Shown here piece after piece: positions 1-63,924 of a DNA stretch of 63,924 bases. A program made the translations under genes and the position numbers. The notes under the pieces are model-generated. The model did not search any database and had not been told where the DNA came from. It saw only the letters and a list, made by a program, of their open reading frames with translations. Every line of letters starts with the position of its first letter. The first letter of the stretch is position 1. This stretch comes from an uncultured Flavonifractor sp. GTDB lineage: Bacteria; Bacillota; Clostridia; Oscillospirales; Oscillospiraceae. Where the stretch lies: positions 1-63,924 of the forward strand of contig CANAAV010000015.1 in assembly GCA_947346365.1 (NCBI GenBank), read 5' to 3'.

Positions 1-476
1 GTGGAGTAGAACTCCGGGCAGATGGGAACAAGCACGCTGTCCGCCGCTGTCAGGGCATTGGTCATAAGGGGGCTGGCCGCTCGGTTGGTATCAATGAGAA
101 TGTAATCGTAGTGTGCGCGGAGCGGGGAAAGGATTTCCTGCAAAAAGCGTTCTGTCCCCATTTCCGTAAGCAGGCTGGTTTCCAGCTTGCCCAGATTCTT
201 GCTGCCGGGGATCAGGTCTGCTTTGCCGCACCGCTGGATGTAACTGCTGGGAGCGGGTAGATCCTGGTCTTCCAGCAGACAGGCCATGACGCCGCTGATG
301 TCCATTCCTACGGCTTGTCCATCAGGGAGAAGGGTGGAGGTCAGATTGATCTGCGGGTCGAAGTCTACGCAGAGGACACGCCGCCCCTGCTCGGCCAGTA
401 AATAGGATAGATGCTGGCATATTGTGGTCTTGGTTACGCCGCCCTTCTGATTGGCAACGGTAATAATTCTACACAT
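1..476 (-). CDS. ParA/Soj-family ATPase, partial at window edge
   Basis: The reading frame runs from the ATG at 476 to the left edge with no stop, so the C-terminus lies outside the window. The N-terminus reads as a ParA/MinD-type deviant Walker A motif (residues KGGVTKTT), followed by a CVDFDPQ Walker A' segment and a YDYILIDT Walker B segment. The family binds ATP and segregates plasmids or integrated elements by patterning on the nucleoid. The usual glycine before the signature lysine (KGGVGKT) is threonine here. A GGGAGG ribosome site lies 11 bases upstream. Its neighbour is a recombinase fragment, so it most likely belongs to an integrated conjugative or mobilisable element rather than to the chromosome's own Soj system. 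Confidence 0.85.
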   Translation of the reverse strand, partial: MCRIITVANQKGGVTKTTICQHLSYLLAEQGRRVLCVDFDPQINLTSTLLPDGQAVGMDISGVMACLLEDQDLPAPSSYIQRCGKADLIPGSKNLGKLETSLLTEMGTERFLQEILSPLRAHYDYILIDTNRAASPLMTNALTAADSVLVPICPEFYS

Positions 477-493
477 TTCATTATCAGCCTCCC

Positions 494-793
494 TTACGGC
501 CCAGTAATTTCGAGCCAAATAAAAATTAGGACCAAATCAGGAAAGCCTTGTGGGGCAAGCACTTCCTGACTTGTTCCTAATATAATCCCGTCATCAATAT
601 AGGTGTCTACCACCTCGTAAGGGCTGTCCTGAAAGAAGGCGGGAAGCTCGTCGTTGAGAATTTTGTCCTGGTTGACCACCGATTCAGAGACGGCGGTTCC
701 GTCGTCCCGGGACAGGCGGATATACTTGCCAATTTTCCAGGCTGTCTGTCTGGACGCCGCTGTACCGGTGTCCGGTTTTCTGATTCTTGCCAT
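494..793 (-). pseudogene. truncated large serine recombinase (N-terminal fragment)
   Basis: The first 68 or so residues match the start of the resolvase/invertase catalytic domain of large serine recombinases of Tn4451/TnpX type. A KYIRLSRDDG segment holds the likely nucleophilic serine, and SVVNQDKILNDEL and VDTYIDDGI follow. After YIDDG the similarity decays within a few codons and the frame stops after 99 residues, whereas intact members have about 500. The recombinase and zinc-ribbon domains that bind DNA are missing, so it cannot act as an integrase. It is probably the relic of an element's integrase, abutting the ParA gene on the same strand. Confidence 0.7.
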
Positions 794-836
794 AATGGGG
801 CCTCCCTTCCTCTCCGCCGCCGCTGGGAAGAAAGCG

Positions 837-1091
837 TCAAAATTTTAGCCCCAAAAAGTAGGACTTTATCTTTTGCTCAAGGGTCTCTTCACAGGGCTTA
901 AACAACAGCTTTACCGGAGTGTTTCCCACCCGGAAGCAGTATGGATTGCCCAGCTGGGCGATACAGCTCTCCAGCCGCTGGGCGGCGGTTTCCCCGGTGA
1001 TATTCACTTGGAGAAGATCCGCCAAGGGGCCGGAGGATGCGTCCTTGATGCTCACACGCGACAGATCCTCCAGCAGGTTTTGATTTATCAT
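837..1091 (-). CDS. small element-associated protein (DUF6870-like)
   Basis: An 84-residue protein whose C-terminal half (QLGNPYCFRVGNTPVKLLF, then a closing LEQKIKSYF helix) resembles the small uncharacterised proteins commonly found beside serine recombinases in clostridial conjugative elements, which I recall as DUF6870. No catalytic motif, signal peptide or membrane segment is visible. It lies just upstream of the recombinase fragment on the same strand, with a 43-base gap, which fits an accessory role in an integrated element. The family assignment is from memory of its pattern, and the function is unknown. Confidence 0.5.
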   Translation of the reverse strand: MINQNLLEDLSRVSIKDASSGPLADLLQVNITGETAAQRLESCIAQLGNPYCFRVGNTPVKLLFKPCEETLEQKIKSYFLGLKF

Positions 1092-1256
1092 AGAAAGCGC
1101 CTCCCCCCGATTTCTATGCGCGGTGGCCGGGCCGTATCACTCAGGCGGGGCGGAAAAATTCCGTCCCGGCGCGCCGTCGGGCATAAAAACATCTGGCAGG
1201 TGGATCTGCCGGATGGGAGAGGCGGGCCTTTTTCAAACTAGGCATAGTCCAAAGGA

Positions 1257-2156
1257 CTACGTGCCGGCGCTGTCAAGGTCGATGTTCCACAGCAGCTTTA
1301 AAAACCGCTTGGCCTTGGGGGAGAGCGGCTTTCCCTTTCGGATGCAGAGGTAGTGCTCATAGTGTAAAGGAGGGTCGGGCTCATACACCCGGTAGAGCGG
1401 ACTTCTTTTTGTGTTGCTCCTATGCATAAAGGTGATGCCAACCCCGGACTCTACGGCCATCATGATAGCGCTGAGCACGCTGATGGTGCAGGCGATATTG
1501 AGACTGATGCCATGCTCTTTGATGTAGCGGTCGACAATAATGCCCAGACCGGAATCCGGGCGGCTTTGCACATAGCTTGCTCCGTCCAGCGCCTGAATGG
1601 GGATGGTGTCCGTATATTTTTGATTGATTGGATCAAATTCTGGGCAGGTGGGGACAATCACAACCAGATCCTCCGGATCGACAAATAAGCACTCCAGCTC
1701 GTCTGGGACGCCGTCCGGGTAAGTCATATTCACAATATCCAGCTGTCCATCAATAATCATACGGGTACACTCCACGGAATCCACGTCAAAAAAGACCGGA
1801 GTTTCCGTCTGCATTTGGTCTACCATACGCAGGATCAGTCTGGCAATGGCGGCGGAGTTGTTGATGCCGATCCGGACTTGAGGGTAGACCGTGTTGTTGA
1901 CGATTTGATAAATCCGCTCGTTGGTTTCGTTTTTCACGGCTACCATTTTTCGGGCGGCTTCAATGTAGAGCTTACCCTCCGGCGTGGGGATGAGCTTGTC
2001 CCGGCGCCGGTTAAACAGGCGCAGCCCCAGCTGGTGTTCCAGCTGGAGCAGAGATTTGCTCAGTGCCGGCTGAGTCAGGTACAGCTTTTGGGCGGCTTTC
2101 GAGATGCCGCCCTGTTCATAAATGGCAATTACGTATTCCAGGTTATGCAGTTCCAT
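1257..2156 (-). CDS. LysR-family transcriptional regulator
   Basis: A 299-residue protein with a typical N-terminal LysR winged helix-turn-helix (residues about 1-60: MELHNLEYVIAIYEQGGISK, then AAQKLYLTQPALSKSL) followed by a periplasmic-binding-like effector domain. Length is normal for the family. It is the second gene of a two-LysR unit, starting 3 bases after the stop of the upstream LysR gene, and the unit diverges from the aldarate operon at 3383. LysR proteins usually regulate the divergent neighbour in response to a pathway metabolite, so an aldarate or a keto-deoxy acid is a reasonable inferred ligand. A short dyad (TAGTCC-AAA-GGACTA, 1245-1259) overlaps its stop codon. Confidence 0.88.
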   Translation of the reverse strand: MELHNLEYVIAIYEQGGISKAAQKLYLTQPALSKSLLQLEHQLGLRLFNRRRDKLIPTPEGKLYIEAARKMVAVKNETNERIYQIVNNTVYPQVRIGINNSAAIARLILRMVDQMQTETPVFFDVDSVECTRMIIDGQLDIVNMTYPDGVPDELECLFVDPEDLVVIVPTCPEFDPINQKYTDTIPIQALDGASYVQSRPDSGLGIIVDRYIKEHGISLNIACTISVLSAIMMAVESGVGITFMHRSNTKRSPLYRVYEPDPPLHYEHYLCIRKGKPLSPKAKRFLKLLWNIDLDSAGT

Positions 2157-2159
2157 GGC

Positions 2160-3068
2160 TTAGGACTCCTCAAAGAAAATATCGGGATCGTCCTGATACG
2201 ACTCCCGCAGAATCTGTCCGGCAAGGGACATAAAAGAGCGGATCAGAGAGGAGCAGACGCTCTCCTCCGAGTAGTAAAAGCCGCTGACAGCTTTTATGGG
2301 AGGATGAAACGGCAAAAGCGCATAGTCCTTAAAACGCGCCTTGGTCCGGGCGGGTATGACGGTGGCGTAAGCTCCGGTATCCAGCAGGGCGCAGGCCAGG
2401 CCGCAGGCGTTTGATTCTACGTGGACCGCGGCGGTTAGTCTGCGTGCAAACAGCGCTGCGTCGCAGACCAGGCAGAAATTAGAGCCTCGGAACATCGTGA
2501 TATAGTCCAATTTCTCTAAAAGAGGAGCCGGATCCTGGACGGCGGCGTCGTAACTGCGGGGAAGAACCAGGAACAGAGTCTCCTGCATAACGGGCCGCTG
2601 CCGTACGGCGGTGTGGCTGCTGCTTTGCAGGTAGCTTAGCGCTACGTCGATTTCTCTGCTGTGGACAAGCTCCTCCAGTTCGGTATCGGGAAGAAAGCGC
2701 AGCTGTATGCGAATATCAGGGTGTACCTGGGAAAATCGCGTTAGAAAAGCGGTGACCAGTTGGGGAGAAAAGCTGCTAAGGCATAGGTCAATGCCTACAG
2801 TAAAAATTTTCTGGGCGGAGAGATCCGCAATGTCCCGCATGGCCCGCTCGTGCAGCAGGAGAATCTTTTTGGCTCCCGTGCAAAAAATTTCGCCGGCTTT
2901 GGTCAATTTGTGCTCCTTCCTGTCGTAAAGCACGGCACCCTGGTGCTCTTCTAGGCGCTGGAGGTACATGCTCAGGGAGGACTGGGACAATCCGAGCTCT
3001 TTCGCGGCGGCGGACAGAGACTGCTCTTGCTGAATCGCCAGCATATAGTGCAGAGACTTATACTGCAT
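2160..3068 (-). CDS. LysR-family transcriptional regulator (promoter-proximal)
   Basis: A 302-residue LysR regulator with an N-terminal HTH (MQYKSLHYMLAIQQEQSLSA, then KELGLSQSSLSMYLQRLEE) and a substrate-binding-like C-terminal domain. I chose the ATG at 3068 because a GGAGG sits 10 bases upstream (3079-3083); an in-frame TTG seven codons earlier would place that site inside the gene. It leads the divergent two-regulator unit. It is clearly diverged from the downstream LysR rather than a recent copy, so the two could sense different effectors, for example glucarate versus galactarate. That division of labour is inference. Confidence 0.88.
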   Translation of the reverse strand: MQYKSLHYMLAIQQEQSLSAAAKELGLSQSSLSMYLQRLEEHQGAVLYDRKEHKLTKAGEIFCTGAKKILLLHERAMRDIADLSAQKIFTVGIDLCLSSFSPQLVTAFLTRFSQVHPDIRIQLRFLPDTELEELVHSREIDVALSYLQSSSHTAVRQRPVMQETLFLVLPRSYDAAVQDPAPLLEKLDYITMFRGSNFCLVCDAALFARRLTAAVHVESNACGLACALLDTGAYATVIPARTKARFKDYALLPFHPPIKAVSGFYYSEESVCSSLIRSFMSLAGQILRESYQDDPDIFFEES

Positions 3069-3149
3069 ATCGGCTGTGCCTCCGTTCAATATATTGTATT
3101 TGGTTATGGGGTAATGAAGTTTACGAATTTGACTTATTTCATACTCACC

Positions 3150-3178
3150 ATTATACTATGTGCAAAGAGGCAAAGCAA
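3150..3178 (-). promoter_or_regulatory. sigma-A-type promoter of the LysR pair
   Basis: Read on the minus strand, TTGCTT (3173-3178) and TATAAT (3150-3155) are separated by exactly 17 bases. It fires leftwards into the regulator genes. The 314-base divergent gap (3069-3382) would also hold the LysR operators. One visible dyad is ATTGG-N6-CCAAT at 3332-3347, close to the importer gene start. Confidence 0.65.
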
Positions 3179-3242
3179 GACAAGATATTAGAGAAAAAAT
3201 TTGGATATCCCGTCTATTTGTGCGCTTGATGAAGGGAAATAT

Positions 3243-3270
3243 TTTGCAGCTCTTTAGATTAACATAAAAT
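3243..3270 (+). promoter_or_regulatory. possible promoter of the aldarate operon
   Basis: TTTGCA (3243-3248) and TAAAAT (3265-3270) are 16 bases apart in the AT-rich part of the divergent gap. Both hexamers are imperfect, which would suit an activator-dependent LysR-controlled promoter. The transcript would have a leader of about 105 bases. Confidence 0.35.
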
Positions 3271-3382
3271 AGATATCAAAAAATGGCATGGTATATTGCG
3301 CCTGCGAGCGAGAGCCGGGAGATGTGGTTGTATTGGTCCGGGCCAATCGACATATAAAAACAAAAACAGGAGGGAATGTACA

Positions 3383-4990
3383 ATGAAACATGTGCGGAGC
3401 AGATTGCTATGTATGCTCATGGCGCTTTCGCTGGTGTTCAGCCTTGCTGCCTGCGGCGGCGGGGAGACGCCCAGCGGCGGGGAAAAGAATCCGGAGGGCC
3501 CGGCTACGGCCGCTCCGGGCAAGGAGGGTGAGATTGTCGTCAACGTCAGCGACAATGTCACCATGATCAACCTGGAGGTGTACGCCAACAACAACAGCTG
3601 CCAGTTCCTGTATGCCGACATGGTGTTCGATCCCCTCTACTACGGGGACCGCCAGGGTGGCAACACCCCCTGCATTTGTACGGGCTATGAGCTCAGCGAG
3701 GACGGAACAGAGGCGACCCTGCATATCCGGGAGGGGGTCAAGTTCCACGACGGCACCGACCTGACGGCCAAGGACGTGGTGGCGACCTTTGAATTTATCC
3801 TGCGCAATATGGATACCCTGGGCCTGGCCTCGGCGGTCTGGTCCAATCTGGAGGGCGTTGAGCTGATTGACGACACCACCTGCAAGCTGAAGCTGTCCAG
3901 CTACTTTGCGACATTTGAGGTCTCCCTGACCTATACCTGGATTCTGTCTGACGAAGACATCGAGAACTATGGAGATGATTTCCAGTCCGCTGAGAAAATC
4001 ATCAACGGCAGCGGCCCCTGGAAGTTTGTGGAGTGGCAGGACGGGCAGTATGCCAGCTACACTTCTAACAAAGACTATTGGGACCCCAGCGTTGTGTCCA
4101 ACATTGACAAGCTGAGCGTCTGGTTCGTCAATCAGGAGAATGCAAAGGTTTCCGGCATCACCTCCGGCGATCTGGATTATGCCCAGAGCCTGCGCTCGGA
4201 CATGGTGCCCATGGTGGAGGGCAAGCCCGGCATCGAGATTATCGAATATGTCTCCGACGTGATGTACTACTTGCAGTTTGACTGCGCTGCCGACTCGGTG
4301 TTCAGCGACCCCAACGCCAGAAAAGCCTTTGCCCACGCCATTGATGTGGACACCATGCTCAACCTGGTGGGCGGCGGCGAGGCCATGAAGTGCATGTTCC
4401 TTAAGTCCCTGATGGGCTACGACGAGAGCATTGAGGGCTATGAATACAATCCCGAGCTGGCGAAGGAGTACCTGGCCAAGACCAACTACGCCCAGCAGCA
4501 GATTACCCTCTATTCCCGGAACGACCTGGTTTCGATTGACGATGTAATGGCCGTGTTTGTACAGAACCTGACTGAGGCCGGCTTCAACGTGGCCACCAAG
4601 ATCTGCGACAGCGCCGAATTCGTCAAGATCCGTCAGAACCCCAGCGAGTATGACGTGTTCTTTGTCAACCTGGGCGCGTTCGACGGCGATCCCTACAACC
4701 TGTATATTGTGCCCCGCATCGTGGACGACTGCCACAACAGCTACTATAAAAATGAACAGCTCAACCAGCTGATTATGGACTCCTACACCAATCCCGACGC
4801 CGCCCAGCGGGAGGAAATGCTCAAGCAGGTGGCCCAGACGGTGTATGAGGAGTGCGGCCCTGTGCTGGCGGTCTATGCCCCGAACGGCTACTGCGTGATC
4901 CGGGAGGGCCTGGAGGGTGTGAACGCCACCAAGTGCGCCGGTCCCTATTTCCGCTTTGCCCGCGTAGACGAGGCGGTCTGGAAAAAATAA
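3383..4990 (+). CDS. ABC transporter substrate-binding lipoprotein, family 5 (Dpp/Opp/Nik type)
   Basis: A 535-residue extracytoplasmic solute receptor. A lipoprotein signal runs to the lipobox LAAC with the modified cysteine at about residue 24, then a Gly/Pro/Glu linker. The mature part has the SBP_bac_5 pattern (YELSEDGTEATLHIREGVKF, then HDGTDLTAKDVVATFE). The start at 3383 is set by AGGAGG at 3368-3373. It opens the aldarate operon and is followed by matching permeases and ATPases. Family members bind peptides, nickel complexes, opines or oligosaccharides, so ligand identity cannot be read from sequence. Genomic context suggests an aldarate or an amide conjugate of one. Confidence 0.92.
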   Translation: MKHVRSRLLCMLMALSLVFSLAACGGGETPSGGEKNPEGPATAAPGKEGEIVVNVSDNVTMINLEVYANNNSCQFLYADMVFDPLYYGDRQGGNTPCICTGYELSEDGTEATLHIREGVKFHDGTDLTAKDVVATFEFILRNMDTLGLASAVWSNLEGVELIDDTTCKLKLSSYFATFEVSLTYTWILSDEDIENYGDDFQSAEKIINGSGPWKFVEWQDGQYASYTSNKDYWDPSVVSNIDKLSVWFVNQENAKVSGITSGDLDYAQSLRSDMVPMVEGKPGIEIIEYVSDVMYYLQFDCAADSVFSDPNARKAFAHAIDVDTMLNLVGGGEAMKCMFLKSLMGYDESIEGYEYNPELAKEYLAKTNYAQQQITLYSRNDLVSIDDVMAVFVQNLTEAGFNVATKICDSAEFVKIRQNPSEYDVFFVNLGAFDGDPYNLYIVPRIVDDCHNSYYKNEQLNQLIMDSYTNPDAAQREEMLKQVAQTVYEECGPVLAVYAPNGYCVIREGLEGVNATKCAGPYFRFARVDEAVWKK

Positions 4991-5043
4991 ACCTCCAGCG
5001 GTGCCGCGGAAAACAGAATCTGGAAAAACCGCTGAAGCAAACG

Positions 5044-5081
5044 GAGCGGTCATGTTCCGTGGACATGACCGCTCATTTTTT
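5044..5081 (+). terminator. intercistronic hairpin with U tract after the binding protein
   Basis: A perfect 12-base-pair stem (GAGCGGTCATGT at 5044-5055, ACATGACCGCTC at 5063-5074) with a 7-base loop is followed by A and six Ts. It lies between the binding-protein gene and the permeases. Partial termination here would give the usual excess of receptor over membrane components. Confidence 0.75.
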
Positions 5082-5111
5082 ACAGCCCTTTTTAGAAAGT
5101 GAGGGACGACA

Positions 5112-6041
5112 ATGTTAAGATCAATCCTCAAACGCGTGGGATATATGCTGATTGTGGTGTGGGTCGTGTCGGTAATGGCCTTTGTGCTGATGCGCTGCGC
5201 GCCCGGCGATCCCACGGCGACGATGCTGCCGGATACGGCCACTGAGGAGCAGCGGGCCGCGCTGACGGCGGAGCTGGGCCTGGACCAGCCCTATATCATC
5301 CAGTACCTGCGGTATATGAAGGGGCTGCTGATGGGGGATCTGGGCCACTCCACCCAGTATAACCAGCCCTGCGCGACTATCATTGCCCAGCGCCTGCCCG
5401 CTACGCTGTGCGTGTCGCTGATCTCGGCGGTGATTGTGCTGTTTATCAGCATACCCGTGGGAGTGATATCCGGCGTCACCCGGGGGAGCATGACGGACTT
5501 TGCGATGATGTTCCTGGTGGTGATTTTGCAGTCCATGGCGGTGGTCTGGGTCTGTGTGCTGCTGCTGCTGGTGTTCGTGGTGAAGCTGGATTGGCTGCCC
5601 TCTATGGGCTATTACGGGCTGGCAAAGCCCCAGTATCTCATTATGCCGGTCATCGCCATGGGCTACCGCATGTGCGCTCAGGTGGCCCGCATGGGCCGTT
5701 CCAGCATGATCGACGTGCTGAACGAGGACTATATTACCTGCGCTTACGCCAGAGGACTTTCCAAATGGGAGGTCTACTCCAAGTACGCCCTGAAAAACTC
5801 CCTGATTCCCGTTATTACGATTTATGGGCTTCAAGTGGCCGCTATGCTGGCCGGAGCGGTGATTATTGAGCAGATCTTCACCATCCCCGGCATCGGCACT
5901 ATGCTGGTATCCGCCGTGAATAACCGGGATTATCCGATGGTGCAGTCTTCACTGATTGTAACTGCCGCCATGTTCTCCCTGGTAAACCTGGTGGTGGATA
6001 TTGCCATTACTTTTATCGACCCGCGCATCAAAGAAGTATAA
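5112..6041 (+). CDS. ABC transporter permease, DppB/OppB type
   Basis: A 309-residue membrane protein of the DppB/OppB/NikB family. It begins with one membrane helix (YMLIVVWVVSVMAFVLMRCA), then the periplasmic segment PGDPTATMLP and the binding-protein-dependent transport domain with the EAA loop near DYITCAYARGLSKWEVYSKY. It ends with the family's IDPRIKEV-like tail. It would pair with the next permease to form the channel for the solute received from the 3383 lipoprotein. The gene follows the hairpin at 5044 and is preceded by GTGAGGGAC as a weak ribosome site. Confidence 0.92.
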   Translation: MLRSILKRVGYMLIVVWVVSVMAFVLMRCAPGDPTATMLPDTATEEQRAALTAELGLDQPYIIQYLRYMKGLLMGDLGHSTQYNQPCATIIAQRLPATLCVSLISAVIVLFISIPVGVISGVTRGSMTDFAMMFLVVILQSMAVVWVCVLLLLVFVVKLDWLPSMGYYGLAKPQYLIMPVIAMGYRMCAQVARMGRSSMIDVLNEDYITCAYARGLSKWEVYSKYALKNSLIPVITIYGLQVAAMLAGAVIIEQIFTIPGIGTMLVSAVNNRDYPMVQSSLIVTAAMFSLVNLVVDIAITFIDPRIKEV

Positions 6042-6058
6042 AGGAGGGTGGGAAGAGT

Positions 6059-6913
6059 ATGCAGGGAAAAATCATGCTGCGCCGCATCCTGCGCAGCAAG
6101 CAGTTTATGATGGGGCTGCTTTTGGTGCTGGTGCTGTGCTTTATCGCGGTTTTTGCAGACCAGCTGGCCCCCCACGACCCCAATGAGTACCACCCAGACG
6201 CACGGCTTCAGGCTCCGGAATGGTTTGAGCGGGGCCGGGAGGGCTATATTTTAGGCACAGACTCCACAGGCCGGGATATCCTCTCCCGCATGATTATCGG
6301 CGCCAAATCCTCAATGAAGGTGGCGCTGCTGAGCACCTTTTTGTCCCTGGCGCTGGGGACGGTTCTGGGCATCATTGCGGGGTTTAGAGGAGGAATTCTG
6401 GACATTATCATCATGCGGGCCACAGAGGTCAGCATGGCGGTGCCCACCATGACCCTGGGCGTGGTGATCATGGCCATATTTGGCACCAGCATTGTAAATC
6501 TTTTGATCGTCATGGTCATCAGCTTTTGGATGAATTTTGCCCGCGTGGCCCGCAACGAGGTCATGTCCATCCGAAACCGGGAATTTGTCCAGGCGTCCCG
6601 GGCCCTGGGCGCCACCAGCGCCCACATCATGTTTACCCAGATTCTGCCCAACGTCACTACATCGCTGATTATCTGTACCAGTAACTGCTTCGGCAGCGTA
6701 ATCCTGGTGGAGTCCACTCTGAGTTACCTCTACCTGGGCGTTCAGCTCCCTACTGCCTCTTGGGGAAATATGATTGCGGCAGGCAAGGATTTTCTTGCCA
6801 TTGCCCCCTGGACCGTGATCGTCCCCGGCATTGCGCTGATGATTGCGGTGATGGGCTTTAACTTTCTGGGCGACGGCCTGCGGGATGTGCTGGACCCGAA
6901 ACAGACCAGATGA
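6059..6913 (+). CDS. ABC transporter permease, DppC/OppC type
   Basis: A 284-residue permease of the DppC/OppC family: an N-terminal helix (MMGLLLVLVLCFIAVFADQL), the family's periplasmic HPF-like segment ending in LGTDSTGRDILSRMI, a helix-rich transport domain and the EAA loop around REFVQASRALGATSAHIM. It starts 17 bases after the DppB-type gene with AAGGAGGG upstream and overlaps the next cistron's frame slightly. It forms the heteromeric channel with the upstream permease. Confidence 0.92.
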   Translation: MQGKIMLRRILRSKQFMMGLLLVLVLCFIAVFADQLAPHDPNEYHPDARLQAPEWFERGREGYILGTDSTGRDILSRMIIGAKSSMKVALLSTFLSLALGTVLGIIAGFRGGILDIIIMRATEVSMAVPTMTLGVVIMAIFGTSIVNLLIVMVISFWMNFARVARNEVMSIRNREFVQASRALGATSAHIMFTQILPNVTTSLIICTSNCFGSVILVESTLSYLYLGVQLPTASWGNMIAAGKDFLAIAPWTVIVPGIALMIAVMGFNFLGDGLRDVLDPKQTR

Positions 6914-6927
6914 CAGGAGGCGGGAAA

Positions 6928-7944
6928 ATGAAAGAAGAACTGCGTACGGCGCCGGGCGGGCCCGGTACTGCGGAAGACGGCGATGTGCTCTTGGATATTC
7001 AGGATTTATCCGTTGAGTTCCATACGGAGCTGGGGGTAAAACAGGCGATCAACCATTTAAACCTGACCATCCGGAAGGGCGAGGCCCTGGGCTTGGTGGG
7101 CGAGGCCGGCGCGGGCAAGACCACTACCGCTTTGGCAATCCTCCGCCTGCTGGACCCCAAGGCGGCAAAGATCGTCTCCGGCAAAATCTTTTATCACGGT
7201 ACGGATATGTCCGCCTATTCTGAGCGGAAAATGCAGAGCCTGCGGGGGGACAAGATCTCGATGATCTTCCAAAATCCGCTCACCTCTTTAAATCCGGTGT
7301 TTACCGTGGGCGAGCAGCTGGCCCTGGTCCTGCGGAAGCACCAGGGAATGAAAAACGCCCAGGCTTTTCAGGAGGCGGGAAAGCTGATGGAGATGGTGGG
7401 CATCCGGGCGGACCGGATTCGAGACTATCCTCACCAATTTTCCGGAGGGATGCGCCAGCGCATCGGCATTGCCGCCGCCCTGGCCTGCAATCCGGAGCTG
7501 TTGATTGCCGACGAGCCCACCACGGCTCTGGACGTGACCATTCAGGCACAGATACTGGAGCTTATTAAGGTGCTGGAGCAGAAATACGACACCTCCCTGC
7601 TGATGATTACCCATAACCTAGGCATTATCTCTGAGCTGTGCCGGAATGTGGCTGTGATGTATGCCGGCGCAATTATCGAGTACGGCTCGGTAAAAGAGGT
7701 GTTTACCAGCCCGATGCACCCCTATACCAGGGGCCTGCTGGGGGCGATCCCCACGCTGGAGGACGACAAGGACCGCCTGACCGCCATTCGGGGCGCGGTG
7801 GCCGACCCGTACCGCCTGCCCCAGGGGTGCAGCTTCAGCCCCAGGTGCGACGAGTGCCGGGGCGAGTGCGAAAAGAGCGCCCCGCCGCTGATCGAGATTA
7901 CGCCGCAGCACTATGTCGCCTGCTGGGGCCATAAGGAGGGGTGA
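6928..7944 (+). CDS. ABC transporter ATP-binding protein, DppD/OppD type
   Basis: A 338-residue ATPase with Walker [10 protein letters not shown], an [12 protein letters not shown] signature, Walker [12 protein letters not shown] and the C-terminal oligopeptide-transporter extension with a cysteine-bearing segment ([15 protein letters not shown]), which in relatives can carry an Fe-S or disulfide site. GGAGG at 6916-6920 with a 7-base gap supports the ATG at 6928 over the ATG at 6910 that overlaps the preceding stop. The Walker A has alanine (EAGAGK) where most members have serine. Confidence 0.9.
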
Positions 7945-7946
7945 AC

Positions 7947-8993
7947 ATGGAGCAGGGAAACACAAAGGCCGCAGCGGGCCGGACAGAGCACCTGATTGAG
8001 GTCAAGGACCTGAAGAAATATTTTAAGGTGGGGGACAAGAGCTTCCTTCATGCCATCGACGGAGTGAATTTTACGGTAAACCGGGGCGAGACCCTGGGAT
8101 TGGTGGGGGAGAGCGGCTGCGGCAAGAGCACGGTGGGTACGGTGATGATGCGCCTACAGCCGCCCACCAGCGGACAGGTGCTGATGAATGGAGAAGATAT
8201 CTTCAGCGTGAAAGGGCGCAGTGAGGACCTGGCCCTGCGCAAGCGGATGCAGATTATTTTTCAAGACCCGTATTCCTCGCTCAATCCCAAAAAGCGGATC
8301 AAGGATATTTTGGCGGAGGCGTATAAGATTCACAAGACCTGTACCCGCGGCCAGCTTGAGCAGACGGTTGAGCAGCTGTGCCAGGTGACGGGCATCTCTA
8401 CGGACATGCTCCTGCAATATCCCCATGAGCTGGATGGCGGAAAGCGGCAGGTGGTGGGCATCGCCCGGGCCCTGAGCCTGAATCCGGCCTTCATTGTGTG
8501 CGACGAGCCGGTGTCGGCCCTGGATGTGTCAGTGCAGGCGAAGATTATCAACCTGCTGATGGATTTGCAGGAAAAGATGGATTTGTCCTATCTATTTATC
8601 TCCCATGACCTGAGCGTGGTCAAGCACATCTCCCACCGGATTGCCGTGATGTATTTGGGGCAGATTGTGGAGATTGCGGACAAGGAAACCTTATTTGCAG
8701 ACACCCGGCATCCCTATTCGATTGCGCTGCTCTCGGCCATTCCCAAGGTGGATGTGGAGCGGAAGGTGCAGCGCATTGTGCTCAAGGGCGACGTGCCCAG
8801 CCCCATTAATCCCAAGCCGGTCTGCCGGTTTGCCTCCAGATGCTGGATGAGCCAGCCTGTCTGCTTTGAGCAGGCGCCTGGGCTGCGCCAGGTGGCGCCG
8901 GGACACTGCGTGGCGTGTCACTTTGCCGGCGAGTCCAGGGAGAGAATGAAGACCGCCGCGACAGTGGGTCTGGACGCCGAAAAATTGGAGTAA
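7947..8993 (+). CDS. ABC transporter ATP-binding protein, DppF/OppF type
   Basis: A 348-residue ATPase with Walker A GESGCGKST, Walker B FIVCDEPVSALDVSVQ and the oligo_HPY tail (SPINPKPVCRFASRC). The signature motif is altered: HELDGGKRQVVGIARAL carries LDGGKRQ where LSGGQRQ is usual, so serine is replaced by aspartate and glutamine by lysine. The partner DppD-type ATPase has the normal LSGG-like motif, so one of the two composite ATP sites may be degenerate. The ATG at 7947 is favoured over a GTG six bases earlier because of the AAGGAGGGG placed just before. Confidence 0.9.
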   Translation: MEQGNTKAAAGRTEHLIEVKDLKKYFKVGDKSFLHAIDGVNFTVNRGETLGLVGESGCGKSTVGTVMMRLQPPTSGQVLMNGEDIFSVKGRSEDLALRKRMQIIFQDPYSSLNPKKRIKDILAEAYKIHKTCTRGQLEQTVEQLCQVTGISTDMLLQYPHELDGGKRQVVGIARALSLNPAFIVCDEPVSALDVSVQAKIINLLMDLQEKMDLSYLFISHDLSVVKHISHRIAVMYLGQIVEIADKETLFADTRHPYSIALLSAIPKVDVERKVQRIVLKGDVPSPINPKPVCRFASRCWMSQPVCFEQAPGLRQVAPGHCVACHFAGESRERMKTAATVGLDAEKLE

Positions 8994-9007
8994 AGGGAGC
9001 GATAGGT

Positions 9008-10453
9008 GTGAAGCTCAGCGATTATGCCGCGATGGACGCCACAGGGCTGGCTGAGTTGATACGCAGCGGGCAGGTTTCTCCCAGAGAGCTGCTGGACACG
9101 GCGGTGGAGGCGCTGCGCCAGGTGGACGGGCAGATCAACGCCATTGTGGAGTATACCTATGATTACGCCCTTGCGCAGCTGAAAGCAGGGATTGACCGGG
9201 ACGCCCCTTTTTGCGGAGTGCCCTTTGTCATCAAGGACTGCGGTGCGGTGGCGGAGGGAATCCGCGCCACGCTGGGCAGCCGCCTGACAGGGGAGGGAAT
9301 CTGGGCCAAACGGGATTCCACGCTCTTTGAGCGGATGAAGCGCTCCGGAGTGATCGTAGTGGGGACCGCTGCCACCTCTGAATTCTGCGTGGACTCCTCC
9401 ACCGAGACGCTCCGGCACGGGGCGACCCGCAATCCGTGGGCGCCGGGATACTCCGCCGGAGGCTCCAGCGGCGGAACGGCGGCGGCGGTGGCGGCGGGCG
9501 GGGTGCCCATGGGCCACGGCAGCGATGGCGGCGGCTCCATCCGGATACCCGCCGCTATGTGCGGAGTGGTGGGCTTCAAGCCCTCCCGGTTCCGGGTGCC
9601 CACGGGACCTTCTGGATGGGACCCCGGCGGGACGGTGAGCTTTGTGCTCTCCCGCACCGTGCGGGACAGCGCGGCCATGCTGGATGCGGTGGAGGGGCCC
9701 GATCCGGGCTACTACGGCGCCGCGGCGTGCCACGATCTGCCCTATGCCGAGGCAGTCCGCCGGGAACCCCGTCCGCTGAAAATTGCGTATATGCTGCGCA
9801 CGCCCTATGGAAAGGAGTTTGCCAGCGAAGAGTGCGCCGGGGCGGTTTTGGAGGTCGCAGAGGTGCTGCGGGGGCTGGGGCACCGGTGTGAGGAGGCCTA
9901 TCCGGAGATCCCGGAGTCCTATCACGACGCGCGCTTGGCTTGTATGAGCGACGGCATTGCTTTGGAAATTCAGGCGGCGGCGGCGCAGTCGGGAAAACCC
10001 ATCAGCGAAGAGACCCTGGAGCCGCTGGTGTATAAAACTTATTTGGAATCCCTGAACCGGAAAGGCCAGGACGTGTTCCGGGCCAGGCAGGCGCTGGCGG
10101 CGGCGGGCCGGGAGATGGGGCGGTTTTTCCAGTGTTACGATCTGCTGCTCAGTCCGGCGGTAGGGAAGCTGGAGCGCCCCTTGGGTACGCTCAACGGCGT
10201 GGCGGGTGCGGAAGAGATGACGGCCGCGGAGTGGGGGCTGCGCCGCAGGGAGTATGCCTGCACCGCGCCTCTGGCCAATGTGGCGGGCCTGCCGTCCATT
10301 TCCCTGCCCCTTTGTATGAGCAGCCGGGGGCTTCCCATCGGCATTCAGCTGGACGGCGGGATTGACGCCGACCAACTGGTGCTTCAAGCGGCGGCTCAGC
10401 TGGAGCGGGCGATGCCATGGTCTGGGAGGAGACCGCAGATCTACGTTACATAA
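9008..10453 (+). CDS. amidase-signature hydrolase (first of a tandem pair)
   Basis: A 481-residue amidase-signature protein. The expected Ser-cisSer-Lys triad is visible as the lysine in GVPFVIKD, the GHGSDGGGSIRIPAA loop with the cis-serine, and the glycine/serine-rich AGGSSGGTAAAVAAG segment. The family hydrolyses carboxamides, from small amides to glutaminyl-tRNA. The GTG at 9008 is chosen because the product then begins MKLSDYAAMDATGLAELI, parallel to the next gene's MKVSEYAALDATGLAQLV. It is followed by a close paralogue of identical length and sits between the importer and the catabolic genes, so a role in releasing an imported amide is inferred. Confidence 0.88.
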   Translation: MKLSDYAAMDATGLAELIRSGQVSPRELLDTAVEALRQVDGQINAIVEYTYDYALAQLKAGIDRDAPFCGVPFVIKDCGAVAEGIRATLGSRLTGEGIWAKRDSTLFERMKRSGVIVVGTAATSEFCVDSSTETLRHGATRNPWAPGYSAGGSSGGTAAAVAAGGVPMGHGSDGGGSIRIPAAMCGVVGFKPSRFRVPTGPSGWDPGGTVSFVLSRTVRDSAAMLDAVEGPDPGYYGAAACHDLPYAEAVRREPRPLKIAYMLRTPYGKEFASEECAGAVLEVAEVLRGLGHRCEEAYPEIPESYHDARLACMSDGIALEIQAAAAQSGKPISEETLEPLVYKTYLESLNRKGQDVFRARQALAAAGREMGRFFQCYDLLLSPAVGKLERPLGTLNGVAGAEEMTAAEWGLRRREYACTAPLANVAGLPSISLPLCMSSRGLPIGIQLDGGIDADQLVLQAAAQLERAMPWSGRRPQIYVT

Positions 10454-10467
10454 TTGGGAGTGCTGAT

Positions 10468-11913
10468 ATGAAGGTTTCAGAATATGCGGCGCTGGACGCC
10501 ACCGGTTTGGCCCAGCTGGTCCGCGAAAAGGAGGTTTCTCCGCAGGAGGTGCTGGAGGCGGCGGTGGCCGCCATTGAACAGGTAGATCCCGCCGTCCATG
10601 CGGTGGTGGAGCGCACCTATGAGTTTGCCAAGGAGCAGATTCAGGCGGGAATTGACCTGGAAGCCCCCTTCTGCGGGGTGCCCTTTGTCATAAAAGACGA
10701 GGGCGGAATGATGAAAGGAATCCCGGGAACCCTGGGCACCCGCCTGTCGGGGGACGGAATTGTGGCGGAGCACGACACGGTTCTGGCGTCCCGCTTTAAA
10801 AAGGCGGGGGTGGTGGTGGCAGCTACGGCGGCCTGTCCGGAGTTCTGCTGGAACAATACCACCGAGACAATCCGCAACGGGATTACCCGGAATCCCTGGG
10901 ATCTCGCGGTGTCCTCCGGGGGTTCCAGCGGCGGGACGGCGGCGCTGGTGTCCTCCGGCGCGGTGCCCATAGGGCACGGCAGCGACGGCGGTGGCTCTAT
11001 CCGGATGCCCGCGGCGGCCTGTGGTCTGGTGGGGCTAAAGCCCACCCGCTTTCGTATTCCCACCGGACCGGACGGCGGAGATCCGGGTCAAGCGGCGGAC
11101 TTTATCATGTCCCGCTCGGTGCGGGATACGGCGGTGATGCTGGACGCGGTGGAGGGGCCGGACGCCGGATGCTACGGCGCGGCGGTCCCTCCGGCACAGC
11201 CCTACGCCCGGGTTATCCAAAAGGATCCCGGAAAGCTGAGGATCGCCTATATGCTCCGGGCGCCTTACGGCGAGCCCTATGAAAATGAAGAGTGCCGCCG
11301 GGCGGTGGAGGAGACGGTAAGCCTGCTGGAGGCTCTGGGGCACACCTGTATAGAGGACTATCCGCCCCTGGACGTGCGCTATCACGAGCCCAGGATTCTG
11401 GTTCAGGCGGTGGGCACCAACGCCTGGATTGAGCGGGTGGCACGGGCTTCCGGCCTGCCGGTGAGCGAAGAGACCTTGGAGCCGCTGGTCTATAAGGCCT
11501 ATCTGGAGGCAAAATCGGTTACCGCGGCGGAATATCTGGCGGCGAGGAGCGAGCTGACCCGTGTGATGCGGGAGGTGGGGCGCTTTATGGAGGGCTATGA
11601 CCTGCTGGTCAGCTCTACCATGGGCATTCTGCCTCTGGAGGCGGGAAAATATAATCCCTTCTCCCGGCCGGACATGCCGGTGCGGGACTGGGTGCTGGAG
11701 CGGCGGCGCTGGTCCGGCAACACCGCCATGTGCAATGTGACGGGACAGCCTTCCATCACGGTGCCTCTGGCTCAGAGCAAGAGCGGAATGCCCATTGGCA
11801 TTGAAATTGACGGCCCCGTGGGGGAGGACGCCCTAGTGCTCCAGCTGGCGGCCCAATTGGAGCGGGCGCGGCCGTGGAAAGACCGCAGGCCCGGCGTCTA
11901 TGCCGGGGACTGA
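10468..11913 (+). CDS. amidase-signature hydrolase (second of a tandem pair)
   Basis: A 481-residue paralogue of the preceding gene with the same architecture: GVPFVIKDEG lysine, SSGGSSGGTAALVSSG loop and GHGSDGGGSIRMPAA. The C-terminal half differs more (for example NPFSRPDMPVRDWVLERRR), so the pair may have different substrate pockets. The start is the ATG at 10468, which gives the same length as the first copy. The genes are 14 bases apart. A glutamyl-tRNA amidotransferase role is unlikely because no GatB or GatC partner is present. Confidence 0.88.
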   Translation: MKVSEYAALDATGLAQLVREKEVSPQEVLEAAVAAIEQVDPAVHAVVERTYEFAKEQIQAGIDLEAPFCGVPFVIKDEGGMMKGIPGTLGTRLSGDGIVAEHDTVLASRFKKAGVVVAATAACPEFCWNNTTETIRNGITRNPWDLAVSSGGSSGGTAALVSSGAVPIGHGSDGGGSIRMPAAACGLVGLKPTRFRIPTGPDGGDPGQAADFIMSRSVRDTAVMLDAVEGPDAGCYGAAVPPAQPYARVIQKDPGKLRIAYMLRAPYGEPYENEECRRAVEETVSLLEALGHTCIEDYPPLDVRYHEPRILVQAVGTNAWIERVARASGLPVSEETLEPLVYKAYLEAKSVTAAEYLAARSELTRVMREVGRFMEGYDLLVSSTMGILPLEAGKYNPFSRPDMPVRDWVLERRRWSGNTAMCNVTGQPSITVPLAQSKSGMPIGIEIDGPVGEDALVLQLAAQLERARPWKDRRPGVYAGD

Positions 11914-11939
11914 TCTACAAAAAGAAGGAGGGATGCGGC

Positions 11940-13088
11940 GTGCCGTTTGCCGCGCTTGAAGAGAAGCTCCCTGTGATTCGCGCCCAGGGAACCAACTATC
12001 AGATTGGCTATGCCCACGGAAGCCAGGGTAAAGACCGGGTAGGCATTACCCTGCGCAATTTACAGCAGGGCGTAAAGCGCACCGTGGGGCAGGACTGGGC
12101 GGTCTGCGTAAAAATTGCCTCCGCCTTCCTGCCGGTGGTGGAGCGGCGCTTCCCCGCCTATCTGGAGGAGATCAAGGGGATTGCGGACGGCTCCGGCCAG
12201 AGCTTTGAGGATATTTTCACCCTGAACTGCCGCACAGAGCTGGGCCAGCAGTTTTCCCGCCGGCCGGCGCAAAACGCCGCCCGAGCATTGTCCCTGGCGG
12301 GAGGGTGTTCCGTAGTGGGCGCAAATCACACCAGGACCGCCACAGGAACGACAATTTACGGCCAGAATTGGGATGCGGACCCGGCCCAGAGGGAGACGAT
12401 GGTCTTTGTAGTGGTCCGGCAGAAGGATAAGCCGGATATTGCCTGGGCGGGGGAGGCGGGCTTGATCTGCCGGATGGCAGGGGTCAACTCCGCCGGTATC
12501 GGACTGGGGGGCAACACGCTCTTTTGTAGCGCGCCCATTGACTTTGAGGGGCTGCCGCTGCAGTTTACTTACCGCAGCATTATGGACCAGTCTAATTTTC
12601 CCGACGCGGTGGAGGCCGCGGCCATGAGCCGCCTGGCCAGCTGCAACAACCTGATGGTGTGTGGGCCGGAGGGGGAGATGGTCAACATCGAGCGGGACTA
12701 TAAGGGCTATGGAATGCTCTATATGAAAGACGGCCTGATTGCCCACGCCAATCACTACCGCCACCCGAAGCTGCCCAGGGCGCCCTACCGGGAGATCGAC
12801 CTTTACCCCAAGGACGAGCTGCGTTCCTTCCGGCTGGAGTACCTGATGGAGCAGCTGCCGGAAAAGGGAATTACCGCGCAGGACCTGATGGAAATTCTCT
12901 GTGACCACAAGGTCAACTATCCGGCCTCGGTGTGCCAGCACCTGCCTACCTGCGCGACAAACTTTTCCACTGTGACCGACTTAAACCGCCTGGAAATGCA
13001 TATTGCCGTGGGAAATCCCTGCGGCGGATATCTGGCTCTGCGCCCCTTTGAGGAGGACGGCGGAGCGGGGGAAGGGGAGCGGACATGA
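11940..13088 (+). CDS. C45 peptidase / acyl-CoA:6-APA acyltransferase-like hydrolase
   Basis: A 382-residue Ntn-hydrolase of the AAT family (peptidase C45). The family is made as a precursor that cleaves itself to expose an N-terminal cysteine. Here that cysteine is likely the one in SLAGGCSVVGANHT, at about residue 102, followed by the conserved GTTIYGQNWDADP block. Relatives cut or exchange acyl-amide bonds, as in isopenicillin N or N-acyl amino acids. GTG at 11940 is used as start because AAGGAGGG lies at a good distance and the upstream in-frame codons overlap the amidase. Its stop overlaps the next start (ATGA). With the two amidases it makes three amide-bond enzymes in one catabolic operon. 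Confidence 0.82.
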   Translation: MPFAALEEKLPVIRAQGTNYQIGYAHGSQGKDRVGITLRNLQQGVKRTVGQDWAVCVKIASAFLPVVERRFPAYLEEIKGIADGSGQSFEDIFTLNCRTELGQQFSRRPAQNAARALSLAGGCSVVGANHTRTATGTTIYGQNWDADPAQRETMVFVVVRQKDKPDIAWAGEAGLICRMAGVNSAGIGLGGNTLFCSAPIDFEGLPLQFTYRSIMDQSNFPDAVEAAAMSRLASCNNLMVCGPEGEMVNIERDYKGYGMLYMKDGLIAHANHYRHPKLPRAPYREIDLYPKDELRSFRLEYLMEQLPEKGITAQDLMEILCDHKVNYPASVCQHLPTCATNFSTVTDLNRLEMHIAVGNPCGGYLALRPFEEDGGAGEGERT

Positions 13089-14605
13089 CGGAGCCTCTTG
13101 TACTCAAGGTCAGGCCGGAGGACAACGTGGCGGTGGCGGTCAGGGCGCTGCCCGCCGGGACAGAGGCGCTGCCGGGGGTGGCCGTCCGCCAGGAGATACC
13201 CCAGGCCCATAAAATCGCCCTGCGGGATCTGGCGGCGGGAGAGGCCGTTGTCCGCTACGGGGTGGTCCTGGGCTATGCCAGGGATGCGATTCCCGCGGGG
13301 AGCTGGATTGGAGAGGATATGCTCTCTCTGCCCCAGCCGCCGGGGCTGGACGAGCTGCCCTATGGTACGGACATCCGGCCTGTGTCCGGTCTGCCGGAGC
13401 CCACCCGGAGCACCTGGATGGGCTACCGGAACCGGACAGGGCCTGCGGGAACCCGGAACCTGCTGGGCATCGTTACAACAGTGCAGTGCGCGGCGGGAGT
13501 AGTGGAGGCGGCGGCAGAGCGTATCAAGCGGGAGCTGCTGCCCCAATATCCCCATGTAGAGGGGGTGGTGGCGGTGAACCACCCCTACGGCTGCGGGGTG
13601 GCGATTCACGGCCGGGACGCCCGCATGCCCATACGCGCGGTGGCCAATCTGATCCGCCACCCCAATTTTGGCGGCGAGCGGATGGTGGTGGGCCTGGGGT
13701 GTGAAAAGCTGACGTATGACATGCTGCTTCCTCCGGAGGAGATTACGCCGGAGAATGTTTTGACGCTCCAGGACTGCGCCGGATACGACGCTATGATGGA
13801 GGCTCTGATGTCCATGGCGGAGCGAAAGCTGCGGCGGCTGGACAGGCGGCGGCGGGAGGAGCTTCCCCTGAGTGAGCTGCTGATTGGGATGCAGTGCGGC
13901 GGCTCCGACGCCTTTTCCGGCCTGACCGCCAACCCCAGTGCGGGCTATGCCGCGGACATGCTGGTGCGGGGGGGCGCCACCGTGCTTTTCAGCGAGGTGA
14001 CCGAAGTGCGGGATGGCGTGCATTTTCTGGCCGCCCGGTGCCGGGATGCGGCCGTCCGGGACCGGCTGGCCGCTGAGATGCGCTGGTATGACCGGTATCT
14101 GGAGGCCGGCGGAGTGGACCGGGACGCCAACCCTACCCCGGGGAACAAGCAGGGAGGACTGGCGAATATTGTGGAAAAGGCCATGGGCTCTATCGCCAAA
14201 TCAGGTTCGGCCCCCATTGAGGAGGTGCTGGGGCCGGCGGAGCGGCCCAGCCGCCGCGGGCTGATTTACGCGGCGACCCCTGCCAGCGACATTGTCTGCG
14301 GCCCCTGCCAGCTGGCCAGCGGCATCGGCTTGCAGGTATTTATGACCGGGCGGGGCACGCCCTACGGGCTTGCGGCCGCGCCGGTGATTAAGGTGTCCTC
14401 ACGAAACGAGCTGAAAGCGCACTGGCCTGACATAATCGACCTGAACGCCGGCGGGATCGCCACGGGAGAGGCGAGCATCGCCAGTGTGGGCACGGAGCTG
14501 TTTGAACTGATTCTGGACGTGGCCAGCGGAGTGAAGCGGCCCTATTCTGAGCAGTACGGCCTACACAACAGTATATGTATTTTCAACCCGGCCCCCATCA
14601 CCTGA
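13085..14605 (+). CDS. UxaA/GarD-family sugar-acid dehydratase
   Basis: A 506-residue single-chain enzyme with an N-terminal SAF-like domain (residues about 1-90) and a C-terminal UxaA/GarD catalytic region (MGYRNRTGPAGTRNLLGIVT, the HPYGCG and GLGCE cysteine segments, IGMQCGGSDAFSG). Members are iron-dependent dehydratases for altronate or galactarate, so in this operon it most plausibly converts galactarate to 5-dehydro-4-deoxyglucarate. It overlaps the C45 hydrolase by 4 bases, implying translational coupling. Altronate dehydratase is the main alternative, but no altronate oxidoreductase or isomerase is nearby. Confidence 0.82.
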   Translation: MTEPLVLKVRPEDNVAVAVRALPAGTEALPGVAVRQEIPQAHKIALRDLAAGEAVVRYGVVLGYARDAIPAGSWIGEDMLSLPQPPGLDELPYGTDIRPVSGLPEPTRSTWMGYRNRTGPAGTRNLLGIVTTVQCAAGVVEAAAERIKRELLPQYPHVEGVVAVNHPYGCGVAIHGRDARMPIRAVANLIRHPNFGGERMVVGLGCEKLTYDMLLPPEEITPENVLTLQDCAGYDAMMEALMSMAERKLRRLDRRRREELPLSELLIGMQCGGSDAFSGLTANPSAGYAADMLVRGGATVLFSEVTEVRDGVHFLAARCRDAAVRDRLAAEMRWYDRYLEAGGVDRDANPTPGNKQGGLANIVEKAMGSIAKSGSAPIEEVLGPAERPSRRGLIYAATPASDIVCGPCQLASGIGLQVFMTGRGTPYGLAAAPVIKVSSRNELKAHWPDIIDLNAGGIATGEASIASVGTELFELILDVASGVKRPYSEQYGLHNSICIFNPAPIT

Positions 14606-14634
14606 GGGTCGGCGGGAAAGGATGAGTATTGACT

Positions 14635-15513
14635 ATGAAAATTGGACTGATCGGGCTTGGCATCATGGGCAAGCCCATGGCAAAAAATCTGCTGAAGGCG
14701 GGATATGACCTGGCGGTCAGCGATCTGAACCGCTCGGCGGTGGAAGAGGCGGTAGCCGCCGGGGCTAAGAGCGCGTCCAACGCTGAGATTGGCGCGGACT
14801 GCGGCGTGGTGCTCACCATGCTCCCCAACTCCCCCCAGGTAAAAGCGGTGATGCTGGGGGAGGATGGAGTAGCCGTCCATATGAAGCCCGGTTCCACGCT
14901 GATTGACATGAGTTCTATCGACCCCATGGTCTCCAAAGAGATTGCCTCTGAGCTAGAAAAAAAAGGAATCGAAATGCTGGACGCGCCGGTATCCGGCGGA
15001 GAGCCCAAAGCCATTGACGGCACGCTCTCGTTTATGGTCGGCGGAAAGCGGGAGGTATTTGACCGGCACAAGGAGATCTTGGGCGCCATGGGCGCTTCGG
15101 TGGTCCACTGCGGCGGCGTGGGGGCGGGCAACACCACCAAGCTGGCAAATCAAATCATTGTGGCCTGTAATATTCAGGCCTTGTCCGAGGCCATGACCCT
15201 GGCTAAGATGGCGGGGGTAGACCCGCAGCTGGTCTTTCAGGCAATCCGGGGGGGCCTGGCGGGCTCAACCGTAATGGAGTCCAAAGCGCCCATGATGCTG
15301 GAGGGGAACGACAGGCCCGGCTTTAAGATCGACCTGCACATCAAGGACCTGAACAACGCCCTGGACTGCGCCCACAGCGTGGGAGCGCCCGTACCCATGA
15401 CCGCCCAGGTGCAGGAGGTGTTCCAGTGGCTGCACAGCCACGGCTGCGGCGGGGACGACCACAGCTCTATCATCAAATACTACCGGATGCTCACAGGGCT
15501 GGAATCGCTGTAA
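14635..15513 (+). CDS. garR: 2-hydroxy-3-oxopropionate (tartronate semialdehyde) reductase
   Basis: A 292-residue beta-hydroxyacid dehydrogenase with the N-terminal Rossmann motif GLIGLGIMGKPMAKNLLKAG, the substrate-site block DAPVSGGEPKAIDGTLSFMV and the catalytic lysine in GNTTKLANQII. In aldarate pathways this enzyme reduces tartronate semialdehyde from aldolase cleavage to D-glycerate with NAD(P)H. The dehydratases and glycerate kinase in the same operon support this over 3-hydroxyisobutyrate dehydrogenase. The ATG at 14635 gives the conserved MKIGLIGLG start; a TTG two codons upstream is better spaced from AAAGGA and cannot be excluded. Confidence 0.87.
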   Translation: MKIGLIGLGIMGKPMAKNLLKAGYDLAVSDLNRSAVEEAVAAGAKSASNAEIGADCGVVLTMLPNSPQVKAVMLGEDGVAVHMKPGSTLIDMSSIDPMVSKEIASELEKKGIEMLDAPVSGGEPKAIDGTLSFMVGGKREVFDRHKEILGAMGASVVHCGGVGAGNTTKLANQIIVACNIQALSEAMTLAKMAGVDPQLVFQAIRGGLAGSTVMESKAPMMLEGNDRPGFKIDLHIKDLNNALDCAHSVGAPVPMTAQVQEVFQWLHSHGCGGDDHSSIIKYYRMLTGLESL

Positions 15514-15530
15514 GAGAGGGGGAGAGCGCC

Positions 15531-16421
15531 ATGTTTACGCCCAAAGGCATCGTAGTGCCTGTGATTACTCCATTTGGCAGCGACGGAACCGTTGATTTTC
15601 CGGTTTACCGCCGGGTGGTGGAGCACTTGGTGGAGCAGGGAGTTCACGGCATTTTTCCCATGGGCACCACCGGAGAATTTTATGCCGTCGGCGGGGAGGA
15701 GTACCGCAGGTTGCTGGAGGCTACCGTAGAGGCGGTTGACGGGCGGGCGGACGTATATGCCGGGGCCAACCACATCACTACCCGCGGCGTAATGGAACAG
15801 ATCAAGCTGGTGGAGCAGGTACCTGGCATCGACGCGGTGAGCGTTCTGACCCCCATGTTTGTCACGCAGACGCAGGAGGAGCTGTACGCCTATTATAAAG
15901 CCATTGCCGGGGCCACTCATATGCCCATTGTGCTGTATAACAACGCCCCCAAGACCAATGTACATATTGCCCCTGCCACCGTGGCGCGGCTGGCTGAGAT
16001 TCCAAATATCATTGCGGTGAAGGATTCCACCGGCGACTTTACGAACACGGCCGAATACCTGCGCCTTACGAGGGACAACCCCAGTTTTCACGTGCTGCTA
16101 GGCCGGGATACGCTTATTTACGCAGGGCTGTGCTGCGGCGCAGCGGGAGCTATCGCCTCCTGCGCCAATGTGGCTCCCCGGCTGGTGGCGGACGTCTATG
16201 ACAAATACCGGGCGGGAGACCTGGCCGGGGCTCTGGAGGCCCAGTTCCAGCTCAATCCGCTGCGCATTGCCTGCGGCATGGGCACCTTCCCCGCCGTTAT
16301 CAAAGAGGGGCTGGTCCAGCAGGGCTTTCCGGTGGGGAAATGCCTGGACCCCATCGCCGAGCTCACACAGGAGGAAAAGGAGAAGCTCCACCGGATTTTA
16401 CAGGAGCTCAAACTGGTATAG
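15531..16421 (+). CDS. DapA-family aldolase/dehydratase, probable ketodeoxyaldarate aldolase
   Basis: A 296-residue class I (Schiff-base) lyase. The GTTGEF motif, the YNNAPKTN tyrosine segment and the IAVKDSTGD lysine that forms the imine with substrate are all present. Candidate reactions in an aldarate operon are cleavage of 5-dehydro-4-deoxyglucarate to pyruvate and tartronate semialdehyde, or its dehydration and decarboxylation to 2,5-dioxopentanoate. The adjacent tartronate semialdehyde reductase and the glycerate kinase favour the aldolase route, making it a stand-in for the unrelated class II enzyme GarL, which is absent here. The start at 15531 follows GAGAGGGGGAG. Dihydrodipicolinate synthase is less likely by context. 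Confidence 0.82.
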
Positions 16422-16432
16422 GGGGAGTGGCT

Positions 16433-17761
16433 ATGACGCCAAAGATCGTATTGATGGAGGTGTTCCCCGTGGCCGGGCGGGACTGCATGGAGCTGAATCT
16501 GTCCGGCGCTCACGCCCCCTACTTTACCCGCAATGTGGTGATCCTCACCGACAGCAGCGGGAATACCGGACTGGGAGAGGTGCCCGGAGGGCCCAAAATC
16601 ACCGGAGCCCTGGAGGCGGTGCGGGGCCTTGTGGAGGGCAGCAGCATCGGCTGCTACAAAAATACCCTGCGCGCGGTGACCGGCTGGCTGAATGCGCACA
16701 TCCAAGAGGATGTGCGCGGGGTGCAGACCTTTGACCTGCGCACGGGGGTCCATGTGGCCGCCGCCGTGGAATCCGCCCTGCTGGACCTGCTGGGGCAGCA
16801 CCTGGAGGTGCCTGCCGCCGCCCTGCTGGGGGACGGGGTGCAGAAAGATCGTGTGCGCTTTTTGGGCTATCTCTTCTATGTGGGGGACCGGAAGAAAACG
16901 CAGCTGCCTTATGCCGCAGAGCCGGACAGCCCCTGCGCGTGGCACCGCTTGCGCCATGAGCAGGCCCTGACGCCGGAGGGGATTGTGGCTCTGGCCCGGG
17001 CGGCCTATGAGCGCTATGGCTTTGAGGACTTTAAGCTCAAGGGCGGAGTGCTCTCCCCGCAGGAAGAGCTGGAGGCGGTGCGGGCGCTGAAGGACGCCTT
17101 TCCCAGGGCGCGGGTCACCCTGGACCCCAACGGCTGCTGGCTGCTGAAGGACGCTTTGAAGCTGGCCCCTGCGCTGAAAGAAGTGCTTGCCTACTGCGAG
17201 GACCCCTGCGGAGCGGAAGGGCGCTTCTCCGGCCGGGAAATTATGGCGGAGTTCCGGCAGGAGAGCGGCATGCCCACGGCAACCAACATGATCGACGTGG
17301 ATTGGCGGGAGATGCGCCACTGCGTGGCCTTGCACAGCGTGGACATCCCCCTGGCCGACCCGCACTTTTGGACGATGTCCGGCTCGGTCCGGGTGGGCCA
17401 GCTGTGTCATGACTTTGGCCTGATGTGGGGTTGCCATTCCAATAACCACTTCGATATCTCGCTGGCAATGATGGTTCAGTGCGCGGCGGCGGTGCCCGGC
17501 AGCGCCAACGGCATCGACACCCATTGGATCTGGCAGGAGGGGCTGGAACGGCTGACGAAAGAGCCCTTGCAGATCAAGGACGGGTGCATCAGTCTGCCCC
17601 AGCGCCCCGGCCTGGGAGTGGAGGTGGACCGGGAACAGGTGCTGAAGGCCCACCGGCTCTATCTGGAGCAGGGGCTGGGGGCGCGGGATGACGCCCGGGC
17701 TATGCAGTATCTGGTCCCCGGCTGGAAATTTGATCCCAAACGGCCCTGCCTGTTGCGGTAG
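16433..17761 (+). CDS. gudD: glucarate dehydratase
   Basis: A 442-residue enolase-superfamily enzyme that matches the remembered E. coli GudD along its length: [16 protein letters not shown] at the N-terminus, [20 protein letters not shown], the [13 protein letters not shown] lysine pair, TLDPNGCW and [14 protein letters not shown] metal-site acids, [11 protein letters not shown] and the [12 protein letters not shown] histidine loop. It ends with [13 protein letters not shown], the family tail. It removes water from glucarate (and idarate) with Mg2+ to give 5-dehydro-4-deoxyglucarate. It starts 11 bases after the aldolase gene. Confidence 0.93.
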
Positions 17762-17804
17762 GAGAAGTTTCATGCTACAATTTTTGGAAGGGAGGGAGTA
17801 AAGG

Positions 17805-19160
17805 ATGCCGAGTGCCTCTCCGGTGATAACTGACATGAAGGTAGTCCCTGTGGCGGGGTATGACAGTATGCTTTTGACCCTTTCAGGGGCCCACGCCCCC
17901 TGCTTTACCCGGAATCTGGTTATTTTAACCGACTCCGCCGGACACACCGGCGTGGGGGAGATTCACGGCGGGGAGTATACCTATGACAGCCTTTTGGCGG
18001 TGCGGGAACTGGTGGTGGGCAGGCAGCTGCTGCGCTGCCGGGGCATTCTCCGGGATCTGGACCGCGCCGCGCTGGGCGGCGGAGGAGAAGGGGACGGGGA
18101 GGGTATTCAGACGCTGGACCTGTCCAAGCTGAAATATGTGGTCAAAGGCCGGTGGGCGGTGGAGTGCGCCCTGCTGGATCTGCTGGGGCAGTTTCTGGGT
18201 CTGCCCATGTGCGAGCTGCTGGCGCAAGGAAAGCAGAGGGACCGGGTAGAGGTGCTGGCCTACCTCTTTTTTGTGGGGGATAAAGGCCGGTGGACAGATT
18301 TGGCCCTTCCTTACCTGGACGAGGGGGACAGCAGGGACCCCTGGTTTCGGATGCGCCGCCAGACCATCCTCACCCCGGATGCGGTGGCCGACGAGGCCCA
18401 GTGCCTGCACGAGCGGTACGGTTTTACCAGCTTTAAGCTGAAGGGGGGCGTCTGGGCGGGCGGGACGGAGCTGTCCGCCCTGCGGAAGGTGAAGGAGCGC
18501 TTTCCCCAGGCACGGACCAGCATCGACCCGAACGGCGCCTGGAGCCTGGCCCAGGCGGTTGAGCTGTGCCGGGAAAACCGGGACGTGCTCACCTATGTGG
18601 AGGATCCCTGCGGCCCGGAGTGCGGTTATTCCGGCCGGGAGATCCTGCGGGAGTTCAAGAATGCCGTCCAACTTCCGGTGGCGACGAACATGGCCGCCAC
18701 CGACTGGCGGCAGTTTTACCATACCGCATGCCTGGGCGCCTGCGATATCATCTTGGCGGACCCCCATTTTTGGGGCTTTGAGGGGTCGGTGCGGATGGCT
18801 CAGCTGCTGGAGAGCTGGGGTTTGACCTGGGGTGTGCACTCCAACAACCATTTTGACGTGACCCTGGCGGCCTTTGCCCAGGTAGGTTGCGCAGCCCCCG
18901 GGGCGCCGGCTCCGCTGGACACTCATTGGGTCTGGCAGGATGGGCAGAGGCTGACCAAGCAGCCGCCGGTTATCGAGAAAGGGGCCCTGCGCCTGCCGCC
19001 CGGCCCGGGACTGGGGATAGAACTGGACATGGAGCGGGTGGAGCGGGCCCACAGGCTTTACCAAACGCTCTCCAGCCACGACAGGGACGACGCGCTGGCC
19101 ATGCAGAGCCTTATCCCCGGCTGGAAGTTTGACCACAAGCGGCCCTGCATGGTCCGCTGA
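17805..19160 (+). CDS. glucarate dehydratase paralogue
   Basis: A 451-residue second member of the glucarate dehydratase group. It keeps TLSGAHAPCFTRN, the FKLKGGVWAG lysines, SIDPNGAW, EDPCGPECGYSGRE, VATNMAATDW and VHSNNHFDVTLAAF. It differs from the first copy in an insertion near residues 85-110 and in several pocket segments. E. coli likewise pairs GudD with the paralogue GudX. The two may differ in stereochemical preference or form a mixed oligomer. GGGAGGG and AAAGG precede the ATG at 17805. Confidence 0.87.
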   Translation: MPSASPVITDMKVVPVAGYDSMLLTLSGAHAPCFTRNLVILTDSAGHTGVGEIHGGEYTYDSLLAVRELVVGRQLLRCRGILRDLDRAALGGGGEGDGEGIQTLDLSKLKYVVKGRWAVECALLDLLGQFLGLPMCELLAQGKQRDRVEVLAYLFFVGDKGRWTDLALPYLDEGDSRDPWFRMRRQTILTPDAVADEAQCLHERYGFTSFKLKGGVWAGGTELSALRKVKERFPQARTSIDPNGAWSLAQAVELCRENRDVLTYVEDPCGPECGYSGREILREFKNAVQLPVATNMAATDWRQFYHTACLGACDIILADPHFWGFEGSVRMAQLLESWGLTWGVHSNNHFDVTLAAFAQVGCAAPGAPAPLDTHWVWQDGQRLTKQPPVIEKGALRLPPGPGLGIELDMERVERAHRLYQTLSSHDRDDALAMQSLIPGWKFDHKRPCMVR

Positions 19161-19172
19161 AAGGAGAAGGCT

Positions 19173-20414
19173 ATGGGCGATCCCTTACGCGAGGATGCGC
19201 GGACCATTGTGCGCCGGGCCATTGAGGCGGTTCAGCCCGGCCCGGCAGTCCGCCGGGCCCTGTCCGGATGGGGGAAAGGGGCGGGCAGGCTGGTTCTGGT
19301 GGCGGTGGGCAAGGCGGCCTGGTCCATGGCCCGGGCCGCCTGGGACTGCCTTGGCGGCCAGATTGACGCGGGCATTGTCATTACAAAGTACGGCCACGCC
19401 CAAGGGCCCATCGGCAGTCTGGAGATCCGGGAGGCGGGCCATCCCGTTCCGGACCGGGCGGGGTTTTCCGCCACCGGAGAGGCTCTGCGCTTAACGCAGG
19501 GGCTTTCGGAAGAGGACACGGTGCTGTTTCTGCTCTCCGGGGGCGGTTCGGCCCTGTTTGAGGACCCGCTGGTTTCGCCCGGCGAGCTGGAGGACATCAC
19601 CGGGCAGCTGCTCTCCTGCGGTGCGGGAATTGTGGAGATGAACACCGTGCGCAAGCGGCTGTCCAGAGTAAAGGGCGGGCGCTTTGCCCGGCACTGCGCC
19701 CCGGCCAGGGTGTTTTCTGTGGTTCTTTCCGACATTGTGGGGGACCCGCTGGATATGATCGCGTCCGGTCCGGCCTATCCGGATTCCTCCACCTGCGGCG
19801 AGGCCAGGGCGGTGGCGGAAAAATACGGCCTGCGTCTCTCCGAGAGAGCCAGGGCGCTGCTGGGCCGGGAGACGCCGAAATTTTTGGACAATGCGCAGGC
19901 GGTGATAACCGGCAGCGTGCGGGAGCTGTGCGCGGCGGCGGCGGCGGCCTGCGGAGAGCTTGGCTATGAGCCGGCCGTGCTCACCGACTGTCTGGACTGT
20001 CAAGCCAAAGAGGCGGGAGCCTTTTTGGCGGCCATTGCGAAAAGTCATCGGGATACCGCCCGTTCCCTGGCCTTTTTGGCGGGGGGAGAGACGGTGGTCC
20101 ACCTGACGGGACGGGGACTGGGCGGGCGGAATCAGGAGTTGGCTCTTGCCGCGGCGGAGGGGATTGCCGGCCTGCGGGACACCGCGGTATTTTCCGTGGG
20201 CAGCGATGGAACGGACGGTCCCACGGACGCCGCTGGAGGCTATGTGGACGGCGGCACAAAGCAGGCGTTGGAGCGGCAGGGACTTTCGGTGTTTGACGCG
20301 CTGGAGGAAAACGACGCGTACCACGCCCTAAAGGCGGTGGGCGGCCTGCTGTTCACGGGGCCCACCGGGACAAACGTAAACGACGTGGCGGTGGCGCTCA
20401 TCAGGCGCGAATAG
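19173..20414 (+). CDS. glycerate 2-kinase (MOFRL family)
   Basis: A 413-residue class II glycerate kinase. The N-terminal half carries VAVGKAAWSMARAAWD and the FLLSGGGSALFEDP loop, and the C-terminal MOFRL part includes GRGLGGRNQELAL and SVGSDGTDGPTDAAGGYVDG. The family phosphorylates D-glycerate to 2-phosphoglycerate with ATP and so returns the reduced tartronate semialdehyde to lower glycolysis. It is the last gene of the operon, 12 bases after the second dehydratase, with AAAGGAGAAGG as ribosome site, and is followed by the hairpin at 20436. Confidence 0.9.
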   Translation: MGDPLREDARTIVRRAIEAVQPGPAVRRALSGWGKGAGRLVLVAVGKAAWSMARAAWDCLGGQIDAGIVITKYGHAQGPIGSLEIREAGHPVPDRAGFSATGEALRLTQGLSEEDTVLFLLSGGGSALFEDPLVSPGELEDITGQLLSCGAGIVEMNTVRKRLSRVKGGRFARHCAPARVFSVVLSDIVGDPLDMIASGPAYPDSSTCGEARAVAEKYGLRLSERARALLGRETPKFLDNAQAVITGSVRELCAAAAAACGELGYEPAVLTDCLDCQAKEAGAFLAAIAKSHRDTARSLAFLAGGETVVHLTGRGLGGRNQELALAAAEGIAGLRDTAVFSVGSDGTDGPTDAAGGYVDGGTKQALERQGLSVFDALEENDAYHALKAVGGLLFTGPTGTNVNDVAVALIRRE

Positions 20415-20435
20415 GGAAAATTATACAGCTAAAAA

Positions 20436-20469
20436 GCCCCCTGGCGCAGCATAGGCCGCGCCAGGGGGC
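20436..20469 (-). terminator. strong GC hairpin between convergent operons
   Basis: A perfect 12-base-pair stem (GCCCCCTGGCGC at 20436-20447, GCGCCAGGGGGC at 20458-20469) with a 10-base loop. On the minus strand it is followed by TTTTT, so it is a canonical terminator for the kinase operon. For the plus-strand aldarate operon it has only a weak T tract but could still end transcription. Confidence 0.85.
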
Positions 20470-20504
20470 GGATTTGTCGTATGGGGAAATTCGCTGGGGA
20501 GGGA

Positions 20505-22430
20505 TCAGCCGGAGAAGTCCCCGCGAGACCACTGGCCCTCGTATACGGTTCCGTCGCTGAACCACATTTTTCCATAGCCGCTTTTCAGGCCGCCGGAGAA
20601 ATTGCCATCATAGGCGCCATCCACAGCGCTGCGCCACTGTCCATAGCCCTCGATAAGACCGTTGGACCAGCTGCCGGACCAAAGGGTATCGCCGTAATCC
20701 CAGCGGTCGTTGGTCTCGTGGATGGTCAGCGTGCCGCTGCCATGGGGCTTGCCGTCCTTCCAGTCGCCGGTGTAAACGCCGGTTACGGAGAATTTGCTGG
20801 TGACCATGGTATATGGCTCATTGGAGACAGAGGTGATTTCGGGCGTAGGCGTAGGCGTAGGTGTTGGCGTGGGAGAAGGGGTGGGTTTCGGCGTAGAGGC
20901 CGGCGTTGGAGAGGGAGTTGGTGTGGGAGTGGGAGTTGGTGTGGGAGTGGGAGTTGGTGTGGGAGTGGGAGTTGGCGCGGGAGTGGGAGTTGGCGCGGGG
21001 GTGGATTGTGCGGCAAGGGTGGGCGTGGGCGCCGGTTCAGGAGTAGGCGTCGGCGCGGGCTCTGGGGTAGGAGTGGGGATCGACGCGGGCAGAGGGACGG
21101 CGCCTGTCTCTGCCGGGGCGCCCACAGTTCCGGAGGAGACCGATATGCCCGCCCCACCCACCTCAGTTGCGGGCAGATTGGGCTGGGCAGTCTCCCGGTT
21201 GGGCGCGGGGGTGGCCGCCGTCCCACTGCCGGAGGGAAGGGAAGAGAAGCCGAAGAAAGCCAGTACAACAACCAACAGCGCCGCCGCCCCTGCGGCCGCG
21301 AATTTCCAGACGCCGGTCTGCTTAGGCTTCGGTGTGGGCGCAGGCGCCGGTTCGGGCGTGGGCTTCGGTGTGGGCGCAGGCGCCGGTTCGGGCGTGGGCT
21401 TCGGTGTGGGCGCAGGCGCCGGTTCAGGCGCGGGGTTCGGCGTGGGTGCGGGCGCCGGTTCAGGCGCGGGCGTCAAGGCGGCGATATCCGAGCGGAACTC
21501 CGCGATGCTTTGATAGCGGTCCTGGGGCTGAACCTCCAGGGCCTTTAAAATAGCGTCCTCCAGCTCCGGCGGCAGCTTGATGCCTCTGGACGTGGGCGGG
21601 ACCAGGTCGTCCTCCTCCATCCGGTCCAGGGCCTCCGGGGGCAGAACTCCGGTGAGCGCGGCGTAAAAGCACGCGCCCAGGGAGTAAATATCTGTGTAGG
21701 GTCCCTGGCGGCCCCGGCGGGTGTACTGCTCTTTCGGGGCGTAGCCGGGCTTGAGCACCACATCCAGGCTGCGGCTGCGGTCGCCCAGGCTGTACCGGGC
21801 CGCGCCGAAATCCAGCAGCTTGACCTGGCCGTTCCCAGCGATGTAGATGTTATCGGGGGTTACGTCCCGGTGAATCAGGCCTTCCCGGTGAACGGATTCC
21901 AGGGCGTTCATAACCGGCAGCAGCAGACGGACGGTCTCTTCCCAGGTCAAATGTCCGCCGCAGGCGCGCAGGTGGCTTTTCAGGCTGATTCCCTCGATAT
22001 ACTCCATGGAGAAATAGGCGGTGCCGTTTTCCTGGAAGTAGCTGTGCACACCCACGATGTTGGGATTGTCCAGGAATTTCGCCAGAGTTTTAGCTTCCTC
22101 CAGGAAACAGTCCAGGCCATACTGAAACTGTGTGCCCCGGTCGCCGCTGTAGGCGGTGACCTGCAAAGAGCCGCCGGAGCGCCCAGCCATGGTGTCGGGC
22201 AGAAATTCTTTGACCGCCACCCGCTGGTTGGTTTTATTGTCCAGGGCCAGATAGGTGATGCCGAAGCCGCCCTGTCCCAGGACCCGGCCGGTGATATACT
22301 GCCCGGCCAGAATGCTGCCGTGGGGCAGCGCCAGAGGGAATTTTCCAGCGTCCTGCTTGGGGTCATATCCGCAGTGGGGGCAGGGCCCGGGGCTGCTGAG
22401 GTTTTGGAAGCAGTTGTAACAGTATGGCAT
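20505..22430 (-). CDS. membrane Ser/Thr protein kinase with C-terminal MORN repeats
   Basis: A 641-residue eukaryotic-like kinase. A zinc-ribbon-like start (C4, C7, C17, C20) precedes a kinase domain at about 40-310 with the GQGGFGITY loop, VAVKEFLP lysine, HRDVTPDN catalytic loop and LLDFGAAR. A Pro-Thr linker, one membrane helix near residue 390 (FAAAGAAALLVVVLAFFGF) and a second, long Pro-Thr stalk follow. The outer C-terminus (about 555-641) has MORN-type repeats such as YTGDWKDGKPHGSGTLTI and VYEGQWSRGDFSG. MORN units may bind lipid, wall or partner proteins. It is the last gene of the phospho-signalling unit and a paralogue of the next kinase; AAGGAG lies upstream of the ATG. Confidence 0.88.
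   Translation of the reverse strand: MPYCYNCFQNLSSPGPCPHCGYDPKQDAGKFPLALPHGSILAGQYITGRVLGQGGFGITYLALDNKTNQRVAVKEFLPDTMAGRSGGSLQVTAYSGDRGTQFQYGLDCFLEEAKTLAKFLDNPNIVGVHSYFQENGTAYFSMEYIEGISLKSHLRACGGHLTWEETVRLLLPVMNALESVHREGLIHRDVTPDNIYIAGNGQVKLLDFGAARYSLGDRSRSLDVVLKPGYAPKEQYTRRGRQGPYTDIYSLGACFYAALTGVLPPEALDRMEEDDLVPPTSRGIKLPPELEDAILKALEVQPQDRYQSIAEFRSDIAALTPAPEPAPAPTPNPAPEPAPAPTPKPTPEPAPAPTPKPTPEPAPAPTPKPKQTGVWKFAAAGAAALLVVVLAFFGFSSLPSGSGTAATPAPNRETAQPNLPATEVGGAGISVSSGTVGAPAETGAVPLPASIPTPTPEPAPTPTPEPAPTPTLAAQSTPAPTPTPAPTPTPTPTPTPTPTPTPTPTPSPTPASTPKPTPSPTPTPTPTPTPEITSVSNEPYTMVTSKFSVTGVYTGDWKDGKPHGSGTLTIHETNDRWDYGDTLWSGSWSNGLIEGYGQWRSAVDGAYDGNFSGGLKSGYGKMWFSDGTVYEGQWSRGDFSG
20838..21006. repeat. 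short-period tandem repeats coding a Pro-Thr stalk
   Basis: On the plus strand the sequence is a run of GGAGTTGGTGTGGGAGTG-type units of 18 bases with 6-base sub-periods, breaking down at both ends. In the kinase frame it codes alternating Pro-Thr with some Ala, Ser and Lys. Such DNA is prone to slippage, so stalk length may vary between strains. Confidence 0.8.
21325..21468. repeat. 36-base tandem repeat, about four copies
   Basis: A 36-base unit starting at 21325, 21361, 21397 and 21433 codes a 12-residue Pro-Ala-Thr-Glu-Lys block in the kinase linker before the membrane helix. The first three copies are nearly identical and the fourth is diverged, which is typical of recent expansion. Confidence 0.8.
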
Positions 22431-22467
22431 GGTGATGCTCCTTTCAGGGGAATATGCCCCGCTCTTT

Positions 22468-23991
22468 TTACCGCTGTGCGCCGTTGAGGCGCTCCAGCAT
22501 CCGCTGAGCCTCGGCGGAGGCTTCGCTGCGGGCGGAGACCGCTTGTTTCAGCCACTGGACGGCCTGCGCGGCGTTGGTCTGCACGCCCTCCCCGGCGGCA
22601 TAGCAGCGGCCCACCGCGTAAAAAGCGTCGGTATTGCGGCCCTTCGCAGCGGCCAAGTACCATTTAAAAGCGGCCTGCTTGTCTTGGGGAAGGCCAAAGC
22701 CCAGCCGGAAGCACTCACCCAAGCAGTACTTTGCCCGGCTGTCTCCCAGCCTGGCGGCCTGAAAAAAGAGCCGGACCGCCCTCTGGCTGTCGCCCTGTTC
22801 ACAGCTGGCGCAGGCCTGCTGGTAAAGGTATCCGGCTTTGGCGGCGAAAATCCGCGGCGCGCCTGCGCCGCCGGAGGGGAGGCGCAGCGCAGTGGGCGCG
22901 CAGGGGACTGCCGGGGTGGGAATCTCCGCGGGAGAAGGCGGAGGGAATGCCGGAGGGAGCGAATGCAGATTAGAGCCGGGCGGGCCGCTGGGGGCGTCCA
23001 TTAAGGCCTGTGTGATGGCCTGTGAAAACTCCTCCATGGTCTGATAGCGCAGCTCCGGCAGGACTGCCAGGCCCTTGGCAACGACATTGTCCAGCATCGG
23101 CAGGGCGAATATGCCACAGCGAAAGCGCTGCTCCAGCTCGTCGTGCTCCAGCCGCTCCAGAGCGGGAGGGGGCACCACTCCGGTGACGGCGGCGTAAAGG
23201 CATGCCGCCACGGAGTAGACGTCGGTATAGGGCCCTTGGCGGCTCCGGTGGGTATACTGTTCCTTAGGGGCATAGCCGGACTTGAGGATTACGTCCAGGC
23301 TGCGCCTGCGGTCGCCCAGGCTGTACCGGGCGGCGCCGAAATCCAGGAGCTTAACCTGTCCGGACGCGGCGGGGCGGTGGGCGGGCAGGTCTCCGGCGAT
23401 GTAGATGTTGTCAGGGGTTACGTCCCGGTGGATTAAACCCTTTTGGTGTACGTCCTGGAGGGCATAGATAACTGGCTGTAAAATTTGCAGGGCGGTTATT
23501 TCATTGATCCTTCCGCCGTGGCTGCGCAGATAGGCTTTGAAGCTGATTCCTTCGATATAGTCCATAACAAAGTAGGCGGTGCCGTTTTCCTGAAAAAAAC
23601 TGCGCACGCCCACAATGCGGAGATTGTCGGAAAATTTAGCCAGTATCCGGGCCTCCTCCAAAAAACACTCCAGACCATAGCGGAAGGCGTCGGCCTCGTC
23701 ATGACCGAGGGGCGAGACCAGAATAGACCCAGATACGCGGTGGGCGGCCGCCGTGGGCAGATACTCCTTGATGGCGACCTTCGCGCCGCGTTGGTGGTCC
23801 AGGGCCACATAGGTGACGCCACCCCCCCCCCGTCCCAGGACCCGGCCGGTGATATACCGTCCCGCCAGAATGCTGCCGTGGGGCAGCGTGCCGAAGCTGC
23901 GCGCCCGGTCCCATTCCGGGTCGTACCCACAGCGTGGACAGGGCCCCTCGCCGGCCCGCTCCTGAAAACAGTTATAGCAGGGTGCCGCCAT
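22468..23991 (-). CDS. Ser/Thr protein kinase with C-terminal Sel1-like repeats
   Basis: A 507-residue kinase with four early cysteines (about residues 5, 8, 18, 21) forming a zinc-ribbon-like motif. The kinase domain (about 40-320) has a GRGGGGVTY loop, VAIKEYLP lysine, HRDVTPDN, LLDFGAAR and GYAPKEQY. After a Pro-rich linker the C-terminus (about 385-500) has Sel1/TPR-like helices (LFFQAARLGDSRAKYCLGEC; WYLAAAKGRNTDAFYAVGRC), which usually act as protein docking surfaces. No membrane helix is obvious, so it is probably cytoplasmic, unlike its neighbour. The glycine loop is encoded by a run of ten Gs. It starts 3 bases after the FHA gene's stop. Confidence 0.88.
   Translation of the reverse strand: MAAPCYNCFQERAGEGPCPRCGYDPEWDRARSFGTLPHGSILAGRYITGRVLGRGGGGVTYVALDHQRGAKVAIKEYLPTAAAHRVSGSILVSPLGHDEADAFRYGLECFLEEARILAKFSDNLRIVGVRSFFQENGTAYFVMDYIEGISFKAYLRSHGGRINEITALQILQPVIYALQDVHQKGLIHRDVTPDNIYIAGDLPAHRPAASGQVKLLDFGAARYSLGDRRRSLDVILKSGYAPKEQYTHRSRQGPYTDVYSVAACLYAAVTGVVPPPALERLEHDELEQRFRCGIFALPMLDNVVAKGLAVLPELRYQTMEEFSQAITQALMDAPSGPPGSNLHSLPPAFPPPSPAEIPTPAVPCAPTALRLPSGGAGAPRIFAAKAGYLYQQACASCEQGDSQRAVRLFFQAARLGDSRAKYCLGECFRLGFGLPQDKQAAFKWYLAAAKGRNTDAFYAVGRCYAAGEGVQTNAAQAVQWLKQAVSARSEASAEAQRMLERLNGAQR
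23822..23831 (-). repeat. G10 homopolymer inside the kinase glycine loop
   Basis: Ten consecutive C on the plus strand (G10 in the coding strand) encode the glycines of GRGGGGVTY. The sister kinase has GQGGFGITY without a homopolymer. A change of one base would shift the frame near codon 58 and abolish the kinase. Confidence 0.9.
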
Positions 23992-23994
23992 GAC

Positions 23995-24552
23995 TTACAG
24001 GCTGACCCGGAACAGGGTGGCCCGGGAGGCCAGATAAAAATCGTTCCCCGGCTGCATAGCCATGGGCTGGCCCTGGAGCACCTGCGTTCCGTTGCCCAGG
24101 AAGGTGCCGTAAGAGGATCCCAGATCATAGAGGATAAACATCTGTGTTTGGGGATTGTATTGGATCTTGCAGTGGTTGCGGCTGATTCCGGGCGCGCCGT
24201 GGGGAAACACAAAGTCGCAGGACGCCGGATCCGTTCCCAGCATAGAGCCCTGGAGGGAGATGGGGAAAGAGCGTCCGGCAAACTGCCCGGAAATGCCGAT
24301 AATTTGAGGATTCACTTGACCGCTTCCTTTCCGGGGAACTGGCTGAGGCTGGGCCATGGGCTGAACTGCGGGCTGGGAAACCGGAGGCTGGTAGGGCTGG
24401 CTGCTGCTGGCGACAAAGGTGTGGGCCATGCGGTCGTGGAGCGTTCTTCCGTCAGGGTCAAAAAATCCGATTAAAAAGCCGATGCCCAAACAGACGCCTG
24501 AGATGAGGCGGCCCAGGGAGCGGAGAAAGGCGGTGCCGTAGCTCAGGGGCAT
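23995..24552 (-). CDS. FHA-domain protein with the C-terminal half of an RDD membrane domain
   Basis: A 185-residue product. Residues 1-50 (LSYGTAFLRSLGRLISGVCL, then a hydrophobic stretch and RTLHDRMAHTFV) are the last part of an RDD membrane domain. A Pro/Gln linker and an FHA domain follow (about 95-185: GSMLGTDPASCDFVF, GISRNHCKI, DLGSSYGTFLGNG). FHA domains bind phosphothreonine, so this is a likely reader of the neighbouring kinases. Its frame overlaps the preceding gene by 10 bases, and together they make one complete RDD-FHA protein, so this is probably a frameshifted half. Translation from its own ATG, which lies inside the upstream gene, is also possible. Confidence 0.75.
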   Translation of the reverse strand: MPLSYGTAFLRSLGRLISGVCLGIGFLIGFFDPDGRTLHDRMAHTFVASSSQPYQPPVSQPAVQPMAQPQPVPRKGSGQVNPQIIGISGQFAGRSFPISLQGSMLGTDPASCDFVFPHGAPGISRNHCKIQYNPQTQMFILYDLGSSYGTFLGNGTQVLQGQPMAMQPGNDFYLASRATLFRVSL

Positions 24553-24776
24553 TCGTCCTCTCCCACCACAATAAGCCCGCAGATGCGCTTGCCCAGGGAC
24601 GCGCTCATTGGGCTGCCCTCACACAGGCCAAAATAGAACGGGCTTAAAAAGGGAATACACAAAAAATACAGCTCCAGGGATATCCGGGCCAGCAGCCCCA
24701 AGATTACGTTGAGGATGATTCCGTCCAGAAAGAACGCGCCGACGCGGGCGCCCATGGAACCTTTTTGCTGATACAT
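24543..24776 (-). CDS. N-terminal half of an RDD-domain membrane protein (split gene)
   Basis: A 77-residue product beginning MYQQKGSMGARVGAFFLDGI, the typical Arg...Asp start of an RDD domain, and ending GKRICGLIVVGEDECP at a TGA. Without the next frame it lacks the third RDD helix. The break falls at TGCCCCTGA: one extra C would give codons for Cys-Pro-Leu-Ser-Tyr and join it exactly to the following frame. AGAGAGG precedes the ATG at 24776, and the gene starts 13 bases after the VWA-FHA stop. Single-base loss, sequencing error, slippage control or true splitting are all open. Confidence 0.7.
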   Translation of the reverse strand: MYQQKGSMGARVGAFFLDGIILNVILGLLARISLELYFLCIPFLSPFYFGLCEGSPMSASLGKRICGLIVVGEDECP

Positions 24777-24789
24777 CAAACAGTCCTCT

Positions 24790-26229
24790 CTAAAATTTGA
24801 GCCGGAACTGGACCGTTCCGATGGTAATTTCATCCCCGCTGCGCAGTCGGTTGGGGCGGTGGAGGCGCATTCCGCCCAAAGCGGTTCCGTGCCGGGAGCC
24901 CAAGTCCTCAATATAGACCATGTTGTCCCGCCGGAAGATGCGGGAGTTGCGAGGAGAGACGTCTTTGTCCTTCCAGGAGAGGTCGCACTGATTTCCCCGC
25001 CCAATGATCAGCTCATCCGCGAGATAAAACTCTTTGACGCCGGCGTAAGCGCCGGAGATGACCTCCAGGCGCATAAAGACGCTGCCTGCGGAAGCTGTGC
25101 CGCCTGGGCGCCTGCCTCTGCGGCGGCGGAGAAAGAGCAGCGCCGCCAGCACCAGCAGAGCCATGCCCCCCGCGCCCAGCGCAGCCCATTGGCTCTGGCC
25201 GGAAAAGGCCGCGGGCGACGGAGAGGCTTCCGGCGTAGCGGGCGCGTCCGAGCCTTCCGGAGCGGGCGGAGCTTCTGCGGCTCCGGAGCCGCCGGGCGTG
25301 GGAGTAGGGGTGGGGTCTGTCAGGCCGCCGGAGGCGCTCCCGCCCTGGGCGACGGAAAGCAAGGGCGCGTGCTGCATGTCTACGTCCAGATTTTGCTTCC
25401 CTGTGTCCTCCCAGGAAAGGCAGAGCTCCGCGCCGCCGTCCTGGCCGCTCCAGGTAAAGCGCATGGCGCAGAGGCTGTTGACGGACTGTGCCAGTTGCGC
25501 TCCCACCGCTTTGACATTTTCGGGCCCGGCGTCGGCGTGTAGTCCGCGGCCTGGGGAGGGAAAACCGTCCGCCGTGTCGACGCCGGTGGGGGATAAAGAG
25601 ACGGTGTGGACCAGGATGGAAGGGTCCTCCGCCAGGCGTTGAGCCGTCTCAGCTAAGGCAGCGTTCCCCCATTCAGGCGCGGCGGCGGTGACAATGACCA
25701 GATTGACCAGCTCTCCGGCTCGCCTGGGAAAGGCGGCTAAATAGTCCAGCGCACCCTGAACGCCCAGGGCCAAATCCGCCTGTTCCGCCTGGGCGCACTC
25801 CAGACCGGACACCGCCCAGGCAAGGCGCTCCGCCTCTCCCTGCCAGGACAGACAGAACACTTCATCAAAGGAGAACAGGGTAAACTGCGCCTGTGTGCGG
25901 TCCTCCTGGACCAGGGCCCTGGCAAAGCTGCCTGCGCTCCGGCGCAGGTCCTTCATGGCGGCGGAGCTGTCCACCAGCAGGAGGTAGGAGACGGGAAGGC
26001 CGCTCCCCGCCAGAGAAACGGGCCCCAGATTCACAGGGAGGGACCGCTCTTCGGAGCGCAGCTCCGCCGTCAGGGTGGAAGGCCATTTATCCAGGGCGGC
26101 AAAGGCGTAAAATTGATCGTCCTGGCGGAAACAGGCGGCTACTGCCGCCGTTCCGGCCGCCTGGGCGGGGCCCGGCAAAAGCCGCGCGACCAGCAGGAGG
26201 AGCGCCAGGGACTTGCAGATTCGTTTCAT
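24790..26229 (-). CDS. VWA-domain membrane protein with cytoplasmic FHA domain
   Basis: A 479-residue protein. A signal peptide (SLALLLLVARLLPGPAQA) is followed by an extracytoplasmic von Willebrand A domain (about 85-270, LLLVDSSAAMKDLRRS). A Pro/Ser/Glu-rich stalk, a membrane helix near residue 360 (MALLVLAALLFL, then RRRRGRR) and a C-terminal FHA domain follow (LIIGRGNQCDLSW, SPRNSRIFRR, DLGSRHGTALGG). The MIDAS motif, normally DxSxS, reads DSSAA, so metal binding may be altered. The layout suggests an outside sensor coupled to a phosphothreonine reader inside. The start at 26229 has GGAG 9 bases upstream. Confidence 0.88.
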   Translation of the reverse strand: MKRICKSLALLLLVARLLPGPAQAAGTAAVAACFRQDDQFYAFAALDKWPSTLTAELRSEERSLPVNLGPVSLAGSGLPVSYLLLVDSSAAMKDLRRSAGSFARALVQEDRTQAQFTLFSFDEVFCLSWQGEAERLAWAVSGLECAQAEQADLALGVQGALDYLAAFPRRAGELVNLVIVTAAAPEWGNAALAETAQRLAEDPSILVHTVSLSPTGVDTADGFPSPGRGLHADAGPENVKAVGAQLAQSVNSLCAMRFTWSGQDGGAELCLSWEDTGKQNLDVDMQHAPLLSVAQGGSASGGLTDPTPTPTPGGSGAAEAPPAPEGSDAPATPEASPSPAAFSGQSQWAALGAGGMALLVLAALLFLRRRRGRRPGGTASAGSVFMRLEVISGAYAGVKEFYLADELIIGRGNQCDLSWKDKDVSPRNSRIFRRDNMVYIEDLGSRHGTALGGMRLHRPNRLRSGDEITIGTVQFRLKF

Positions 26230-26261
26230 AGCGTTTTCTCCAATCCAAACAAAACCGGAGG

Positions 26262-27002
26262 TCAGTGGACAAACACCGCCAGGAGCGTCAGATTGTCGCT
26301 CCCAGGCCGCATGCGGGGCAGCGCCCGCACAAGCATTCGCTCTGCCCACGCCTCCGGCGTTTCCGATTTGAGAAAATCGAGGAGAATTTCCTCCTCAAAC
26401 AGGTACTCCCAAAAACCGTCCGAACAAAGAAGAAACGCGTCGCCGGGCTGTACAGGGCCGCTCTCCGCCTCTCCCGACTCCGGGAGGCAGCGGGACACAT
26501 CGCCCACCACGCGCAGCAGGGAGGAGCGGTCTTCGTCAAAATTAATTTCCTCCCGGCTGATCTCTCCGGCCAGATATTTTTTGTAGGTTACGGAGTGGTC
26601 CCGGGTGACCTGGAGCAGCCGGCCGCCGGTGAGATAGTACAGCCGGGAATCCCCCACATGGGCCCAGGCGGCCCGGCCCTCTTTCAGAGCCAGGGCCACC
26701 AGGGTGCTTTTCATGCTGTTCTGCCGCTGTGTCTGGGCGGATAGCAGGGCTTGGTTGGCGTCGAGGATGGCGTCTTCCAGCCATTGGCGGCAGCCTGGGG
26801 CGGACAGCTCCCCGCTGGCCGCCTCCCAGGCGGCCAGCAGGGATTCCACCACTAGCGCCGAGGCGTGGGCTCCGCCCAGATGCCCGCCGAGACCGTCGGC
26901 CAGCAGGAAGAGTCCTTCATCACCGCTGGAGCGGAAGTCCGCGTTGTCTTCATTGTAGGGCCGGCCGCCGGGGTTGGTGTATAGATAAGCGTCCAGCTTC
27001 AT
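26262..27002 (-). CDS. PP2C-family Ser/Thr protein phosphatase (first)
   Basis: A 246-residue PPM/PP2C phosphatase with the metal-binding motifs in order: RPYNEDN near residue 15, LLADGLGGHLGGAHAS, AHVGDSRLYYLTGGRL, LLCSDGFWEYL and DNLTLLAV. These hold the aspartates that bind two Mn2+/Mg2+ ions. It has no membrane segment. It would reverse the phosphorylation made by the locus kinases. It sits 3 bases after the stop of the protease-FHA gene and 32 bases before the VWA-FHA start. Confidence 0.92.
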   Translation of the reverse strand: MKLDAYLYTNPGGRPYNEDNADFRSSGDEGLFLLADGLGGHLGGAHASALVVESLLAAWEAASGELSAPGCRQWLEDAILDANQALLSAQTQRQNSMKSTLVALALKEGRAAWAHVGDSRLYYLTGGRLLQVTRDHSVTYKKYLAGEISREEINFDEDRSSLLRVVGDVSRCLPESGEAESGPVQPGDAFLLCSDGFWEYLFEEEILLDFLKSETPEAWAERMLVRALPRMRPGSDNLTLLAVFVH

Positions 27003-27005
27003 GCC

Positions 27006-28487
27006 TCACCCCAGCTCTACGCGCAGGGCGTTGTCCCGCTCGCCCAGATAGAACGTGTCGCCGGGACGCAGCCGGGTGGAGACGCCGGGCGTAATCTTTT
27101 GGCCGTTGGCCAGGAAAGTGCCGTAAGTAGAGCGCAGGTCGGTGAGTAAAAACTCGCCTGCGGCGGGGTCCCAGGAGACGGAGCAGTGGCGGGAGCTCAC
27201 GCCGGGCGTTCCGCTTTGGAAGGTGATTTTGCAGGAGGCTAGGTCCCGGCCGATGAGAATGCCCTGCGTATCCACGGGGACCTGAAGTCCGCCGTGCTGC
27301 CGGCTCATGGAGCGCACGAAGGGCGACTGAACAGGCTGGACGGGCTGAGGCGGCGGAGTGGGGGCGGCGGGCGCGGGCTGCGCGCCTTTTTTGCCCTTGG
27401 AGGAGACCGCCACAATCACGCCCACGACTGCGGCGGCGGCAACGCCCACGACTACCCATATCAGCCAGCCGTTGGAGGCGGGCTTGGGCTCGGGGGTGGG
27501 CTGCGGGTCTTGATTCTCATCGTCAGCGGCGGACAGGGAGTACGTGTCATAGGCGATTCCCTGGCCGTCCAGCATACGCATGACATATTCCGTCTCCACG
27601 GCGGCATTGTTGTTGCTCTGGCCCGAGGCGCTGGTGCCGTTGAGATTAAAGGAGAAGGTGTTGACCCCTACCACGGCGCCCTGGGCGGTGACCAGGGGTC
27701 CGCCGGAGTTGCCGGGGTTAATCTGGGCGCTGTGCTGGATGATGCGGCAGTTTTCATCGGTATAGTCGGTGAAACGGTTTACGGTGCCGTCGGTGGCGGT
27801 ACAGCTGCTGATGGATCCGGCGTAAAAGACATCCGCTGAATCGGAGTTCTCATACCGCATCATACCCGCGGCATCCGCGCTGGTGGGGAAGCCCAGGGCA
27901 AAAACCGACTCGCTGACCCCTATGCCCCCCTCCGCCGCCAGCAGGGGGAGGGCTATGCGCTTTTCTACCGGCTCCTCTGTGCGCAGCACAGCCAGATCGG
28001 GCTCATCCTCCCGGTTCCGGTGGGCCACGGTGCAGGGGACCGCCCGGCTGGTGTCCAGGCCGGTGGCGGTGGAGTAGGCATCGTCGTCCAAAAGGATGTA
28101 TACCCGGATCAGGGTGAGGGGAACTGTGTAGTAGGTGTTATCGCGGTCCCCAAAGTCCAGGTCGTAGAGCAGCCGGAGCTGCTTTGCGGTAATAGTGGTG
28201 GTGGATTCCGGCTCCACTACGTGGCGGTTTGTGACAAAAATATTCGTGGGCTCTCCGGAGGTTCCCACACCGAAAGCAGAGCCTACCGAGTAGGACTGAA
28301 AGCCGCGGGCGGTCAGGTAGTCCCCCAAATCGCCCTCCCGGCACTCATATACGCACAGCACGCGGGCAACGCCGCTGCGGGCCTGATCCACCGCGTTTGT
28401 ATCTCCCGAAGACGCCAAAGCGCCGCCGGAGAGGGCGCAGGCTGTGAGTACAGCGGTCAGCGTCCATATCAGCAATTTCTTTTTCAC
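27006..28487 (-). CDS. membrane-anchored trypsin-like serine protease with FHA domain
   Basis: A 493-residue protein: signal peptide (LLIWTLTAVLTACALSGGAL), then a trypsin/DegP-like protease domain with the triad visible as VTNRHVV (His), EDEPDLAVLR (Asp) and NPGNSGGPLV (Ser). A stalk, a membrane helix near residue 350 (WLIWVVVGVAAAAVVGVIVAV) and a C-terminal FHA domain follow (ILIGRDLASCKITF, GVSSRHCSV, DLRSTYGTFLANG). Secreted protease and intracellular phosphothreonine reader are thus in one chain. AGGAGG eight bases ahead supports the GTG at 28487. No PDZ domain is seen. Confidence 0.9.
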   Translation of the reverse strand: MKKKLLIWTLTAVLTACALSGGALASSGDTNAVDQARSGVARVLCVYECREGDLGDYLTARGFQSYSVGSAFGVGTSGEPTNIFVTNRHVVEPESTTTITAKQLRLLYDLDFGDRDNTYYTVPLTLIRVYILLDDDAYSTATGLDTSRAVPCTVAHRNREDEPDLAVLRTEEPVEKRIALPLLAAEGGIGVSESVFALGFPTSADAAGMMRYENSDSADVFYAGSISSCTATDGTVNRFTDYTDENCRIIQHSAQINPGNSGGPLVTAQGAVVGVNTFSFNLNGTSASGQSNNNAAVETEYVMRMLDGQGIAYDTYSLSAADDENQDPQPTPEPKPASNGWLIWVVVGVAAAAVVGVIVAVSSKGKKGAQPAPAAPTPPPQPVQPVQSPFVRSMSRQHGGLQVPVDTQGILIGRDLASCKITFQSGTPGVSSRHCSVSWDPAAGEFLLTDLRSTYGTFLANGQKITPGVSTRLRPGDTFYLGERDNALRVELG

Positions 28488-28501
28488 GGGCTTTCCTCCT
28501 G

Positions 28502-29320
28502 TCAATATCCGCAATTTATGACCAATGCGGTATAGTTGTCCTGGTTCCTGCGCCCCAGGGTATAAATTTGCTCATCCATACGGGCGCAGGCCTCGGCGGG
28601 ATCGTCCGCCTTCAGGCAGTCCAGAATGGCAGCCTCGTCCAAAGAGCCCCCCACGCCGTCGGAGCACAGCACCAGGGCGTCTCCATCCTGCAAAGGCAGA
28701 GGCCGGAGGCTCAAATCCATTTCCCCTAGCTCATCCTTGCCCAGAAATTGGGCAAGACGGTGCCCGTCCGGATCCGCGTTGGCCGGGCCGGGGTCCAGAT
28801 GGCCGGCCCGCACCGCCTCCAGGTAGAGCTCAGAGCGGTAATTTTGATCTCGATTGACCCGATAGAGTCCGTTTCCGCGTTTTAGGTAGATGTAACTGTC
28901 CCCTACGCTGACCCAATAAAGAGTCTCCTGGAAGAAAATACAGGCTGCCAACGTGGTGCCCCCCGCCCCGCGGAAGCGACCGTACAGGGTTTGTGCGGTT
29001 TGCAGCACGCATTGCCGCAGCTGCTGGGCCAGATCGGCCCGCCGGTCCATCTCGCCAAATCCGGCCAGCAGCTCCGCCACGGCGCGCTCGCTGACCAGCT
29101 TTCCGTCCTCCATGCCGCCCATGCCGTCGGCCACCACGGCCAGCAGGCCTTTGCGGCGGATTTCTGTGACGTCCATGGCATTGGCGAAGGCGAAAGAATC
29201 CTCCTGCCGGGCGCGGGAACCGATCCCCTGTAGATTGGCAACCCGGTAGGAGAGCAGGCGGGGGGGAGGGGGAGGCGTTTCTTCCGGCCTGCGCCGGAAC
29301 AGCTTGGCGACGGGGTTCAT
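28502..29320 (-). CDS. PP2C-family Ser/Thr protein phosphatase (second)
   Basis: A 272-residue PP2C phosphatase. Motifs: SRARQEDSFA, VVADGMGGMEDGKLVSE, WVSVGDSYIYLKRG, LCSDGVGGSLDE and RNQDNYTALV. A short basic, Pro-rich N-terminus (KLFRRRPEETPPPPP) precedes the domain. It is clearly diverged from the other PP2C of this locus, with about the same motif set, so the two may act on different targets. The ATG at 29320 overlaps the preceding FHA gene's stop (ATGA), implying translational coupling between reader and phosphatase. Confidence 0.92.
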   Translation of the reverse strand: MNPVAKLFRRRPEETPPPPPRLLSYRVANLQGIGSRARQEDSFAFANAMDVTEIRRKGLLAVVADGMGGMEDGKLVSERAVAELLAGFGEMDRRADLAQQLRQCVLQTAQTLYGRFRGAGGTTLAACIFFQETLYWVSVGDSYIYLKRGNGLYRVNRDQNYRSELYLEAVRAGHLDPGPANADPDGHRLAQFLGKDELGEMDLSLRPLPLQDGDALVLCSDGVGGSLDEAAILDCLKADDPAEACARMDEQIYTLGRRNQDNYTALVINCGY

Positions 29321-30003
29321 TCCTTGCCGTCTCCGCTGCCCGTAAGGCCGTCCTCCCAGTTGAAGCGGGAGGAGCACAGAGGGATAAACACCAGCTTTGT
29401 CTCCCCAAATTCCAGCACGTCATAGGGGTTGAGGCGGGTGGGGATGTCGATCACGTCGTCATTGAGATAGATATTGTTGGTGCTGGAGGCGGGGATCACA
29501 CGGAAACGGTTGTTTTTGGGATCATAGCCCACCCGGGCATGGTCCTCCTTGGAAATGCTGGGGTCGCCCTTGATGCATACGTCCATTTTTTCGCTGCGGC
29601 CGACGGTGTTAATCCGGCCCCAGAGCTTGTAGTCCTTGCCTTTATCCTTGCCTTCGATGCATACCAGCCAGCCCACCACCGGCTCCAGTCCCATTTTCTG
29701 CTGCATGATGCCGACGGTGTGCTGGTCCTCATCCACCCGCCGCTCCACGGCGGGGCGGTAGCCTTTGGGCGGGCGGGTAACGTTGTCCGCCACCACAGGA
29801 TTGTCGGCGGGAATATGCGCGGAGGGGCCGTAGCCGCCGTCCAGGGGGGCGGTTTTGTCCTCACTGTACGCGGCGGGGGCAAACCCGCCGCCTGCGCGCC
29901 CGCTGTCAAAATTGATGATCGGCTGAGTGCTGTTGCAGTAGGGGCAGGAGGCGTAAATGTCCGAGTCGTAGATATGCCCGTGTCCGCATTCTGTCGCTGC
30001 CAT
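29317..30003 (-). CDS. zinc-ribbon FHA-domain protein
   Basis: A 228-residue soluble protein. The N-terminus has a zinc-ribbon-like CGHGHIYDSDIYASCPYC motif, followed by a variable linker with a threonine-rich stretch that could be a phosphorylation site (NVTRPPKGYRP). The C-terminal half is an FHA domain (NTVGRSEKMDVCIKGDPSIS, then KEDHARVGYD and SSTNNIYLNDDVID). It resembles GarA/FhaB-type adaptors that are phosphorylated on a threonine and then bind their own FHA domain. The start at 30003 has AAAGGGAGG upstream. Confidence 0.85.
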   Translation of the reverse strand: MAATECGHGHIYDSDIYASCPYCNSTQPIINFDSGRAGGGFAPAAYSEDKTAPLDGGYGPSAHIPADNPVVADNVTRPPKGYRPAVERRVDEDQHTVGIMQQKMGLEPVVGWLVCIEGKDKGKDYKLWGRINTVGRSEKMDVCIKGDPSISKEDHARVGYDPKNNRFRVIPASSTNNIYLNDDVIDIPTRLNPYDVLEFGETKLVFIPLCSSRFNWEDGLTGSGDGKE

Positions 30004-30017
30004 GGCAATACCTCCCT

Positions 30018-31151
30018 TTACAGCGCGATATCTAAGGTGTATACGAGCTCCAGCAGCTGGTCGTACAGAGACTGGGTGCACGCTTCGTTGGTATAGAGGG
30101 TGATGGCGTAATACTGGGTGGAGTTTTCCAGGCAGAGGATCTCCCGGTCAAAGGGGTCGCCGTCGATATTGACATAGTAGGTGTTCCAGCCGCGGAAAAA
30201 CAGGTTGGAGATGTCGCTGTCGGTGATGACCGCGTTTTCACCCGCCGCAGTCTGGGCGAGAGTGTCAATCATGGAGCGGGTGCTGGAGTACTCGTGTCCC
30301 GCTTTGGGCATGATGAGCAGGGACAGCAGTACGGCCCCGCCGCTGCTGTCGGTTTTGCTACAGCCAAAAGAGCACCAGCCGTCCTCATCCACCTCGTTGG
30401 TGGCAATCTCCCAGCCGGCGTCTTTGGGGATGCTGATCTTAAAGTTGCCGTTGGCCCCGGTGATGACCTGCCCGGGGGCGTTGGTGGAGACAGAGGTATG
30501 GACCCGGCTCTCCGGCAGGACGGCCCGGTTGATGATAGCGGCGGCCTCCGCCCGGGTGACCGGGTTATTGGGCTGAAAGGCCCCCGTCTCGCTGCCGGTC
30601 AGCACGCCCGCGCCGTAGAGAAGGTAAATAAAGTGGAAATAATCCATGTCCGGGGAGATATCAGAGATCCAGCCGATCCGGTTGATGCGGGGGAATTCAG
30701 TTGCCGGCAGGCTGTAAAAGAGGTTGGCCAGATCCGCCCGAGTGGCCATGGCGGTATAGTCCGTATACTCGCCCTCCTTGATGATTCCGGCCTGAATGGC
30801 GTAGTTGACCGCGTTGGCGTACCAGGGGGAGCCGCCGGGGGTGAGGCTGTTGCCAAAGTAGATGGCGTGGACGCGGGCGCCCATGGTGATGGCCTCGGCC
30901 ACGGTCAGGGTGCCGGTGGGGTCAAATTTTCCGTTGCCCTTGCCGTTGATGAGGTCCAGCTCATAGGCCTTGCGCACGTCGTTGGCATACCACGCGCCGG
31001 GCCCTACATCGGAGAAGCCGGGGAAATCCCGGACTTTCTTGAAATTTCCCATGCCTCCGCCCGCCGCCGCTGCCGCAGGCACCGCGGAAACCGCGATGAG
31101 AAGTGCCAGAACAAGTGAAGTCATCTGGCTCAAGAGCGCTTTTCGTTTCAT
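30018..31151 (-). CDS. secreted SLH-domain surface protein
   Basis: A 377-residue exported protein. A signal peptide (SLVLALLIAVSAVPAAAAAG) is followed by about three S-layer homology repeats (residues 40-215: GFSDVGPGAWYANDVRKAYE, NGKFDPTGTLTVAEAI, SDISPDMDYFHFIYLLYG, FQPNNPVTRAEAAAII), which bind pyruvylated secondary wall polymers. The C-terminal 150 residues have no family I recognise and may be the sensory or enzymatic part. It is the first gene of the phospho-signalling unit, downstream of a near-consensus promoter, so a cell-wall component is expressed together with kinases and phosphatases. Confidence 0.85.
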   Translation of the reverse strand: MKRKALLSQMTSLVLALLIAVSAVPAAAAAGGGMGNFKKVRDFPGFSDVGPGAWYANDVRKAYELDLINGKGNGKFDPTGTLTVAEAITMGARVHAIYFGNSLTPGGSPWYANAVNYAIQAGIIKEGEYTDYTAMATRADLANLFYSLPATEFPRINRIGWISDISPDMDYFHFIYLLYGAGVLTGSETGAFQPNNPVTRAEAAAIINRAVLPESRVHTSVSTNAPGQVITGANGNFKISIPKDAGWEIATNEVDEDGWCSFGCSKTDSSGGAVLLSLLIMPKAGHEYSSTRSMIDTLAQTAAGENAVITDSDISNLFFRGWNTYYVNIDGDPFDREILCLENSTQYYAITLYTNEACTQSLYDQLLELVYTLDIAL

Positions 31152-31262
31152 AATTACCGCCTTCCTTTCCATACATGCCGGCTGAATGGCACCGATTCTC
31201 ATGACAGGCATTCAAATTGAGAATGTCTCCAATTGAAATACTTTTACCAGCACTTAGCACTC

Positions 31263-31291
31263 ATTATAACAGTGGATATGTGGGATTGCAA
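31263..31291 (-). promoter_or_regulatory. near-consensus promoter of the phospho-signalling operon
   Basis: On the minus strand TTGCAA (31286-31291) and TATAAT (31263-31268) are exactly 17 bases apart. The transcript would have a leader of about 105 bases before the SLH start. A TTAGCACTC sequence, equal to one half of a CIRCE element, abuts the -10 box, but its partner half is missing. An imperfect dyad (AATTGGAGA-CAT-TCTCAATT) lies in the leader. Confidence 0.8.
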
Positions 31292-31306
31292 CCCTTAATC
31301 GGTGAA

Positions 31307-31735
31307 TTAGACAAATAATGCAGGCTGCATTCTTCCTTCTCTCATCGAGATGCCCACTATGGCCGCGGGGAGAAGCCGCAACTGTGCTCCAACGGGCATG
31401 CCGGCGCTGAATGGAGCCAGCGCCGTAATATGCGTGCGTTGTGTATAAACGCAGGCAGCCGTGGGTCCTATGGGCCCTGCAGAGCCGGGAAGACCTTGGA
31501 TGCCCTGGGGGCCCTGGGGCCCAGTGGGACCCAGAAGTCCGGCAGGTCCGGTAGGGCCGGTAGGACCCGGCAGGCCCGCCGGGCCAGGACGGCCCGCAGG
31601 CCCGGTGGGACCCATTGGACCCTGCGGTCCCATAGGTCCGGCAGGCCCGGTGGGACCCGGCACCGGGCAGTACTGCGGGCAGCTAGGGTGGCAGCAGCAG
31701 CTCTCCGGCATTTGGTTGGGCCGGTAGATATTCAT
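31307..31735 (-). CDS. collagen-like (Gly-X-Y) repeat protein
   Basis: A 142-residue protein. Residues 12-20 are cysteine-rich ([12 protein letters not shown]), residues about 24-87 are uninterrupted Gly-X-Y triplets ([18 protein letters not shown] and on) and the C-terminal 50 residues form a hydrophobic domain ([18 protein letters not shown]). This is the plan of short exosporium or surface filament proteins such as the BclA group, where the C-terminal domain starts trimer folding. There is no signal peptide. AAAGGAG lies 12 bases before the ATG at 31735. It ends 16 bases before the promoter of the SLH gene on the same strand. Confidence 0.82.
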
Positions 31736-31893
31736 AGAGTCAACAAGCTCCTTTCGCTTGGCCTCTGCGGACCGGGATCTCCAGTCCGCAGGAGGGCGGA
31801 ACATATGGCCCGCCATTTCATGTTATGTGCCGCCTTTTGCCGGGGTGAAAATCTTCCTTTTTCATCCAGACGGAGATTTTTCGCGCGGAGGAA

Positions 31894-31922
31894 TCGACTT
31901 TTACCTCCTAATGTGTTATGAT
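31894..31922 (+). promoter_or_regulatory. promoter of the 31969 gene
   Basis: TCGACT (31894-31899) and TATGAT (31917-31922) are separated by 17 bases, with the start codon 47 bases downstream. It is divergent from the collagen-like gene. Confidence 0.55.
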
Positions 31923-31968
31923 GAAAAAGCCACGCCAGTGAGTATTGGAGCGAAAGGAGTTAACGAAC

Positions 31969-32664
31969 ATGCAAAAGAAGAGCTTACGCGCCGTGTGGTC
32001 CCTTCTGCTGGCAGCGGCGCTGGTAGCGCCCGCTTTTCCGGGAGCGTTGGCCGCCGGGGAAGCGGCTGCGGCGCCCTCCGCCGTCCCTGCGGCGGAAGGG
32101 GAGGTCAAGACTGAGCCCGCCGCAGGCGGGGAGAACGAGACGGAGGCGGCTCCGGCCGAGGAGCCCGACGAGGCGCAGAAGGCCGCCCAGGAGCAGTTGG
32201 ACCGGGCGGTCCTCCAGGAGCTGGCGGAGAACGGCCAGCTGGAGCTGCCCGCGGAGTTTGAGCTGGACGATTACGCCGATCTGCTGGACATGGCCGGCAA
32301 TGTAAAGGTCAGCGACCTGAACAAGACGGGCACTGCCGCTTCCTTCATTGGAGCGGATATGCAGCCTTATTTCCGCCTGCGGGATCTGGCCTATGTGTTT
32401 GCCGGGTCCAAGAATCAGTTTAACGTGGGCTGGGACGGACAGGTGGTGCTCACCACCGGCGCGGCCTATGACGGCGATGTGCTGCTGCTGCCGCTGCATA
32501 TGGGCAGCACGCAGACCCAGCAGGCTCCCGTGGAGATTGCGGTGCTGGTGAACGGCGCGGCTGTGACGGTTCCGGCCGTTGCCGTGGATGGGCACTATTA
32601 TCTGACGGTGGACGGCATGAACGCCCTTCTGGGTACGGAGGCCACCCTCCAGCAAAAGCAGTGA
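31969..32664 (+). CDS. secreted protein with a copper-amine-oxidase-N-like domain
   Basis: A 231-residue exported protein: signal peptide (SLLLAAALVAPAFPGALAAG), an Ala/Glu-rich low-complexity linker (about 35-85) and a C-terminal domain at 110-231. The segments QPYFRLRDLAYVFAGSKNQF, NVGWDGQVVLTTG and GHYYLTVDGMNALLG resemble the cell-wall-associated Cu_amine_oxidN1 domain of clostridial surface proteins, which is a beta fold rather than an oxidase. AAAGGAG precedes the ATG. It is probably single-cistron, between its own promoter and the 32714 hairpin. Confidence 0.65.
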   Translation: MQKKSLRAVWSLLLAAALVAPAFPGALAAGEAAAAPSAVPAAEGEVKTEPAAGGENETEAAPAEEPDEAQKAAQEQLDRAVLQELAENGQLELPAEFELDDYADLLDMAGNVKVSDLNKTGTAASFIGADMQPYFRLRDLAYVFAGSKNQFNVGWDGQVVLTTGAAYDGDVLLLPLHMGSTQTQQAPVEIAVLVNGAAVTVPAVAVDGHYYLTVDGMNALLGTEATLQQKQ

Positions 32665-32713
32665 CCAGGCCATAGGACCTGAGGCGGATACGTAAGAAAA
32701 TGACGCAAAGCTC

Positions 32714-32743
32714 TGGAGCGCGGCCGATCCCGGCCGCGCTCCA
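32714..32743 (+). terminator. GC-rich hairpin downstream of the 31969 gene
   Basis: A 13-base-pair perfect stem (TGGAGCGCGGCCG at 32714-32726, CGGCCGCGCTCCA at 32731-32743) with a 4-base loop. It has no T tract on either strand, so its strength as a terminator is uncertain. Confidence 0.5.
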
Positions 32744-32779
32744 AGCCTGTTAAGGGGACGTTTTCCCGCCCTGCGGGGA

Positions 32780-32807
32780 TTGACAAGCGGGATTTTTGTG
32801 GTAGAAT
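32780..32807 (+). promoter_or_regulatory. promoter of the T-box/alaS operon
   Basis: A consensus TTGACA (32780-32785) and TAGAAT (32802-32807) are spaced by 16 bases, placing the transcript start near 32814 at the beginning of the T-box leader. Confidence 0.75.
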
Positions 32808-32813
32808 AACTGC

Positions 32814-33070
32814 GAAGCGATGATTCTGCCGGAAATCCGGCGGAACAAAAGGCGATGACGGGAAGAACCGGAGTGTGCGGCCAAAAGCGAGGGGGGAGCG
32901 GTGAAAGCCCCCGGCAGGGCGGCTTCGGGGGCCGCCCCTGAGCGTTCCTGGGAGGACTGGGACGTCTGCCCGCGTTAAGGGCGCAATGAGACGCGCCCTT
33001 TGGCGCAATCAGGGTGGTACCGCGGGTTTGCTTTCCCGCCCCTGGCTGCGGCTGAGGGCGGTTTTGTTTT
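32814..33070 (+). promoter_or_regulatory. T-box leader, tRNA-Ala responsive by context
   Basis: The hallmark AGGGTGGTACCGCG T-box sequence is intact at 33011-33024, where it pairs with the uncharged tRNA 3' end. A GCGATGACGGGAA element typical of the stem I base is near 32850. The leader ends in a terminator (CCGCCC at 33036-33041, GGGCGG at 33056-33061, then TTTTGTTTT). Uncharged tRNA stabilises the antiterminator and lets transcription proceed. Alanine specificity is inferred from alaS downstream; I did not fix the specifier codon. Confidence 0.88.
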
Positions 33071-33085
33071 GAAAGGGGGAGGCGT

Positions 33086-33532
33086 ATGACCCATCAGCAG
33101 CTTTGGGCGGCCTGTAAGGCCGCTGGCGCCGCCGCCGGGGACAGGTATGAGGCGTGGCGCTACGGCGGCGAAGCGGACGCACTGGCGGAGCTGACCCGTA
33201 CCGGGGTCAAGACCGCCACGGCCAGCGCCGGGTTCTGGTACGAAACGGGGGAGGAGCCGGCGCCCCGGGTCGGGGCGTACAGCGTAGTGCTTGACAGCCG
33301 GGAGGAGGCGGTGTGCGTCATCCGCACCACAAGGGTGTATACCGTTCCCTTTGACCGGGTGTCCGCCGGACACGCCTTTAAGGAGGGGGAGGGCGAGCGC
33401 TCGCTGGCCTACTGGCGGCGGGTGCACGAAGATTTTTTCCGGAATGAGCTGGCCCGGGCGGGGCTGGAGTTTTCGCCGTCCATGCCCGTGGTGTGCGAGG
33501 AGTTTGAAGTGGTCTACCCGCCCGCTGATTGA
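33086..33532 (+). CDS. ASCH-domain protein
   Basis: A 148-residue protein of the ASCH group, a small beta-barrel fold related to PUA that binds RNA or nucleotides. Visible family features are GVKTATASAGFWYETGEEPA at the start of the barrel, LDSREEAVCVIRTTRVYTV and the GEGERSLAYWRRVHEDFF helix. Bacterial relatives include an N4-acetylcytidine amidohydrolase, but most have no known role. It lies between the T-box and alaS, 46 bases before the alaS start, so its expression rises when alanyl-tRNA is uncharged. Confidence 0.82.
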   Translation: MTHQQLWAACKAAGAAAGDRYEAWRYGGEADALAELTRTGVKTATASAGFWYETGEEPAPRVGAYSVVLDSREEAVCVIRTTRVYTVPFDRVSAGHAFKEGEGERSLAYWRRVHEDFFRNELARAGLEFSPSMPVVCEEFEVVYPPAD

Positions 33533-33578
33533 GCGAGTGAGCGCAATAAAGTATGAAAATATATTGGAGGTAATTCCC

Positions 33579-36254
33579 ATGTACGATCCCAAACCTTACG
33601 GCCTGAACGAGCTGCGGGAGATGTTCCTGAAGTTCTTCGAGACCAAAGGCCATCTGCGCCTGCCCAGCTTTTCCCTGATTCCCCAGAACGACGCGTCCCT
33701 GCTGCTGATCAATTCCGGCATGGCCCCGATGAAGCCGTGGTTCACCGGGGAGGAGGAGCCCCCCCGCCGACGTGTCACCACCTGCCAAAAGTGCATCCGC
33801 ACCGGTGATATTGAAAACATCGGCCACACCGCCCGCCACGGCACCTATTTTGAGATGCTGGGGAATTTCTCCTTTGGCGATTATTTTAAGACCGAGGCCA
33901 TTCACTGGGCCTGGGAGTTTTTGACCTCTCCGGAGTGGGTGGGCCTGGACCCGGAGCGGCTGTATCCCTCCGTCTTTGCCGGGAATGAGACCACCCCCGC
34001 CGACGGGGAGGCCTTCCGCATCTGGAATGAGGAGATCGGCATACCGGCCGAGCGCATCTTTAAATTTGGCAAAGCGGACAATTTCTGGGAGCACGGCTCC
34101 GGCCCCTGCGGCCCCTGCTCGGAGATCTACTATGACCGGGGAGAGCAGTGGGGCTGCGGAAAGCCCGGCTGCACCGTGGGCTGCGACTGTGACCGCTATA
34201 TTGAGGTGTGGAACGTGGTGTTCTCCCAGTTTGACAACGATGGGGAGGGCCATTACGAAGAGCTGAAGCAGAAGAATATCGACACCGGCATGGGCCTGGA
34301 GCGGCTGGCCTGTGTCTGTCAGGGAGTGGCCTCCCTTTTTGACGTGGATACGGTGATGAACATTACCAACAAGGTCAGCGAAATTACCGGCGCCCATTAT
34401 GGCGAGAGCGCCGCCAAGGATGTGTCCCTGCGGGTGATTACCGACCATATCCGCTCGGCTACCTTTATGATCTGCGACGGGGTGTTGCCCTCCAACGAGG
34501 GCCGGGGCTACGTGCTGCGCCGTCTGCTGCGCCGGGCGGCCCGCCACGGCAAGCTGCTGGGGGTCAACGAGCCCTTCCTGTATCAGGTCTGTGACACTGT
34601 GGTGAGTGAAAACGAGGGCCATTACCCCGAGCTGCGGGAGCGGCAGGGTTATATCACTAAGGTCATCCGCACCGAGGAGGAGAACTTTGCCCGCACCATC
34701 GACGGCGGCATGAAAATCTATGACGAGATGCTCTCCGGGCACAAAGCGCAGGGGGAGAGCGTGTTCTCCGGGGCGGACGCCTTCAAGCTTTACGACACCT
34801 ACGGCTTCCCCATCGACCTGACCATTGAGATGGCCGCCGAGCAGGGGCTCAGCGTGGACGAGAAGGCCTTCCAGGCGCTTATGCAGGAGCAGAAAGAGCG
34901 GGCCCGCAAGGCTCGGGAGGCCCTGGGGGATCTGGGCTGGGCCGGCGTGGAATTTGGCAAGGAGGTCCCGGCGACCGAATTTATGGGCTATGAAAGCCAC
35001 GACGTCAATGGGGCGAAGGTTGTGGCCCTGGTGGTGGAGAACGAGCAGGCCGAGGCCATGATGCCCGGCGTAGAGGGCATTGTGGTGTTGGACAAGACCC
35101 CCTTCTATGCGGAGATGGGCGGCCAGGTGGCCGACCACGGGACGATTGCCGGCAGCGGCGGCGGATTGTTCCAGGTTACCGACGTGCAGAAAAACAAGGG
35201 CGGCAAATATATGCACTACGGCAAGATGGCGCAGGGCAGTCTCAAGCTGGGTGATACCGTCCACGCTCAGATCGACACAGAGCGCCGCCAGGCCGTCATG
35301 CGGGCCCACTCCGCCACCCATATGCTGGACGCGGCTCTGAAGATAGTGCTGGGAGAGCATGTCCACCAGGCGGGCAGCCTGGTGGAGCCGGACCGCCTGC
35401 GCTTTGACTTTACCCATTTTGAAGCGGTGACCCCCAAGCAGCTATCCCAGGTCAGCCGTATCGTCAATGAGAATATTCTCAGCGGAGCGCCGGTGGTTAC
35501 CGAGGTTCTGCCCATTGAGCAGGCCAAGCAGAAGGGGGCCGTGGCCGTATTTGGCGAGAAGTACGGCGATGTGGTGCGCGTGGTGGAGATGGGGGATTTT
35601 TCCATGGAGTTCTGCGGCGGCACTCACCTGGACAACACCGCCAAGGCGGGGGTGTTCCACATCGACAGCGAGTTTTCCGTGGCCTCCGGCGTGCGCCGGA
35701 TTGAGGCGTCTACAGGGCTTGTGACGCTGGAGACCCTCAACCGCAATCAAGAGATGCTGTTCCAGGCGGCGGCGGCCCTGAAAACCCGTCCGGTTGAGCT
35801 GCGCAATAAGATTGCCCAGACGATGGATGAGCTGCGGGAGCTGCGCCGGTCTTTGGAGAAATTCAAGGCCAAGGAGGCCGCCGGAGAGACCGAGCGTATC
35901 CTCTTCGGAGCCCACGAGGTGGGCGGGCTGCGGGTGCTTACCGCCACGGTGCCCGACGCCGACGCAGCCAAGCTGCGCCAGATGGGAGACGCTCTGCGCG
36001 GCAAGGCGGACAATGTAGTGGCGGTGCTGGCCAGCATCACGGGAGAGAAGATTACTTTCCTGGCCTCCTGCGGCAAGGAGGCTGTGGCCCGGGGCGTCAA
36101 GGCCGGGGACATTATCAAGCAGGTATCGGCCATTGCCGGGGGCTCCGGCGGCGGCAAGCCGGACTCCGCCATGGGCGGCGGCAAGGACCCGCTGATGGTG
36201 GACAACGCTCTGGCGATGGTAGACAACTTTGTGAATATGAAGCTGAAAGGGTAA
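33579..36254 (+). CDS. alaS: alanine-tRNA ligase
   Basis: An 891-residue AlaRS. The class II catalytic core has motif-rich segments FFETKGHLRLPSFSLIP and RTGDIENIGHTARHGTYFEM. The tRNA-recognition region, the editing domain with its zinc-binding HSATHMLDAAL and CGGTHLDNTAKAG segments, and the C-terminal DHHA1 domain (GKADNVVAVLASITGEKITF and a Gly-rich tail) are all present. It charges tRNA-Ala and clears Ser/Gly mischarging. The ATG at 33579 follows TTGGAGG; upstream codons belong to the ASCH gene and leader and are not part of the protein. It is controlled by the T-box at 32814. Confidence 0.97.
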   Translation: MYDPKPYGLNELREMFLKFFETKGHLRLPSFSLIPQNDASLLLINSGMAPMKPWFTGEEEPPRRRVTTCQKCIRTGDIENIGHTARHGTYFEMLGNFSFGDYFKTEAIHWAWEFLTSPEWVGLDPERLYPSVFAGNETTPADGEAFRIWNEEIGIPAERIFKFGKADNFWEHGSGPCGPCSEIYYDRGEQWGCGKPGCTVGCDCDRYIEVWNVVFSQFDNDGEGHYEELKQKNIDTGMGLERLACVCQGVASLFDVDTVMNITNKVSEITGAHYGESAAKDVSLRVITDHIRSATFMICDGVLPSNEGRGYVLRRLLRRAARHGKLLGVNEPFLYQVCDTVVSENEGHYPELRERQGYITKVIRTEEENFARTIDGGMKIYDEMLSGHKAQGESVFSGADAFKLYDTYGFPIDLTIEMAAEQGLSVDEKAFQALMQEQKERARKAREALGDLGWAGVEFGKEVPATEFMGYESHDVNGAKVVALVVENEQAEAMMPGVEGIVVLDKTPFYAEMGGQVADHGTIAGSGGGLFQVTDVQKNKGGKYMHYGKMAQGSLKLGDTVHAQIDTERRQAVMRAHSATHMLDAALKIVLGEHVHQAGSLVEPDRLRFDFTHFEAVTPKQLSQVSRIVNENILSGAPVVTEVLPIEQAKQKGAVAVFGEKYGDVVRVVEMGDFSMEFCGGTHLDNTAKAGVFHIDSEFSVASGVRRIEASTGLVTLETLNRNQEMLFQAAAALKTRPVELRNKIAQTMDELRELRRSLEKFKAKEAAGETERILFGAHEVGGLRVLTATVPDADAAKLRQMGDALRGKADNVVAVLASITGEKITFLASCGKEAVARGVKAGDIIKQVSAIAGGSGGGKPDSAMGGGKDPLMVDNALAMVDNFVNMKLKG
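36176..36208. repeat. 33-base direct repeat, copy 1 (inside alaS 3' end)
   Basis: This stretch codes GGKDPLMVDNA near the AlaRS C-terminus. An identical 33-base copy lies at 36357-36389. Confidence 0.95.
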
Positions 36255-36356
36255 GCCGCCGCCCAGCGAGTGAAAGCGAAGCGCGCAGGGCGAATTGACT
36301 TCGCCCGAGCCGTTCAGAGCCGATGGGGCCCCCGCGAGACAGGTTCTGCGGGGGAA

Positions 36357-36389
36357 CGGCGGCAAGGACCCGCTGATGGTGGACAACGC
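36357..36389. repeat. 33-base direct repeat, copy 2 (before the DUF4250 gene)
   Basis: A perfect copy of 36176-36208 sits in the gap between alaS and the DUF4250 gene, 23 bases before that gene's start and in the same frame as it. A 7-base-pair hairpin (CCCCCGC at 36329-36335, GCGGGGG at 36348-36354) lies just upstream of the copy. Confidence 0.95.
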
Positions 36390-36411
36390 ATTAGAAGAGG
36401 AGGTCTTGCTT

Positions 36412-36594
36412 ATGCTTCCCCAAGATCCCAACATTCTGCTCAGCTATGTGAACACCAAGCTCCGGGACCAGTACGGCAGTCTGGAGGGTCTGTGTGAAGA
36501 TCTAGGTGCAGACCCTGGACAGGTGGTCCGGGACCTGGCTGGGCTTGGCTATCGCTACGACTGTGAGCGCAATCAGTTTATGCCTATTTCGTGA
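36412..36594 (+). CDS. DUF4250-family small protein
   Basis: A 60-residue protein (MLPQDPNILLSYVNTKLRDQ, then YGSLEGLCEDLGADPGQVV and YRYDCERNQF) that matches the clostridial DUF4250 family along its whole length. It looks like a small helix-turn-helix-like fold; the function is unknown. The ATG at 36412 is preceded by AGAGGAGG. An in-frame upstream extension through the duplicated alaS segment is open but not expected, because relatives start at MLP. It is probably co-transcribed with alaS and the HIT gene. Confidence 0.82.
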   Translation: MLPQDPNILLSYVNTKLRDQYGSLEGLCEDLGADPGQVVRDLAGLGYRYDCERNQFMPIS

Positions 36595-36611
36595 AAAGGA
36601 GGGTTTTCAAC

Positions 36612-36950
36612 ATGTCCGACTGCTTATTCTGCAAAATCATTGCCGGGGAGATTCCGTCCAATAAAGCCTACGAGGACGGTCAATGTTTGGCTTTCTACGA
36701 TATTGATCCTCAGGCGCCCACCCATCTTTTGGTGATTCCAAAGGAGCACATCCCCTCCTGCGGGGTGGTTACCCCGGAGAATTCTGCCGTGGTGGCCCAC
36801 ATCTTTGAGGTGATTTCCAGGCTCACCGCCCAGCTTGGAATCAGTCAGTTCCGGGTGGTCTCTAACTGTGGGGAGGCCGCAGGCCAGAGCGTTCCTCACC
36901 TGCATTTCCACGTGCTGGCGGGCCGGGACATGACTTGGCCGCCGGGTTAA
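36612..36950 (+). CDS. HIT-family nucleotide-binding hydrolase
   Basis: A 112-residue HIT protein of the Hint/HinT branch: N-terminal zinc-type cysteines (CLFCKIIAGEIPS), an FYDIDPQAPTHLLVIPKEH core and the catalytic triad HLHFHVLAGRDM. Members hydrolyse adenosine phosphoramidates and related nucleotides. AAAAGGAGGG lies upstream of the ATG. It is the last gene of the alaS cluster, followed by a strong terminator at 36969. Confidence 0.92.
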   Translation: MSDCLFCKIIAGEIPSNKAYEDGQCLAFYDIDPQAPTHLLVIPKEHIPSCGVVTPENSAVVAHIFEVISRLTAQLGISQFRVVSNCGEAAGQSVPHLHFHVLAGRDMTWPPG

Positions 36951-36968
36951 GATCAAATAGCCCGCTGT

Positions 36969-37000
36969 AAAAGCCGGAAGGTAAAAACCTTCCGGCTTTT
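36969..37000. terminator. bidirectional-looking intrinsic terminator
   Basis: A 13-base-pair perfect stem AAAAGCCGGAAGG / CCTTCCGGCTTTT with loop TAAAAA. The flanking A and T runs serve both strands, but only the plus-strand gene upstream needs it. Confidence 0.85.
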
Positions 37001-37111
37001 ACGGTGGGGAGAAGCAGCATCGGCCCTGGAGAGGAAAATATTTCCATAAATGAGCCACATAGAGCGGAATTATCCGCGAGAACATGCCGAATGGTAGGAT
37101 TTTTTCGGGTG

Positions 37112-37336
37112 ATGTATATGTATTTCCGCCGAATTGGGGATATGAGAATTGACAGCGATAAGACGCAAAAAGAAGTAGCCGCCTATCTCCACATGGACGC
37201 GGGGGTCTACCGCCGTTATGAGAAAGGGGAGCGGGAGATCCCTGTGTGGGCGGTGATTCAGTTGGCTGAGCTCTACCAGACCAGCACGGATTACCTGCTG
37301 GGGCGCACAGACAACCCCTCGATGCCGCGGATGTAG
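37112..37336 (+). CDS. XRE-family helix-turn-helix regulator
   Basis: A 74-residue single-domain HTH_3 protein (MRIDSDKTQKEVAAYLHMDA, then GVYRRYEKGEREIPVWAVIQ and LAELYQTSTDYLLGRTD). This is the complete five-helix Cro/C1 fold with no effector domain. The start is taken at the ATG at 37112, with a weak AGGA site, so the exact N-terminus is uncertain. Its stop lies only 2 bases before comEC, making the two a likely operon. Confidence 0.82.
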   Translation: MYMYFRRIGDMRIDSDKTQKEVAAYLHMDAGVYRRYEKGEREIPVWAVIQLAELYQTSTDYLLGRTDNPSMPRM

Positions 37337-37338
37337 CG

Positions 37339-39621
37339 ATGCGCAGGCTGTGCTGGTTTGCGGCGCCCTTTTCCGCGGCGGTTTTCCTGGCAGTATACCT
37401 GCTGCCGGAGGAGATATGGATGATAGCGGGCGGGATATGTGCGCTCCTTGCGCTGCCGGGCCTGCTGCTGCGGGGCGGAGAGAGGGTGCGCTGGATGGCC
37501 GCGGCCTTGGGGCTGGCGGCCGGACTGTGCTGGAGTGGGCTGTACAGCACACTGTTCCATTCCCCCGCCCGGGCTTTGGCGGGGCGGGAGGAGACGGTCT
37601 CGGCGGTGGTGAAGCAGTGGCCCACGCAAAGCCGCTATGGCTGCGCGGCAGTGGTGCAGATCCGGACCCCGGAGGGCCGGACGGTTCACGCGCTGCTCTA
37701 CCTGAGCCCTGCGGAGCATGTCCCGCTGCCAGAGCTGCGCCCGGGAGACGTATTGACGGTTCAAGCCCAGTTCCGGCTGGCGAATACCGCCGGCGGAGTG
37801 GAGAGCACCTATTATTATTCCAAGAATATCCAACTGATTGCCTATGCTGACGAAGCGTTGGTAGAGCGGCCGGAGCGCATCCCGCTGGGCTGCTGGCCCG
37901 CCTATGTGTCTCAGGCGCTGCGGGAGAGCATTGCCCGCATTTTCCCGGAAAAGGCGGCGCCGCTGGTCACCGCCTTGGTGACAGGAGAGAGGACGCTGCT
38001 TTCCGCAGGAGCGTACTCTGCCCTGCGCCGGACAGGACTGGCGCACGTGATTGTGGTGTCCGGACTGCATGTGTCTTTTCTGGTGAGCGTGCTGTCCTTT
38101 GTGCTGGGCAGGAACCGGAAACGGACGGCGGCAGCGGGAATTGGGCTGATGTTCTTTTTCGCGGCGGTGGCCGGAAACACGCCCTCCATCCTGCGGGCGG
38201 CGTTTATGCACAGTATGCTGCTTCTGGCTCCCCTGGTAGACCGGGAGGAGGACCGGCCCACCTCTCTGGCAGCCATTCTGTTGCTTGTGCTGGTGTGGAA
38301 TCCCTACGCCGCCGCCAGCATATCGCTTCAGCTCTCCTTTGCCGCCGTGGCGGGGATCTACCTTCTGGGTGATCCCCTGTACTGCCGCTGGACGCGGCGG
38401 ATTTCCCCAGGCGGCCGACTGGCGCAAAGGGTAGCGCGTCCTGTGTTGGGAACGCTGGCGGCCTCTATTGGGGCGGCGGTTTTTACCATACCGCTGACAG
38501 TGTGGCACTTTGACAGCATCTCGCTGGTATCGCCGCTGGCCAACTTGCTGGCCTTTTGGGCCGTATCTGTTACATTTGTGGCGGGGCTGTGCTTGGCGCT
38601 GCTGGGCCTGCTTTTGCCGGGGCCGGCCGCGGCAGCGGCGCGGCTGGTGAGCTTTGGGGCAGATTGGATTGAGTGGATAACCCGGACGCTGGCCCGTCTC
38701 CCCTTTGTGGCCGTGGGACTGGGTTCGGTCTATCTGCGGCTGTGGCTGCTGCTGGCGTATGCCCTGCTGGCCCTGTGGCTGTTGTGGCGGGGTGAAAAGA
38801 AACGTTTTTGGTTTCCGGTGGGAACCGGGGCGCTGTGTCTGTGCGCAGCGCTGGCCTTCCATACCGCGAGCCACCGCAGCGTGGCACTGAGCATATCGGT
38901 GCTGGACGTGGGACAGGGACTGTGCGTGGCGGTTTGCTCCGGGGAAGAGAACGTGCTGGTGGACTGCGGCGGAGCCGGAGGGCTGGACGCGGGAGACACG
39001 GCGGCAGATTATTTGCAGGATCTGGGCTTTATGCGCCTGGACCGGCTGATTTTAACCCACTACCATTCCGACCACGCCGGAGGCGTGCCTCAGCTGATGG
39101 AGCGGATGGAGGTGGGAGAGCTGGTGCTGCCCGCAGTGACGCCGAAGGAACCGCTGCGCCGGGAGATCGAGGAGCTGGCCCTCCGGCACGGGACCGGCAT
39201 CCGCTGGGTGGCAGAGGATACGGTAATTTCTCTGGGGGACGCGCGTTTGCGCGTGTATGCCCCGCTGGGGGCGGGGAGCGCCAATGAGGAGGGGCTGTCG
39301 GTGCTGTGCAGCAGCGGGAGCTTTGACATGCTGATTACTGGAGATATGGATGCGGTCACGGAGAAGCGCCTGGTGAAATATGGGAACCTGCCTGACATCG
39401 AGCTGCTGGTAGCGGGCCACCACGGCTCGAAATACGCATCTTCAGAGGAACTGCTTTTGGCTACAGCGCCGGAATATGCCGTGATTTCGGTGGGATATAA
39501 CCGCTATGGACACCCGGCGCCGGAGACGTTAGAGCGCCTGGCGGCCGCAGGGTGTGAGATCTACCGTACCGACTGGATGGGGACGGTGGCTGTCACAGTG
39601 CGCGGCGGAGACGGGCCATAG
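37339..39621 (+). CDS. comEC: ComEC/Rec2 DNA-uptake channel protein
   Basis: A 760-residue membrane protein with N-terminal helices and an OB-like soluble segment. The central competence domain (about 195-480; VTALVTGERTLLSAGAYSAL, HVIVVSGLHVSFLVSVLSF) and a C-terminal metallo-beta-lactamase domain (about 505-760; SVLDVGQGLCVAV, LTHYHSDHAGG, AGHHGSKYASS) follow. Natural transformation systems use ComEC to pass single-stranded DNA across the membrane, and the C-terminal domain may degrade the other strand. No other competence genes are in view. It follows the XRE gene immediately. Confidence 0.93.
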   Translation: MRRLCWFAAPFSAAVFLAVYLLPEEIWMIAGGICALLALPGLLLRGGERVRWMAAALGLAAGLCWSGLYSTLFHSPARALAGREETVSAVVKQWPTQSRYGCAAVVQIRTPEGRTVHALLYLSPAEHVPLPELRPGDVLTVQAQFRLANTAGGVESTYYYSKNIQLIAYADEALVERPERIPLGCWPAYVSQALRESIARIFPEKAAPLVTALVTGERTLLSAGAYSALRRTGLAHVIVVSGLHVSFLVSVLSFVLGRNRKRTAAAGIGLMFFFAAVAGNTPSILRAAFMHSMLLLAPLVDREEDRPTSLAAILLLVLVWNPYAAASISLQLSFAAVAGIYLLGDPLYCRWTRRISPGGRLAQRVARPVLGTLAASIGAAVFTIPLTVWHFDSISLVSPLANLLAFWAVSVTFVAGLCLALLGLLLPGPAAAAARLVSFGADWIEWITRTLARLPFVAVGLGSVYLRLWLLLAYALLALWLLWRGEKKRFWFPVGTGALCLCAALAFHTASHRSVALSISVLDVGQGLCVAVCSGEENVLVDCGGAGGLDAGDTAADYLQDLGFMRLDRLILTHYHSDHAGGVPQLMERMEVGELVLPAVTPKEPLRREIEELALRHGTGIRWVAEDTVISLGDARLRVYAPLGAGSANEEGLSVLCSSGSFDMLITGDMDAVTEKRLVKYGNLPDIELLVAGHHGSKYASSEELLLATAPEYAVISVGYNRYGHPAPETLERLAAAGCEIYRTDWMGTVAVTVRGGDGP

Positions 39622-39624
39622 ATT

Positions 39625-39653
39625 TTGACAAACACAGGGCGGCATAGTATAAT
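39625..39653 (+). promoter_or_regulatory. consensus promoter before holA
   Basis: TTGACA (39625-39630) and TATAAT (39648-39653) are separated by 17 bases, a perfect sigma-A promoter starting 3 bases after the comEC stop. The holA start is 33 bases downstream of the -10 box. Confidence 0.9.
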
Positions 39654-39685
39654 GCTGACATCTGCCAGAGAGAAGAGGGAATACG

Positions 39686-40723
39686 ATGCCGCCCAAGGGA
39701 AATACGTCGAACGCCGCGTACCAGAAGCTGAAAAAGGACATCCGGGAGGACCGCATTGGCCGCTTGTACGTCTTTCATGGGGAAGAGGCCTACCTGCGGG
39801 ATTTTTACCTGGGGGAGATGAAAAAAAAGCTCTTGCCCGCAGGTATGGAGGCGTTCAACCTGCATACCCTCAGCGGCAGGGAATTTGATGCTAAGAGCCT
39901 GGAACAGATGGTGGACTGCCTGCCCATGATGGGACAGCGGACCATGGTTGTAGTGAATGACTATGATCTCTATAAAGGCGATAAGGAAGCGCTGGTGAAC
40001 CTGCTGGGCGCCTTGCCGGAATACGTATGCCTGATATTTGTGTACGATTTGATCGCGTATAAGGCCGACGCCCGCACCAAGCTGGCGGGGCTGCTGAAGG
40101 AGAAGGGCAGCGTAGTGGCCTTTAACCGGCAGGGACAGGGAGATCTGGTCAGCTGGATTTCCCGGCGGTTTCGTGCGATGGACCACGAGATCAGCAGCGA
40201 AGACGCCAAGTACCTTATTTTCCAGTGCGGCGAGCTGATGAACACCCTGATTTCGGAGATCGGAAAAATCGGGGCTTACGCGAAGGAGTTCCGGGTGACC
40301 CGGCGGGATATTGACGCGGTGGCCACGCCCCAGCTGGACGCGGTAGTGTTCCAGATGACTGACGCCATTGCAGCGGGGAACTTTGACAGGGCGGCCAGTG
40401 TGCTGGGGGAGCTGCTCCACATGCAGGAGCCGCCCATAAAGCTGCTGGCTGTACTGGGCCGGCAGATGCGGCAGCTCTATTCGGCCCGGCTGGCAATAGA
40501 GCATAGGCAGGGAACGGACTATCTGATGGAGCAGTGGGGTATGCGCAGCTCGTATCCGGCGGAGCGGCTGATGCAGTCGGCCCGGCGGTTCTCCCTGAGC
40601 TGGTGCCGCAGGGCGGTGGTCCGCTGCGGGGAGGCCGACCTGGCGATGAAGTCCACCGGGGACCCAGGCGAGGAGGTGCTGATAGACCTGCTCATGGAGC
40701 TGGCGGCGAAAAAAGGGGCGTAG
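39686..40723 (+). CDS. holA: DNA polymerase III delta subunit
   Basis: A 345-residue clamp-loader delta subunit: YVFHGEEAYLRDFYLGEMKK at the N-terminal AAA-like fold, a degenerate P-loop region as expected for delta, VVVNDYDLYKGDKEALVNLL, and the C-terminal collar helices (IKLLAVLGRQMRQLYSARLA). It opens the sliding clamp with the delta' and tau subunits. AGAGAAGAGGG lies before the ATG. It is followed by the Toprim protein with a 3-base gap. Confidence 0.92.
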   Translation: MPPKGNTSNAAYQKLKKDIREDRIGRLYVFHGEEAYLRDFYLGEMKKKLLPAGMEAFNLHTLSGREFDAKSLEQMVDCLPMMGQRTMVVVNDYDLYKGDKEALVNLLGALPEYVCLIFVYDLIAYKADARTKLAGLLKEKGSVVAFNRQGQGDLVSWISRRFRAMDHEISSEDAKYLIFQCGELMNTLISEIGKIGAYAKEFRVTRRDIDAVATPQLDAVVFQMTDAIAAGNFDRAASVLGELLHMQEPPIKLLAVLGRQMRQLYSARLAIEHRQGTDYLMEQWGMRSSYPAERLMQSARRFSLSWCRRAVVRCGEADLAMKSTGDPGEEVLIDLLMELAAKKGA

Positions 40724-40726
40724 GCT

Positions 40727-41323
40727 GTGCTGAAAATCAAAGAAGCCATTGTAGTGGAGGGCCGGTACGATAAAAATACTCTGGCCCAGCTGGTGGAAGG
40801 ATTAATCCTGACGACCAGTGGGTTTGGCATATTTAAGGACCGGGCCCAGCTGGAGCTGCTGCGCCGCGTAGCGGCGCGGCAGGGAGTGGTGGTACTCACC
40901 GACTCCGACGGCGCGGGCTTTGTGATCCGCAATTACCTAAAAGGGGTGCTGCCGCCGGAACAGGTCAAGCACGCTTATATCCCGGATATACGGGGCAAGG
41001 AGCGCCGGAAGGCCGCTCCGGGCAGGGAAGGCAAGCTGGGGGTGGAGGGGATGCGCCCCCAGGTGCTGGAGGCGGCGCTGCGGCAGGCGGGGGTCACGTT
41101 TTTAGAGGAGACGGCACAGGCGGCACAAAGCCGCAGCCCAATTACCAAGGGCGATCTGTTTGCGCTGGGGTTGTCCGGGGGAGCTGGGGCGTCGCTGCGG
41201 CGAAAGCGGCTGCTGGAGCATCTACAGCTGCCGGAGCATATGAGCGCCAACGCTTTATTGGAAATGCTCAACGCACTGTTTTCTTTAGAACAGCTGCGGG
41301 AAACTGTGAAAAAAATTTTTTGA
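40727..41323 (+). CDS. rnmV: Toprim-domain RNase M5-like protein
   Basis: A 198-residue protein with an N-terminal Toprim domain (KIKEAIVVEGRYDKNTL with the conserved Glu, VVVLTDSDGAGFVIRN with the DxD) and a C-terminal DUF4093 region (KGDLFALGLSGGAGASLRRK). In Firmicutes RNase M5 matures 5S rRNA precursors. Members of this length with the DUF4093 tail are usually called RNase M5-like, and direct proof for them is limited. The start is GTG at 40727. It shares the holA promoter. Confidence 0.85.
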   Translation: MLKIKEAIVVEGRYDKNTLAQLVEGLILTTSGFGIFKDRAQLELLRRVAARQGVVVLTDSDGAGFVIRNYLKGVLPPEQVKHAYIPDIRGKERRKAAPGREGKLGVEGMRPQVLEAALRQAGVTFLEETAQAAQSRSPITKGDLFALGLSGGAGASLRRKRLLEHLQLPEHMSANALLEMLNALFSLEQLRETVKKIF

Positions 41324-41339
41324 AAAAGGGAAAAACCAC

Positions 41340-41368
41340 TTGACGGGGCATAAGCATTGTGATATTGT
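41340..41368 (+). promoter_or_regulatory. promoter of the rubrerythrin/rubredoxin unit
   Basis: TTGACG (41340-41345) and TATTGT (41363-41368) are separated by 17 bases, beginning 17 bases after the upstream stop. The start codon is 92 bases beyond the -10 box. Confidence 0.65.
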
Positions 41369-41380
41369 ATCTAACAGGAA

Positions 41381-41395
41381 TAGGAATCATTACTG
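41381..41395 (+). promoter_or_regulatory. possible PerR/Fur-type operator
   Basis: TAGGAATCATTACTG matches the AATnATT core of the PerR box (consensus TTAnAATnATTnTAA) but not its outer bases. Its place just downstream of the -10 box of a peroxide-defence gene is right for a repressor site. Confidence 0.35.
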
Positions 41396-41459
41396 ATTGC
41401 TAATTTCAGGTAACAACAGGAAAACAAAAGTACTGATTATGTAGGAGGAAGAAGTTAGT

Positions 41460-42002
41460 ATGAAGAAGTTTGTTTGCTCTGTCTGCGGTTACGTACATGA
41501 GGGCGCTTCCGCTCCCGATATGTGCCCCATTTGCAAGGCTCCCAAGGATAAGTTTGTGGAGCAGGGCGGCGAGCGCACTTGGGCTGCCGAGCACGTTGTG
41601 GGCGTGGCCAAGGGTGTGCCCGAGGATATTTTGATGGACCTGCGCGCCAACTTCGAGGGCGAGTGCTCTGAGGTGGGCATGTACTTGGCGATGGCCCGCG
41701 TGGCCCACCGGGAGGGTTATCCCGAGATTGGCCTGTACTGGGAGAAGGCCGCCTACGAGGAGGCCGAGCACGCCGCTAAGTTTGCCGAGCTGCTGGGCGA
41801 GGTGGTCACCGATTCCACCAAGAAGAACCTGGAGATGCGCGTCGAGGCCGAGAACGGCGCCACCATGGGCAAGACCGCTCTGGCCAAGAAAGCCAAGGAG
41901 CTGAACCTGGACGCCATCCACGACACCGTCCACGAGATGGCCCGGGACGAGGCCCGCCACGGCAAGGCCTTTGAGGGGCTGCTGAAGCGGTACTTCGGCT
42001 GA
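41460..42002 (+). CDS. reverse rubrerythrin (rubredoxin domain at the N-terminus)
   Basis: A 180-residue protein with an N-terminal rubredoxin-like domain (two CxxC pairs in [12 protein letters not shown] and [13 protein letters not shown]) and a C-terminal ferritin-like di-iron domain ([47 protein letters not shown] with the E/H ligands). This order is the reverse of classical rubrerythrin and marks the clostridial enzymes that reduce H2O2 and O2. AGGAGGAAG precedes the ATG. The rubredoxin gene follows 18 bases later and would serve as electron donor. Confidence 0.93.
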
Positions 42003-42020
42003 GCACGGGAGGAACACAAG

Positions 42021-42176
42021 ATGGACAAGTACGTTTGTCCCTGTGGCTACGTCTATGACCCAGCCGTCGGCGATCCCGACAATGGCGTCGCTCCCGGCAC
42101 TCCCTGGGAGCAGGTTCCGGAAAGTTGGGTCTGCCCCATCTGCGGGATGGGCAAGGACGTTTTCGAGAAGGAATGA
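42021..42176 (+). CDS. rubredoxin, with an unusual CxC first metal site
   Basis: A 51-residue protein ([20 protein letters not shown], then a [20 protein letters not shown] tail). Length and pattern are those of rubredoxin, a one-iron FeS4 electron carrier. The second pair is the normal CPIC. The first pair reads C6-P-C8 instead of the usual C-x-x-C, one residue short. GGGAGG lies upstream of the ATG. It follows the rubrerythrin gene and is closed by a strong terminator, so it is its likely redox partner. Confidence 0.9.
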
Positions 42177-42187
42177 ATCCACTTTTT

Positions 42188-42220
42188 GAGGGGAACGGGG
42201 AAACTCGTTCCCCTCTTTTT
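42188..42220 (+). terminator. terminator of the rubrerythrin/rubredoxin unit
   Basis: The stem GAGGGGAACG / CGTTCCCCTC (42188-42197 and 42206-42215) with an 8-base loop is followed by TTTTT. Confidence 0.9.
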
Positions 42221-42236
42221 CTGTCAGAGAGTCCCA

Positions 42237-42343
42237 CCGCTTTTGAGGGCGGGTCCAAAAGCGGAAGAACGTCCCGTGAAAAAAAGCGTTCCACATTTGC
42301 GGATGTTCCGTCAGGCCCGCCAGCTTGTAAAGGCTGGTTTTTT
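42237..42343 (+). other. two further hairpins, possible small-RNA or terminator element
   Basis: Within the 334-base gap before the lipoprotein gene, a perfect 9-base-pair stem (CCGCTTTTG at 42237-42245, CAAAAGCGG at 42256-42264) is followed by a CCAGC/GCTGG stem (42320-42337) with six Ts. No promoter or frame is convincing in between. A third hairpin follows at 42373. Confidence 0.4.
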
Positions 42344-42372
42344 GTGCCCGGCCGCTGCATTTGATAAACGCC

Positions 42373-42410
42373 AACAGCCAGAGCACCGCAGGCACGGCGC
42401 TCTGGCTGTT
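42373..42410. terminator. 12-base-pair hairpin before the lipoprotein gene
   Basis: AACAGCCAGAGC (42373-42384) pairs with GCTCTGGCTGTT (42399-42410) and is followed by ATTTAT. It may back up the upstream terminators or act on minus-strand transcripts. A TGATAAT -10-like box at 42468-42474 lies further downstream. Confidence 0.5.
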
Positions 42411-42510
42411 ATTTATAGTTTCGTTACAGTTTGCTTACAAAATTTTCAGCCTTTTCTCCCCGCCCTGTGATAATCTTGGGAGCACATTCCAAGAGAAACG
42501 AGGTATTTCC

Positions 42511-44073
42511 ATGAAAAAACGCATTCTTGCAGCGGGGTTGTCCGCGGCGCTGCTCCTGTCTCTGGCCGCCTGCTCTGCACCAAGAGGGAGCGGCGCCTCC
42601 AATCAACCGTCGGACAGCCGGGTCCTGAGCCTGTCCGACGACGAGATGACCCTGGACGGACAGCCGCTGACCCAAGGCGGCGCGGGGGCGGTGACCCTCT
42701 CCCACGATATTGTCTACTACCACGACAACACCAGCGAGGACTACGGCGAGGGGACCCAGGCTGATATGCACACCCAGGAGGAGGCGGACGCCCATACGGT
42801 GGTCACCATCCGGGAGGCGGGGACGTACCGGGTGTCCGGGACGCTGTCCGCCGGACAGCTGGCCGTGGATCTGGGCGAGGAGGCCAAGCGGGACCGGTCG
42901 GCCGTGGTCACGCTGGTGCTGGACGGGCTGGACATCACCTGCACTGTGGCCCCGGCTGTGATTTTCTACAACGTCTACGAGTGCGACGAGGCTTGGGTCG
43001 CCTATGACGAGGGGGAAACGGAGGCGTATTCTGTCCTGCCCGCCGGGGTGGACACCTCCGCCGCCGGGGCCAATGTGGTGCTGGCCGACGGCTCCGTCAA
43101 CCGGGTGAGCGGCTCCTATGTGGCCCGCATCTACCGGGAGGGCACCACGAAAAAGCTCCACAAATACGACGGGGCCTTCTACTCCAGAATGTCCATAAAC
43201 GTGGACGGCGAGGAGGCTGGTACCGGCTCCCTGACCATCACGGCGGAAAACGAGGGGCTGGACAGCGAGCTCCACCTGACCATCAACGGCGGGCAGATTG
43301 ATATCCAGGCCCAAAACGACGGCATCAACACCAACGAGGACAACGTGTCCGTCACCACCGTCAACGGCGGTACGCTGCACATCAACGCCGGCCTGGGAGA
43401 AGAGGGGGACGGCATCGACTCCAACGGCCACATCGTTATCAACGGCGGCACGGTCTGCTCCATGGCCAGCGATCGCAGTCCCGACGGCGGCCTGGACGCT
43501 GACGGGGAAATCCTCATCAACGGGGGCAATGTAGTGGCTTTGGGGGTGCGCAACGACGCGGTCAGCGCCGATTCCAAGCAGCTGTACATGGAGCTGTCCT
43601 TTGGCTCGCTCCTGTCCGCTGGGGCCCAGGTAGAGCTGGAGGGGACGTCACTGTCCCTCGTACTGGAGAAAGGGGCCCAGTCCATTTTGTACTCCGGCCC
43701 GGAGCTGGGGGAGGATGTGAGCTACACCCTGAAGGTGGACGGTGCAGTCCAGCAGTACACCGGCCACGCCAGCGGCGGCTTCCCCGGAGGCGGGCCCGCC
43801 GGAAACTTCCAGCCTCCGGATAGCCAGGAGCCCCCGGAGGGCGCTTTCCGGCCTCCGGAAGAAGAACCTCCCGCGCCCCCGGAAGGCGGCGGGGAGCCCC
43901 CGCAGATGCCGGAGGGCCAGCAGCCCCCTGAGTTGCCGGACGGGCAGGACCGTCCCCAGCCGCCCCAGGGCGCTCCCGGCCAATTCCCTGGGGGAGAAGA
44001 GGAAGATCCCTCCGCAGACTTTACGCTCACCGGCGATGTCCGCAGCTTTTCCGGTATTGCGGGGCAAGAGTAG
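42511..44073 (+). CDS. carbohydrate-binding-type (DUF4353) lipoprotein
   Basis: A 520-residue lipoprotein: lipobox SLAAC with Cys about 21, then a DUF4353-like right-handed repeat region from about 100 to 400. Its Gly/Asn-rich strands recur (GGQIDIQAQNDGINTNEDNV, GGTLHINAGLGEEGDGIDSN, GGTVCSMASDRSPDGGLDAD, GGNVVALGVRNDAVSADSK), which predicts a parallel beta helix. The last 90 residues are a Pro/Gly/Glu-rich tail (QPPDSQEPPEGAFRPPEE and on). Databases label this family carbohydrate-binding, but binding is mostly unproven. It is monocistronic and ends next to the minus-strand riboswitch. Confidence 0.78.
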   Translation: MKKRILAAGLSAALLLSLAACSAPRGSGASNQPSDSRVLSLSDDEMTLDGQPLTQGGAGAVTLSHDIVYYHDNTSEDYGEGTQADMHTQEEADAHTVVTIREAGTYRVSGTLSAGQLAVDLGEEAKRDRSAVVTLVLDGLDITCTVAPAVIFYNVYECDEAWVAYDEGETEAYSVLPAGVDTSAAGANVVLADGSVNRVSGSYVARIYREGTTKKLHKYDGAFYSRMSINVDGEEAGTGSLTITAENEGLDSELHLTINGGQIDIQAQNDGINTNEDNVSVTTVNGGTLHINAGLGEEGDGIDSNGHIVINGGTVCSMASDRSPDGGLDADGEILINGGNVVALGVRNDAVSADSKQLYMELSFGSLLSAGAQVELEGTSLSLVLEKGAQSILYSGPELGEDVSYTLKVDGAVQQYTGHASGGFPGGGPAGNFQPPDSQEPPEGAFRPPEEEPPAPPEGGGEPPQMPEGQQPPELPDGQDRPQPPQGAPGQFPGGEEEDPSADFTLTGDVRSFSGIAGQE

Positions 44074-44089
44074 GCGGCAGAGGCGCGCG

Positions 44090-44117
44090 CCCGGCGGGGC
44101 CCCTACTCCCCGCCGGG
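44090..44117 (+). terminator. GC-rich hairpin after the lipoprotein gene
   Basis: CCCGGCGGGG (44090-44099) pairs with CCCCGCCGGG (44108-44117) around an 8-base loop, 17 bases after the stop. There is no T tract. Confidence 0.5.
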
Positions 44118-44257
44118 CCGCGTTCCTCCGGGAAGGAGAAGAACGCCAACACTCCCGATCCCCTGGCCGCCCGCTTGGCCCGAGGTTGGGAGGCGCATCT
44201 GAATAAATCCGAAAAAGGGTATAAAAAAACACCGCTGCCCAATTGACCGTTGGACAC

Positions 44258-44425
44258 CATGTGTTGTCTGTACTCCAAGTATCCTGACTTGAAGCTCATC
44301 GGGTAACTGCGCGACTTCCCAGAGCGGATAACGCTCCAGTGTCCCATGCGCGGCCCCTCCCCCATACAGTAGCGGCACTGTATCGGATTCCCACCGATTT
44401 CCTCGAAGCATAGACGTTGCTTATT
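44258..44425 (-). promoter_or_regulatory. cobalamin riboswitch on the minus strand, no gene in view
   Basis: Read on the minus strand, the conserved blocks appear in order: GGAAATCGGTGGGAATCC, then CAGTGCCGCTACTGTA, a GACACTGGAG arm, CTCTGGGAAGTC, and finally AAGTCAGGATACTTG in place of the usual AGTCAGGAGACCTGCC. This is the cobalamin aptamer with a few changes. A T7 run at 44222-44228 follows, which suits a terminator. Upstream on the same strand TTGCAA about 16-17 bases before a TAGTTT/ATAGTT box may be the promoter. The next DNA in this direction is the 3' end of the opposite-strand lipoprotein gene. Confidence 0.8.
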
Positions 44426-44525
44426 CTTTTTTCAAACTATCATGTTTGCGCCCGGTTTGCAAGAGGAATTTTTTGCAGCGGCCGCAAGATATTAAAAAGA
44501 GCAAAATTCAACCGTTCCCTTTCTC

Positions 44526-44554
44526 TTGACAATGAAAACTGTCGAGGGTATAAT
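44526..44554 (+). promoter_or_regulatory. consensus promoter of the B12-controlled operon
   Basis: TTGACA (44526-44531) and TATAAT (44549-44554) with a 17-base spacer make a perfect sigma-A promoter, about 40 bases ahead of the riboswitch. Confidence 0.92.
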
Positions 44555-44589
44555 GCGCGTATAAGTTCATATTTCGGCCATATTTGCCG

Positions 44590-44745
44590 CCAGAATAAGT
44601 TCCAGCGATGGATTGAAAGGGAACCCGGTGCAAATCCGGGACGATCCCGTCACTGTAATTGCGAGCAAGCTGCACGATGTCACTGAGGCATGACCCTCGG
44701 GAAGGCGCAGCGAGCGATGAGCTTAAGTCAGGAGACCTGCTTATT
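44590..44745 (+). promoter_or_regulatory. cobalamin riboswitch controlling the ABC operon
   Basis: The class I cobalamin aptamer blocks are clear: AAAGGGAACCCGGTGCAAAT, then CCCGTCACTGTAA, ATGTCACTGAGGCATGACCC, TCGGGAAGGCGCAGCGA and AAGTCAGGAGACCTGC at 44725-44740. Adenosylcobalamin or a related corrinoid binding should favour the terminator at 44851 and shut the operon off. It lies 200 bases ahead of the lipoprotein gene. Confidence 0.95.
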
Positions 44746-44850
44746 CTGTTACGATTAAGATTCTTACGGGCGATGAGAATGCTTAGTGATTCACGGGACC
44801 GGACTGTCAGGCGCTATCCTGTCAGCCGGTGTTTGTCGTACAATTTCTTA

Positions 44851-44883
44851 TCGACTGTAACCATCGGTTACAGTCGATTTTTT
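44851..44883 (+). terminator. riboswitch expression-platform terminator
   Basis: TCGACTGTAACC (44851-44862) pairs perfectly with GGTTACAGTCGA (44866-44877) around ATC, followed by six Ts. It stands between the aptamer and the first gene, as a transcription-attenuation platform requires. Confidence 0.9.
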
Positions 44884-44951
44884 AATTCAGGCAGACGTGG
44901 ACGCTTCTAACGGCCGAAATAGAACGGATGAAGTCAAAGGAGATGCAAGAG

Positions 44952-46628
44952 ATGAAACAAGCCAAAAAGAACATTGCGCTGCTTGTGTCCGTACTGCTCC
45001 TGGCCGGCGTCATGGCCGGCTGCGGCGGAGGCGGAACAGATGTTCCCGGCACAGACGCCACGCCCGGCGTATCCTCCGGCAACCGGGAGGGCGAAGTCAA
45101 CCAGCAGGCCCACGAGACGGAGCGGGATACCTCCGGCGTCCGCACCATGACCTTCGGCATCCAGAACTACGGCGGCGGCGGCCTGGACCCGGCGCGGGAG
45201 ACCAATACAGCCTGGAATATCTCCCGCTACGGCGTAGGCGAGTGCCTGTTCAAATTTGACAACACCATGAATGTAGTCAACACCCTGTGCGATGAGTATA
45301 CCGTCAACGAAGAGCACACCGAATGGGTCTTCCACATTCGGGAGGGCGTAAAATTTTCCGACGGATGCGATGTAACCGCCGAGGCGGTAAAGGCCAGCTT
45401 GGAACGGCTGAAGGAGGCCGGGCCCAGCGGTTCCTCCGCCCCTCAGCAGTATCTGGAATTTGAGGCGGAAATCACCGCCGACAACGCCTCCGGCAACGTG
45501 ACGGTCCAAACCGTGACGCCCTACGTTGACCTGAGGAAAAACCTGGCGTATCCGGTCATGGTTATCCTGGACGTGGAGCACACCACCGACTACGACCACG
45601 CCCCCATTGGCACCGGTCCCTATGTGGCCACGAACTTCCGGGAGGAAGTGGGGTACACCATGGTGGCCAACGAATACTATTGGGACGGCGAGGTCCCCTA
45701 CGCCTCCATTGAGCTGCTGTACATGGGCGACGCCTCCGCCAAAGCCATGGCGCTCCAGTCCGGCCAGCTGGATCTGGCGGAAAATGTCACCAACATCAAT
45801 GACCTGCGCAATCTCCAGGCCGACCCCAACTTCACCGTCACCATCGCCAACGGCGTGCGCACCGGCCTGGCCCATATGAATATGGCCGAAGGCCGGCTGC
45901 TGTCCAATAAGACCCTGCGGGAGGCCATCCTTATGGCCCTGGATGACGAGACCATGTGTTCGGTTACTGTGGGCGGCCTGTATACCTCCGGCTTCTCTGT
46001 GCTGCCCTCCAACCTGGATTACGGGTATGAAAATCTCACGGATCCCTATGGCTTTGACCCTAGCGCCGCCATGAAGCTTTTGGATGACGCGGGCATTGTG
46101 GACACCAACGGCGACGGCATCCGGGAGCTGGACGGCAAAGAGGTCATCCTGCATTACGTAACCTACCCCAACCGCTGCCTGAACGATTTCGCCGAGGCCA
46201 TTCAGCAGCAATTGGCCTCCATCGGCATCGGCGTTGATCTGGAAATCGGCGACTCCGCCCGCCAGTGGGACAGCTACCAGTCCGGTGACTTCGACTTAAA
46301 CGGCTCCAACTGGACCACGGTTGGCACCGGCGACCCCACGCAGTACCTGGCCCCCTGGTGCTCCACGTCCGGCGCCGACTACTGCGGCTATAAAAACGGG
46401 GAATATGATGCGCTCTTCAATCAGCTGAGCGTCACCTTTGACGAGGATGCGCGCCGGGACATTATTCAGCAGATGCAGCAGATCCTCATTGACGACGCCG
46501 CGGCTGTGGTTCACGGCTATTACAACAGCTCCATGATCTCCAGAAACGAGACCATTGGCGGCGCGGCCATTCATACCGCTGACTACTATTGGATTACGAC
46601 TGAGATCTACCCCGCCGCCGGGTCCTGA
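44952..46628 (+). CDS. ABC transporter substrate-binding lipoprotein, family 5, cobalamin-controlled
   Basis: A 558-residue SBP_bac_5 receptor. The lipobox VMAGC puts the lipid cysteine at residue 24. The mature protein shows the family blocks CDEYTVNEEHTEWVFHIREG, VKFSDGCDVTAEAVKASLER and the C-terminal DDAAAVVHGYYNSSMISRNE. The start at 44952 has AAAGGAG nine bases before it. Because a cobalamin riboswitch governs it, its ligand is probably a corrinoid, cobalt or nickel chelate, or a B12 precursor; the sequence alone cannot separate these from peptides. It is distinct from the receptor at 3383. Confidence 0.92.
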   Translation: MKQAKKNIALLVSVLLLAGVMAGCGGGGTDVPGTDATPGVSSGNREGEVNQQAHETERDTSGVRTMTFGIQNYGGGGLDPARETNTAWNISRYGVGECLFKFDNTMNVVNTLCDEYTVNEEHTEWVFHIREGVKFSDGCDVTAEAVKASLERLKEAGPSGSSAPQQYLEFEAEITADNASGNVTVQTVTPYVDLRKNLAYPVMVILDVEHTTDYDHAPIGTGPYVATNFREEVGYTMVANEYYWDGEVPYASIELLYMGDASAKAMALQSGQLDLAENVTNINDLRNLQADPNFTVTIANGVRTGLAHMNMAEGRLLSNKTLREAILMALDDETMCSVTVGGLYTSGFSVLPSNLDYGYENLTDPYGFDPSAAMKLLDDAGIVDTNGDGIRELDGKEVILHYVTYPNRCLNDFAEAIQQQLASIGIGVDLEIGDSARQWDSYQSGDFDLNGSNWTTVGTGDPTQYLAPWCSTSGADYCGYKNGEYDALFNQLSVTFDEDARRDIIQQMQQILIDDAAAVVHGYYNSSMISRNETIGGAAIHTADYYWITTEIYPAAGS

Positions 46629-46750
46629 CGGCGCGCCGGCCTCTCCGGGGGTCCGGCCCCCGGAAGAAGGCCGGGATGGATGGCGGAGCCCGCCGTCAGA
46701 AATCAGGCGGAACGGCGGAGATGATCCGTAAGAAAAGGAGGGGGAAATTT

Positions 46751-47689
46751 TTGAGTGCAAAACAATTGGGAAAGCGATTGCTTCAAATCCTCATTGTGGC
46801 GCTGGGCGTCACTTTTTTGACCTTCATGATTACCTATCTGGCTCCCGGCGACCCTGTGCGCACCATGTACGCCGCCGCCGGCATTATGCCCAGTGAGGAG
46901 GTCATTCAGGAGACACGGGAAGCCATGGGTCTGAACCGTCCCATGCTGGTCCAATATTTCGACTGGCTGGGCGGCTGCCTGAAAGGTGACTTTGGCACCT
47001 CCTATGCTTACAGCAAGCCCGTCTCCGAGCTGCTTCTCACCCGGCTCTGGCCCACCCTGAAGCTCTCCATCTCGTCTTTGATTCTGATGCTTCTGGTGGC
47101 CGTGCCCATCGGCATGGCACAGGCCACCCATAAAAACAGCCCCATCGACTACGCGCTCCGGGGCGTTACCTTTTTCGGCGTGTCGATGCCCAGTTTCTGG
47201 GTGGGCCTGCTGCTGATGCTGTTTTTCTGCGTCCGGCTCAAGCTGCTGCCGGTGGTGTGCTCCGGCGGCGGCTTCAAGAGCCTGATTTTGCCCTCTGTCA
47301 CACTGGCGTTTGCCATGTCTGCCAAATACACCCGCCAGGTGCGCACCGCCATTTTGGAGGAGCTGAGCCAGGACTATGTGACCGGCGCACGGGCAAGAGG
47401 AGTGAAGGAGTGGAAGATTCTCTGGCTCAATGTATTTCCCAACTCTCTGCTGCCCTTAATCACCATGCTGGGGCTCTCCCTGGGCTCCCTGTTGGGAGGC
47501 ACTGCCGTGGTGGAGGTCATCTTTACGTACCCCGGCCTGGGCAACCTGGCGGTTTCCGCCATCACCGCCTATGACTATCCCCTGATTCAGGGCTATGTTT
47601 TGTGGATCTCCCTGATTTATATGCTGGTTAATCTGGCTGTGGATATTTCCTATAGCTATGTGGACCCCAGAATGAGAGCGGCGAGGTGA
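46751..47689 (+). CDS. ABC transporter permease, NikB/DppB type
   Basis: A 312-residue permease with a first membrane helix (LLQILIVALGVTFLTFMITY), LAPGDPVRTMYAAAG as the periplasmic entry segment and the EAA loop near QDYVTGARARGVKEWKILWL. AAGGAGGGGG lies just before the TTG at 46751, which is taken as start; an ATG 75 bases upstream would add a basic stretch not seen in relatives. The 122-base gap after the receptor gene has no strong hairpin with T tract. Confidence 0.9.
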   Translation: MSAKQLGKRLLQILIVALGVTFLTFMITYLAPGDPVRTMYAAAGIMPSEEVIQETREAMGLNRPMLVQYFDWLGGCLKGDFGTSYAYSKPVSELLLTRLWPTLKLSISSLILMLLVAVPIGMAQATHKNSPIDYALRGVTFFGVSMPSFWVGLLLMLFFCVRLKLLPVVCSGGGFKSLILPSVTLAFAMSAKYTRQVRTAILEELSQDYVTGARARGVKEWKILWLNVFPNSLLPLITMLGLSLGSLLGGTAVVEVIFTYPGLGNLAVSAITAYDYPLIQGYVLWISLIYMLVNLAVDISYSYVDPRMRAAR

Positions 47690-47701
47690 GGGAGGATGAA
47701 G

Positions 47702-48523
47702 GTGAAACAGCTTGTAAAGAAAAACGGAATGTTCTGTCTCTTTGCGGTTCTGGCCCTTTTGATTATCCTCGCGGCGGTCTTTGCCCCCGTGGTGACCGGC
47801 GGCATTGACCCCACCACGGGGGTTATGAAGGACGCCTTGCAGGCTTCCAGCGCAGCGCACATCTTCGGCACGGATAAGCTGGGACGCGATATCTTTGCCC
47901 GGGTGATTTACGGCGCCCGTACCAGCTTGACCGCCGCCTTTTCCGTGGTCCTGCTCATCTTTGCCCTGGGGACGGCGCTGGGCGTTCTGGCGGGGTACTT
48001 TGGCGGCTGGGTCGATACCGTGATTATGCGTATCGCGGACATGATGGTCTCCTTCCCCGGCATGGTGTTCGCCATGGCCATTGCCGGCATTCTGGGGGCC
48101 AGCGTCAAAAACGCCGTCATTGCCGTGGCGCTGGTGAGCTGGACAAAATACGCCCGCCTTGCACGCAGCCTGGTGCTGAAAATCCGCGGCCGGGATTATG
48201 TGGCCGCCGCTGTGGTCACCGGCTCCAAAACGCCCTATATCCTGGCCCGGTACATGGTTCCCAACGTGATCCCCACCCTGATTATCACCGCCGCCACGGA
48301 TATCGGCGGCATGATGCTGGAGCTGGCGGGACTGTCCTTCCTGGGCTTTGGCGCGAAAGCGCCCGCCCCCGAATGGGGCCTGATGCTCAACGAGGGCCGG
48401 CAGTTTATTCAGAACGCGCCCTGGATGATGATCTACCCCGGCGCGGCTATTTTTGTTGTGGTGGTAGTGTTCAACCTGCTGGGCGACGCGCTCCGGGATA
48501 TCCTGGACCCCAGGGACGAGTAA
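47702..48523 (+). CDS. ABC transporter permease, NikC/DppC type
   Basis: A 273-residue permease: first helix (MFCLFAVLALLIILAAVFAP), HIFGTDKLGRDIFARVIYGA, a transport domain and the EAA loop around GRDYVAAAVVTGSKTPYILA. GGGAGG at 47690-47695 is well spaced for the GTG at 47702; the ATG at 47696 directly after it is the alternative. It pairs with the NikB-type permease. Confidence 0.9.
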   Translation: MKQLVKKNGMFCLFAVLALLIILAAVFAPVVTGGIDPTTGVMKDALQASSAAHIFGTDKLGRDIFARVIYGARTSLTAAFSVVLLIFALGTALGVLAGYFGGWVDTVIMRIADMMVSFPGMVFAMAIAGILGASVKNAVIAVALVSWTKYARLARSLVLKIRGRDYVAAAVVTGSKTPYILARYMVPNVIPTLIITAATDIGGMMLELAGLSFLGFGAKAPAPEWGLMLNEGRQFIQNAPWMMIYPGAAIFVVVVVFNLLGDALRDILDPRDE

Positions 48524-48533
48524 GGAGGGGCTT

Positions 48534-49316
48534 ATGCTGGAACTAAAAAATGTGACAATCTGCTATAAAGACCGCCCTACAGTCAAACAGTTCCATATGG
48601 CGCTGAAGCAGGGGGAAATCGCCTCCCTGGTGGGGGAATCCGGCTCCGGCAAGACAACCGTGATCCGCGCGGTGCTGGGCCTGCTGGCGGGAGGCGGGAA
48701 AATCACGGAAGGGGATATCCTCTTTGAGGGGAAGTCCCTGCTGAAGAATACGCCCGACCAGTGGCGCAAACTTCGGGGTTCTGATATCTCCATGATCTTT
48801 CAGGACTCCGGCGCCATGCTGAATCCTACCCGGAAAATCGGCAGGGTTTTTGTGGAGTACATCCGCACCCACGAGGACATCCCGAAGAGGGACGCCTGGA
48901 ACAAGGGCGTCGCCATGCTGGAGCGTATGCGCCTGCCCAGTGGGGAAACTATCATGAACTCCTACCCCTTTCAGCTCTCCGGCGGCATGCGGCAGCGGGT
49001 GGGTATCGCGATGGCCATGACCTTTCAGCCCAAGCTGCTGCTGGCGGACGAGCCCACCTCGGCTCTGGACGTGACCACCCAGGCCCAGATTGTCCGGCAG
49101 ATGATGGAGCTGCGGGAGGAATACGGGACCAGCATCATTCTTGTCACACACAATCTGGGCGTGGCCGCCTATATGTCCGACTTTATCGCTGTGATGAAGA
49201 ACGGCGAAATTTCCGACAGCGGCACACGGGAATATATTTTGAACGAAAGCCGCAGCGGCTACACGCAGACTCTGTTGGATGCGGTCCCGTCTCTGGGAGG
49301 TGCGCGCTATGCTTGA
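48534..49316 (+). CDS. ABC transporter ATP-binding protein, NikD/DppD type
   Basis: A 260-residue ATPase with Walker A GESGSGKTT, a full LSGGMRQRVGIAMAM signature, Walker B LLADEPTSALDVTTQ and the TSIILVTHNLGVAAYMSD switch region. It lacks most of the oligopeptide C-terminal tail found in the DppD-type protein at 6928, which is nearer to NikD. AAGGAGGGG precedes the ATG. Its end overlaps the next gene's start by 8 bases. Confidence 0.92.
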   Translation: MLELKNVTICYKDRPTVKQFHMALKQGEIASLVGESGSGKTTVIRAVLGLLAGGGKITEGDILFEGKSLLKNTPDQWRKLRGSDISMIFQDSGAMLNPTRKIGRVFVEYIRTHEDIPKRDAWNKGVAMLERMRLPSGETIMNSYPFQLSGGMRQRVGIAMAMTFQPKLLLADEPTSALDVTTQAQIVRQMMELREEYGTSIILVTHNLGVAAYMSDFIAVMKNGEISDSGTREYILNESRSGYTQTLLDAVPSLGGARYA

Positions 49317-50277
49317 GGAAAAGGACCTGATTTTGGAGGCAAAGCATGTCACCCGGCGGTTTCCCGTCTCCGGCGGCCGGGAGCTGACGGCGTGTAATGA
49401 CGTCAGCCTGAAGTTTTACCGGGGAAGAACCCTGGGCCTGATTGGGGAGTCCGGCTGCGGCAAGTCCACTTTTATGCGTTTTTTGGTCCGGCTGGACGTT
49501 CCCACGGAAGGAGAGATCCTCTTCCACGGAAAAGACCTGACCCGGCTGAAGGGCGAGGAGCTGCGCCGGACCCGGCAGCACATCCAGATGGTGTTTCAGG
49601 ACCCCGGCGGATCGTTCAACCCCAAGATGAAAATTCGGGACATCATCTGCGAACCCCTTCTCAATTTTGGGCGGATTAAGCCGTCGGAGAAAGACGCTGT
49701 GGCCCGAAAATACCTGGAGGCCGTCGAACTGCCCGGCGAGTTTGCCGGGCGCTATCCCCACAATATGTCCGGCGGGCAGCGGCAGCGGATTGCCATTGCC
49801 CGCGCCGTCGCCCTGGAGCCGGAGCTGATCGTCATGGACGAGGCCACCTGCGCTTTGGATGTGTCCGTGCAAAAGACCATCATCGAGCTGGTGTGCAGGC
49901 TGCAAAGGGAAAAGCAGATTGCGATTGGCTTTATCGCCCATGACCTGGGCCTGATTCAGTCCTTTGCCCACCAGATTGCCGTCATGTATTTGGGCAGTAT
50001 CGTGGAAGTCCTCCCTGGCAAGGCGGTGGAACAGGCGAGGCACCCCTATACCCGGGCCCTGCTGGACGCCGTTTTCGACACGAAAATGGACTTTACGAAA
50101 AAAATTGAGAGCATTGACAGCGAAATTCCCAGTCCCCTGGACGCACCCCCCGGCTGCCCGTTTCAGACCCGGTGCGGGCGCTGCACGGACGTGTGCCGCA
50201 GGGAGCGCCCCGCCTTAGAGCCTATCGGCGCGGGACATGAGGTGGCCTGCCATTTGCTTAAGGAGGCGCTGGTGTGA
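49309..50277 (+). CDS. ABC transporter ATP-binding protein, NikE/DppF type
   Basis: A 322-residue ATPase: Walker A GESGCGKST, MSGGQRQRIAIARAVALEPE signature, Walker B LIVMDEATCALDVSVQ and the tail PSPLDAPPGCPFQTRCGRCT with clustered cysteines. The ATG at 49309 follows GGGAGG and lies inside the preceding gene's last codons, so the two ATPases are translationally coupled. Walker B has alanine and cysteine (DEATCALD) where most have DEPxSALD. Confidence 0.92.
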   Translation: MLEEKDLILEAKHVTRRFPVSGGRELTACNDVSLKFYRGRTLGLIGESGCGKSTFMRFLVRLDVPTEGEILFHGKDLTRLKGEELRRTRQHIQMVFQDPGGSFNPKMKIRDIICEPLLNFGRIKPSEKDAVARKYLEAVELPGEFAGRYPHNMSGGQRQRIAIARAVALEPELIVMDEATCALDVSVQKTIIELVCRLQREKQIAIGFIAHDLGLIQSFAHQIAVMYLGSIVEVLPGKAVEQARHPYTRALLDAVFDTKMDFTKKIESIDSEIPSPLDAPPGCPFQTRCGRCTDVCRRERPALEPIGAGHEVACHLLKEALV

Positions 50278-51458
50278 AAAAATATATTGTATTTGCGCTG
50301 ATAGCCGTACTTGTGCTTTCCCTGTTTGCCGGGTGCTCCGCCGCAGTGGAGCCCAGTACGCCGGATACGCACAAAATCGGCATCGCCACCTACAACATCA
50401 GAGACGCTCAGATCATGATGTTCAAAGAGTACCTGGATAAATACATCAAAGCCTGCTTTGAGGATGTGGAGTTCCTGTACTCCGACAGCATCTCCGGCGG
50501 TGAGGACATGATGGAGTTTCTGACCCTGTGCGCGGACAACGGAGCAGAGGGGATCATGGTGTTCGGCACCGTTGATCTGATAAAAGAAGTGGAATTCTGC
50601 GCTGGGCATGAGATGTATCTGATCCGTCCTTCCGGAACCTCTACCGACGCCGTGTTTGACGCGGTGGCCTCCAATCCCTATTTTGTGGGTGAAATCGGCC
50701 CTGGTGCGGAGAACGAGTACGGGGAGGCGGAAAAAATGACCCGCGCTCTGGCGGGGGAGGGCAAGCGCTATGTGATTCTCTCCGGCGGCGCTTCCCGCGG
50801 AAATGAGATGCACCGGCTGCGCACCTTGGCGATGCTGGACGTTTTGCAGGAGGTCCACGGCGTTCAGTTTGAACAGGGAGCTGAGGAGTTAGCGGTGGTA
50901 TCAGAGCAGACAACGGTTGCTGTGGGCGGTCTGGAGCTGATGATCTGTCCCGGTTATCTGGAAGGGGAGGCCGCTCGGAAGGCCGCCTCCGAGGTCATTT
51001 CCACCGGAGCTTACACCACCGTCCTGTCCGCCGTTCCGGTCACCGCCCTGGCAGATGTCCTGGATGCCGCTGAAGTGCAATGCGGGGTGATTGATTGTTT
51101 CTCTGAGGATAACTATTTAGGCTTCAAGAGCGGCAGGATTGCCTACGTGGCGGGTAAATATCAATCGGAAATCGGACCGGGCTTCGCTGCGCTCTACAAC
51201 GCCGTCACCGGCAACGCCGGTGTCTACCGGGTGGACGGCAGGGCGTTCCGGCTGGAGCAGGGCTTCTGGCGGGCTGCGAACAACACCGAGTATGACAGTA
51301 TGTACGCTCTGGCCTGCGGCGCTGCGGTCAACGCCTACAACTGCGAGGACCTGTATTCCGTCATCAAGATTCTGACCCCGGAGGCCGATTTTGAGGACCT
51401 GAAGACACTAACAGAGAACTATTCCTATGAGGAATGCCTGGCAAGGCGGTCCTCCTAA
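50274..51458 (+). CDS. second binding lipoprotein, type 1 periplasmic-binding-like
   Basis: A 394-residue lipoprotein (lipobox LFAGC, Cys about 21). The mature part has alternating beta-alpha segments like a sugar-type or DUF3798-like binding protein: KIGIATYNIRDAQIMMFKEY, LCADNGAEGIMVFGTVDLIK, YVILSGGASRGNEMHRLRTL and CGVIDCFSEDNYLGFKSGRI. This is a different fold from the family-5 receptor at 44952, so the operon has two unrelated receptors. The start is GTG at 50274, overlapping the previous stop, with AAGGAGG inside the ATPase gene. The role is unknown; a corrinoid or chelate scavenger is one guess. Confidence 0.8.
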   Translation: MKKYIVFALIAVLVLSLFAGCSAAVEPSTPDTHKIGIATYNIRDAQIMMFKEYLDKYIKACFEDVEFLYSDSISGGEDMMEFLTLCADNGAEGIMVFGTVDLIKEVEFCAGHEMYLIRPSGTSTDAVFDAVASNPYFVGEIGPGAENEYGEAEKMTRALAGEGKRYVILSGGASRGNEMHRLRTLAMLDVLQEVHGVQFEQGAEELAVVSEQTTVAVGGLELMICPGYLEGEAARKAASEVISTGAYTTVLSAVPVTALADVLDAAEVQCGVIDCFSEDNYLGFKSGRIAYVAGKYQSEIGPGFAALYNAVTGNAGVYRVDGRAFRLEQGFWRAANNTEYDSMYALACGAAVNAYNCEDLYSVIKILTPEADFEDLKTLTENYSYEECLARRSS

Positions 51459-51513
51459 AAAATGCTGCCTGGGGTGGGCTTTAAATGAGACACACTGCGA
51501 AGGAGTGATCCCA

Positions 51514-51672
51514 ATGCACGAGCACGAACATGCGCATACGCATGAGCACGCGCGCGAAACCACGGCGGCTGCGGCGGACATGACCATGCGCCCTACGAGG
51601 ATAGTGCCACCCGCTGCTGAACGGTGGGCGTATTCTGCGCATAAAATAACAAAACGAGAGGAGGCTGTATGA
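51514..51672 (+). pseudogene. His-rich metal-binding peptide, probably frameshifted
   Basis: The frame starts MHEHEHAHTHEHAR with a good AAGGAG site 8 bases upstream, then loses its character (ETTAAAADMT and on) for 52 residues in all. In another frame the same DNA continues NHGGCGGHDHAPYEDSATRC and stops at 51618-51620. The switch falls at a GCGCGCG run, so loss of one GC pair would restore a 34-residue His/Cys/Gly-rich protein. His-rich starts like this are seen in clostridial proteins near cobalamin-regulated metal uptake genes, and cobalt or nickel binding is inferred. Confidence 0.6.
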
Positions 51673-53030
51673 AAAAACCGTCTAATCCTGCCACAATCCG
51701 CGATTTAACCCGCGGCCCGATAGGGCGGCAATTGCTGGAATTTGCACTCCCGCTGTTTTTGGGGAGTCTGATTCAACTGCTATACAATGCGGTGGACCTG
51801 ATGTTTGTGGGACAGATTCTGGGCAAGGAGGCCTCGGCCGCTGTTGGGGCCAGCGGCCTGATTGTGACGTGCATCCTGGGCCTTTTCGCGGGCTTGGGTG
51901 TCGGGGTGGGGGTCGTTGCGGCGCGGGCGGTGGGGCAGGGCGCTTATCAAGAGCTGGACCGCATTGTCCATTCCGCCGCGGGGCTGAGCGTATTGCTGGC
52001 GGCAGTTTTTACGGCTTTTGGTCTGGCCTTGTCTCCCCTGTTCCTGACCTGGATGCACACCCCGGCGGACATAATGGAGAGCGCTGTCACCTATATCCGG
52101 CTGTATTTGTTAAGCCTGACTGCCATCGTCAGCTATAATATCGGCTCCGGCATTCTGCGGGCTCTGGGAAACTCCAAGACTCCCATGCTCTACCAGCTGG
52201 CGGGCGGACTGGTCAACGTGCTGGGAAACACGCTGTTCATCTATGCGCTGGATTGGGGCGTGCGGGGCGCGGCCCTGTCCACCGTGTGCTCCCAGGGGTT
52301 GGCGGCGGTTCTGACGGTGCGGCGGCTTGGCCGGGCGGCGGACGGCTGCCAGCTGTCCCTGCGCCGCATACGCTTGGAAAGGGGGATCTGTAAGCAGTTC
52401 CTGGCGGTGGGCGCCCCGGCTGCGGTGCAGTCGGTGGTCATTACCTTTTCCAACATTCTGGTGCAGACTTGTATCAACGACCTGGGCGTCGTCAGCATGG
52501 CGGCGTTTACCGCGTATTTTAAGGTGGAGAATTTTATCTACCTCCCTATCGTAGCCATAGGGCAGGCCGTTTCCACGTTTACCAGCCAGAACGCCGGTGC
52601 CCTCCAGCCGGAGCGGATCAAGACCGGCGCCCGGACCGCCGTCGCAATGGGGCTGGCCGTTACGGTATGCACGGTGGGCGTAACGCTGCTCTTCTCCCAA
52701 ACCGCCTTCAGCCTGTTTGCCAACGAGCGGGAGGTAATCCTATTGGGGAGCCAGATTGCCCGCATTACCTTTCCGTTTTACGTCCTGTACGTGTTTCTGG
52801 AGATCTTTGCCTCTGTTATCCGCGGGGCTGGGAAGGCGCTGCCTGTTATGGGAATTATTGTAACCAATATGTGCATGGTCCGGACGTGTATTCTGCGGAT
52901 CATGGTTCTGCTTTACCCCAATGTGCAGGGCGTCGCCGCAGTGTATCCCCTGACTTGGGCATGTACGGTGCTGTGCCTCGCCCTCTATTACAAAAACGGA
53001 CGGTGGCTGCCGGGGAATCCTGAGGAATAG
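51669..53030 (+). CDS. MATE-family efflux transporter
   Basis: A 453-residue membrane protein with about 12 helices and the two-lobed MATE pattern: PIGRQLLEFALPLFLGSLIQ, LLYNAVDLMFVGQILG, the AGLGVGVGVVAARAVGQGAY loop, and SVVITFSNILVQTCINDLGV at the second lobe's start. MATE proteins export cationic organic compounds with Na+ or H+. It starts 4 bases inside the end of the His-rich frame with GAGAGGAGG upstream and may be read through from the B12-controlled operon. The strong terminator at 53127 follows. Confidence 0.92.
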   Translation: MKKPSNPATIRDLTRGPIGRQLLEFALPLFLGSLIQLLYNAVDLMFVGQILGKEASAAVGASGLIVTCILGLFAGLGVGVGVVAARAVGQGAYQELDRIVHSAAGLSVLLAAVFTAFGLALSPLFLTWMHTPADIMESAVTYIRLYLLSLTAIVSYNIGSGILRALGNSKTPMLYQLAGGLVNVLGNTLFIYALDWGVRGAALSTVCSQGLAAVLTVRRLGRAADGCQLSLRRIRLERGICKQFLAVGAPAAVQSVVITFSNILVQTCINDLGVVSMAAFTAYFKVENFIYLPIVAIGQAVSTFTSQNAGALQPERIKTGARTAVAMGLAVTVCTVGVTLLFSQTAFSLFANEREVILLGSQIARITFPFYVLYVFLEIFASVIRGAGKALPVMGIIVTNMCMVRTCILRIMVLLYPNVQGVAAVYPLTWACTVLCLALYYKNGRWLPGNPEE

Positions 53031-53126
53031 CGGACTTCCTTGCAGAAGGCTTGGACGCTCTTGCGGTTTTTCGCCGCTTCGCCCGGCATAGAGGCCCCTC
53101 CGGCATAGCCGGGGGGGCCTCTATAA

Positions 53127-53157
53127 AAAACGGATGCCTTAAAAAGGCATCCGTTTT
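53127..53157. terminator. bidirectional terminator between MATE gene and ireB
   Basis: A perfect 14-base-pair stem AAAACGGATGCCTT / AAGGCATCCGTTTT around AAA, with A and T runs on both sides, serves the two convergent genes. A GC-rich imperfect hairpin (53087-53122) precedes it. Confidence 0.9.
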
Positions 53158-53178
53158 ATCTCGATATTTGTAAAGTAC

Positions 53179-53427
53179 TCAATCCCGCAGGTATTGCTTC
53201 ACAAGCTCCTGCAAAAGCTCGTCCCGGTCCAGTTTGCGGATTAGGGAACGCGCGTTGTTATAATTAGTAATATAGGTAGGGTCCTCGGAGAGGATATATC
53301 CTACGATCTGGTTGATGGGATTATAGCCTTTCTCCTGCAAAGAGCGGTAGACAGAGGAAAGAACTGCCTTAATTTCAGGGTCCTTCTCATATTGGATGCT
53401 GAACTTTCGTGTATAATCCATCTCCAT
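53179..53427 (-). CDS. ireB: IreB-family regulatory phosphoprotein (UPF0297)
   Basis: An 82-residue protein matching IreB/UPF0297 over its whole length ([60 protein letters not shown]). In Enterococcus, IreB is phosphorylated on N-terminal threonines by the PASTA kinase IreK and affects cephalosporin resistance. Here a single Thr-Arg is visible near the N-terminus (residue 6). Elsewhere in Firmicutes it often sits between alaS and ruvX; here it stands alone, about 17 kb from alaS, under its own promoter. Confidence 0.93.
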
Positions 53428-53456
53428 GCCCGCACACCTGCCTTTCCGTGCTCTTC

Positions 53457-53485
53457 ATTGTACCGGAAAATTTCTCTCTTGTAAA
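53457..53485 (-). promoter_or_regulatory. promoter of ireB
   Basis: On the minus strand TTTACA (53480-53485) and TACAAT (53457-53462) have a 17-base spacer. The ATG is 30 bases downstream of the -10 box. Confidence 0.8.
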
Positions 53486-53784
53486 GGGAAAAGACGAAAT
53501 TTTATGAAGAATTAAGGTTTTGCCAGTGCGGTAGGCGGAAGCTGGAGAGGGAGAGAAAATACGCAGCGTATTAAATGGGCCGGGGAGCCTCGCTAGTGTG
53601 CGAAAAAGTTTTGAAGGAGCGTTTTGGAACGGCTGTTTTCCGCGGCAGAGGAAATTATTGGACGATGGATTCTTTCAAAAAAACGCGGTATCTTTGAAAA
53701 CCCGACACTTTTTTATTCGTAGGGAAGGAGGAAAAATCGGAAAATAGTTTACATAAAATTTGAGATAACGAGATTTACAGAGCG

Positions 53785-53870
53785 TTATCCACATTATCCA
53801 CCGAGTTTTCCACACAGAAAGGGATGGGCACTTCCAAGAGGTTATCCACTTTTCCACCCGGTTTTCCACA
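53785..53870 (+). other. array of six DnaA-box-like sites
   Basis: In 86 bases there are six same-strand 9-mers: TTATCCACA (53785), TTATCCACC (53794), TTTTCCACA (53806), TTATCCACT (53842), TTTTCCACC (53850) and TTTTCCACA (53862). They form two triplets of nearly equal spacing, 56-57 bases apart, as if duplicated. An AT-rich stretch (53731-53779) lies just upstream. No dnaA, dnaN or other origin gene is adjacent. The rest of the 665-base gap 53428-54092 holds the ireB promoter and no convincing gene. Confidence 0.75.
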
Positions 53871-54092
53871 GCGGGCTTCCCAGGCCTCCCTCGGAAGCCG
53901 GCGCAGTCCCCCGGTGGACATAACGCATTTTTTGCACAAAAAGATTCGATTTCTGCGCTGAGGGCGGTGAGGAACACGGAGGGCTTTTTCAAAAATATCC
54001 TGTTGTAAACAGTTGCATTCCACTGAAAAAAGAGGTATCCTACTATATTGAGCGGAAGCTAGAAATCATGTGAAAGAGGCGGTGCTGCCCCT

Positions 54093-54866
54093 GTGGAGTT
54101 GGATTACGACAAGCTCCTGTGCCTGACGGCGGAAATCGGCTACCAGCTCATGGAGAGCGGCGCGGAGATCTACCGGGTGGAGGAGTCGATGAACCGCCTG
54201 CTGGAGGCCTACGGCGTTACCACCGGCGAGGTGTTTGCAATCCCAAACTGCATCATTGCCAGCTTGACTACCGCTACGGGCCATGCGCTGACCCAGATTC
54301 GCCGCATGAAGGCCCACGGTACCGATGTGGACCAGCTGGAGCGGTATAACGATCTCTGCCGCCGCCTGTGCCGGGAGGCGCCGCCCATCGAGCAGGCGCT
54401 GGCCCTGGTGGCGGAGACCGCCCGCCAGCGGCGGCAGTGGTCCCTGCCGACGCAGCTGGCGGGGTATTTTTTGGGGTGCGGAGCCTTCGCCCTGTTTTTT
54501 GGCGGAAACGGCCGGGACATGCTCTGCGGCGGGCTGTGCGGCGTAGTAATTGGATTGTGTATGTACTTTACCGCCCACTGGGGCGCCAATCCTTTTTTCC
54601 GTACCATCGCCGCCTCAGCGGTTTCGGCGCTGTGCGCGGAGATCCTGACCGCCGTGGGACTGGGCGCGCATTTAGACCAGATTATTATCGGCGCGCTGAT
54701 GGCTCTGGTGCCCGGTATTGCCCTGACTAATGCCATGCGGGATGTAATGGCCGGCGACATGGTGTCCGGCATCAGCAAGGTGGCGGAGGCGCTGCTGATC
54801 GGCGGGGCCATTGCCCTGGGAACAGCCCTGTCCCTGGGGATGTTCCACATGCTGGCGGGAGGTTGA
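54093..54866 (+). CDS. threonine/serine exporter, ThrE N-terminal-domain subunit
   Basis: A 257-residue ThrE/YjjP-family protein: a soluble N-terminal DUF1212 start (YQLMESGAEIYRVEESMNRL, FAIPNCIIASLTT) followed by about five membrane helices (LAGYFLGCGAFALFFGGNGR, ILTAVGLGAHLDQIIIGALM). Full ThrE has a second YjjB-like half, which is the next gene here. Exporters of this group release threonine or serine, or move C4-dicarboxylates in E. coli YjjPB. The start is GTG at 54093. A TTGCAT-N17-TATCCT promoter-like pair lies at 54013-54041. Confidence 0.88.
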   Translation: MELDYDKLLCLTAEIGYQLMESGAEIYRVEESMNRLLEAYGVTTGEVFAIPNCIIASLTTATGHALTQIRRMKAHGTDVDQLERYNDLCRRLCREAPPIEQALALVAETARQRRQWSLPTQLAGYFLGCGAFALFFGGNGRDMLCGGLCGVVIGLCMYFTAHWGANPFFRTIAASAVSALCAEILTAVGLGAHLDQIIIGALMALVPGIALTNAMRDVMAGDMVSGISKVAEALLIGGAIALGTALSLGMFHMLAGG

Positions 54867-54869
54867 GCT

Positions 54870-55334
54870 GTGGAGATGCTTCAGGAATTGGCGCTGCCCT
54901 GCTTGTACGCCTTTGCCGCCGGTATAGGCTTTAGCGTTGTGTTTAACGTCCGCGGGGTGGGTATGCTCATCTGCGCCTGCGGCGGCGGGCTGGGCTGGCT
55001 GTGCTACCTGCTGTCGGCCCCGGTGGTTCAAAGCGATATTATGCAGTCTTTTCTTGCGGCCATGCTGATCTCTGCCTGGTCGGAAATTATGGCCCGGCTG
55101 CGCAAATGCCCGGTTACCAGCTATTTGGTAATTGCCCTGTTCCCGCTGGTGCCAGGCGGCGGCATTTATTACTCCATGCGGTACGCCATGAACGGCGATG
55201 TGCAGGGGTTTATGAACGAGCTGATGCACACCTTGGGCCTGGCGGGGGCGCTGGCGGTGGGGGTGCTGCTGGTGTCCTCTCTGGTGCGGGTGGTTAACGC
55301 CCGGCGGCAGGAGAGGCAGCGTCCTACTTCATGA
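54870..55334 (+). CDS. threonine/serine exporter, YjjB/DUF3815-type subunit
   Basis: A 154-residue, four-helix membrane protein (LPCLYAFAAGIGFSVVFNVR, YLVIALFPLVPGGGIYYSMR, LGLAGALAVGVLLVSSLVRV). It matches the C-terminal half of ThrE and follows the other half with a 3-base gap, so the two together form the split transporter. The start is GTG at 54870, with an ATG two codons later as the alternative. Confidence 0.85.
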   Translation: MEMLQELALPCLYAFAAGIGFSVVFNVRGVGMLICACGGGLGWLCYLLSAPVVQSDIMQSFLAAMLISAWSEIMARLRKCPVTSYLVIALFPLVPGGGIYYSMRYAMNGDVQGFMNELMHTLGLAGALAVGVLLVSSLVRVVNARRQERQRPTS

Positions 55335-55348
55335 AAAGGAGCTCTGCC

Positions 55349-56062
55349 ATGCCCCGTTATGACTATATCCTGTTCGACGCGGACAATACCTTATTTGACT
55401 TTGACCGGGCGGAGCGGGAAGCCCTGTGCCGGGTGCTCTCCCGGCGGGGATATCCTGTGGGGGAGGAGACGCTGGCGCTCTACCTGTCCATCAACCGGGG
55501 GCTGTGGGCCAGATTCGACCGGGGGGAGATCGCTCAGAGGGAGCTGGTGGTGAAGCGCTTTGCGGACTTTACCCGCGCCATGGGCAGGAGCGATGATCCG
55601 GCGGAATTTAACCGGGAGTATCTCATGTGTCTGGGAGAGGGCGCTTACCTGCTGCCAGGGGCGCAGGAGCTGTGTCATACCCTGGCGGGGGTGTGTACGC
55701 TGGCGCTCGTTACCAACGGCGTGGCCCTGGCCCAGCGGGGCCGTTTTGGGCGCTCGCCGCTGAAGGCAGACATCCGCTGGCTCTTTATCTCCGAGGAGGT
55801 GGGCGCCAGCAAGCCTGACCCCGCTTTTTTTCAGGCGGTCTTTCAGACCATGGGCCTGGAGAAGCTGGAGCGGGCGCTGATGGTGGGCGACAATCTGCTC
55901 ACCGACGTGAAGGGCGGCCTGGCCGCCGGGATTGACGCGGCGTGGTACAATCCCCAGGGCCTGCCCCGCTCCGGCGATGTGCGGCCTACGTATGAGATCC
56001 GCAGCTATGAGGAGCTGAAGGAGCTGGTCTTAGGTCCTGAGGACGTGCAAGCGCCGCTGTGA
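55349..56062 (+). CDS. yjjG: YjjG-family noncanonical pyrimidine nucleotidase (HAD)
   Basis: A 237-residue HAD hydrolase. Motif I is DADNTLFDFD near residue 9, the cap follows, motif II is LVTNGVALAQ and motif III/IV reads VGASKPDPAFF and MVGDNLLTDVKGG. In E. coli YjjG dephosphorylates odd pyrimidine nucleotides such as 5-fluoro-dUMP, protecting DNA from misincorporation. AAAAGGAG precedes the ATG at 55349, overlapping the end of the exporter gene region by only a few bases of spacing. Confidence 0.85.
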   Translation: MPRYDYILFDADNTLFDFDRAEREALCRVLSRRGYPVGEETLALYLSINRGLWARFDRGEIAQRELVVKRFADFTRAMGRSDDPAEFNREYLMCLGEGAYLLPGAQELCHTLAGVCTLALVTNGVALAQRGRFGRSPLKADIRWLFISEEVGASKPDPAFFQAVFQTMGLEKLERALMVGDNLLTDVKGGLAAGIDAAWYNPQGLPRSGDVRPTYEIRSYEELKELVLGPEDVQAPL

Positions 56063-56147
56063 AACGGCGTTTGGCCGGAGCGTGAGCCCCCGCTGTCCCG
56101 CTGCGGATGCGGGTTTTAAAATGATCGGTTAATCGAGGTGTTCGGCT

Positions 56148-57116
56148 TTGCCTTTTTCCCAATATACTCCCAAGCGGGTCCAGCAAAAGAGCGCCTACCG
56201 CCGTCCCTGGCGGCTGCCGCTGCTGCTGGCTGCTGCTGTGGTTTGCCTGGGGCTCCTGATGGCCCCCACCGGCGGAGGCGGCACGGCCCATGTGGCTGAG
56301 GCCCTGCCGCCCGCTCCGTCGCCAACGCCGGAGCCGGTTCCAACGCCTACCCCTGTGCCGGAACCCACGCCCACGCCGGTTCCTCCCTATGACTTTTCCC
56401 AGAGCGCGCCGGAGAGGGAGCCGGTGGAGATGGAGTATTTTCAGGATGCGCTGTTCATTGGAGACTCCCGCACCGACGGCCTGCGGCTGTACAGCGGGAT
56501 TACCGGGGCGGACTTTTACTGTTATAAGGGCCTGACCGTCTTTGAGATGGGGTCCCGTAAGGTGGCCGAGGTGGACGGAAAGAAAATGACGGTGCTGGAG
56601 GCCCTGGAGCAGGGGAAGCAGTACGCCAAGATCTATATCTCCTTGGGGATCAATGAGCTGGGCGGAAGCGCCGAAGGCTACGCCGCGGCCTTTTCAGAAT
56701 TTTTGACGCAGGTAAAGACCCTTCAGCCCCAGGCGGTGGTCTACCTGGAAACGGTGGTGCCGGTGAACCCCGGCAAGTGCCGGGCCAACGGGCAGCCCTA
56801 TTACGTGACCAACGATAAGGTGTACGCCTTTAACGAGGCGCTTTTTCCCCTGGCGGAGGAGAAGCAGGTGGTTTTGCTTGATATAGCCGCCGCCTTTTCT
56901 GACGAGGAGGGGGTGCTCCCCAGAGACGACACGGTGGATGGGGTCCACTTTACCAAGCCTACTTATCAAGAATGGCTCAGCTATCTGATGAGCCACACGG
57001 TGGACAGCCAGGAGTACGCCGCGGGGCAGGCTGTCCCGGCTTTGCCCGCGGAGCAAAGCGCGCCTCCTGCGCAGGAACACGAACCGGAAGAAGAGAAAGG
57101 AGAAACGATACGATGA
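56148..57116 (+). CDS. membrane-anchored SGNH/GDSL hydrolase
   Basis: A 322-residue protein: basic N-terminus, one membrane helix (LPLLLAAAVVCLGLLMAP), a Pro-Thr-Glu stalk (PSPTPEPVPTPTPVPEPTPT), then an SGNH hydrolase domain from about residue 95. ALFIGDSRTDGL has the nucleophile serine, ISLGINELGG the oxyanion Asn, and VDGVHFTKPTY the Asp-His pair. Such extracellular enzymes add or remove acyl groups on cell-wall glycans. TTG at 56148 is the start, with GAGGTG seven bases upstream. Its stop overlaps the next start. Confidence 0.85.
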   Translation: MPFSQYTPKRVQQKSAYRRPWRLPLLLAAAVVCLGLLMAPTGGGGTAHVAEALPPAPSPTPEPVPTPTPVPEPTPTPVPPYDFSQSAPEREPVEMEYFQDALFIGDSRTDGLRLYSGITGADFYCYKGLTVFEMGSRKVAEVDGKKMTVLEALEQGKQYAKIYISLGINELGGSAEGYAAAFSEFLTQVKTLQPQAVVYLETVVPVNPGKCRANGQPYYVTNDKVYAFNEALFPLAEEKQVVLLDIAAAFSDEEGVLPRDDTVDGVHFTKPTYQEWLSYLMSHTVDSQEYAAGQAVPALPAEQSAPPAQEHEPEEEKGETIR

Positions 57117-57571
57117 AAAAGCAACTGCTGCCCCTATTGCTGCTCTGTGCGGCGCTGAGTGCCTGCGGCGGAGGCACGGCGGGCTATGATCCGGACGCCG
57201 CCGCCCAGGCTCTGCTGGACAGCGGCGCTTTTACGCAGGCCCTGGAGCGTATGGACCAGGACATTGTGTGCGACGTGTTGTACAGCGGCCTGGATAAGGA
57301 GACGGTGGAGGATTGCGCGGTGTACACCTCCCTCTCCGCCGGAGCGGAGGAGATTGCGGTGCTCAGGCTCAGCAGCGAGAGCGCCGCTCAATCGGCCCTG
57401 ACGGAGCTGGAAAACCGGGTGGAGCAGCAGCGGGAGGCCCTGGAGAGCTATCAGCCCGGCGAGGTGGGCAAGCTGGACAACGCCATCCTTTCCCAGAGGG
57501 GGAATACTGTCTTGCTGGCGGTTGCGGCGGATCACGAGCTGGCTCAAAGCGCGTTGGACGGCCTGGAATAA
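57113..57571 (+). CDS. DUF4358 lipoprotein
   Basis: A 152-residue lipoprotein (lipobox LSAC, Cys about 18). The mature domain (LYSGLDKETVEDCAVYTSLS, then AGAEEIAVLRL and the long ALTELENRVEQQREALESYQ helix) matches the DUF4358 pattern, whose function is unknown. The ATG at 57113 overlaps the SGNH gene's stop, and AAAGGAG is inside that gene. DUF4358 lipoproteins are often found with SGNH or MBOAT acylation genes, which suggests a shared envelope task. Confidence 0.8.
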   Translation: MKKQLLPLLLLCAALSACGGGTAGYDPDAAAQALLDSGAFTQALERMDQDIVCDVLYSGLDKETVEDCAVYTSLSAGAEEIAVLRLSSESAAQSALTELENRVEQQREALESYQPGEVGKLDNAILSQRGNTVLLAVAADHELAQSALDGLE

Positions 57572-57610
57572 GCGCAGGCTTGGGTATTCAAGGCCGAAAG
57601 AGCGAGGCAT

Positions 57611-57649
57611 AGTTTCTCCGGCTGCTTTTGCGCCGGAGAAACTGTTTTT
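57611..57649 (+). terminator. intrinsic terminator after the DUF4358 gene
   Basis: AGTTTCTCCGGC (57611-57622) pairs with GCCGGAGAAACT (57632-57643) and is followed by GTTTTT. Confidence 0.9.
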
Positions 57650-57673
57650 CAGTATGCGGCGGAGGAAAACGGC

Positions 57674-58297
57674 ATGACGGAATACTTTGTCCCCACAGGA
57701 GAGGGCGGGGCGGAGCTGGTGGAAAAGCGCTCCCGCTTTCTGGGCCGGGTGTTTCCGGCGCGGAGCGAGGAGGAGGCCCGGGCCCGCATTGAGTTGGTAA
57801 AGAAAAAGCACTATGACGCCCGGCACAACTGCTGGTGCTTCCGCATACGGGGCGGGGCGGAGCGCTACTCCGACGACGGGGAGCCCCAGGGTACGGCGGG
57901 CCAGCCCATGCTCAACGTCTTCCAGCGGGAGCAGGTGGAAAACGTGTGCTGCGTGGTCACCCGGTATTTCGGCGGGGTCCTTCTGGGGGCCGGGGGACTG
58001 GTGCGGGCCTATACGCAAAGCGCCAAGGACGCCCTGGATGCGGCGGGCATCTCAGTGGTGCGCCGGTGGGTGGAGCTGTCTGTCCCTTGCCCTTACACCC
58101 TGTTTGAGCGGGTGAAGCTGGAAGTGGAGGCCCACAAGGGCGTGCTGGGGGACGTAGAATACGCCTGCGCGGTGACCGTGCGCGCCCTGCTGCCGGAGGA
58201 GAGGGTAGAAGCCTTCTCCCGCCGGGTGGTGGAGCTCACCGCCGGGGCCGTGCGGCCCAGCGTGCGGGGGGAGGCGTTCCGGGCGGTTCCCCGCTGA
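57674..58297 (+). CDS. YigZ/IMPACT-family protein
   Basis: A 207-residue UPF0029/YigZ protein with the N-terminal IMPACT-like domain (KRSRFLGRVFPARSEEEARA, HNCWCFRIRGGAERYSDDGE, GTAGQPML, VVTRYFGGVLLGAGGLVRAY) and a C-terminal DUF1949 domain. Bacterial members are widespread with uncertain roles; a ribosome-linked or peptidase-like action has been proposed. It starts 25 bases after the terminator at 57611, leaving little room for its own promoter. Confidence 0.9.
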   Translation: MTEYFVPTGEGGAELVEKRSRFLGRVFPARSEEEARARIELVKKKHYDARHNCWCFRIRGGAERYSDDGEPQGTAGQPMLNVFQREQVENVCCVVTRYFGGVLLGAGGLVRAYTQSAKDALDAAGISVVRRWVELSVPCPYTLFERVKLEVEAHKGVLGDVEYACAVTVRALLPEERVEAFSRRVVELTAGAVRPSVRGEAFRAVPR

Positions 58298-58441
58298 GGC
58301 CCGGTGCGGCGGCGGGAATCCGCGCTGGGAGAATAAGAATTTGCATCTATTATTTGGGAATGCCGAATGGGTGCAAGACCCGCTGAGACGGCGTTCCAGG
58401 ATTGCGGATACAGGCTCTAAGCAAGGAAAGGCGGGGTGGCT

Positions 58442-58906
58442 GTGAGGCGCGGCGACAGAGAAGTCAAGGAGATTGGAGAGATCATCCGGATTATGGAGGG
58501 CTGCGATGTGTGCCGGCTGGCCTTTCACGGTGAGGACTGCCCATATATCCTCCCGCTGAATTTCGGCATGGAAGTGCGGGAGGGCAGGATTACCCTGTAT
58601 TTTCACGGAGCGGCGGAGGGGACGAAATACCGGCTGCTGGCCCGGGATAACCGGGTATCTTTTGAAATGGACCGGGGACACGAGTTGGTTTTCGACCGGG
58701 AGCGGGGCTACTGCACCATGCGCTATGAGAGCGTGATTGGCCGGGGCAGGCTCCAGGTGGTTGAGGAGGAGGAGAAGCTGCCAGCGCTGTCGGCGCTGAT
58801 GGCCCACTACCACGGAGGAGACGCCGCGTTCAATCCAGCGGCAATTCCCCGCACCACGGTGCTTAAGCTGGCGGTGGAGGAGGCAACCGGAAAAGTGAAG
58901 AGGTAA
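58442..58906 (+). CDS. NimA-like flavin-nucleotide-binding protein (PNPOx-like fold)
   Basis: A 154-residue split-barrel protein (RRGDREVKEIGEIIRIMEGC, VCRLAFHGEDCPYILPLNFG, YFHGAAEGTKYRLLARDNRV). It matches the pyridoxamine 5'-phosphate oxidase-like group that includes the nitroimidazole reductase NimA. The usual start MRRxDRE is reached with the GTG at 58442; a GTG two codons earlier is closer to AAGGAAAGG. It binds FMN or heme in relatives. The upstream gap (58298-58441) has no clear hairpin. Confidence 0.82.
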   Translation: MRRGDREVKEIGEIIRIMEGCDVCRLAFHGEDCPYILPLNFGMEVREGRITLYFHGAAEGTKYRLLARDNRVSFEMDRGHELVFDRERGYCTMRYESVIGRGRLQVVEEEEKLPALSALMAHYHGGDAAFNPAAIPRTTVLKLAVEEATGKVKR

Positions 58907-59004
58907 GCCCGCCAGAATATGAATAAACTATGAACTTTTCAAAAAGAGCAGGATTTTGGGCAGAGGAGGCGTATATAGACAAGTAGCGGAAAGAGGTGGT
59001 TTTC

Positions 59005-60009
59005 GTGACGCTCAGAGAACAGACTGAGCAGCGCGAGCGGGAGACGCTGTCTGTACATGCCTGCCTGTCGGCACAGTCCAAGGGGAGGCTGCATCCGGTG
59101 GAGCCGTGCCCGGTGCGCACCTGCTTCCAGCGGGACATTGACCGGATTGTCCATTCGAAGGCTTTCCGGCGGCTCAAGCACAAGACCCAGGTTTTTTTGG
59201 AGCCGGAGGGAGACCATTACCGCACCCGTATGACCCACACCATCGAGGTGGCCCGGATTGCCCGGACCATCGCCCGGGGGCTGGGGCTGAACGAGGACCT
59301 GGCGGAAGCGGCGGCCTACGGCCACGATTTGGGGCACACCCCCTTTGGGCATGCCGGAGAGCGGGTGCTCAATGAGATCATGCCCGGCGGCTTTGCCCAT
59401 AATGAGCAGTCCCTGCGGGTGGTAGACCGGCTGGAGCAGGGGGGCGGGGGGCTGAATCTGACGTATGAGGTCCGCCGGGGCATCCTGTGCCACACGGGTG
59501 AAGACCGGGCTGAGACGCTGGAGGGACGGCTGCTGCGTCTGGCGGATCAAATCGCTTATGTCAACCACGATATTGACGACGCCATTCGGGGGAGAATCAT
59601 TTACCCCATGGATATCCCTTTGACGGTGTCCCAGCGGCTGGGCTTTACCCATTCCGAACGGATCAGCTTCTTGGTGCGGGACATCATTGAAAATAGCGGC
59701 GGAAAAGACGACATTCTCCAGTCGCCGCCCTTTCAGGAGGCGCTGGCGGAGCTGCGGTCTTTTATGTTTGCCTACGTCTACCACAACCCCGTGGCCAAGG
59801 GGGAGGAGGGCAGGGCTCAGGACATGCTCCGGCGGCTGTTCGACGCCTACCGGGCAGACCCGGACCGGCTGCCTTCGGAGTTCCAGGATATCCGGGCGAA
59901 AGAGGGAATAGACCGGGCGGTATGCGACTATATCTCCGGCATGACCGACAAGTTCGCTGTGGAGCAGTTTGCGCAGCTGTTTATACCCAAATCCTGGAGC
60001 GTAAAATGA
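59005..60009 (+). CDS. dgt: dGTP triphosphohydrolase-like HD protein
   Basis: A 334-residue HD-domain protein of the Dgt group: RDIDRIVHSKAFRRLKHKTQ, the metal-binding HTIEVARIAR and HDLGHTPFGHAGERVLNEI segments, NEQSLRVVDRLE and the QIAYVNHDIDDAIR histidine-aspartate pair. These enzymes cut dNTPs to nucleosides and PPPi and help set dNTP pools. GTG at 59005 is chosen because AGAGGTGG is seven bases upstream. It heads the group dgt, PilZ gene, dnaG, rpoD. Confidence 0.9.
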   Translation: MTLREQTEQRERETLSVHACLSAQSKGRLHPVEPCPVRTCFQRDIDRIVHSKAFRRLKHKTQVFLEPEGDHYRTRMTHTIEVARIARTIARGLGLNEDLAEAAAYGHDLGHTPFGHAGERVLNEIMPGGFAHNEQSLRVVDRLEQGGGGLNLTYEVRRGILCHTGEDRAETLEGRLLRLADQIAYVNHDIDDAIRGRIIYPMDIPLTVSQRLGFTHSERISFLVRDIIENSGGKDDILQSPPFQEALAELRSFMFAYVYHNPVAKGEEGRAQDMLRRLFDAYRADPDRLPSEFQDIRAKEGIDRAVCDYISGMTDKFAVEQFAQLFIPKSWSVK

Positions 60010-60082
60010 GAGATCACATTTTCCGGCTGCGGCGCAGGCTTTGGCCGGGGGGAGCATTTACTACATTGGGAGGTAGAAGAAG

Positions 60083-60457
60083 ATGAGCAGTGAAACGGCG
60101 GCCCAAAGGACCTATATTCACCGTGCGGCCGAGCGGTACAGCATCGGCCAAAAGGCAGAAGTACATAACGCCTACAGCGGAATGGCTGAGCGGGAGGCAT
60201 TTGCGTGCGTATTGGACGATTTGAGTACAGGAGGCGCCCGGATCACGACCGAGCATCCCTTTGATACCGGCGACACAGTGCAGGTGGTGGTGCAGCTCTC
60301 CGCCGCGGGCGCGCACTGGAAGCTGTACGGTTCTATCGTCTGGAAGTGCAAGCTGTGTGAGGAGGGCATGTCTTACGGCATCTGTTTTGCCTCACTGCCC
60401 CCTAAAGAGGAGGCGTTGCTGTTTAAAGAGCTGTCCCGGTTTGAAAGCAGGGCTTAA
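60083..60457 (+). CDS. PilZ-domain protein
   Basis: A 124-residue single PilZ domain: RYSIGQKAEVHNAYSGMAER opening strands, then LDDLSTGGARITTEHPFDTG with the D/NxSxxG c-di-GMP motif, and a GICFASLPPKEEALLFKELS tail. The usual RxxxR before the first strand is not clear here (only one Arg, in RYSI, is placed right), so binding of c-di-GMP is uncertain. GGGAGGTAGAAG precedes the ATG. It sits between dgt and dnaG, linking second-messenger sensing to replication genes only by position. Confidence 0.78.
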   Translation: MSSETAAQRTYIHRAAERYSIGQKAEVHNAYSGMAEREAFACVLDDLSTGGARITTEHPFDTGDTVQVVVQLSAAGAHWKLYGSIVWKCKLCEEGMSYGICFASLPPKEEALLFKELSRFESRA

Positions 60458-60529
60458 TCTGGCAATAAAAGGGATATTTTCGTATGAAACCGGGCAATCA
60501 AGGCAAAGATAGGCGGAAGGAGGACCACT

Positions 60530-62311
60530 GTGCCCATACCGGAGCAGTTTATTGATGAATTGGTGGCCCGGAGTGAAATTTCCGAGGTGGTTTCTTCTTA
60601 TGTAAACCTGACGCGCAAAGGTGGGAACCTATGGGGGCTGTGTCCCTTTCACAACGAAAAGACCCCATCCTTTTCCGTATCCACGGACAAGCAGATCTAC
60701 CACTGCTTTGGCTGCGGCAAGGGGGGCGGAGTAATCTCGTTTATTATGGAGATGGAAAATCTGCCCTTTCCCGATGCGGTGCGCCTGCTGGCCCAGCGGG
60801 CGGGAATGGAGGTGCCGGAGACAGGGCGTGACGGAGAGGGCCGGAAAAAGCGGGCCCGGTCCCTGGAGGCCAACAAGCTGGCCGCCCGGTTTTACCACGA
60901 CTATCTGAAGGGGCCCGGCGGCGGCCGGGTGCGGGAGTATATCGTCCAGCGCCGCATCACCCCGCGGACGGCCACCCGGTTCGGCCTGGGAGCCGCGCCG
61001 GACGGGTGGGACACACTGGTTCGGCATATGGTGCAGCAGGGCTTTGACAAGCTGGAGCTCATTGACGCGGGGCTGGCGGTGGCGGGAAAAAACGGGAGAA
61101 TATATGATAAATTCCGCTCCCGGCTGATCCTCCCGGTGATCGACACAAGAGGGGACGTGGCCGGATTTACCAGCCGCCTTCTGCCCGGGGAGGAGGGCGC
61201 TAAGTACCTGAACACCCCGGAGACCGCCGTATTCAAAAAAGGGCGGCTGGTTTACGCGCTTAACTTTGCGAAACAGACCAAACGTCCCAATCTGGTGCTG
61301 GTGGAGGGCAATATTGACGTGATTACCCTGCACCAGGCGGGGTTTGACAATGTGGTGGCCACTATGGGCACTTCCCTGACGGAGGACCACGCCCGGCTGC
61401 TGGCCCGATACACCAGAGAGCTGGTGCTGTGCTATGACAACGACCCGGCTGGGAAGCAGTCCACCGACCGGGTGCTCAACATTTTACGCAACGCCGATTT
61501 GAGCGTGCGGGTGCTTCAGCTCCCCAACGCCTATGATGGCGAGGGGAAGCCCTTAAAGCAGGACCCGGACGATTTCATAAAAAAGTTCGGACCGGCCGCG
61601 TTTGAAAAGTGTCTCAGCGGCAGCGCGGAGCAGAACGATTACCGGCTGGATGTGCTGCTGCAAAAGCATGATTTGTCCAGTGATGAGGGGCGGGTGGCCT
61701 ATCTGCGGGAGGCGGTAGAGGCGGTGGCCGCCTTGCAGAGTCCCATCGAGCGGGAGATTTACGGCGCCAAGGCCGCCGCCCGCGCGGGTATTGCGCCGGA
61801 GGCCATGTCCCAGGAGGTGAAGCGCTTCCGAAAAAACCGCGCCTGGCAGGCCAGGAAAAAACAGGCCCGCAGGGATTTGACCCCCGCTGTCCAGCTCCAG
61901 CCCAAGGCCAGGCAGCTGCGCTATGAGAATATGCGCTCCGGCCGGGCAGAGGAGGGAGTGCTGCGGCTTTTGCTGCTGGAGCCCGCTCTTTTTTCAGAGG
62001 TGGAGCGCCTGGCGCCGGAGCAGTTTTCTTCCCCGGTGCTGGGGCGCATTTATGCTCTGCTGCTGTGCCGCCGCAGGGAGGGGCGCTCTACCCAGCTGGC
62101 GGCCCTTGCGGGAGAGCTGAGCGGGGAAGAGATGGACCATTTGACCGGTATCCTGGACCAGCCTGCGGCGCTCTCCCACGGGCGGCAGGCGTTGCAGGAT
62201 TACATAGAGATCATAGAGACCGAGGCCCTCAAGCGGATGGGTGGGGATGCGATGGACCCCCTGCTTGCGGCGCGGGAGAAGTTCAGAGAGAAAAAAAGCT
62301 ATGGAGGATAA
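60530..62311 (+). CDS. dnaG: DNA primase
   Basis: A 593-residue primase. The zinc-binding CHC2 domain has C38, H41, C59 and C62 ([25 protein letters not shown]). The Toprim catalytic core is at about 255-345 ([33 protein letters not shown]), and a C-terminal helicase-binding region follows. It makes RNA primers at the replication fork. The start is GTG at 60530 with GGAAGGAGG upstream. It ends 4 bases before the rpoD start, so the classical dnaG-rpoD macromolecular synthesis arrangement is kept. Confidence 0.96.
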
Positions 62312-62315
62312 CCGC

Positions 62316-63728
62316 ATGAGTGAAAAGAGCAGCGCCCCAAAGCAGGTCCATGTGCACCCCTTTGCCTCAGAGGATCAAAAAAAGCCCCAGATGAGCAACG
62401 AGCAGAAGATGGAGCAGGGCAAGATTGAGATTATGAAGGTGGTAGAGGGAGTTCAGGGGGCTGAAAAACTGGCGGAGCTCATTGAGCGCGGCAAAAAAAA
62501 GGGCAAGCTCTCCGCCAGCGAGCTCATGGACGTGCTGGAGAACCTGGACCTGGAGACCGAGCAGATGGACCGCATTTACGATACCTTGGAAAATCTGGGG
62601 ATCGACACGGTGGGCGAGGACTATCTGCCGGAGCTGCCCGATGAGGTTCCTCCGGTGGAGGAGCTGGAGGATATCCCGGAAGAGGAGATTGTGGACCCCA
62701 ATACCCTGGTGGATTCTTTCAGCATTGACGACCCTGTGCGTATGTACCTGAAGGAGATTGGCAAGGTCAATCTCCTCACCCCGGAGGAAGAGATCGAGCT
62801 GGCCCAGGCCATGGGAGCCGGGGATGCGGCCAAAGAGCAGCTGGAGCTGGTGCTGGAAGGGACGGATCTGCGCCAGATCCGGCGGCAGATGGCGGGAGAG
62901 GGGGAGCGGCGGTCCCCCACGCCGGCGGAGATGGCGCAGGCGTTGGGAATTACAACAGAGTATATGGAAGAGCTGCTGGCCCTGGAGCAGGCCGTAAAGC
63001 GGGGAGAGCGGGCGAAGCAGCGCCTGGCGGAGGCGAATCTGCGCCTGGTGGTCTCCATCGCTAAGCGGTACGTAGGCCGGGGGATGCTCTTTCTGGACTT
63101 GATTCAGGAGGGCAACCTGGGGCTGATTAAGGCGGTGGAGAAGTTTGATTACACCAAGGGCTATAAGTTTTCTACCTATGCCACCTGGTGGATCCGTCAG
63201 GCTATCACCCGTGCCATTGCCGACCAGGCCCGTACCATCCGCATTCCGGTGCACATGGTGGAGACCATCAACAAGGTGATCCGGGTCAACCGGCAGCTGC
63301 TTCAGGAGCTGGGCCACGATCCCACGCCGGAGGAGACCGCCGCTGAGATGAATATGCCGGTGGATAAGGTTCGGGAAATTTTAAAGATCGCCCAGGAGCC
63401 GGTCAGCCTTGAGACGCCCATCGGTGAGGAGGAGGACTCCCACCTGGGGGACTTTATCCCGGATGAGGACGCCTCCGAGCCCTCTGAGGCCGCCAGCTTT
63501 ACCCTGCTGAAGGAGCAGCTGGTGGATGTGCTGAGCACCCTGACGCCCCGGGAGGAAAAGGTGCTCAAGCTGCGCTTTGGCATTGAGGACGGGCGTACCC
63601 GCACCTTGGAAGAGGTGGGTAAGGAGTTTAACGTCACCCGTGAGCGCATTCGCCAAATTGAGGCCAAGGCTCTGCGGAAATTGCGCCACCCCTCCCGCTC
63701 TAAAAAGCTGAAGGATTTCCTCAATTAG
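62316..63728 (+). CDS. rpoD: primary RNA polymerase sigma factor (SigA)
   Basis: A 470-residue group 1 sigma factor. An N-terminal acidic region 1.1-like segment is followed by region 1.2 ([20 protein letters not shown]), region 2 ([20 protein letters not shown], then [20 protein letters not shown]), region 3 and region 4 ([38 protein letters not shown]). It directs transcription from TTGACA/TATAAT promoters like those noted across this window. GGAGG at 62303-62307 supports the ATG at 62316. Confidence 0.97.
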
Positions 63729-63769
63729 AAAAAGACTCCCGCCCGGACAGGGCGCTCCATAGAGAAGCG

Positions 63770-63808
63770 AAGGGCAAGACAGACCGCAACGGTTTGCCTT
63801 GCCCTTTG
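63770..63808 (+). terminator. terminator after rpoD
   Basis: AAGGGCAAG (63770-63778) pairs with CTTGCCCTT (63798-63806), with further pairing of ACCG/CGGT inside the loop. A short T-rich end follows. Confidence 0.75.
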
Positions 63809-63809
63809 T

Positions 63810-63924
63810 TGTGAAGAAGAAAACCACGGGCTATGCCCGAGGAGCCAAAAAGGCTATGCCTATGCGGAGAAAAAGGATAGGAAAAGGATGTAAAGAAAGT
63901 AATATGGTTGAGTATAGGCATAAA
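63810..63924. other. no feature recognised to the window end
   Basis: These 115 bases are AT-richer than the genes and contain two GGCTATGCC words 20 bases apart. No gene, promoter or stable hairpin is convincing. Confidence 0.5.

Follow-up and report, generated by a model that had tools for sequence, protein, structure and literature searches.

A conserved kinase, PP2C and FHA gene unit of Clostridia with a candidate phosphothreonine hub

Gene content and domain architecture of the locus

We analysed a stretch of 63,924 nucleotides from an uncultured Flavonifractor sp., hereafter the window, whose genome (G000) is a draft of 44 contigs, 86 percent complete, and the sole genome of its genus. 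On the minus strand, window sequence and Pfam matches place two kinases, two PP2C phosphatases, four FHA proteins and one SLH protein in one tight run with intergenic distances of -13 to +37 bp. All nine domain architectures that the initial annotation had assigned to this run were recovered with Pfam, the Cys pattern and, for VWA, the predicted structure described below. A promoter-like site (TTGCAA, 17 nt, TATAAT, with TG; 31263..31291, minus strand; 10/12 consensus match) lies upstream of the unit, and a sequence scan placed a terminator-like hairpin of 15 pairs, 13 of them G-C, past the last gene (20436..20469, minus strand). Both calls are consensus matches. Shuffles of the region gave an expectation of 2.5 promoter-like and 11 terminator-like sites, and it has 5 and 24, respectively. 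Of the five FHA domains detected in the genome, four fall inside the locus, which rules out chance as an explanation.

The first gene, on the minus strand like all others of the unit, encodes an SLH-domain surface protein (30018..31211, probable start ATG at 31151; Pfam SLH 82.7 bits). It is followed by ZnFHA (29317..30003; Pfam FHA 39.4 bits, Cys pattern), which consists of an N-terminal zinc ribbon, a disordered Thr-rich linker with T51, T76 and T96, and an FHA domain. The cytoplasmic phosphatases PP2Ca (28502..29320; Pfam PP2C_2 39.8 bits) and PP2Cb (26262..27002; Pfam PP2C_2 63.5 bits) flank ProtFHA, a trypsin/HtrA-like protease joined to an FHA domain (27006..28514; Pfam Trypsin_2 66.5 and FHA 58.2 bits). 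TM segments were assigned by hydropathy alone; in ProtFHA a hydrophobic segment (14-32) precedes the protease, predicted outside, and a TM segment (352-370) separates it from the FHA domain, predicted inside. The active sites of kinase, PP2C and protease are conserved in alignments of relatives, in which identical proteins were counted once, as in the kinase survey below; some loci are duplicate contigs, e.g., L041/L080 and L050/L113. Asp60 and Asp84 of PP2Ca are present in 95/95 sequences and Asp240 and Asp280 in 94/95, Asp19, Asp36, Asp195 and Asp236 of PP2Cb in 88/88, and the catalytic residues of ProtFHA are His98, Asp173 and Ser270.

The next two readers are less well preserved. VWA-FHA (24790..26229) has, by hydropathy and predicted structure, a VWA domain predicted outside, a TM segment at 349-367 and an FHA domain predicted inside. 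The VWA domain named in the initial annotation is present as a fold in the predicted structure, whereas Pfam gave no VWA match at E <= 0.01 and three metal-site positions kept by most relatives are Ala in the window. RDD-FHA, annotated as a single reader, does contain RDD and FHA domains, but a frameshift splits it into two overlapping ORFs with half an RDD domain each, an N-terminal piece (24543..24776; Pfam RDD 29.5 bits) and a C-terminal piece carrying the FHA domain (23995..24552; Pfam FHA 51.1, RDD 29.4 bits). At another locus (L071) RDD and FHA lie within one ORF by Pfam, and single ORFs of 253-261 aa match RDD-FHA at three more (L073, L075 and L076). A sequence error may lie behind the split, given the draft state of the genome. 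The window copy of the module looks partly decayed, given the frameshift and the lost metal site. Hanks kinase, PP2C and FHA residues are otherwise intact; the exceptions are the phosphate-binding FHA Arg of VWA-FHA, retained in only 30/64 sequences, and that of the window's RDD-FHA, which is Thr. The four FHA domains are all present, as annotated, but are not equal readers.

The last two genes encode the Ser/Thr kinases K2 (22468..23991; Pfam Pkinase 87.7 bits), which carries Sel1 repeats (47.6 bits), and K1 (20505..22430; Pfam Pkinase 109.1 bits), in which a TM segment (377-395) and a Pro/Thr-rich stalk lead to a MORN-repeat ectodomain (51.1 bits). Both contain a zinc-ribbon pattern, C-x2-C ... 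C-x2-C, ahead of the kinase domain, which recurs in 74 of 119 distinct relative kinases. A hydrophobic TM segment follows the kinase domain in 110 of these 119; hydropathy predicted no membrane segment in K2. The C-terminal parts of the 119 kinases fall into 29 sequence clusters, and a Pfam scan of the ectodomains of K1 and 57 of the 119 matched LRR, MORN, RCC1, PASTA, DUF5050 and YARHG. A link from wall sensing to these kinases, as the initial annotation proposed, is no more than an inference, drawn largely from the SLH protein.

Conservation of the unit across genomes

Related loci were gathered through a PVVGW-type pattern in ZnFHA, and the best 80 of 449, those nearest by ZnFHA, were used. 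Flavonifractor sp. An92 (L080) and Oscillibacter valericigenes (L113) are among the relatives. PP2Ca, protease-FHA and PP2Cb follow ZnFHA in fixed order in all 59 of the 80 loci with at least 5.5 kb of downstream DNA, and VWA-FHA comes next after PP2Cb in 46 of them. The nearest upstream module gene is a kinase in 55 of 63 loci with at least 2.5 kb upstream of ZnFHA. The window differs in that its kinases are found on the downstream side. Protease-FHA was found in 26 of 300 family genomes, all 26 of which also carry ZnFHA, itself present in 35/300 (hypergeometric P 3e-30 for the overlap). Over 62 loci, the distance matrices of the five core proteins are correlated with one another, at r 0.82-0.92. 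These data support a kinase/PP2C/FHA unit that stays together across many genera, and the genes expected to be kept together were indeed not scattered. Its patchy distribution (26/300) means that the module is not essential to the family.

The conserved core comprises six genes, encoding kinase, ZnFHA, PP2Ca, protease-FHA, PP2Cb and usually VWA-FHA, and not the nine parts first suggested. RDD-FHA is an optional part, and the SLH protein and the Sel1 kinase K2 are outside the core. The SLH protein was rejected as a core member, a full-length relative having been found at one other locus only (L047); the SLH-repeat protein at L041/L080 is unrelated to it. With a mean identity of 0.30, VWA-FHA is less conserved than any other core protein, and for that reason performed poorly as sole query, yielding only weak matches in 6 of 60 genomes apart from its own, whereas protease-FHA and ZnFHA queries worked. 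Five more distant loci of the phylum (L178-L182), which have FHA-fused outputs, show the genes in shuffled order, and protease-FHA was not found at one of them, L181. A 6.7 kb locus recorded as Deltaproteobacteria (L149) has a weak VWA-FHA directly following ZnFHA, and another (L086) is recorded as Muribaculaceae; wrong binning is possible for both.

Among 111 loci, no cluster of flanking ORFs was shared by more than 9, which is in line with the self-contained circuit that had been proposed. Eight cluster representatives of recurrent flanking genes and two other proteins were scanned; two recurrent clusters without a Pfam match resemble, in our judgement, antisense translations in their composition. 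The absence of a widely recurring neighbour argues against two other readings of the module. The first takes it for the regulatory cassette of type VII-kind secretion, with the secretion genes lost or located apart. Several such subtypes contain kinases, PPM phosphatases and FHA proteins, as described in parts of PMC11217815, and in one relative (L198, genome G301) PP2Cb-PP2Ca-ZnFHA-kinase-kinase directly follow, on the same strand, secretion genes for WXG100, DUF6382-FHA, a YukD-like protein (below cut-off) and FtsK/EssC. That relative has no protease-FHA match. The draft genome of the window has neither a WXG100 nor a TerD match, in line with the reported absence of Ter and secretion parts. 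Of the 26 module genomes, 4 had WXG100 above the cut-off, versus 15 among the 274 others (Fisher P 0.07), the matches lying on other contigs of draft assemblies, and 22/26 module drafts had none. We rejected the type VII link for the window locus, which lacks a WXG100 match in its genome, and retained it for the core of L198; as an account of the module in general it is very unlikely.

The second reading takes the module for a TerY-P-like or MADS-like system against stress or phages. It draws on the patchy distribution and on the zinc-ribbon kinase, PP2C and VWA, which recall the TerY-P triad as presented in sections of PMC7159879 and PMC4978471. A PADLOC scan of 9 proteins, with the RDD N piece left out, matched the kinases to mad6 and PD-T4-6, PP2Cb to PDC-M21C (42 bits) and the protease to RT-Protease_XI (37.5 bits). 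All of these matches fit shared enzyme domains, and ZnFHA, PP2Ca, VWA-FHA, the RDD-FHA C piece and the SLH protein had none; a defence module was not adopted on these grounds. TerD (PF02342) occurred in 3/26 module genomes and gave 0 matches in G000, a draft 86 percent complete, and by this family the Ter link was rejected. We regard this reading as the least probable of those considered.

Threonines of the ZnFHA linker and a proposed circuit

T96 of the ZnFHA linker is present in 99/99 sequences, with Ser, Asp and Asn absent, T76 in 96 and T51 in 92 of the 99. The alignment at T51 and T76 partly favours Thr, because both sit among repeated T-x-P motifs. Across 95 of the 99 sequences, the linkers hold 433 T-x-P/T-x-x-P motifs versus 198 +- 11 in shuffles, and the corresponding Ser motifs, at 85, fall short of the 112 expected by chance. 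Conservation of the PVVGW-type motif is by construction, because the loci were found through that pattern; T96 falls outside it. By the start of the FHA domain, a [KR]T-hydrophobic motif (H allowed) occurs in 79 of 97 sequences of the main ZnFHA set, its Ser version in 1/97. In ZnFHA proteins from other loci, it is found in 19 of 23, counted after removal of L202 and L205, in which the border motif is absent, from 25. The FHA pocket of ZnFHA is nearly invariant, with Arg136 in 98/99, Ser151 in 92/99 (7 Thr) and Asn181 in 97/99.

An alternative is that ZnFHA serves as a constitutive scaffold, its linker threonines being kept for structural reasons, as a helix cap or in an extended linker, while other proteins, e.g., the kinases themselves or envelope enzymes, would be the main kinase targets. 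In the structure model T96 stands at the beginning of a short predicted helix (94-104), and helix capping could account for part of its conservation; the binding Arg is also missing from some FHA domains of the locus. Capping, however, would accept Ser, Asp or Asn, none of which occurs at T96. The [KR]T motif moreover persists in ZnFHA of other loci, where the downstream sequence is often different, and the almost invariant FHA pocket also speaks against a scaffold, which we therefore consider unlikely. ZnFHA itself looks like the likely phosphorylated hub, a point absent from the initial annotation.

Taken together, we consider it probable that the module is a conserved phosphothreonine signalling operon, in which receptor kinases mark ZnFHA, FHA-tagged membrane outputs dock and PP2Cs erase. 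The proposal builds on what is established here, i.e., the genes, their order and co-inheritance, the catalytic residues, the hydropathy-based topology and the Thr conservation. The zinc-ribbon Ser/Thr receptor kinases, with their variable outer domains, would sense something at the cell surface and, as the Thr-only conservation suggests, phosphorylate cytoplasmic ZnFHA on linker threonines, chiefly T96 but also T51 and T76. Docking on these phosphothreonines would fall to the FHA domains of ZnFHA, protease-FHA and RDD-FHA, and of VWA-FHA where still competent. It may bring the outer protease and the VWA domain together with the kinases or activate them, and the two PP2Cs, judged by their family, would strip the marks. 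Sensor kinases, erasers, a surface protease and the putative hub, with its three predicted target threonines, would thus be encoded in one compact operon.

More tentatively, the module could be a portable receptor circuit of Clostridia, in which zinc-ribbon receptor kinases of exchangeable ectodomain, ZnFHA as phosphothreonine hub and one or two PP2Cs serve different outputs through a linker-phosphothreonine code. The outputs, several of them FHA-tagged, would be the surface HtrA-like protease with VWA at the window locus, RDD proteins, a PrsW intramembrane protease-FHA (L204), the type VII secretion locus (L198) or a DnaJ/TPR-PP2C set (L184, L185). If true, such a circuit would be the counterpart in bacteria to the receptor-kinase signalling of eukaryotes, and one code would govern surface proteolysis in some species and secretion in another. 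Beyond PrkC, receptor-type kinase signalling has, to our knowledge, been little explored in Clostridia. A published description of the module was not found in the accessible portion of the open-licence literature, including by a GarA/OdhI-directed search.

Comparison with known systems

The closest folds of the ZnFHA model are GarA, DgcB and OdhI, and the best sequence-profile matches include GarA (E 8.5e-8). According to sections of PMC6733907, each of these FHA proteins binds its own N-terminal tail. ZnFHA shares with them an FHA domain after a disordered tail with conserved Thr. It differs in its own N-terminal zinc ribbon, several Thr motifs, co-encoded kinases and PP2Cs, and a T96 far nearer the FHA domain than their tail sites; it has no GGDEF domain. 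The NCBIfam models for OdhI (NF041660, 19.6-20.8 bits, cut-off 200) and FhaB/FipA (NF049868, 21.3-65.4 bits, cut-off 125) and the type VI secretion model TagH/Fha (TIGR03354, 24.6-33.9 bits, cut-off 120.25) all scored the FHA proteins of the module below cut-off, the first two far below.

Archaeal ArnA carries a zinc finger. ArnA and ArnB are FHA and VWA partners under Ser/Thr kinases, with a phosphatase, as outlined in passages of PMC6509490, and the module likewise has FHA and VWA partners with Ser/Thr kinases. For the VWA-FHA model, Foldseek placed the ArnAB complex, 4fx5 and vWA2, a paralog of ArnB, in the top rows, and the VWA-FHA profile matches ArnA in the FHA domain (E 6e-8) and 8s05_A in the VWA domain (E 5e-7). 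Among fold matches of ZnFHA, the ArnA FHA ranks 45, and the ZnFHA sequence profile did not reach it.

As in TerY-P, a zinc-ribbon kinase, PP2C (two in the window) and VWA lie in one array. The VWA domain of the module, however, is predicted outside and fused through a TM segment to FHA, in place of a stand-alone TerY, FHA proteins are central, and TerD has no match in the window's genome. With T7SSc and T7SSe the module shares a TM kinase, PPM phosphatase and FHA proteins, and in L198 the ZnFHA core sits next to a cluster of this type. The window unit, by contrast, is without secretion genes in a genome without a WXG100 match, and by Pfam an EssC/FtsK ATPase, which adjoins the ZnFHA core in L198, is not among its proteins. 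In the main text of PMC11217815, 'trypsin' has 0 occurrences, and a ZnFHA-protease set does not figure in the parts consulted.

Outside prokaryotes, we draw an analogy only. In plants, LRR receptor kinases work with KAPP, an FHA-PP2C protein. In the module the kinase domain is N-terminal, and FHA and PP2C reside on separate proteins, whereas LRR receptor kinases, FHA and PP2C come together in one circuit in both.

Gene run in the window

All domains named in the initial annotation are encoded in a minus-strand run of the window (31,211-20,505). In the order of transcription, this run comprises an SLH protein, the ZnFHA protein consisting of a zinc ribbon, a linker and an FHA domain (29317..30003), the PP2C phosphatase PP2Ca, protease-FHA, the second PP2C phosphatase PP2Cb, VWA-FHA, RDD-FHA in two pieces, kinase-Sel1 (K2) and kinase-MORN (K1), with spacings of -13 to +37 bp between genes. 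As the run is preceded by a promoter-like site and followed by a strong terminator-like hairpin, it is likely one transcript; such promoter-like and terminator-like sites occur in the whole region at about twice the shuffled expectation. RDD-FHA (23995-24776, minus strand) is formed by two overlapping ORFs with half an RDD domain each and is intact in relatives; the split may be a genuine break or an assembly error.

This locus accounts for four of the five FHA domains of the draft genome to which the window belongs (2.59 Mb, 44 contigs, 86 percent complete). By sequence inspection, the fifth is part of an FtsW/RodA-like membrane protein of the cell-shape or division type (contig C2, L067:9547-11346). 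A further kinase-domain match near the start of contig C16 (L171, 1021-1461) lies in an open frame of just 242 aa and is possibly an additional kinase cut by the assembly. Just 5' of the operon, the minus strand encodes a collagen-like repeat protein of exosporium or surface type (31307-31816). On the plus strand, two tandem, mutually similar ORFs (16340-19160) have the look of enolase-superfamily sugar-acid dehydratases and are followed by a glycerate-kinase-like ORF (19173-20414); these flanking assignments were likewise made by inspection. A widely recurrent flanking gene was not found among 811 flanking ORFs from 111 loci, the largest cluster covering 9 loci.

Gene set and gene order among relatives

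Protease-FHA was detected in 26 of 300 family genomes, representing 19 of 106 genera, and all 26 carriers are among the 35 family genomes that encode ZnFHA (chance 3e-30). A GTDB contig scan returned 449 ZnFHA-encoding stretches; titles among the best 80 of these include 22 Oscillospiraceae, 17 Lachnospiraceae, 7 Ruminococcus and 7 Oscillibacter. Within the best 80 of 449, the order ZnFHA-PP2Ca-protease-FHA-PP2Cb was present in all 59 loci where 5.5 kb or more of sequence follows ZnFHA, VWA-FHA came directly after PP2Cb in 46 of the 59, and a kinase was the nearest upstream module gene in 55 of 63 loci with enough upstream DNA. The distances of the five core proteins co-vary (r 0.82-0.92, 62 loci). 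The arrangement nearest to the window, L047 from a single-contig 4.3 Mb genome (G100), reads kinase, ZnFHA, PP2Ca, protease-FHA, PP2Cb, VWA-FHA, RDD-FHA, kinase-MORN and SLH. A second order, ZnFHA-PP2Ca-PP2Cb-protease-FHA, was seen in ten fetched loci, all within the family of the window. In most of them kinases come after it, and in seven it is preceded by a short protein resembling RDD-FHA. At L078 (1267-9811), five module kinases, one without a predicted TM, lie consecutively upstream of ZnFHA, which is a tandem expansion of sensors.

Across the phylum, ZnFHA occurs sporadically, in 17 of 398 genomes. Five of the 16 other phylum-level loci (L178-L182) hold the module with FHA-fused outputs in shuffled gene orders, protease-FHA not being seen at L181; ten (L183-L192) represent a different ZnFHA-PP2C array, and L193 combines ZnFHA and PP2Cs with three kinases. 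Thus, at distance the gene set persists but the order does not. The co-occurrence that the initial annotation proposed to look for is borne out for the core proteins, in fixed order among near loci, but not in the order of the distant L178-L182.

In related loci, ZnFHA and PP2Cs are retained, often with kinases, and the remaining genes differ; the outputs attached to ZnFHA/PP2C loci look swappable. L198 (1691-19900, genome G301) encodes, on one strand, FtsK/EssC, a YukD-like protein (22.6 bits, under the cut-off of 27), DUF6382-FHA and WXG100, with PP2Cb, PP2Ca, ZnFHA and two kinases immediately behind them. An alpha/beta-hydrolase-like gene also lies among its type VII secretion and module genes. 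At L204 (544-3807, genome G155), ZnFHA and PP2C are followed by a PrsW intramembrane protease fused to FHA. Most of L183-L192 pair ZnFHA and PP2Ca with a 540-700 aa protein matching PP2Cb; in the two loci scanned, L184 (5134-11463) and L185 (3452-14565), this protein carries TPR repeats and a DnaJ-like gene, recognized by its N-terminal sequence, is present, marking a second ZnFHA-PP2C system. L185 additionally includes a small kinase. L201, L203, L205 and L206 encode PP2Cb, PP2Ca, ZnFHA and a pair of kinases; neither protease-FHA nor VWA-FHA was matched above 40 bits in these loci.

Active sites, topology and linker threonines

Among 125 kinase sequences, some clipped by contig ends, the catalytic Lys is kept in 113, the HRD Asp in 123 and the DFG Asp in 121. 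The PP2C aspartates are kept in at least 94 of 95 sequences and the protease triad of protease-FHA in 93-95 of 98. By hydropathy, 83 of 98 protease-FHA proteins have an N-terminal segment and a TM that separates protease from FHA, and 53 of 64 VWA-FHA proteins have an equivalent layout; on this basis, protease and VWA are predicted to lie outside and the FHA domains inside. A TM follows the kinase domain in 110 of 119 kinases. The C-terminal halves of 58 scanned kinases contain LRRs (13), MORN repeats (11), or DUF5050, YARHG, RCC1 or PASTA domains, and judged by these domains the kinases look like receptors with interchangeable sensors on one cytoplasmic circuit.

The ZnFHA linker spans 39-135 residues and is disordered in the predicted model (pLDDT <50 over most of 30-89). 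Within a stretch otherwise poorly conserved, T96 is Thr in 99 of 99 proteins; T76 is Thr in 96 and Ser in one, and T51 is Thr in 92 and never Ser. In 84 of 95, a Thr is found exactly 12 residues ahead of the FHA start PVVGW. The linkers contain about twice as many T-x-P or T-x-x-P motifs as shuffles do (433 versus 198 +- 11), whereas their Ser versions are below chance (85 versus 112 expected). Since FHA domains favour phosphothreonine over phosphoserine, this Thr-only conservation would be the pattern expected of an FHA ligand. Near the FHA start, 79 of 97 proteins of the main ZnFHA set carry a [KRH]T-hydrophobic motif; among ZnFHA proteins from other loci, 19 of 23 carry [KR]T-hydrophobic (exceptions L191, L192, L199 and L200). 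GarA, OdhI and DgcB are among the nearest solved relatives in sequence and fold; these FHA proteins are reported to recognise their own N-terminal tail (PMC6733907).

Judged from their families, the kinases would phosphorylate Thr, the PP2Cs would reverse this, and the FHA domains of ZnFHA and protease-FHA would bind phosphothreonine. The signal may be read at the surface, with T96, T76 and T51 as candidate phosphorylation marks, and docking could alter protease or VWA activity; signalling may run outside-in, inside-out or both ways.

Comparison with known systems

Consistent with the absence of Ter proteins and secretion parts noted in the initial annotation, neither WXG100 nor TerD was matched in the draft genome of the window. 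TerD was found in 3 of 26 module genomes; WXG100 exceeded the cut-off in 4 of 26 versus 15 of 274 others (Fisher P 0.07), on other contigs of draft assemblies. The TagH model scored far under its cut-off for the window FHA proteins. Identity as a defence system is unlikely: PADLOC matches were limited to shared domains (kinases, PP2Cb, protease). In the open-licence literature searched, which included a bacterial kinase review (PMC6213207), no description of ZnFHA together with protease-FHA, or of the module as such, was found. The window module belongs to the kinase/PP2C/FHA kind, and part of its design is shared by each of TerY-P triads (PMC7159879, PMC4978471), T7SSc/e (PMC11217815), ArnA-ArnB (PMC6509490) and GarA/OdhI/DgcB (PMC6733907).
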